Of a DNA stretch of 20,661 nucleotides, positions 1 to 20,661 are shown piece after piece. Position 1 is the first letter of the stretch, and each line of letters begins with the position of its first letter. Both the position numbers and the translations under genes were made by a program. The notes beneath the pieces were generated by a model that saw only the letters and a list, made by a program, of their open reading frames with translations, was not told the origin of the DNA and did no database searches. Source of the stretch: a virus; IMG/VR virus record IMGVR_UViG_3300032220_000603, positions 1 to 20,661 of that record; one strand, 5' to 3'.

Positions 1-64
1 ACAGATAAGACCTATGGATAACCCTATGAATATAATTGAAGGATCGACCGACCAAACCCCTTGA
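1..64 (+). other. possible 3' end of an upstream gene
   Basis: Reading frame 2 is open from the window edge to a TGA at 62-64. It would give a short C-terminal tail ending in STDQTP. Frame 1 stops at 19-21. Nothing identifies the product, and the stretch could equally be non-coding leader. The TGA overlaps the -35 box of the next promoter, an arrangement also seen at 7781-7786. Confidence 0.25.
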
Positions 65-89
65 CACCCGCCCCCAGATGCCCTATAAT
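61..89 (+). promoter_or_regulatory. consensus sigma-70 promoter
   Basis: A perfect TTGACA (61-66) and a perfect TATAAT (84-89) are separated by exactly 17 bases. The start codon of the next gene lies 27 bases after the -10 box. Such promoters would be read by the host housekeeping RNA polymerase, so early expression is inferred. Confidence 0.9.
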
Positions 90-115
90 ATGGGGGTAAT
101 CGACGAAACCACCCC

Positions 116-316
116 ATGAGCACCGCACAAGAGACCGTTCAAGGCATTGTGATTGATCTCTGCACCCGCACCTTCCTGCTTCTCAGCGATCAGGGCAGCG
201 AGCGTCTAGTTGAGTGTGAGACTGTAGAAGAGTTTATGAACGTTCTGGAAGTGGTCACCGCACAACTGGACCCTGAGCAGATTGAGTATGCTGACCTTGC
301 AGTTTATGGGCAGTGA
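116..316 (+). CDS. small conserved-looking phage protein, 66 aa, unknown function
   Basis: This 66-residue acidic protein sits immediately behind a consensus host-type promoter, so it is probably expressed early in infection. It has no signal peptide, membrane segment, cysteine cluster or recognisable catalytic motif. An N-terminal part rich in aliphatic residues (VQGIVIDLCTRTFLLLS) suggests beta strands. A helical acidic part follows (VEEFMNVLEVV, LDPEQIEYADLAVY). The GC content and codon use resemble the helicase-end genes (17349 onward) more than the AT-rich HNH gene downstream. It looks like one of the many short conserved hypothetical proteins of T4-like cyanophages. The start is the only ATG at the front of the frame and is well placed behind the promoter. 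I do not recognise a function. Confidence 0.8.
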   Translation: MSTAQETVQGIVIDLCTRTFLLLSDQGSERLVECETVEEFMNVLEVVTAQLDPEQIEYADLAVYGQ

Positions 317-324
317 TGCTATAG

Positions 325-332
325 TATAAATA
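325..332 (+). promoter_or_regulatory. T4-type late promoter motif TATAAATA
   Basis: An exact TATAAATA lies 13 bases before the ATG at 346. T4 late promoters use this motif with the gp55 sigma factor, and cyanophage late promoters are described as NATAAATA. The short distance to the ATG would leave a leader of only about 7 bases, so either the leader is minimal or the motif serves the tRNA genes as well. Confidence 0.5.
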
Positions 333-345
333 TCGAAAAAACCGA

Positions 346-519
346 ATGGAAGTTTTCACAGTGGCAGAGTTTCAAGAACGTTTTGACGAACTAATTGAAA
401 GAGTGGAAAACGGAGAGAGTTTAGGAATAATCGACGAAGACGGTAGAGCAGCAGTTATGATGCCTGCGGATGATGACCTTATACGAATACACACTGAGTT
501 AAACAACGAAGCACAGTAG
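346..519 (+). CDS. Phd/YefM-like antitoxin, 57 aa
   Basis: The frame runs from ATG 346 to TAG 517-519 and encodes 57 residues. It opens with MEVFTVAEFQERFDELIERV and continues with ENGESLGIIDEDGRAAVMMP. This matches the Phd/YefM antitoxin N-terminal domain: a first strand, an S/A-x-F helix that aligns with the family's 'ar..f..ll..v..GE' pattern, the conserved NGE turn, then a strand with an 'i...G.pva.l.p' pattern ending in MMP. The C-terminal toxin-binding tail is very short (DDDLIRIHTELNNEAQ), compared with about 75-85 residues for full antitoxins. No toxin gene (Doc or RelE type) is adjacent; three tRNA-like genes follow. It may neutralise a host toxin or only bind DNA. The family call is fairly strong and the role is inferred. 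Confidence 0.7.
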   Translation: MEVFTVAEFQERFDELIERVENGESLGIIDEDGRAAVMMPADDDLIRIHTELNNEAQ

Positions 520-529
520 TATTTGTATT

Positions 530-617
530 GCGAGTGAGACTTGGTAGTCAGAGGAGTCTTATAAACTCTTTCCGCCAGATTAGCGGCTTTGACCTGGTTC
601 GAATCCAGGCACTCGTA
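530..617 (+). tRNA. class II tRNA-like gene with CTTATAA anticodon loop (UAU by position), isotype unresolved
   Basis: The acceptor strand 530-536 pairs with 610-616 (one G-U pair), and A617 is the discriminator. The T arm is perfect: CCTGG, TTCGAAT, CCAGG at 593-609. A five-pair anticodon stem (553-557 with 565-569) holds a seven-base loop CTTATAA, giving anticodon UAU at 560-562. A long variable arm with a CCGC/GCGG stem (572-575, 583-586) marks a class II tRNA (Leu, Ser or Tyr), which does not fit an Ile-type UAU anticodon. The D arm is irregular (GACT, TGGT, AGTC at 538-549) with extra bases before the anticodon stem. It may be a diverged Leu-type tRNA or a decaying gene. CCA is not encoded. 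Confidence 0.65.
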
Positions 618-619
618 TT

Positions 620-642
620 GCTATTCGGTATTTGCGAATAGC
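620..642 (+). other. hairpin between tRNA genes
   Basis: A perfect 8-base inverted repeat (GCTATTCG at 620-627, CGAATAGC at 635-642) has a 7-base loop and lies exactly between two tRNA genes. No T run follows, so it is more likely a processing or spacer structure of the tRNA transcript than a terminator. Confidence 0.55.
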
Positions 643-646
643 GAAT

Positions 647-720
647 GCTCGTTTACCCATCTGGTTGAAGGGACCGATCTCATAAATCGGCAGAGGTCAG
701 TTCAATCCTGACAACGAGCA
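647..720 (+). tRNA. tRNA with CAU anticodon (elongator Met or Ile2)
   Basis: This is a complete cloverleaf of 74 bases. Acceptor GCTCGTT (647-653) pairs with AACGAGC (713-719), and A720 is the discriminator. The D arm is CCC/GGG. Anticodon stem CCGAT/ATCGG carries loop CTCATAA, so CAU is at 681-683. The variable loop has 5 bases, and the T arm is GTCAG, TTCAATC, CTGAC. The first acceptor pair is G-C, which argues against an initiator tRNA. A CAU anticodon could also be the lysidine-modified Ile2 tRNA that reads AUA; sequence alone does not settle this. CCA is not encoded. Confidence 0.92.
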
Positions 721-768
721 CTTGACCATAAAGACTCTTTAAGTTATTGTGGTCTTACAACTTAATAC

Positions 769-1040
769 GCTCGCGTAGCCCAGCGGAAGAGGCAGTGGAC
801 TTATGAAAATTGAGCCCCATTTAGGAAACTTTATGGGTGTAATTCCTCAAATTCGGTGAAACCTGTAAAATGGCAATACCGAGCCAAGCATCGCAAGATG
901 AAGGTGTAGAGACTAGACGGGGAACACCTAAACCGAAAGGTATGGTGAAGGTATAGTCCAGACCACAAACTTTATAAGGCGGCGAAAGTCGTAGTGGTAA
1001 GAAAATCCATCCAGGGTCGGTTCGAATCCGACCGCGAGTA
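769..1040 (+). tRNA. intron-split tRNA with UAA anticodon after splicing (Leu-type)
   Basis: The exons are 769-802 and 1002-1040, giving a 73-base mature tRNA. Acceptor GCTCGCG (769-775) pairs with CGCGAGT (1033-1039), and A1040 is the discriminator. The D stem is GCC/GGC. Anticodon stem GTGGA (795-799) pairs with TCCAT (1006-1010). The T arm is GTCGG, TTCGAAT, CCGAC. Splicing after T802 and G1001 gives a seven-base loop CTTAAAA and anticodon UAA, the junction used by cyanobacterial tRNA-Leu(UAA). The variable loop is only CCAGG, a class I body, although Leu tRNAs normally carry a long variable arm. Charging by LeuRS is therefore uncertain. The body would suit an Arg(UCU)-like tRNA that acquired the intron together with its flanking anticodon bases; that is an inference. 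Confidence 0.85.
803..1001 (+). mobile_element. group I intron (IC3, cyanobacterial tRNA-Leu type)
   Basis: This 199-base intron sits in the anticodon loop. The 5' exon ends in T802, which forms a U-G pair with G812 in the internal guide (TTGAGCC), and the intron ends in omega-G1001. Core helices are visible: P4 TTCGGT (852-857) with ACCGAG (878-883); P7 GACTA (911-915) with TAGTC (954-958); and P8 CACC (925-928) with GGTG (944-947) capped by ACC-GAAA-GGT. Segments such as ATTGAGCC, GAGCCAAGC and GTAGAGACTAGACGGG closely follow the Anabaena tRNA-Leu(UAA) intron as I remember it. It carries no internal ORF. Self-splicing is expected from the intact core. The HNH gene 47 bases beyond the tRNA may supply mobility. 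Confidence 0.92.
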
Positions 1041-1057
1041 TTGAACTGATAAACTTA

Positions 1058-1065
1058 TATAAATA
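1058..1065 (+). promoter_or_regulatory. late promoter motif TATAAATA
   Basis: An exact TATAAATA lies 22 bases before ATG 1088. It would place a late transcription start in front of the HNH endonuclease gene, separately from the tRNA transcript. Confidence 0.55.
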
Positions 1066-1087
1066 ATTACATAATGTGTTTATCAGT

Positions 1088-1801
1088 ATGAAGCATTCAT
1101 ATACTATAGAAGAGTTTAAAAATGCTGTTCAAGGAAGCTATTCCATTGCTCAAGCACTTAGTAAACTTGGTGTATCTCCAAGAGGTGGTAATTATAGAGT
1201 ATTTAAAAAATTTGAAAACCTTTATGGAATAGACACTTCACATTTTACGGGTCAAGGACATTTAAAAGGTAAAACTCATAATTTCAATACAACACCTTTA
1301 GATGAAATATTAGTTAAAAATTATGAATATAGTTCCAATAAACTAAGAAAAAGATTAATAAGTGAAGGAATAAAAGAACATAAGTGTGAATGTTGTGGAT
1401 TAAATGAATGGTTAGGAGAACCAATACCTTTAGAATTAGACCATATTGATGGCGACCATTACAACAATACTTTAGAAAATTTAAAAATATTATGTCCTAA
1501 CTGTCACGCTAAAACTCCAACATACAGGGGTAAAAACAAAAAAAATAAAAACTCTCAAACATTAAAAAATAAAAGTGAAATAAAAAGAATTAAAAAAATT
1601 TATAATTGTTCTTGTTGTAATAAAGAATTAAAAAGAGAATCTAAAACTGGTCTTTGTTTTTCCTGCCATTCAAAATCGCAAAGAAAAATTGGAAGACCAT
1701 CTAGAGAACAACTATTGAAAGAAATTCAAGATAGTTCTTATGTTGCTGTAGGTAAAAAATATGGTGTTAGCGATAATGCCATCCGTAAGTGGTTAAAATA
1801 A
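1088..1801 (+). CDS. HNH homing endonuclease
   Basis: This 237-residue protein is counted from ATG 1088; a GTG at 1076 would add four residues. The N-terminal part (SYTIEEFKNAVQGSYSIAQAL) looks like a helical DNA-reading segment. The HNH core is clear: C100/C103, then LDHIDGDHYNN with D118, H119 and D121, then C136, C139 and H140 in LCPNCHAK. It therefore has both the metal-beta-alpha site and the structural zinc knuckle. A second zinc ribbon follows (C174, C177, C190, C193). The C-terminus (SYVAVGKKYGVSDNAIRKWLK) is a helix-turn-helix. It is far richer in A and in lysine codons than its neighbours, suggesting transfer. Its position just after the intron-split tRNA suggests it cuts intron-less tRNA alleles (collaborative homing). 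The function class is secure; the target is inferred. Confidence 0.92.
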   Translation: MKHSYTIEEFKNAVQGSYSIAQALSKLGVSPRGGNYRVFKKFENLYGIDTSHFTGQGHLKGKTHNFNTTPLDEILVKNYEYSSNKLRKRLISEGIKEHKCECCGLNEWLGEPIPLELDHIDGDHYNNTLENLKILCPNCHAKTPTYRGKNKKNKNSQTLKNKSEIKRIKKIYNCSCCNKELKRESKTGLCFSCHSKSQRKIGRPSREQLLKEIQDSSYVAVGKKYGVSDNAIRKWLK

Positions 1802-1804
1802 ATA
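1797..1804 (+). promoter_or_regulatory. late promoter-like AATAAATA
   Basis: An NATAAATA match overlaps the stop codon of the HNH gene and sits 19 bases before ATG 1824, a suitable distance for a late promoter. Confidence 0.45.
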
Positions 1805-1823
1805 TAAGATATGGGAAAACCCA

Positions 1824-2129
1824 ATGTCTTATCGTATCGACACTGCATACTGCTGGTATAACGATGGCAGTATGATCGTGAAGATGTATTTTATTAATCA
1901 CGTTCCTTTTACCTTCGATGAATTGCCCGATGGACATTTATACGATCAAGACCTTTGTAGAGCAGCAGATAAGAATCGCACGTTTGAACCAGAAGACTTG
2001 TATAGAAGTTCTTTTTATTTGATTGACGAAGAGGTCCATCCTTGCTTCTTTCCAGTTGAGTTAGAGAACCCTGAAGATATGCCTGATGATATTGAGTATG
2101 AATATGACGAGGAAGATTTACTGGGATAA
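1824..2129 (+). CDS. small acidic protein, 101 aa, unknown function
   Basis: The protein has 101 residues and ends in a strongly acidic tail (EDMPDDIEYEYDEEDLLG). The front half contains aromatic-rich strands (YCWYNDG, MYFINHVPFTFDE). There is no signal peptide, membrane segment or catalytic motif. It begins behind an NATAAATA motif and ends 36 bases before the large fibre gene, so late co-expression with structural genes is plausible. Acidic tails like this occur in DNA-mimic and chaperone-like phage proteins, but nothing here is specific. It appears to be a short conserved cyanophage hypothetical protein; I do not recognise its function. Confidence 0.8.
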   Translation: MSYRIDTAYCWYNDGSMIVKMYFINHVPFTFDELPDGHLYDQDLCRAADKNRTFEPEDLYRSSFYLIDEEVHPCFFPVELENPEDMPDDIEYEYDEEDLLG

Positions 2130-2132
2130 ATA
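2125..2132 (+). promoter_or_regulatory. late promoter-like GATAAATA
   Basis: An NATAAATA match overlaps the stop codon of the preceding gene and lies 33 bases before the giant fibre ATG at 2166. It fits late expression of a structural gene. Confidence 0.5.
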
Positions 2133-2165
2133 AAGGCATATAAACCATTAAAGAAATATCATAAA

Positions 2166-5100
2166 ATGCCACTGAATAAGCTAGAAAATTTTATTAGGAA
2201 TACTGAAGGTCGCATTCTTTATGTAAATCCTAATGACCTTGATGCTACTGATAGTATTGATAATCAGGGTAATTCTTTAACCAAACCTTTCAAAACGATT
2301 CAAAGAGCACTTCTTGAGTCTGCAAGGTTCTCATATTTGCGTGGAGATAATAACGATTTAGTTGAAAAAACCACAATTCTTCTGTTTCCTGGTGAGCACT
2401 TAGTTGATAACAGACCTGGTTTTGCAGTTAAAGATGTTGGTGGTGTTGCGACTGCTGTTTCTCCTTCTGGTTCTGAGTCAGTTGCTGGTGAAGAACTTAC
2501 ATTAACTTTAAGTTCGAACTTTGATCTTACTCAAACGAACAACATTCTACATAAGTTCAATAGTGTTTATGGTGGTGTTGTTGTTCCCCGTGGTACTTCA
2601 ATCGTTGGTCTTGACTTAAGAAAGACCAAGATTCGTCCTAAGTATGTTCCAAACCCAACTGATACTAATGCTCCAAATTCTGCGATTTTCAGAGTTACTG
2701 GTGCTTGCTATTTCTGGCAGTTTTCGATCTTTGATGGTAGTGAGAGTGGTCTAGTTTATACTGACCCAGTTGATTTCTCATCAAATAATCGGTCGATTCC
2801 AACATTCTCTCACCATAAACTCACTTGCTTTGAGTATGCTGACGGTGTAAACCTTCCAACAGGTTACACTATCACTGACCTTGATATGTATTATAGCAAA
2901 CTATCAAATGCCTTTAACCTGGCATCTGGTAGAGATATTGATCAGAAGTATCCAGCAAATCCATTAGGTTTCTCGAAACAGCGTCCAGAATGGGAAATCG
3001 TTGGTGCATTTGCTTCTGACCCTGTAAACATTTCAAATATTATTTCTGGTGATGGTTCAACTCCAGGATCAATTGTAACGGTCACAACTTCGACTGCTCA
3101 CGGTCTGACTGAGGGAACTCCCGTCAAGATTCGTGGAATTAACGTTGATGATTATAATATTTCAACAAAGGTTCAAACTGTTCCATCGTCAACAACATTC
3201 ACTTACATTCTTCCATTTGTAAGAGATAACTTACCAGCTGGTGCATCTGCAGGTCTGAGTGGTTCATCTGGAACCGTAACCATCGAGACTGATACAGTTT
3301 CTGGTGCGTCTCCTTATATCTTCAACATCTCCCTGCGTTCTGTGTGGGGTATGAACGGAATGCACGCTGATGGTTTTAAGGCATCAGGTTTCCGTTCGAT
3401 GGTTGTTGCACAGTTTACCGCTGTGTCTCTGCAGAAAGATGACCGTGCATTCGTTAAGTATAATAAGCAAAATAGAGTTTATGATGCAATTGGAATCAGT
3501 AAAGTCACTGGTTCTGCTCTGTCTTCTGGTTCTTCTTCAACAAACCTTGCGACAGTTTATCACCTTGACTCTGGAGCAATTTATCGTCACGGCTGGCAAC
3601 CAGTTCACATTAAGGTAACGAACGACTCATTTATTCAGATCGTTTCTGTGTTTGCGATTGGTTTCAACAAACACTTTGCGATGGAGTCTGGTGGTGATGG
3701 TTCGATCACAAACTCCAACTCCAACTTTGGTCAGTTCTCACTTTCATCTGACGGATTTAAAAAGGAAGCCTTTGATAAGGACAATAAAGCTTTCATCACA
3801 TCCATCATTACACCAAAAGCAGTCACAACTGAAGAAATTAATATTGACTGGATTTCTTTTGACGTTGCAAAGACTCAACAAGTTGGCGTATCAAGTCACC
3901 TATATCTCTTTGGATTTAATAACCCAGATGATGATCCCCCAGTTATCACACAGGGATATCGAATCGGTGCAAAGGTTAATGACTCACTCTCTGTTGTAAC
4001 TCCTTCAGGAACAAAGACTGCAAGCATTTACATGCTTGATAATATAATTGGAACTGGAACAACGATTGCATTAGGAACGCAGTCCTCTGAAAAGTTGTAT
4101 AAGGCAACTTCATCTGGTTCAAACATCCTAACCTTAGGAACACATAATATTCAAACTGGTGAAAAGATTCGTATCATCAGTGATGCTGGAGACCTACCAG
4201 AAAACCTAACTGAAAACGTAATTTACTATGCAATTCGTCACTCGGCAACAGAAATTAAAGTTGCTGGTTCAAAGACAAATGCTGAAGCAGCAACTCCTAT
4301 CCCCATTACCATCTATGGTGGAACTCAACTGAAAGTAGTCAGTCGAGTTTCTGATAAGGCAGCTGGAGAAATTGGTTCTCCAATTCAATATGACTCTGTA
4401 AACTCAGCATGGTATGTTCATGCTAATGCGAATAACGACATTTACTCAACGATTAATTCTCTAGGTGTAGCAGGACTCACCGCAAGAACTAGCGTTGCTT
4501 TCATTGAGCGTCGTGATGATCCAAGAAGTTTGGATGAGAAACTTTATAAGGTTCGTGTCGTTGTTCCAAGAGAACTCTTTAATGGTAGAGATCCAAATGA
4601 AGGATTTGTTATTCAAGAATCAAGCACTACAGGTGCTAGAAGTAATGCAGACTTCTCTCTAGGATCTATAACTTCATCTGATTATCTTTTCAATAGAAAC
4701 CCAAGATTCATCAGTACTTGTACTTATGATTCTATCAACAACCTCGTTACTGTAACTGCTGATCTACCACACAACCTAAAAGTCGGTGATCAAGTTATTC
4801 TGAAAAATGTTACTAGCACAACAAATACTGCTGGGACACTTAATCTTGGATACAACGGTACTTTTGTAGTTACAGAGGTTACCAACGATAAAGTATTCAA
4901 GTATGGAACAACTGATACTCTTGGAACTGTTCATAACCCAGGAACGTTCACAAATAATACAAACACTAGAAGTGTTTCACTTCCTCGTTTTGAAAGAAAT
5001 GACCTAAAAGGAAACTTCTTTGTTTATCGAAGAGAAGTTATTTCTCAATACATTTATAATGTTCAAGATGGTGTTTATCATGTTTATCTACTAAACGCAT

Positions 5101-7784
5101 CCAACACAGTTCCAACAGAGTTTACAAACCTCAAGTATTCTCAGAATGTTGTTGATCTTTATCCTCAGTTAGATAAAGATAACGTCCATGATAACCCACC
5201 AGCATCGATTTCATTTGCAAAGAGAGATCCTCTTGGTGATGTTGTAACAAACGATCTTAAGAATAGTATTACTAGAGAAAGTATTGATAAGTTATTCCAC
5301 TACTTTGGTCTAAGTCCTATTGTTTCGAGTATTGAAACTTCTGTTTCAGGTATTACTACAGTTACCTTTAATAAAGAACACCAACTGAATGGAGTTGTTA
5401 CTTATAACACTCTGAATGGTGGAAGTGGACACTCTAACGGAACTTACTATAACGTAAAACTTTACAATGAGAATACTCTCACTAACTGGGACGGTGCGAC
5501 TGCAAAGGTCGTTGTTTCTGGTGTAGGAAACTCTGTAACTTCTGCTGAGATTATCTCTGGTGGTTCTGGATATACAAATGGAGAAACTCTTTGGTTTGAT
5601 AGTGGTGCTATTGGAGGTTCTCCAAGTGCAAGAATTACAATTGCAACCTCTGGTATTTCAACCTCTGTAGGAAACTCAGTTCAGTTTACTGGACTTGGAA
5701 CAGTTACTGACGGATACTATCGAATTATTGATATTCCTGCAAAGAACAAGATTGCTATTGGTCAAACCGTTGGAGACCCAACAATTGTTCCTGGACAATA
5801 TTTTATTAATATCAGTCCTGCGGTATCAGTTAACTCTGCTCCAACTTATGATTCAGCAACAGGTATTGCAACATTCACCTGTGCAAGTTCGCATGGTCTT
5901 GTAGCTGGTAATAAGTTCAGAGTTCTCGATGCATCACACAACAACTTAGGAGACTTTGTTGTTAATGAAATTGCTTCACCAACAGTCTTCACATCGGAGA
6001 CGGACAAGACAATTCCAGCATCAACAAAGATTTTAAAACATGCATTGTCTGGAAATGATGCAACTTCAGACTCTCTTGGTGAGAACCTTGGTACAAGAGG
6101 AGTTTCACTCTATCAGAATGAAATTCTGACTCTTGGACAAACTATCACGAACGAAACTCAGTTTATCGTTTCTGTACCAAACTCTGGTATCGGTACTGTC
6201 GCTCGTTTCCCACTTGGTTCTTATATCCAAGTTGATAATGAAATCATGAGAATTACCAGCAGCACGCTGGCTGGATCTGGTAATAATGAAATTCAGGTCA
6301 TTCGTGGTTCGATGGGTACTCTCAAAGAGAACCATACCTCAGGTGTGATGATCCGCAAGATCAAACCACTTCCTATTGAACTTCGTAGACCATCGATCAT
6401 TCGTGCATCGGGTCATACCTTTGAATACATGGGATTTGGACCTGGTAACTATTCGACAGGTCTACCACAACTTCAGAACAGAACTTTAACTGAAAGAGAA
6501 GACTTCCTTTCACAGTCTCAAGAAAGTTCTTGTGGTAATGTTGTCTATACTGGTATGAACAGTGATGGAGACTTCTTCATTGGTAATACCAAGTATTCTG
6601 CTTCTTCTGGTGAACAAACTACCTATGATATTCCTGTTCCAACTATTACAGGTCAAGATCCTTCAAGACTCTCAGTTGTCTTTGATGAAGTTATTGTAAA
6701 AGAAAGAATTATTGTAGAGGGTGGTAACTCTCAGCAAGTTCTATCACAGTTTGATGGTCCAGTGACCTTCAACAAAGAACTAAAGATGAATGATACCGTT
6801 GCTATCAACGGTGCTCTTAAAGTTAACAATACTCAAGAGATTACAAATACAACACAGTCAACCAACAAAGACACTGGTGCTCTGATTGTCGAAGGTGGTG
6901 TTGGTATTGAGAAGAACCTCAATATCGGTGGTGATATGACCATCGGTGGAACCACACAGTCAACAACAAAAGATACTGGTGCTCTGGTTCTTGAGGGTGG
7001 TCTTGGTGTCGAGAAGAACCTAAACATTGGTGGTGTTCAAACGATTGCTGGAACCACAGAGTCAACCAACAAAGACACTGGTGCTCTGATTGTCGAAGGT
7101 GGTGTTGGTATTGAGAAGAACCTCAATATCGGTGGAAACCTAAATGTTGGCGGCACGGCGACTATTACAGGCAATATCACCGCAAATGCAAATATTAGAT
7201 TTGGTGATAATGACCATCTATATCTTGGTGATGGTGATGACCTTGATCTCTATCATGATGGTTCAAACAGTTATGTTGATGATAAGGGATCTGGTTCCCT
7301 GTTCTTACGTGGTAATGGTGGAGTCTACATTCAGAAGTATACTGGCGAAAGCATGATTGATGCCGTTGCTGACGGTGCAATCAACCTCTATCATGATAAT
7401 ACTGTAAGAATCAATACTCGTTCTGACGGTGCAAGAGTTACTGGTGAGTTCAGTGCAACTGGTGATGTAATCGCATTTGTTTCTGACGAAAGACTCAAGA
7501 CAAACATTCAACCTCTTGAGAATGCACTCGATAAAGTTCTTCAGTTAAGTGGTTTTACTTATACGTTCAATGAAACCGCTGGTTTACTTGGTTTCAATAC
7601 TGAAGAAACTCACGTTGGTGTTTCTGCACAACAAGTTCAGGCAGTTCTTCCTGAGGCAGTAAAACCAGCACCTGTAAGCGGAGACTACATCACAGTTCAA
7701 TATGAGAAGATCGTTCCTCTGCTTATTGAAGCTATCAAGGAACTCTCTGCTAAGGTAGATGCTCTGGAAAAGAAAATAGGTTGA
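2166..7784 (+). CDS. giant tail fibre protein with C-terminal S74 chaperone domain
   Basis: This 1872-residue structural protein probably forms a trimeric fibre. The N-terminus (YVNPNDLDATDSIDNQGNS, then KPFKTIQRALLES) matches the beta-helix lead-in seen in cyanophage fibre proteins. A long body rich in S, T, G and N follows, with strand-turn patterns and 'VTTSTAHGL'-like modules that recur (ASSHGL, ADLPHNL). Around residues 1563-1665 there are three 34-residue repeats built on NKDTGALIVEGGVGIEKNLN. Next come collar-like sequences (ANIRFGDNDHLYLGDGDDLD). The last 100 residues are a peptidase S74 intramolecular chaperone: SDERLK at 1773-1778 supplies the Ser and Lys of the self-cleavage site, and a coiled-coil end (LIEAIKELSAKVDALEKKIG) follows. 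The S74 part is expected to trimerise the fibre and then cut itself off. Host receptor contact is inferred. The gene ends inside the next promoter/terminator. Confidence 0.92.
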   Translation: MPLNKLENFIRNTEGRILYVNPNDLDATDSIDNQGNSLTKPFKTIQRALLESARFSYLRGDNNDLVEKTTILLFPGEHLVDNRPGFAVKDVGGVATAVSPSGSESVAGEELTLTLSSNFDLTQTNNILHKFNSVYGGVVVPRGTSIVGLDLRKTKIRPKYVPNPTDTNAPNSAIFRVTGACYFWQFSIFDGSESGLVYTDPVDFSSNNRSIPTFSHHKLTCFEYADGVNLPTGYTITDLDMYYSKLSNAFNLASGRDIDQKYPANPLGFSKQRPEWEIVGAFASDPVNISNIISGDGSTPGSIVTVTTSTAHGLTEGTPVKIRGINVDDYNISTKVQTVPSSTTFTYILPFVRDNLPAGASAGLSGSSGTVTIETDTVSGASPYIFNISLRSVWGMNGMHADGFKASGFRSMVVAQFTAVSLQKDDRAFVKYNKQNRVYDAIGISKVTGSALSSGSSSTNLATVYHLDSGAIYRHGWQPVHIKVTNDSFIQIVSVFAIGFNKHFAMESGGDGSITNSNSNFGQFSLSSDGFKKEAFDKDNKAFITSIITPKAVTTEEINIDWISFDVAKTQQVGVSSHLYLFGFNNPDDDPPVITQGYRIGAKVNDSLSVVTPSGTKTASIYMLDNIIGTGTTIALGTQSSEKLYKATSSGSNILTLGTHNIQTGEKIRIISDAGDLPENLTENVIYYAIRHSATEIKVAGSKTNAEAATPIPITIYGGTQLKVVSRVSDKAAGEIGSPIQYDSVNSAWYVHANANNDIYSTINSLGVAGLTARTSVAFIERRDDPRSLDEKLYKVRVVVPRELFNGRDPNEGFVIQESSTTGARSNADFSLGSITSSDYLFNRNPRFISTCTYDSINNLVTVTADLPHNLKVGDQVILKNVTSTTNTAGTLNLGYNGTFVVTEVTNDKVFKYGTTDTLGTVHNPGTFTNNTNTRSVSLPRFERNDLKGNFFVYRREVISQYIYNVQDGVYHVYLLNASNTVPTEFTNLKYSQNVVDLYPQLDKDNVHDNPPASISFAKRDPLGDVVTNDLKNSITRESIDKLFHYFGLSPIVSSIETSVSGITTVTFNKEHQLNGVVTYNTLNGGSGHSNGTYYNVKLYNENTLTNWDGATAKVVVSGVGNSVTSAEIISGGSGYTNGETLWFDSGAIGGSPSARITIATSGISTSVGNSVQFTGLGTVTDGYYRIIDIPAKNKIAIGQTVGDPTIVPGQYFINISPAVSVNSAPTYDSATGIATFTCASSHGLVAGNKFRVLDASHNNLGDFVVNEIASPTVFTSETDKTIPASTKILKHALSGNDATSDSLGENLGTRGVSLYQNEILTLGQTITNETQFIVSVPNSGIGTVARFPLGSYIQVDNEIMRITSSTLAGSGNNEIQVIRGSMGTLKENHTSGVMIRKIKPLPIELRRPSIIRASGHTFEYMGFGPGNYSTGLPQLQNRTLTEREDFLSQSQESSCGNVVYTGMNSDGDFFIGNTKYSASSGEQTTYDIPVPTITGQDPSRLSVVFDEVIVKERIIVEGGNSQQVLSQFDGPVTFNKELKMNDTVAINGALKVNNTQEITNTTQSTNKDTGALIVEGGVGIEKNLNIGGDMTIGGTTQSTTKDTGALVLEGGLGVEKNLNIGGVQTIAGTTESTNKDTGALIVEGGVGIEKNLNIGGNLNVGGTATITGNITANANIRFGDNDHLYLGDGDDLDLYHDGSNSYVDDKGSGSLFLRGNGGVYIQKYTGESMIDAVADGAINLYHDNTVRINTRSDGARVTGEFSATGDVIAFVSDERLKTNIQPLENALDKVLQLSGFTYTFNETAGLLGFNTEETHVGVSAQQVQAVLPEAVKPAPVSGDYITVQYEKIVPLLIEAIKELSAKVDALEKKIG
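6851..7156 (+). repeat. three tandem 102-bp (34-residue) repeats in the fibre gene
   Basis: Three in-frame units of 102 bases share CAGTCAACC/AACAAAGA...CTGGTGCTCTG. Units 1 and 3 are identical over at least 70 bases while unit 2 differs at many third positions. Each encodes one NKDTGALIVEGGVGIEKNLNIGG-type fibre segment. The identity of the outer copies points to recent conversion or duplication. Confidence 0.85.
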
Positions 7785-7809
7785 CAAAATACCAGGACTA
7801 GTTTATAGT
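7781..7809 (+). promoter_or_regulatory. sigma-70 promoter
   Basis: A perfect TTGACA (7781-7786) lies 17 bases from TATAGT (7804-7809), one base off consensus. The ATG at 7832 is 22 bases beyond. It overlaps the fibre stop codon and a hairpin terminator, so it would restart host-type transcription for the modification cassette. Confidence 0.7.
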
Positions 7810-7826
7810 ACTGGTATTATCTTTTT
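7788..7826 (+). terminator. Rho-independent terminator overlapping a promoter
   Basis: AATACCAG (7788-7795) pairs with CTGGTATT (7811-7818), and after one mismatch ACTA (7797-7800) pairs with TAGT (7806-7809) around a 5-base loop. A run of five T starts at 7822. The hairpin covers the -10 box of the promoter at 7781-7809. Confidence 0.6.
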
Positions 7827-7831
7827 AAAGT

Positions 7832-8488
7832 ATGCTAGGCGTATATCCTTTATTTCCAGTTCCAATTGCTAAAGCACAATACCCTCCAGAAAAACATAAA
7901 GAGTTCAAAGATAAAGTTTTGAAGTTCATTAAAGAAAATAAAAACTTAGAGGTTGATGGAATTACATCTCCAGAACTCAAGCATTTCTTTAACTCATCAG
8001 AACTTAAAAAAGGATTCTTCGACTATCTTCCAGACGAAGACTTTAAAAACTTCCTAGAAGACTCTGCATATGGATTTGTGAGAGGTGTGATGGGTTGTGA
8101 CGTTGAAGACATGCTTATAACAGACTGTTGGATTAACACATGCTATAAGAATGGTTTTCAACAATATCATAGTCATTCAAACTCATATGTTTCCGCAACT
8201 TATTATGTGAATTATATTCCATCAATTCATTCGACTCTTTCTTTTCTCAATCCATTCTATAATGTTCACGTCGAACCTTTTATGGAGTTGAATACTCTTG
8301 ATAAAACCGAGTTCAACCAAAAGGATATTATATGTGATTTTATTGAAGAAGGTGATTTGGTTCTGTGGTCATCTCATTTAGATCATGGGTATGATATAAA
8401 TATCGGTAATGGTAGAGTATCAATCTCTATGAATTTTGTTCCATCAAAATTCAAGTCTGGACCATACACATTTTCAATTCAAAAATGA
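7832..8488 (+). CDS. 2OG-Fe(II) oxygenase
   Basis: This 218-residue protein resembles the TIGR02466-type 2-oxoglutarate/Fe(II) oxygenases. The N-terminus (GVYPLFPVPIAKAQYP) has the family's 'lFptPi' opening. The core is NGFQQYHSHSN followed by YVSATYYVNYIP, which gives the metal HxH-type segment (H113/H115) and the strand after it. The distal part (GDLVLWSSHLDHGYDIN) gives H185, followed by NGRVSISMNF, where R195 would bind the 2-oxoglutarate carboxylate. Such enzymes couple 2-oxoglutarate and O2 to hydroxylation; the substrate is unknown. It is the first gene of an overlapping run, behind its own sigma-70 promoter, and its TGA overlaps the next ATG (ATGA). The classic first-site acidic residue is not obvious, so activity is likely rather than certain. 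Confidence 0.85.
   Translation: MLGVYPLFPVPIAKAQYPPEKHKEFKDKVLKFIKENKNLEVDGITSPELKHFFNSSELKKGFFDYLPDEDFKNFLEDSAYGFVRGVMGCDVEDMLITDCWINTCYKNGFQQYHSHSNSYVSATYYVNYIPSIHSTLSFLNPFYNVHVEPFMELNTLDKTEFNQKDIICDFIEEGDLVLWSSHLDHGYDINIGNGRVSISMNFVPSKFKSGPYTFSIQK
8395..8402 (+). promoter_or_regulatory. late promoter motif TATAAATA inside the oxygenase gene
   Basis: An exact TATAAATA occurs 83 bases before the adhesin start at 8485. It could give late transcription of the structural adhesin separately from the oxygenase. It lies in coding sequence, so chance occurrence is possible. Confidence 0.35.
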
Positions 8489-9489
8489 CTTTACAATCTA
8501 GCGGTCAAATTGCATTATCAGACTTAAGAACCGAGTATACAAACTTGGGTTCTGCTGCAAAAGTGGCGATGAACGAGTTTTATTATGGTTCCACTTATCT
8601 GCAGAAAAATAAATGTACTGACCAAGCTAGAAGTGATGCAAGTCATCCCACAAAAGCATCTCACTTTGATAATGTTCCTGTAGCAGGTTCTGGAACTCAA
8701 ATTAAACTTACTAATTTTTATAATAAAGTTTATTATTATGCTAGACAAGCGATAGTTCAGGTAAGTGGTAATAACGCAAATGTTGATGTTCCTACTGTTG
8801 AAGGAGAATCTCTTAAAAAAAATAGTAATAATACAGTATTTTTTGATATTGATGTTACAGGAAATTGTAAGGCAACCACAACAGGAAGTTACGGTCTTAA
8901 CATTCCACAAGGATCAATACCAAATACTACTTGTTTCATGACTAATGACTATGCAATTTATGGAAAAGGTGGAAAGGGTGGAGATGGTGGAGGATCTGGA
9001 TCTCCGGGCGGCACGGCTTTTTCTGTTGCTTCAAACATTTATCTTAAAAATAATAACCGTATTCTTGGTGGTGGAGGCGGTGGAGGCGGTAGTGGTGGCA
9101 AAACACAATCATTTAATGAATGTTATTGCTGTAACGTAAGTAATACTTCTATTGGTGGATCTGGTGGAGGTGGTGGAAAAGGTGGCGGAGCAGGCGGCAG
9201 CGGCAGCGGCGCACCACCATCAAACTTCCCAGCAGGTAGTGGTGGTTCTGGTGGAGACGGTGACGAGGACACAAGCACCGTTCCGGGTTCTGGCGGTGGC
9301 GGCGGAGGACGTTGTGGAGGATATCCTCAAGGAACTATTTGCTCTAATTCCGGATCACCAGGTGGAGGATGGGGCTCTAGTGGTGGAGGTAGTGGAGGTT
9401 CTGGTGGAAATGCAATTCGTCGTAGAAGTAGTGCTTATTATGTGGTATTGACAAGTGGAACACAAGCAGGCAGCACGGTTACATTCTAA
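8485..9489 (+). CDS. glycine-rich tail-fibre adhesin (gp38-like)
   Basis: The protein has 334 residues. The N-terminus (MTLQSSGQIALSDLRTEY, then FYYGSTYLQ) is the 'SSGQI.LSDLR.E' opening common to phage fibre-tip and minor structural proteins. From about residue 160 to 310 it is dominated by poly-glycine tracts with serine (GGGGGGGGSGG, GKGGGAGGSGSG, GGGGGGRCGG) broken by short variable inserts (NECYCCNVSNTS, YPQGTICSN). This is the layout of polyglycine-sandwich adhesins such as T2/S16 gp38, where the inserts form receptor-binding loops. The end (SAYYVVLTSGTQAGSTVTF) is a strand-rich cap. It overlaps the oxygenase by four bases and the next gene by 35, so it appears translationally coupled to candidate modifying enzymes. 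Cysteine clusters and Ser/Pro/Lys residues in the loops could be modification targets; that is inference. Confidence 0.8.
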   Translation: MTLQSSGQIALSDLRTEYTNLGSAAKVAMNEFYYGSTYLQKNKCTDQARSDASHPTKASHFDNVPVAGSGTQIKLTNFYNKVYYYARQAIVQVSGNNANVDVPTVEGESLKKNSNNTVFFDIDVTGNCKATTTGSYGLNIPQGSIPNTTCFMTNDYAIYGKGGKGGDGGGSGSPGGTAFSVASNIYLKNNNRILGGGGGGGGSGGKTQSFNECYCCNVSNTSIGGSGGGGGKGGGAGGSGSGAPPSNFPAGSGGSGGDGDEDTSTVPGSGGGGGGRCGGYPQGTICSNSGSPGGGWGSSGGGSGGSGGNAIRRRSSAYYVVLTSGTQAGSTVTF

Positions 9490-10174
9490 TTTTGGTATTG
9501 GAATTGAAAGAGAAATTTATTCTCAACCGTATTTTTCATATCATTATGGGTATAAAAGTTTATTGCAAATACCAGAACGAAACTCTTGTTCAAAGTTATT
9601 TGAAGTAGAGAAGAAAATAAAAGAAAAATTTGAAACTATAAACTTTCATATTTTATTTTTAAACATTTCTCGAAGAGGAACTTTTGTAAACTTTACTCTG
9701 AAAAATCAAGAAAACTATGATGAGATACAAAAACTAGGAATCATTCCTATCAAAAACCAAAACTCATTTACGTTCAATCTAGATGATATTGGTGGTGATA
9801 TTCCTCATCGAGAAATATTTCCTAAAGCAAACTTAGATGAATTTGATATAGCAGACAAAACTCTAAATGTAACAAAAGAAGTCATATCAAAGTTCAATCC
9901 AATTTTTTATTGTATTGGTTTTGATGGATGTAATGGAAAACTTAACTATGATACTATCCACTTAGAGTTATATCCACAAAATACTACTGATGGTTCAAAG
10001 GGCTTTATAAATATTTTAAAGATTTATGGTATTAATACAGATCCATTTGAAAGATATTTTTTAAACTTCAAAAAGTTTTCCCATGTTAAGTTTAAAATTA
10101 AAAATGGGGAAATTAAAAACATAAAGTATTACAGATCAATCAACGTAAACATTCCAGAATTTTACTATGGATGA
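9455..10174 (+). CDS. protein X1, 239 aa; unknown, paralogue of the protein at 13092
   Basis: The start is taken as GTG 9455, which lies inside the adhesin gene (35-base overlap). No ATG exists near the front, and a later ATT or TTG start is possible. The sequence is mixed alpha/beta with no signal or membrane segment. It resembles the 13092-13832 product: SYHYGY against SYHYCF near the front, IGFDGCNGKLNYDTIHLELYP against YAFDFDENG then NINVELLP, and a shared end (HVKFKIKNGEIKNIKYYRS against HFHFKVKLYKGQ then VKFYRT). Both genes are followed directly by a related methyltransferase gene. The repeating pattern of GFD..G..IELY-like strands faintly recalls ABBA-fold prenyltransferases of the cyanobactin LynF/TruF type, but I regard that as speculation. 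It overlaps the methyltransferase by 8 bases. Confidence 0.75.
   Translation: MEHKQAARLHSNFGIGIEREIYSQPYFSYHYGYKSLLQIPERNSCSKLFEVEKKIKEKFETINFHILFLNISRRGTFVNFTLKNQENYDEIQKLGIIPIKNQNSFTFNLDDIGGDIPHREIFPKANLDEFDIADKTLNVTKEVISKFNPIFYCIGFDGCNGKLNYDTIHLELYPQNTTDGSKGFINILKIYGINTDPFERYFLNFKKFSHVKFKIKNGEIKNIKYYRSINVNIPEFYYG
10006..10013 (+). promoter_or_regulatory. late promoter motif TATAAATA inside X1
   Basis: An exact TATAAATA lies 153 bases before the MT1 start. It may be a late internal promoter, or chance in AT-rich coding sequence. Confidence 0.25.
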
Positions 10175-11324
10175 AACAACCGTATCTTATTATGATTCTC
10201 TTGCTGATGCAATTAACGAAAAGTATCCTCAGGGATATCAAGTTGCGTTAATTAAAAATGAAAAGTATGGATCTCTTGGTCTTAGAGAACAAAACTATCA
10301 GTACTTAGCAGACTTGGGGGAACTTAATCACGATTCCTTCATTGCCGATGTTGGTTGTGGTAATGGACAGTTTCATGCTTTTTTAAAAAATCATCCAAAC
10401 TATAAAAATTGTAGATATCTTGGTGTAGACTGTTGCGAAAAGCAAGTTGATAATGCATCAAAATCTGCAGAAAGTTATGCATCATCTTTTTTCTGCAAAG
10501 ATATGAATGAACTTTTGATGGCTGAACCTTATTTTGATGTGGTTTATTTCATCGAAAGTATTGGATATACAGCTAACCTTGATATTCTTATTAAAACAAT
10601 CTCTACTGGTGTTAAAATTGGTGGAAAAGTAATCATTAAGAACCCAGCAAAAGTGGTTAATGATGAAGAACTAGACTCAAAGTATCAAGAAAAGTTTGCA
10701 AACATACAAAGTGAGTATGGATATAGTGAACAATCTCTTGGTATGCTTCCTGATAGAAACTTCATAGAAGAAACATTTCTTGCAAATGGTTTTGAAGTTG
10801 AAAAGATTGAAGTTCCTAATATTGATGTGATGACTTATAATCAAACCTTCTGCTCAACAGAAGAGTTTTGTGAGGCACATCCTTCATACGTTCAACACAT
10901 CAGTAAGAATGAGACCCAAAACTATGCACCAAACCGTTATCATGAGTGTGTGATTTTTGTATTCAAGAAAGTTGCCGAAGCTATTAGTCATGTTTCGGAA
11001 CTTCCTTATGTGTATAAAACATATAATGAAGGTATCGAGAAGTCTCAGATTGATCCGAATCATCCAAATGCTCCATATATGCAGAGATACTCTGAATATA
11101 GAGAACAATATATTTCAGAGCATCCAGAACAAGCAGACTTTGTTCAAACTCCTTGTGATGATAAAATTACATATGATGGTGTTGGTGTAACATCAACCAC
11201 AGATTCTTCTACTACACTTTCATATTCAACTTCATTCTCAAGTGACTCTGTAGCAGAAGACACTTCAGAATCACGTGTTGTTAATTTAGATGTAAGTTAT
11301 GAAATCGACGACTCCCCAGAATAA
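10167..11324 (+). CDS. class I SAM-dependent methyltransferase MT1 with Ser/Thr-rich tail
   Basis: The protein has 385 residues. The Rossmann core is clear: motif I IADVGCGNGQF (D61 to about 69), the acidic end of strand 2 at GVDCCEKQ (D88), motif IV-like FDVVYFIESIGY (from D124), and VKIGGKVIIKNP as strand 5. Residues 185-194 (GYSEQSLGML) and the IESIGYTANLD segment also occur in the second methyltransferase (13846), so the two are paralogues. Beyond residue 270 there is an extra region with tyrosine- and proline-rich repeats (HPNAPYMQRYSEYREQY) and a Ser/Thr-rich acidic tail from about 335. MT2 has no comparable tail. The methyl acceptor is unknown. Its place after X1 and among hydroxylase genes suggests action on the same substrate. 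It starts 8 bases inside X1 and overlaps the next gene by 26. Confidence 0.88.
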   Translation: MDETTVSYYDSLADAINEKYPQGYQVALIKNEKYGSLGLREQNYQYLADLGELNHDSFIADVGCGNGQFHAFLKNHPNYKNCRYLGVDCCEKQVDNASKSAESYASSFFCKDMNELLMAEPYFDVVYFIESIGYTANLDILIKTISTGVKIGGKVIIKNPAKVVNDEELDSKYQEKFANIQSEYGYSEQSLGMLPDRNFIEETFLANGFEVEKIEVPNIDVMTYNQTFCSTEEFCEAHPSYVQHISKNETQNYAPNRYHECVIFVFKKVAEAISHVSELPYVYKTYNEGIEKSQIDPNHPNAPYMQRYSEYREQYISEHPEQADFVQTPCDDKITYDGVGVTSTTDSSTTLSYSTSFSSDSVAEDTSESRVVNLDVSYEIDDSPE

Positions 11325-11910
11325 ACCATTTTTAGATCTAGAATCTAAGTATGTAAAGAGTTATTTTGATAAAATAACTCAATTGACTCCAGATATTCTC
11401 AAACAAGACTTCACAGAAGTTCCAGAGTACAAAGTCCCTTCAAAATATGAATATGGGGACTGGAGGTTCCGTGTTATTAAGTCGCCAACTGATGGGTTGC
11501 AACTTAAGAACTTTTATAGTGATGCACTTAAAGAGATGGTTCTGGATGAAAATATTCCAACAGTAAGTTTGAATACTTTTGCTGCGAGTTCTGATATTAA
11601 AGAACATGTTGATCCTCCTTATTATGGTAAAAACCTGTGGAGAATCTTGGTTCCTATTACTGCCGACGAAAGTTATATCACAGCAGAAAGTTTTGGAACG
11701 ATCAAAGTTGAAGTTGGTAAACCATTCATTCTTGACTTTGTATATGACTCTCATAGTGGAACAAATAAGTCTAAAGATGTTGACCTCTGCTTCTTGTGCT
11801 TTGATATTTTATATGAGAATGATAGAGAATATCTTGGTTCTCACTTTACAAATGACCCACTTTACTTGAAGGTTCTAAATATTGATATGGGAGCATATGA
11901 GAAATTATGA
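11299..11910 (+). CDS. aspartyl/asparaginyl beta-hydroxylase-like 2OG oxygenase, copy 1
   Basis: The protein has 203 residues. Its double-stranded beta-helix signature is SSDIKEHVDPPYYGKNLWRI, giving H103 and D105 of the iron site and R115 in the following strand. VEVGKPFILDFVYDSHSGTNKS follows with distal H152, then a final strand (DLCFLCFDI). This order (HxD, R-strand, 'G.p.ifD..y.H...N.s') is that of the Asp/Asn hydroxylase family, which hydroxylates protein side chains. The front (YVKSYFDKITQL) resembles that of the next gene (YVEYYDKINEL), so the pair looks like a tandem duplication. The start is the first ATG, 26 bases inside MT1, and the TGA overlaps the next ATG (ATGA). The substrate is unknown; the nearby adhesin and fibres are candidates. 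Confidence 0.8.
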   Translation: MKSTTPQNKPFLDLESKYVKSYFDKITQLTPDILKQDFTEVPEYKVPSKYEYGDWRFRVIKSPTDGLQLKNFYSDALKEMVLDENIPTVSLNTFAASSDIKEHVDPPYYGKNLWRILVPITADESYITAESFGTIKVEVGKPFILDFVYDSHSGTNKSKDVDLCFLCFDILYENDREYLGSHFTNDPLYLKVLNIDMGAYEKL

Positions 11911-12413
11911 CTATTGATTTTTCTAGACCTTATTATGTTGAATACTATGATAAAATTAACGAGTTAAAACAGTTAATTTTGGACGAACATTTCAGTCCAA
12001 AAACTAACATGAAAATCTCTTGGAACATAGATGATGATAGTGGATGTGTCTTATATGCATTCAAGAAAATTCCAAGAGAAGAAGCAACCATTCCAAAAGA
12101 CAAATATTCAACAGAGATAGTAGAAAAGTTTGCGGAGGATGATCGTATTCTTGCATTCTCAAAAATAACTATTCCTCCAGGTCAACACGTCGGCAAGCAT
12201 GTTGATACCTGTTATTGGAACAGAGAGTTTTTCAGAGCACATATTCCTCTGATGAACACTAAAGCAATGTTTTATTATGGTGATGAAGAAATAAACTGGA
12301 AAAAAGGAGAACTTTATTTCTTTGATGTAAGGCACATAGAACATTCTGCAAAGAATGATTCTGATGAAAAGTTTGAATTTATTAGTATTGATATTTGTGT
12401 AGAGGATGCATAA
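11907..12413 (+). CDS. aspartyl/asparaginyl beta-hydroxylase-like 2OG oxygenase, copy 2
   Basis: The protein has 168 residues and is more compact than copy 1. Motifs are IPPGQHVGKHVDT (H98, D100), the strand FFRAHIPL (R110), then INWKKGELYFFD and VRHIEHSAKND with distal H146, and a last strand (FEFISIDIC). The IPPG...H.D, RaHiPL, and W..GE..fFD...H...N series is the classic Asp/Asn beta-hydroxylase arrangement and looks catalytically complete. It overlaps its upstream neighbour by 4 bases and its downstream neighbour by 8 (ATGCATAA), so translation is probably coupled. Divergence from copy 1 outside the core suggests the two act on different residues or proteins. The substrate is not predictable from sequence. 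Confidence 0.85.
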   Translation: MTIDFSRPYYVEYYDKINELKQLILDEHFSPKTNMKISWNIDDDSGCVLYAFKKIPREEATIPKDKYSTEIVEKFAEDDRILAFSKITIPPGQHVGKHVDTCYWNREFFRAHIPLMNTKAMFYYGDEEINWKKGELYFFDVRHIEHSAKNDSDEKFEFISIDICVEDA

Positions 12414-13095
12414 CACATTCACAAATTTATATTCAAGATTCAACAATCAGGAATATAGAAATAAATTTAATAAAGAATATTCAGAAATGTTGTCTGAGAT
12501 TAAAGATGGTAAATTTAATCTTAGCGCAGACCAATATGTAAAAGTATATACAAACTTAGTTAAAAAAGAGATCTGTGAAGAGTTCTCTCAAAAAATTCGT
12601 GATGAAGAGCATAAAAACGAATTTGATAGTCCAATGACTGACTTGTTGAGAACTGGAGAATATGTTAATCTTTTTGCTGTTAAACCAGAGTTCAAAACAT
12701 TTTCAGATAAGGTAATTCGTGATATATCTTCTGAAGTAGGTAGAAGATATGTAAAAGATGTAAGACCATTTTACTATGCTTATGGTGATAGACTTGGTAT
12801 GAGTGATGCTCATGTTTTAGACTATTCAAAAGATGATTTCTTTAGAATTCATCATGATCATTATGCAGAGTCTCTTAACTTCTCTAGACTACTTACAGTT
12901 TGTGTTTATTTGAATGAAGACTATGAAGGTGGATATCTTGAGTTTCCATCTATTGGAAAAACATATGGATTTAAAACTGGAGATGTTATCGTTTTTCCTA
13001 GCAACTGGATGTATTATCATGGAGTAACACCTATTACTTCTGGAAATAGATACACCATCGTATTTTGGTTAGGTATTCACAATAATCAGTTATGA
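12406..13095 (+). CDS. prolyl-4-hydroxylase-type 2OG-Fe(II) oxygenase
   Basis: The protein has 229 residues. A helical N-terminal half (to about 125) is followed by the oxygenase core: FFRIHHDHY supplies the H149-x-D151 metal pair, SRLLTVCVYLNEDYEGGYLEF is the typical P4H strand pair with the GG turn, TGDVIVFPSNWMYYHGV gives distal H205, and TSGNRYTIVFWLG gives the 2-oxoglutarate arginine R215. All facial-triad and co-substrate residues are present, so the enzyme should be active. P4H-type phage oxygenases hydroxylate protein or other substrates that are mostly unidentified. In this cassette it is the third hydroxylase in tandem, overlapping both neighbours (8 and 4 bases). Confidence 0.92.
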   Translation: MHNTFTNLYSRFNNQEYRNKFNKEYSEMLSEIKDGKFNLSADQYVKVYTNLVKKEICEEFSQKIRDEEHKNEFDSPMTDLLRTGEYVNLFAVKPEFKTFSDKVIRDISSEVGRRYVKDVRPFYYAYGDRLGMSDAHVLDYSKDDFFRIHHDHYAESLNFSRLLTVCVYLNEDYEGGYLEFPSIGKTYGFKTGDVIVFPSNWMYYHGVTPITSGNRYTIVFWLGIHNNQL

Positions 13096-13832
13096 CTTAC
13101 TATCTTTTTGAGAGAGACTTGACCTCTGAGCATGTTTCATATCACTATTGCTTTCTAGACTATCAGAAAGTTTCTTTTCATCCTAAGTCTAAGATACAAA
13201 AAGACTATGACCATATCTACAACATTCTAGCAAATGAACTAGATAATGTTCATGGGATGAGAACATTTCATAAAGCAATAACTCCACAAAATAAGTTTAT
13301 TGAAACTCCATATTTTCACCTGTCTGTAAATGGTATTGATGAGCAGGAGTATCAGTTAATTAACAGTGCCTTTGGTCTGAATACAAAACACAGATATAGT
13401 TATTTCACCAAGTCGATGATTGATATTGGGAAAAGAACAGATTTCAAGTGTGGGTTTTTACTTGGAGAGTTTAATAATATTGAACATGAGATGAAACAAG
13501 ATGCTATTGATCTTGCAAAAACTCTTGGTGGTGGAACTTACAATGTTTTGTATGCTTTTGACTTTGATGAGAATGGAAAAGTTATAGACGATAATATAAA
13601 CGTAGAACTTCTTCCTAACTATTCAGATGAAACATTCTTAAACACAAAGAAGATACTTACAGAGTGCTTTCCTCATATCAACAAAACTCTTTTTGATAAG
13701 TATGAGCATATGTTTGATGGTTATTATCCAACTAAGTTCCATTTTCATTTCAAGGTAAAACTCTATAAGGGTCAAAAACCAACCGTCAAGTTTTATCGAA
13801 CTTATAACTCTAAGAATCCATACATTCAATAA
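13092..13832 (+). CDS. protein X2, 246 aa; unknown, paralogue of X1
   Basis: The ATG overlaps the previous stop (ATGA). The product is a soluble-looking alpha/beta protein. It shares with X1 the SYHY opening, the FDFDENGK then NINVELLPNY centre, and the FHFKVKL and VKFYRTYNSKNPYI end. Its front half is clearly different (KSKIQKDYDHIYNILANELD, then KRTDFKCGFLLGEFN). Like X1 it is followed by a methyltransferase gene, here after 13 bases, and that methyltransferase is related to the one after X1. The X-MT unit was therefore probably duplicated as a pair. No catalytic signature is recognisable. A beta-barrel prenyltransferase-like fold is a weak possibility only. Confidence 0.85.
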   Translation: MTYYLFERDLTSEHVSYHYCFLDYQKVSFHPKSKIQKDYDHIYNILANELDNVHGMRTFHKAITPQNKFIETPYFHLSVNGIDEQEYQLINSAFGLNTKHRYSYFTKSMIDIGKRTDFKCGFLLGEFNNIEHEMKQDAIDLAKTLGGGTYNVLYAFDFDENGKVIDDNINVELLPNYSDETFLNTKKILTECFPHINKTLFDKYEHMFDGYYPTKFHFHFKVKLYKGQKPTVKFYRTYNSKNPYIQ

Positions 13833-13835
13833 ATA
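13828..13835 (+). promoter_or_regulatory. late promoter-like AATAAATA
   Basis: An NATAAATA match lies over the stop codon of X2. It is only 10 bases before ATG 13846, which would give a nearly leaderless transcript, so support is modest. Confidence 0.3.
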
Positions 13836-13845
13836 AAAATAAAAA

Positions 13846-14985
13846 ATGGCCAATACTCTTGAATACTATAATTCAATAGCATCTTTACTGAACAACGAAA
13901 ACGATCATTATTACAATGGTGCTCTTTTAGTTGATCTTGACTCAGATCCAAATACTTGGATAGAGCAAGATATTGAGAATATTATTGACTTATCCGATAT
14001 GGGTAGATATGTGTTAGAGTGTGGTTGTGGTGGCGGATATTTCTTTAAAAGACTGATAGAAAAAAGAAAATCAGTCCAGTATTATGGTATTGATGCTTCT
14101 GAAGAGCAAATTAGATGTGCAAAAGAAGCAAACCCAGAATATAAGTCAAGATTTAAAGTAGCAAGTTGGGATAATCTTCCATTCAAAGACAACTATTTTG
14201 ATACTATTTTGTTCTTAGAAACAATTGGATATGCTGAGAATGTTGATCAAATGTTGTCTGAGTGCTATCGAGTATTAAAACCAGGTGGAACTTTATTCAG
14301 TAAGCATCCAGGTTCTACTCTTAATGGTGTGATGTCCGAACTAGATCCTAAAGTTAATTTGGATAAAGTATTTGATGAAACAAGAGAATCTCTTAAAAAA
14401 GCGGATATTGAAAGATACACTCAATACATGATAGATGCTACATCAGTAGATACTTATGATTTAAGTACGGGACACCAAAAATATGTTCCTGAATATTGGA
14501 CAGAATTTAATCCATTTAAATCTCTTTCTCCTATTTCTGAGGACTATGGATATTCTGAAAATAGTTTAGGCATGTTAATGAACGTGCCTGCGTTTATCAG
14601 TAAGATGGAACAATATAATTTCTCAGTCCCAGATGGATACACAATACCACCCACAGATTCGTCACTACATTTGAGAACTTTTTTTATAAATGAAGTTCAA
14701 GACTTGTTTGTTTCTCATAAAGGAAATAATGCAAATATTTCATTAAGATTTAGAGATCAGACAACTGAGAACTTTTGGAAAGTTGTATTTGAAAGACTTG
14801 GGAATAACGCACAGATGTATGATGTTTTAACTCCACTTGGAAGAAAGCATCTAAACTTAATAAACTTCATGTTTTATACTGTTTTTCCCATTAAAGAAGA
14901 TCTGAATGAGGAGTATGTCGATAATGCATCAACAAGGCAAGATGCTGCTTCTCCCTGTATTATCTTTAAGGCAATTAAGAACTAG
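13846..14985 (+). CDS. class I SAM-dependent methyltransferase MT2
   Basis: The protein has 379 residues. SAM-binding motif I is VLECGCGGGYF (about 56-66). YYGIDASEEQI follows with D83 at the end of strand 2, then WDNLPFKDNYFDTILFLETIGY for motifs III-IV, and YRVLKPGGTLFSKHPGS for post-motif strand 5. This is the standard UbiE/Methyltransf_11 layout. It shares with MT1 the front (YYNSIASLL against YYDSLADAI), the ETIGYAENVD segment and the distinctive GYSENSLGML block near residue 240. The region after 250 (FFINEVQDLFVSHKGNNANI) is distinct and probably shapes the substrate pocket. It follows X2 closely and precedes a fibre gene. The acceptor is unknown. Confidence 0.9.
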   Translation: MANTLEYYNSIASLLNNENDHYYNGALLVDLDSDPNTWIEQDIENIIDLSDMGRYVLECGCGGGYFFKRLIEKRKSVQYYGIDASEEQIRCAKEANPEYKSRFKVASWDNLPFKDNYFDTILFLETIGYAENVDQMLSECYRVLKPGGTLFSKHPGSTLNGVMSELDPKVNLDKVFDETRESLKKADIERYTQYMIDATSVDTYDLSTGHQKYVPEYWTEFNPFKSLSPISEDYGYSENSLGMLMNVPAFISKMEQYNFSVPDGYTIPPTDSSLHLRTFFINEVQDLFVSHKGNNANISLRFRDQTTENFWKVVFERLGNNAQMYDVLTPLGRKHLNLINFMFYTVFPIKEDLNEEYVDNASTRQDAASPCIIFKAIKN

Positions 14986-14993
14986 AATAAATA
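14986..14993 (+). promoter_or_regulatory. late promoter-like AATAAATA
   Basis: An NATAAATA match directly follows the MT2 stop codon and lies 19 bases before the fibre ATG at 15013, the spacing expected of a late structural gene. Confidence 0.5.
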
Positions 14994-15012
14994 ACTAAAA
15001 ATACCATACACG

Positions 15013-17277
15013 ATGGCTAATATTAGAAAAACTTTTAATTTTCGTAATGGTGTTCAGGTAGATGATGATAATTTAATAGTAAACCCGACAGGTTTGGTTG
15101 GTATCGGCACATCGGTCCCAACCGAACTTCTTGATGTAAGAGGAACTGCGAAGATCGTTGGTCTGGTTACTGCGACGGAAGTTTTTGCTGATAATATTAG
15201 AGCGACTGGTGTTTCTACTTTTAGTGGTGGGCTGAGAGTTGGTATTGTTTCAGTAGGACAAAACGGTATTGTTACTGCAACATCCGTATCTGGTGTTGTA
15301 ACTTATTATGGTGATGGTGGAAGACTGCTTAACCTTCCAACATCGCAGTGGTTAGATGTTGATATTGGTCTTGGATTTACCAGTATCTATGCACAAGGTT
15401 TTGTTGGAGTCAATACAACATCACCATTCTATCCTTTCCAAGTTGGTGGAACAGACTCAACAAGACTATTTGAAAGTGTTGGTGCAAGAGGTGTCGGTAT
15501 TGATTCGACAGGAAATATTTACTCAACAGGTATTGTAACTGCAAGAGAATATAGAGGTATTGGTATTGCATTAACAGACTTAAACGCTTCTAATATTGCA
15601 TCTGGAACTTTAGATAATGCTAGATTACCACAGAACATCAGTATTAGTGGTATTTTAACTGCGACAAGTGTTGTAAGTACAAACGTCAACATTAACTCTG
15701 GTGGAGTCAATGTAATTGGTGTTGTTACTGCTACAGGTGGTTTTGTAGGAAATGTAACTGGAAATGTAGTTGGAAATGTAACTGGAACCGCAACAACCGC
15801 AACTTCTCTTTCTGGAACTCCAAATATTGTAGTTGGTATTGTAACTGCAACTGAACTAATTTCAAATATTTCCAGCACAGGAATTTCAACAGTCGTCAAT
15901 AGACTTTATGTTGGAAATAGTATTGGTCTGAATACTGTCTCACCATCTGCAGATGTTCATGTCTACAAGAGTGGAAATGGTGGAATTCTTCTTACCAGCA
16001 CTCAAGAGTCTTATGTTGGTGTTGCAAGAAGTCTAACGAGAGGTCAACAAGGTGGTGAAATTCGTTTTGCTAACCTATCTGGTGCATTTAGTGGTCAAAC
16101 ATCACTCGATCTCGTCAACTATGATAATGGAAGCATAAACCAGTACATCCATCAAGGTGTTGCAGGTATTAACACAGGCAACTTTAACTGGGTTTATGGT
16201 CAGACACAAACTGGAAGAATGACTCTTACCTGGGATGGTAGGTTAGGTATTGGAAAAACAAATCCAGATCATCAGCTTCATGTTGTTGGAACATCAACGA
16301 TTACTGATGACCTTTATGTTGGAGACGACCTTTTCATTAGAGGTGACTCTACCTTAGCAGGAGACATATCTGTTAGTGGTAACTTTACAACAAATAATCT
16401 AACTGTTCTTGGTGGTATTAATGCAAACCTGAATAACACTTCTGGTATTTCTACTTTCTATAATATTAACGTAACAAATATTGGAAGACTCAACAAAGTA
16501 GCAATTGGAACTGATGATTCTGCCTTTAGTGTACAAATCGGAACCAATAGTGACCTAAGTAATGGTACTGGAATCGTCGCTTCTAGTAACTTTGTTGGTT
16601 TAGGAAGCACCGCAATATATCCTCAGATTGAAATTAACGCACTTGGACAGAGAGCTATTTTAAGATCTGTTGGAATTGGTACAACAAGACCAAAAGCTGC
16701 GGTTGACTTTTCGGAAGCAGGTACTGGATATTTCGCTGATGCTTATCGCTTCATGCTTCTTCCTCGTCTAAACACGACGCAAAGAAACAATCTAGACACG
16801 ACTACAGATAATATCAGAGGTGCGGTTGTATTCAATACAACAACGTTAGTTCCAGAATACTATACTGGTTCCTCCTGGGTGCAAATGTCTCAGAGTGGAA
16901 CAATATCTTATGCTGATAGAGCTGGTATTGCAACTTATGCAAATAGTGCTGGGTTCTCAACCGATGCTGCAAATGTAATTGGTGGTATTGTAAGTTGTTC
17001 TCAGTTAAATGTTTATAACTCAGGTATTTCGACGTTTAGTGGTATCACAACAGTCACAGGACCAACATTCTTTGCTAAGCAAATAAATGTTTCTGGTGTT
17101 GTAACTGCAACACAACTTAAAGTTGGAACTGGAATTACTGCAAACTCTTCTGGTATAGTGACCGCAATAAATGGATTCTCAAGCGGTATTGGAACAGCAG
17201 TTCAAATCATAACAGTCGGAAACAGAGTCGTATTTACAGTTCCTGGTGTAGGAACCACAAGTCTAACTCTGTTCTGA
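15013..17277 (+). CDS. tail fibre-like structural protein with GIVTAT repeats
   Basis: The protein has 754 residues and begins MANIRKTFNFRNGVQVDDDN, a typical cyanophage fibre N-terminus. The body is built from many copies of a short strand motif around 'GIVTATE/S' and 'GISTFSG' (for example residues near 51, 84, 175, 215, 235, 275 and 715), each alternating with glycine-rich turns such as GNVTGNVVGNVTGT. Segments like RLGIGKTNPDHQLHV and VGIGTTRPKAAVDF match the 'GIGT..P...L.V' units found in fibres that end in S74 domains, but no S74 domain is present here. GAVVFNTTTLVPEYYTGSSWV is a known phage-fibre knob-like segment. It is a late structural protein, probably trimeric. A strong terminator follows 16 bases after the stop. 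Confidence 0.88.
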   Translation: MANIRKTFNFRNGVQVDDDNLIVNPTGLVGIGTSVPTELLDVRGTAKIVGLVTATEVFADNIRATGVSTFSGGLRVGIVSVGQNGIVTATSVSGVVTYYGDGGRLLNLPTSQWLDVDIGLGFTSIYAQGFVGVNTTSPFYPFQVGGTDSTRLFESVGARGVGIDSTGNIYSTGIVTAREYRGIGIALTDLNASNIASGTLDNARLPQNISISGILTATSVVSTNVNINSGGVNVIGVVTATGGFVGNVTGNVVGNVTGTATTATSLSGTPNIVVGIVTATELISNISSTGISTVVNRLYVGNSIGLNTVSPSADVHVYKSGNGGILLTSTQESYVGVARSLTRGQQGGEIRFANLSGAFSGQTSLDLVNYDNGSINQYIHQGVAGINTGNFNWVYGQTQTGRMTLTWDGRLGIGKTNPDHQLHVVGTSTITDDLYVGDDLFIRGDSTLAGDISVSGNFTTNNLTVLGGINANLNNTSGISTFYNINVTNIGRLNKVAIGTDDSAFSVQIGTNSDLSNGTGIVASSNFVGLGSTAIYPQIEINALGQRAILRSVGIGTTRPKAAVDFSEAGTGYFADAYRFMLLPRLNTTQRNNLDTTTDNIRGAVVFNTTTLVPEYYTGSSWVQMSQSGTISYADRAGIATYANSAGFSTDAANVIGGIVSCSQLNVYNSGISTFSGITTVTGPTFFAKQINVSGVVTATQLKVGTGITANSSGIVTAINGFSSGIGTAVQIITVGNRVVFTVPGVGTTSLTLF

Positions 17278-17292
17278 TAGAGACAGTCTGGG

Positions 17293-17327
17293 AACCGTCC
17301 ACTGGGTATCACCAGGGGCGGTTTTCT
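17293..17327 (+). terminator. strong Rho-independent terminator
   Basis: AACCGTCC-A-CTGG (17293-17305) pairs with CCAGGGGCGGTT (17312-17323) as a 12-pair GC-rich stem with one bulged A and a 6-base loop. TTTT (17322-17325) then CT follow. It closes the fibre/cassette transcription unit. Confidence 0.88.
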
Positions 17328-17335
17328 GCTATAAT
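17327..17335 (+). promoter_or_regulatory. extended -10 promoter (TGCTATAAT)
   Basis: TG-n-TATAAT forms a perfect extended -10 element directly after the terminator and 13 bases before the helicase ATG at 17349. There is no good -35 box at 17 bases, as is usual for extended -10 promoters. The leader would be very short. Confidence 0.65.
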
Positions 17336-17348
17336 AGTCCTATACGCG

Positions 17349-18593
17349 ATGAGACCTGTGATTCAACTCCGACCTCACCAGCAACGTGCTCTGGATGCCC
17401 TGCTGCAGTATCGCAAGGGTCAAGTGATCATCCCCACTGGCGGCGGTAAGACCAACGTTGCTATCTTTGATGCTCTGCGTGAGTTTCAGTCTGATGCTCC
17501 TAAAACCATTGTAGTGTGCTGTCCGAGAATCCTCCTGGCAGAGCAGTTGTCCAGTGAGTTCTTGGAGTTTATAACCAATGCTGAAGTGATGCACGTCCAC
17601 TCTGGTGAGACACATCATTTTAGCACCACTAAAGTGTCTGAAATTCAGGCACATGATGTTAGTTGCGAAATCACAAATCGTCACCAACTGATCTTCACAA
17701 CCTACAACTCTCTGCAGCGTCTTCAGCAGGCAGACCTTAAGGTTGATACCATTTACTTTGATGAGGCACACAACAGCGTTCAGCGTCACTTTTTTCCTGC
17801 TACGGAGCACTTCGCTGCTAATGCTGACCGCTGCTATTTCTTCACTGCTACTCCTAAACATTCTGCTACTATTTCCAAACCTGGGATGAATGACGGCACT
17901 GTTTATGGGCAGGTGATTTGTAATGTTCCTGCTCCTGAACTTGTAGAGGGTGGTTTCATCGTTCCTCCCAAAGTTGTGGTGCAGCAGTTTGAGATGCTCT
18001 CTAAGGGTCAGATTGTTGCTGACGTTGACTGTGAGAATCTGATTCAGACTATTGATGCTCAGGAAATTTCTAAGGTTCTGATCTGCTCTAAGGCAACCAA
18101 ACAGATTGTTTCTCTGGTTTCTCAGACTGACTTCTGCACTCAACTGGAGGAGCGTGGGTTCTCTTGGATGTATATCACTTCTAAGACTGGTGCTGTGATT
18201 GATGGTCAGAAAGTCAATCGTGAGGTGTTCTTTGATACTCTGAGTGCCTGGGGCAAGGATGACTCTAAGAAGTTTGTGGTTCTTCATCACAGCATCCTGA
18301 GCGAAGGCATCAACGTGTCTGGTCTGGAGGCAGTGCTGTTTATGCGGTCGATGGACTACATTGGGATCTCCCAGACCATCGGACGGGTCATTCGTCTGCA
18401 CAAGGACGACGCAGAGGGTCTCAGCAGCGGCAGGATCGCCCCTGGTGCCCTTGTAGACTACACCAAGTCCTTTGGGTTGGTCTGCATCCCTGTCTACTCT
18501 TCTGTGGGCATTTCCACGGCACGTAAGGTGCAAGCGGTGGTCGATACCGTCTTCCAACAGGGTAAACCCGCTATTTCTGTCGTTAAGCGTTGA
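17349..18593 (+). CDS. SF2 DEAH-box helicase
   Basis: The protein has 414 residues. It carries a Q-tip-like front (RPHQQRALDALL), Walker A IPTGGGKT (about 28-35), motif Ia (VVCCPRILLAEQL), Walker B DEAH at 138-141, motif III FFTATP (164-169), motif V LSEGINVSG (around 317-325), and motif VI SQTIGRVIRLH with the arginine fingers (341-351). This is a complete two-domain superfamily 2 helicase of the RAD25/type III restriction-like branch. It should use ATP to unwind or translocate on nucleic acid in recombination, repair or replication restart. T4 UvsW is a functional parallel but is longer, so I do not assign that name. Codon use is noticeably richer in G+C than the preceding cassette. A nuclease-like gene starts at its stop codon, suggesting a helicase-nuclease pair. 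Confidence 0.93.
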   Translation: MRPVIQLRPHQQRALDALLQYRKGQVIIPTGGGKTNVAIFDALREFQSDAPKTIVVCCPRILLAEQLSSEFLEFITNAEVMHVHSGETHHFSTTKVSEIQAHDVSCEITNRHQLIFTTYNSLQRLQQADLKVDTIYFDEAHNSVQRHFFPATEHFAANADRCYFFTATPKHSATISKPGMNDGTVYGQVICNVPAPELVEGGFIVPPKVVVQQFEMLSKGQIVADVDCENLIQTIDAQEISKVLICSKATKQIVSLVSQTDFCTQLEERGFSWMYITSKTGAVIDGQKVNREVFFDTLSAWGKDDSKKFVVLHHSILSEGINVSGLEAVLFMRSMDYIGISQTIGRVIRLHKDDAEGLSSGRIAPGALVDYTKSFGLVCIPVYSSVGISTARKVQAVVDTVFQQGKPAISVVKR

Positions 18594-18595
18594 TT

Positions 18596-19120
18596 ATGGA
18601 CTACATCGATCATCATGGTGCTGCTGTTAGCGGCACAGTTCGTGAGAAAAACCTAAAAAATCTTTTTGAGTCTTTTGGTTACTCGCTGGTGAAAACCATT
18701 CAAGAATGTCTGACTGAAGGTGTTCAGTATGAGGGTTGTGTTAGAATCACTCCTAATGAAGAATACCTTGAAGATGGATTTAAGTATTTTCTTGTCGATG
18801 GTTTCTGTCCTGAGATTCGACACTATATTGAGTTGAAAGGTGGAGACAAGTCTGGAACTACTGAAGAAAAGATCTTCTTTGATTTGACTAAGATAAAAGA
18901 TGGTGTCTATACAGAATACCCTATGTTGTACATTTTTGAAGGTAAGAAGCAGCACGATAAATGTACTCGTAAGTTCATTCGTGATCTGAATAAACTGAAG
19001 ATAGCAGGAAACCCCTATGCTCAGATGGTCACGGTAGTCATGTATGATGACCTTACGAAAGAGTTTCTGGACCAGTTTGCAAACCGTCCTCAGACTGTTC
19101 TAGAGTCCTCTTTTGTGTAG
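18596..19120 (+). CDS. PD-(D/E)XK nuclease-like protein
   Basis: Counted from ATG 18596 the protein has 174 residues; an in-frame TTG at 18590 overlapping the helicase stop is the alternative. After a helical front (EKNLKNLFESFGY) the centre reads FLVDGFCPEIRHYIELKGGD. That is an acidic residue (D68) followed by E79-L-K81, the D...ExK active site of PD-(D/E)XK nucleases, and then TTEEKIFFDLTKIK, a typical helix after the ELK strand. YPMLYIFEGKK provides the next strand. It lacks extra domains. The family suggests a DNA endonuclease for repair, recombination or host-DNA degradation. Its position immediately after the SF2 helicase suggests the two act together. Catalysis is inferred from motif spacing. 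Confidence 0.75.
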   Translation: MDYIDHHGAAVSGTVREKNLKNLFESFGYSLVKTIQECLTEGVQYEGCVRITPNEEYLEDGFKYFLVDGFCPEIRHYIELKGGDKSGTTEEKIFFDLTKIKDGVYTEYPMLYIFEGKKQHDKCTRKFIRDLNKLKIAGNPYAQMVTVVMYDDLTKEFLDQFANRPQTVLESSFV

Positions 19121-19126
19121 TATAAT
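19121..19126 (+). promoter_or_regulatory. -10-like TATAAT
   Basis: A perfect TATAAT follows the nuclease stop codon directly and lies 23 bases before ATG 19150. The -35 region is weak, so the promoter is only probable. Confidence 0.4.
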
Positions 19127-19149
19127 AACCCAGTAAACGGAAAACTTCC

Positions 19150-19293
19150 ATGCGCTGCAAAGTCCAACTCTACGTTGCTGGTAAGGTCTTTGATGAGATT
19201 GTTGAGGCACGTGATTATAACGATGCTAAGCAAACTGCCCTTGCTCGCAACCCAAGTGCTAAAGTCATTAGTGTAACTGCTATTTTCGGATGA
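19150..19293 (+). CDS. 47-aa conserved-looking small protein
   Basis: ATG 19150 to TGA 19291-19293 encodes 47 residues beginning MRCKVQLYVAGKVFDEIVEA and ending AKVISVTAIFG. The predicted form is strand, helix (ARDYNDAKQTALAR), strand: a small alpha/beta unit like the compact single-domain proteins common in cyanophages. It lies behind a TATAAT box, and its stop overlaps the next start (ATGA), which supports it as a real gene despite its length. Codon use matches its neighbours. Function unknown. Confidence 0.75.
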   Translation: MRCKVQLYVAGKVFDEIVEARDYNDAKQTALARNPSAKVISVTAIFG

Positions 19294-19541
19294 CTGAAAG
19301 TTTTCAGAAACCTTTTATTGATCGCCCTGGTGTTCTTAATCCGAAACCAGGAGACCCAAATGGTTATGTGACCAAAGATGGAATGTGGGCAGCAGTTCCT
19401 TATGGTAAAAAGTTTATTATTATTCACAATGGGCAGCAAGTTCATCTAGCAAACAACTATTCAACTGCTAAGTCTTACATCTCAAAACAGATCAAAGCAG
19501 GAAAGAAAGCGACCACAACCGTGGATCAATTTTTCGGTTAA
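19290..19541 (+). CDS. 83-aa basic small protein, unknown function
   Basis: Its ATG overlaps the stop of the 47-aa gene by four bases. The front is proline-rich (QKPFIDRPGVLNPKPGDPNG). Strands follow (MWAAVPYGKKFIIIHNGQQVHLA), then a lysine-rich helix (STAKSYISKQIKAGKKATT) ending at DQFFG. The net positive charge of the C-terminal half would allow nucleic acid binding, but no motif shows it. No membrane segment or signal peptide is present. I do not recognise the family; it looks like one of the early conserved hypothetical proteins of T4-like cyanophages. Confidence 0.75.
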   Translation: MTESFQKPFIDRPGVLNPKPGDPNGYVTKDGMWAAVPYGKKFIIIHNGQQVHLANNYSTAKSYISKQIKAGKKATTTVDQFFG

Positions 19542-19555
19542 ATAGTAAAAATTGC

Positions 19556-19735
19556 ATGAACTTTATGGATGAAGCACCAGACATCAAATGGAACCGAGGA
19601 CTGGATCTGTTTATTGAAAGTGTGCATAAACCAGACCACGAACTTCGTCAGTGTGCTCATAATCAAAAATGTTACAACGAACTCATGGATGTTCGTGAGC
19701 ATGTATTAGAATATCTAAAACTACTTAGACGATGA
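19556..19735 (+). CDS. 59-aa small protein, unknown function
   Basis: The frame from ATG 19556 (an alternative ATG lies at 19565) ends at TGA 19733-19735, which overlaps the next ATG (ATGA). The 59 residues begin MNFMDEAPDIKWNRGLDLFI. They contain a histidine/cysteine-bearing middle (HKPDHELRQCAHNQKCY) and end in an amphipathic helix (DVREHVLEYLKLLRR). The H/C arrangement is suggestive of metal binding, but the spacing is not that of a known zinc finger. Translational coupling to the next gene supports it. Function unknown. Confidence 0.65.
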   Translation: MNFMDEAPDIKWNRGLDLFIESVHKPDHELRQCAHNQKCYNELMDVREHVLEYLKLLRR

Positions 19736-19968
19736 CCTATTATGCTTGGTTTGCAATATTTGCAATAGTCGTTTATGTTGTTATAAGCGACAGAAATGTT
19801 GCTGATGCCTTTGTTTATATTTTTGATATTACAAAAAACAGAATTATCAGACAAATCTGGTGGTTAAAAAATAATCCAAGAACACCTTGGGCAAAGTATT
19901 CAATGTGGAGACGCTCAAATCAACTTGCGAAAGAGTTGATGGATGAGTTAAACTCTAAAAATAAATAA
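19732..19968 (+). CDS. 78-aa small membrane protein
   Basis: Residues 1-19 (MTYYAWFAIFAIVVYVVIS) form one hydrophobic transmembrane segment or uncleaved signal anchor. A basic, tryptophan-rich cytosolic-type tail follows (KNRIIRQIWWLKNNPRTPWAKYSMWRRSNQ) with a helical end (LAKELMDELNSKNK). A single N-terminal anchor with a positive tail predicts an inner-membrane protein whose tail faces the cytoplasm. It overlaps the preceding gene by four bases. Candidate roles include lysis timing or superinfection exclusion, but no sequence evidence separates them. Confidence 0.75.
   Translation: MTYYAWFAIFAIVVYVVISDRNVADAFVYIFDITKNRIIRQIWWLKNNPRTPWAKYSMWRRSNQLAKELMDELNSKNK
19960..19967 (+). promoter_or_regulatory. 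late promoter-like AATAAATA
   Basis: An NATAAATA match overlaps the preceding stop codon and lies 21 bases before ATG 19989. A good ribosome binding site (GGAGA at about 19979-19983) sits between them. Confidence 0.45.
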
Positions 19969-19988
19969 ACGTATATCTGGAGAATGAT

Positions 19989-20315
19989 ATGCTCTCTACA
20001 CAATACCGTCTTCGTCTTGAAGCAATTTGTGAGCGAATTGCTAAACATGAAGAGGTAAGTTTAGAAGATATGATTTGGGCAGAGAAACTTGCAAAAGCAA
20101 ATCGCTCTGCTGCTACCATGCTCCGTCAAGCAAGAAGGACTGCAGAGAATCCTAACATGCGTGAAGGAGATATGGATGATTTTTTGAACCAACTTGATAT
20201 TGGTGGAACTGGTTTAGACCGTTTCGGCAAACGTGGTTTTGATAGTGTAGATGATATGGTTGACTGGTGGACCGAAGATAGAGATAAACCAGATGACTGG
20301 AGGCAGAGAGATTGA
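19989..20315 (+). CDS. 108-aa conserved-looking hypothetical protein
   Basis: The protein has 108 residues with a clear ribosome binding site (TGGAGA) 5 bases before the ATG. The front two thirds is helical (YRLRLEAICERIAKHEEVS, then DMIWAEKLAKANRSAATMLRQARR), which could form a small helical bundle. An acidic C-terminus follows (DSVDDMVDWWTEDRDKPDDW). There are no catalytic, membrane or metal-binding motifs. The combination resembles small cyanophage proteins annotated only as hypothetical. Its TGA overlaps the TTG start of the next gene, so the two are likely made together. Confidence 0.8.
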   Translation: MLSTQYRLRLEAICERIAKHEEVSLEDMIWAEKLAKANRSAATMLRQARRTAENPNMREGDMDDFLNQLDIGGTGLDRFGKRGFDSVDDMVDWWTEDRDKPDDWRQRD

Positions 20316-20518
20316 AATACGAGGAGTTTATTCATAAGGGCACAGAATTCTATATGGAAATGGTGCGTCTTGTTGATATTAAACTCAAGTATCGTTTAGA
20401 ACTGACCGATGCTGAGAAAGAAATAAAGGATCACATTATGGAGTTTCAACATCAGGTTAAACTTAATGAGTTAAGAGATAAGTTTGAGAAATGTTTAGAT
20501 CTTGACAACCAGACCTAG
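20312..20518 (+). CDS. 68-aa helical protein starting at TTG
   Basis: The start is taken as TTG 20312, giving 68 residues beginning MKYEEFIHKGTEFYMEMVRL. A strong Shine-Dalgarno sequence (GGAGG at 20299-20303) is 8 bases upstream, which favours this start over the later ATG 20354. The TTG overlaps the preceding stop (TTGA). The protein is almost entirely charged helix (KLKYRLELTDAEKEIKDHIM, then FQHQVKLNELRDKFEKCLDL), compatible with a short coiled coil. No function is recognised. Confidence 0.72.
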   Translation: MKYEEFIHKGTEFYMEMVRLVDIKLKYRLELTDAEKEIKDHIMEFQHQVKLNELRDKFEKCLDLDNQT

Positions 20519-20530
20519 ATACTCTATAAT
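20502..20530 (+). promoter_or_regulatory. consensus sigma-70 promoter
   Basis: A perfect TTGACA (20502-20507), a 17-base gap and a perfect TATAAT (20525-20530) lie 22 bases before ATG 20553. The layout is the same as the promoter at 61-89. Confidence 0.9.
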
Positions 20531-20552
20531 ACACCCAAATACACCCATTATT

Positions 20553-20661
20553 ATGGACTACAAACCCTATAGTATGGAATGGAGTCGGCGGCGGTATCTT
20601 GCCGAAGCAATCCAACAATACTTTGATACTGATGCGTCTCTGGATGTTGTCTTGGACGATA
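20553..20661 (+). CDS. partial small protein gene, runs off the window
   Basis: The frame opens at ATG 20553 and is still open at the window end after 36 codons. The product begins MDYKPYSMEWSRRRYLAEAI and continues QQYFDTDASLDVVLDD. The PYS-EW-R-RYL-EAI opening resembles a short early protein widespread in T4-like cyanophages, as I recall it. It lies behind a perfect sigma-70 promoter, so early expression is likely. The function is unknown and the C-terminus is not visible. Confidence 0.75.
   Translation, partial: MDYKPYSMEWSRRRYLAEAIQQYFDTDASLDVVLDD

Follow-up and report, generated by a model that had tools for sequence, protein, structure and literature searches.

In the 20,661-nucleotide stretch of DNA that we analysed, hereafter the window, a T4-like cyanophage, which infects marine cyanobacteria, carries nine genes (positions 7832 to 14985) with a fibre gene on each side; all features described below are on the plus strand. 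Four of the nine encode 2OG oxygenases and one a glycine-rich adhesin. The others form two pairs of paralogues, one of methyltransferases and one of proteins, unkA and unkB, that are predicted to share a prenyltransferase (PT) fold. That an adhesin should occupy one packed operon with hydroxylase-type enzymes, methyltransferases and PT-fold proteins suggests that the phage decorates its own attachment proteins. The explanation we favour, to which we would give roughly an even chance, is that the cassette carries out post-translational tailoring of the adhesin or fibres by hydroxylation, methylation and, probably, prenylation.

Layout and enzymes of the cassette

Upstream, at a distance of 47 bases, the cassette is bordered by fib1 (2166..7784), which encodes 1872 residues with a C-terminal S74 intramolecular chaperone, and downstream, at 27 bases, by fib2 (15013..17277), a 754-residue tail protein of phrog_3269. 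A UvsW-like helicase gene (17349..18593), 2.4 kb downstream of the cassette, closes the fibre module. Overlaps join ox1 to the adhesin (4 bases), the adhesin to unkA (35), unkA to MTA (8), MTA to AspH1 (26), AspH1 to AspH2 (4), AspH2 to P4H (8) and P4H to unkB (4), and a 13-base gap separates unkB from MTB. The top-scoring sigma-70-like promoter of the region (TTGACA-17-TATAGT, 7781..7809; 11 of 12 consensus matches) ends 22 bases before ox1; identified purely as a consensus match, it may be where transcription of the unit begins. Purifying selection acts on each of the nine genes (dN/dS 0.03–0.24), and at least five diverged lineages of uncultured phages preserve the order of the cassette; we conclude from this conservation and these ratios that the cassette is real and functional. 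An earlier, sequence-only reading of this DNA had described the same gene set, and the open reading frames lie where it placed them; its oxygenase and methyltransferase domain calls are likewise borne out by Pfam profiles, motifs and paralogy.

Profiles and the metal-binding motif place three of the oxygenases in 2OG-Fe(II) families, and AspH1 joins them through paralogy and motif only. The first, ox1 (7832..8488), is of the PF13759/TIGR02466 type (PF13759, 1.3e-13) with an HxH motif, and has relatives in 86 cyanophage records. AspH2 (11907..12413) belongs to the Asp/Asn beta-hydroxylase family (PF05118, 9.7e-9), and P4H (12406..13095) is of the prolyl-4-hydroxylase type (PF13640, 2.1e-14), its top PDB sequence match being the bacterial prolyl-4-hydroxylase 3itq (5.6e-7). 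AspH1 (11299..11910), the most conserved gene of the cassette, has no Pfam match of its own in a profile search, and is called Asp/Asn beta-hydroxylase-like from its paralogy to AspH2 (E 2e-8) and its HxD...H motif, which is invariant together with its Arg; a divergent homologue in lineage L020 matches PF05118 weakly (E 0.0036, under the curated cut-off).

The paralogues MTA (10167..11324) and MTB (13846..14985; E 1e-20) are class I SAM methyltransferases by their Rossmann methyltransferase profile and glycine-rich motif I, with PF08241 scores for the two of 1.5e-11 and 2.1e-22. The profiles they match are those of small-molecule and peptide enzymes. The C-terminal tail of MTA is variable, and in lineage L012 contains a fibre-like insert of which we found no homologous copy elsewhere. 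The pairing of a PT-fold protein with a methyltransferase is present twice in the cassette, and the paralogies identify these pairs as duplicated modules.

Predicted fold of unkA and unkB

The products of unkA (9455..10174) and unkB (13092..13832) match no Pfam, PHROG or NCBIfam family. The sequence-only reading had listed them as two related unknowns, and they are indeed paralogous (E 6e-6), but their aromatic-prenyltransferase fold, which emerges from AlphaFold2, Foldseek and VIA-align, had been missed. Predicted from a thin alignment of 10 sequences, the models (pLDDT 72 and pTM 0.71 for unkA; 79 and 0.79 for unkB) show a ten-stranded antiparallel barrel ringed by helices, (beta-beta-alpha)x5. 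The best Foldseek match of unkA is AmbP1 (2.9e-5) and that of unkB is CloQ (1.3e-4), each with a probability of 1.00, while in VIA-align, with Z up to 8.7 and 9.6 respectively, all 50 of the 50 best-aligned PDB entries are ABBA enzymes for either protein. Superposition on the best structural matches gives a TM of about 0.4–0.5 and an rmsd of 4.4–4.7 A. On the strength of these models we are confident that both proteins adopt the ABBA/PT-barrel fold and, given that fold, we lean towards their being active prenyltransferases. The predicted fold changes the chemistry to be proposed for the cassette.

The predicted barrel is that of known ABBA enzymes (CloQ, NphB, AmbP1 and the cyanobactin enzymes PatF, PagF, KgpF and LimF), in which a lumen-facing Lys/Arg/Tyr cluster binds the diphosphate. 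Candidates for such a cluster in unkA and unkB are H219, K221, K/R223, K233 and Y235, which are invariant or nearly so across both proteins and have same-face parity in the last two strands; the usual Lys/Arg residues of the middle strands are not obvious. The two proteins differ from those enzymes in being phage-encoded, in their size (239–246 residues against about 290–430), in having methyltransferase and 2OG oxygenase partners and an adhesin neighbour, and in showing no significant sequence match to any known prenyltransferase. Cyanobactin (RiPP) clusters, in which a prenyltransferase and a methyltransferase act on peptides in cyanobacteria, share this pair, by predicted fold and by profile, with the cassette; here, however, no precursor peptide, protease or macrocyclase is evident, 2OG oxygenases dominate, and it is a phage adhesin that we propose as substrate. 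We do not assign unkA and unkB to the cyanobactin prenyltransferase family, there being no profile match to TIGR04445 up to E 10 and a non-significant hhalign comparison with nine cyanobacterial cyanobactin prenyltransferases (P 0.075); global hhalign gave nothing usable. A joint MAFFT alignment does line up GFD..NG..IxLELYP and NI[RK]xYY, which is suggestive only. Profile matches to the HIT family and type II dehydroquinase were dismissed as chance.

The adhesin and its link to unkA

The adhesin gene, adh (8485..9489), encodes a glycine-rich, gp38-like protein with an invariant ECYCC loop. Its composition is a strong indication and its profile a weak one: the match to GP38 (PF05268) is sub-threshold, at 14.4 bits against a cut-off of 25 (value 0.035), and matches to PHROG tail-fibre families are weak. 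We therefore do not assign it formally to the gp38 type, though from composition and position it may work like one. The gp38 adhesins of S16 and PP01 and gp24 of Pam3 are also glycine-rich tip proteins beside a helper gene, but the helpers in the cassette are, by motif or fold, enzymes; the papers we found do not report that those adhesins are modified. Pam3 illustrates that a chaperone, there folded as a beta-sandwich plus helices, may be encoded immediately after a glycine-rich fibre (PMC9608196).

In all five lineages for which upstream DNA is available (the window, L008/L009, L010, L012 and L020), adhesin, unkA and MTA adjoin directly in that order. Adhesin and unkA, which are adjacent genes, diverge in step (r = 0.95 over the 10 pairs among these five lineages), as compared with correlations with the adhesin of 0.36 for ox1, –0.10 for AspH1, –0.01 for P4H and 0.27 for unkB. 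Between the window and L010, the drop in identity spans adhesin, unkA and the 5' part of MTA as a single block. The coupling to an adhesin that had been proposed from sequence is supported by this order, co-divergence and block-wise change, and no contig was found to carry the gene set without an adhesin neighbour.

DNA and protein searches of 50,697 cultured phages returned no match to the cassette, unkA, unkB or the adhesin, and no bacterial relatives of unkA or unkB were found in genome contigs or in 390 genomes from the class of a cyanobacterial centre genome. We did not find psbA in a 146-kb relative, which is possibly incomplete.

Parallel clusters and the proposed role of the cassette

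Cultured cyanophages do carry a parallel cluster, which the sequence-only reading had missed. A structural search identified, as a member of this cluster, another family of PT-fold candidates, phrog_4851; it has no significant sequence similarity to unkA or unkB, including by hhalign, and shares only the fold. In eight of the eight cultured cyanophages examined, among them S-PM2, S-RIM44, S-CAM1, S-CAM3 and ACG-2014e, the short tail fibre is followed by a 2OG oxygenase, a fibre chaperone, two more 2OG oxygenases, phrog_4851 and, usually, uvsW (no helicase is annotated within 6 kb downstream in S-CAM1 and ACG-2014e). Like the cassette, this cluster combines several 2OG oxygenases and a PT-fold candidate with a fibre module that, in most, adjoins uvsW. 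Unlike the cassette, it has a single PT-fold candidate of another family and a separate chaperone gene, phrog_4697, which coexists with that candidate, and it lacks methyltransferases and the Asp-hydroxylase types.

Natural products are typically tailored by ABBA enzymes, class I methyltransferases and 2OG oxygenases. The cassette might then build a small molecule, or modify a host molecule such as a peptide, pigment or surface glycolipid, with the adhesin a mere neighbour, and the methyltransferase profiles would suit such a role; against this, we see neither a core biosynthetic gene nor a precursor peptide in the cassette, P4H is closest to protein prolyl hydroxylases, unkA varies and is exchanged in concert with the adhesin, and the parallel clusters contain a fibre and a fibre chaperone, all of which makes this unlikely. 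We think it similarly improbable that unkA and unkB are catalytically dead chaperones or binding partners of the adhesin and fibre, which would leave the oxygenases and methyltransferases as the sole enzymes. The place of unkA directly downstream of the adhesin is one in which fibre chaperones are encoded (PMC9608196), and both the sequence searches and the middle strands fit such a role, but the Pam3 chaperone folds differently, phrog_4697 stands beside a PT-fold candidate in the cultured clusters, and the same-face basic and Tyr residues are conserved across both proteins.

Published proposals assign cyanophage 2OG oxygenases to DNA repair or to the tuning of 2-oxoglutarate levels (PMC3037559, PMC9146016, PMC9602691), and the proximity of uvsW is in keeping with the former. 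However, the cassette shares its overlapping operon with the adhesin and not with uvsW, and has fibre genes on either side. The oxygenases of the cultured clusters follow a short tail fibre and flank a fibre chaperone, with uvsW merely the next module, which argues against the repair function guessed from uvsW adjacency; we regard either role as very improbable.

Tailoring of virion proteins is the reading we retain, with the modification of fibres, as proposed from sequence, still an inference and an adhesin or a fibre more likely than not the substrate. The adhesin or neighbouring fibres would be translated together with their own modifying enzymes: side chains such as those of Pro and Asp/Asn would be hydroxylated by the 2OG oxygenases and methylated by the methyltransferases, and unkA and unkB, for which catalysis is plausible, would probably add dimethylallyl or geranyl groups supplied by the host. 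The outcome would be a binding surface that is chemically decorated and specific to the host. Of the two PT-fold proteins, unkA would serve the adhesin with which it is exchanged, while unkB, exchanged on its own, may act on a second target.

The papers and family libraries searched yielded neither an ABBA prenyltransferase encoded by a phage nor an example of a phage decorating its adhesin chemically, and the literature held nothing relevant on phage prenyltransferases or on fibre hydroxylation in cyanophages. We advance only tentatively the broader proposal that the receptor-binding proteins of phages are prenylated, hydroxylated and methylated by a dedicated set of phage enzymes inherited along with the adhesin. 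Such an enzymatic route to host range and surface chemistry would be common among cyanophages and exist in two forms or more, the cassette and the phrog_4851 cluster being two of them. If so, post-translational chemistry, and not sequence alone, would determine how phages recognize their hosts, and the many unexplained 2OG oxygenases of cyanophages, of which S-SCSM1 carries 24 (PMC9602691), would acquire a role open to testing; because S-PM2, S-CAM1 and S-RIM44 have the parallel cluster, such tests are within reach in culturable phages.

Gene content and conservation of the cassette

The nine-gene cassette lies at 7832-14985 on a 20.7-kb contig from an uncultured virus, with a near-consensus promoter-like site upstream of its first gene, ox1. 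All nine open reading frames were found as the sequence-only reading had described them; the overlaps of 4-35 bases that it claimed hold at seven of the eight internal junctions, the other being a 13-base gap. Three of the four claimed 2OG oxygenases are supported by profiles, and the fourth, AspH1, by its paralogy to AspH2 and an invariant HxD...H motif. Profiles likewise support both methyltransferases, and the two related proteins without assigned function, unkA and unkB, proved to be paralogues. The contig comes from a T4-like cyanophage, as the UvsW helicase (17349-18593) shows: it shares 67% identity with its counterpart in Synechococcus phage S-SCSM1, and of 423 matching records almost all are from phages of Synechococcus or Prochlorococcus.

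The nine genes have not come together by chance. Other lineages in IMG/VR (L008/L009, L010/L011, L012 and L015; 60-96% identical, some contigs holding only part) repeat the order ox1-adhesin-unkA-MTA-AspH1-AspH2-P4H-unkB-MTB, flanked by the same pair of fibre genes (fib1, 2166-7784; fib2, 15013-17277), and dN/dS values of 0.03-0.24 across all cassette genes indicate purifying selection. In the more divergent relative L020, the AspH2 and unkB genes are missing or replaced and there is an extra PF13759 oxygenase. The cassette was found in none of the cultured phages searched. A further relative, L005, has two more 2OG oxygenases (PF13759 and PF13640; 6398-7478) directly after fib2; oxygenases thus come and go in the vicinity of the fibres, with the cassette itself remaining intact.

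Predicted fold of unkA and unkB and linkage to the adhesin

Neither unkA nor unkB matched a family in Pfam, PHROG or NCBIfam. AlphaFold2 models of unkB (pLDDT 79, pTM 0.79) and unkA (pLDDT 72, pTM 0.71), built from one alignment of ten unkA/unkB sequences and hence not fully independent, each have ten strands that follow the (beta-beta-alpha)x5 order of ABBA prenyltransferases. In a Foldseek search of the PDB, unkB matched CloQ (1.3e-4, prob 1.00), IptA and AmbP1, and unkA matched AmbP1 (2.9e-5), NphB (from Streptomyces CL190), FamD1 and AmbP3. The top 50 VIA-align entries for each protein were ABBA enzymes only, with Z values that are middling on the tool's own scale (up to 9.6 for unkB, rmsd 4.4 A over 228 residues; up to 8.7 for unkA). 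Because all rows fall in one superfamily, coverage is full-length and the two paralogues agree, we consider it very probable, as a rough personal estimate, that both have the predicted ABBA fold.

Members of the ABBA superfamily bind diphosphate through a cluster of basic and Tyr residues. In unkB numbering, H219, K221, K/R223, K233 and Y235 are invariant or near-invariant and share a common parity on the last two strands, making prenyltransferase catalysis plausible for the modelled proteins; given the predicted fold, we would put activity, again roughly, at somewhat better than even. A profile comparison with cyanobactin prenyltransferases gathered from cyanobacteria was not significant, so we do not place unkA and unkB in that family.

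Protein distances of the adhesin and unkA are correlated nearly one to one (r = 0.95; ten pairs, five lineages), a linkage that the sequences support but, with so few lineages and non-independent pairs, do not prove. Correlations of the adhesin with its other close neighbours are 0.36 for ox1 (six pairs) and 0.63 for MTA, and those with AspH1 (-0.10), P4H (-0.01) and unkB (0.27) are weak or nil. A second block that varies together consists of AspH1 and P4H (0.96); unkB varies on its own. Sliding identity agrees: between the window and L010 it is 0.64-0.70 across the adhesin, unkA and the 5' part of MTA, against about 0.8 on either side, and between L012 and L015 it dips over unkB only.

Possible roles and a parallel cluster in cultured cyanophages

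We propose that the cassette would tailor the adhesin or fibres, likely by hydroxylation and methylation, with prenylation a probable part. On a rough personal estimate we lean modestly towards an adhesin or fibre substrate; in a rival reading the cassette modifies a small molecule or the host. The tailoring statement as a whole we regard as evenly poised, and its strictest form, including prenylation of the adhesin itself, as rather doubtful; our estimates for fold, activity and substrate overlap. Alternatively, unkA and unkB might be non-catalytic chaperones with the prenyltransferase fold.

A role in DNA repair has been proposed for cyanophage 2OG oxygenases from their proximity to uvsW (PMC9146016; PMC3037559), and DNA repair or 2OG control is a further rival reading here. 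Cultured phages bear on the former. Used as a structural query against viral proteins, the unkB model matched proteins of S-RIM44 (9.5e-4), ACG-2014e (1.4e-3) and, weakly, S-CAM3 (0.29). By phage name, with exact length for S-RIM44 and ACG-2014e and inexact length for S-CAM3, these UniProt entries were assigned to members of a single family, phrog_4851. These three phages, S-PM2, S-CAM1, S-RIM32, Sf-CH11 and Sf-FP1 share a parallel order: short tail fibre, 2OG oxygenase, fibre-assembly protein (phrog_4697 where tested), two further 2OG oxygenases (the second often named 'DNA endonuclease V'), a small protein of unknown function (phrog_4883 where tested) and phrog_4851. In most of the eight, uvsW comes next. 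Against DNA repair, the oxygenases of both the window and the cultured clusters are part of a fibre module, to which uvsW is the next gene or a more distant one.

The 'DNA endonuclease V' genes (phrog_274; 2952-3467 in the compared virus sequence L152, with equivalents in S-PM2, S-CAM1, S-CAM3 and ACG-2014e) look like 2OG-Fe(II) oxygenases, since S-RIM44_045, annotated as hypothetical at the same position, matches PF13640 (2.8e-7); one homologue, in Sf-FP1, is annotated as a prolyl 4-hydroxylase. The labels 'ferrochelatase' and 'minor coat protein' on nearby genes look similarly doubtful.

Other features of the window and its relatives

In L012, MTA (1787-3100) has an extra C-terminal stretch resembling phage fibre repeats (DITGDINVTGISTVIGVSK), of which no homologous copy was found elsewhere; the MTA tail is completely different in L020. 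Self-matches reveal near-identical direct repeats of ~102 bases at 6849-7135 in fib1, encoding repeats of the type TNKDTGALIVEGGVGIEKNLNIGG. Between the tRNA and fibre genes, a free-standing gene with weak HNH-endonuclease matches (1076-1801) is possibly a homing endonuclease. A Phd/YefM-like antitoxin gene (346-721), with no evident toxin, adjoins tRNA-Ile(TAT) and tRNA-Met genes, and phage S-SKS1 has a Phd-like antitoxin beside a tRNA, upstream of its fibre.
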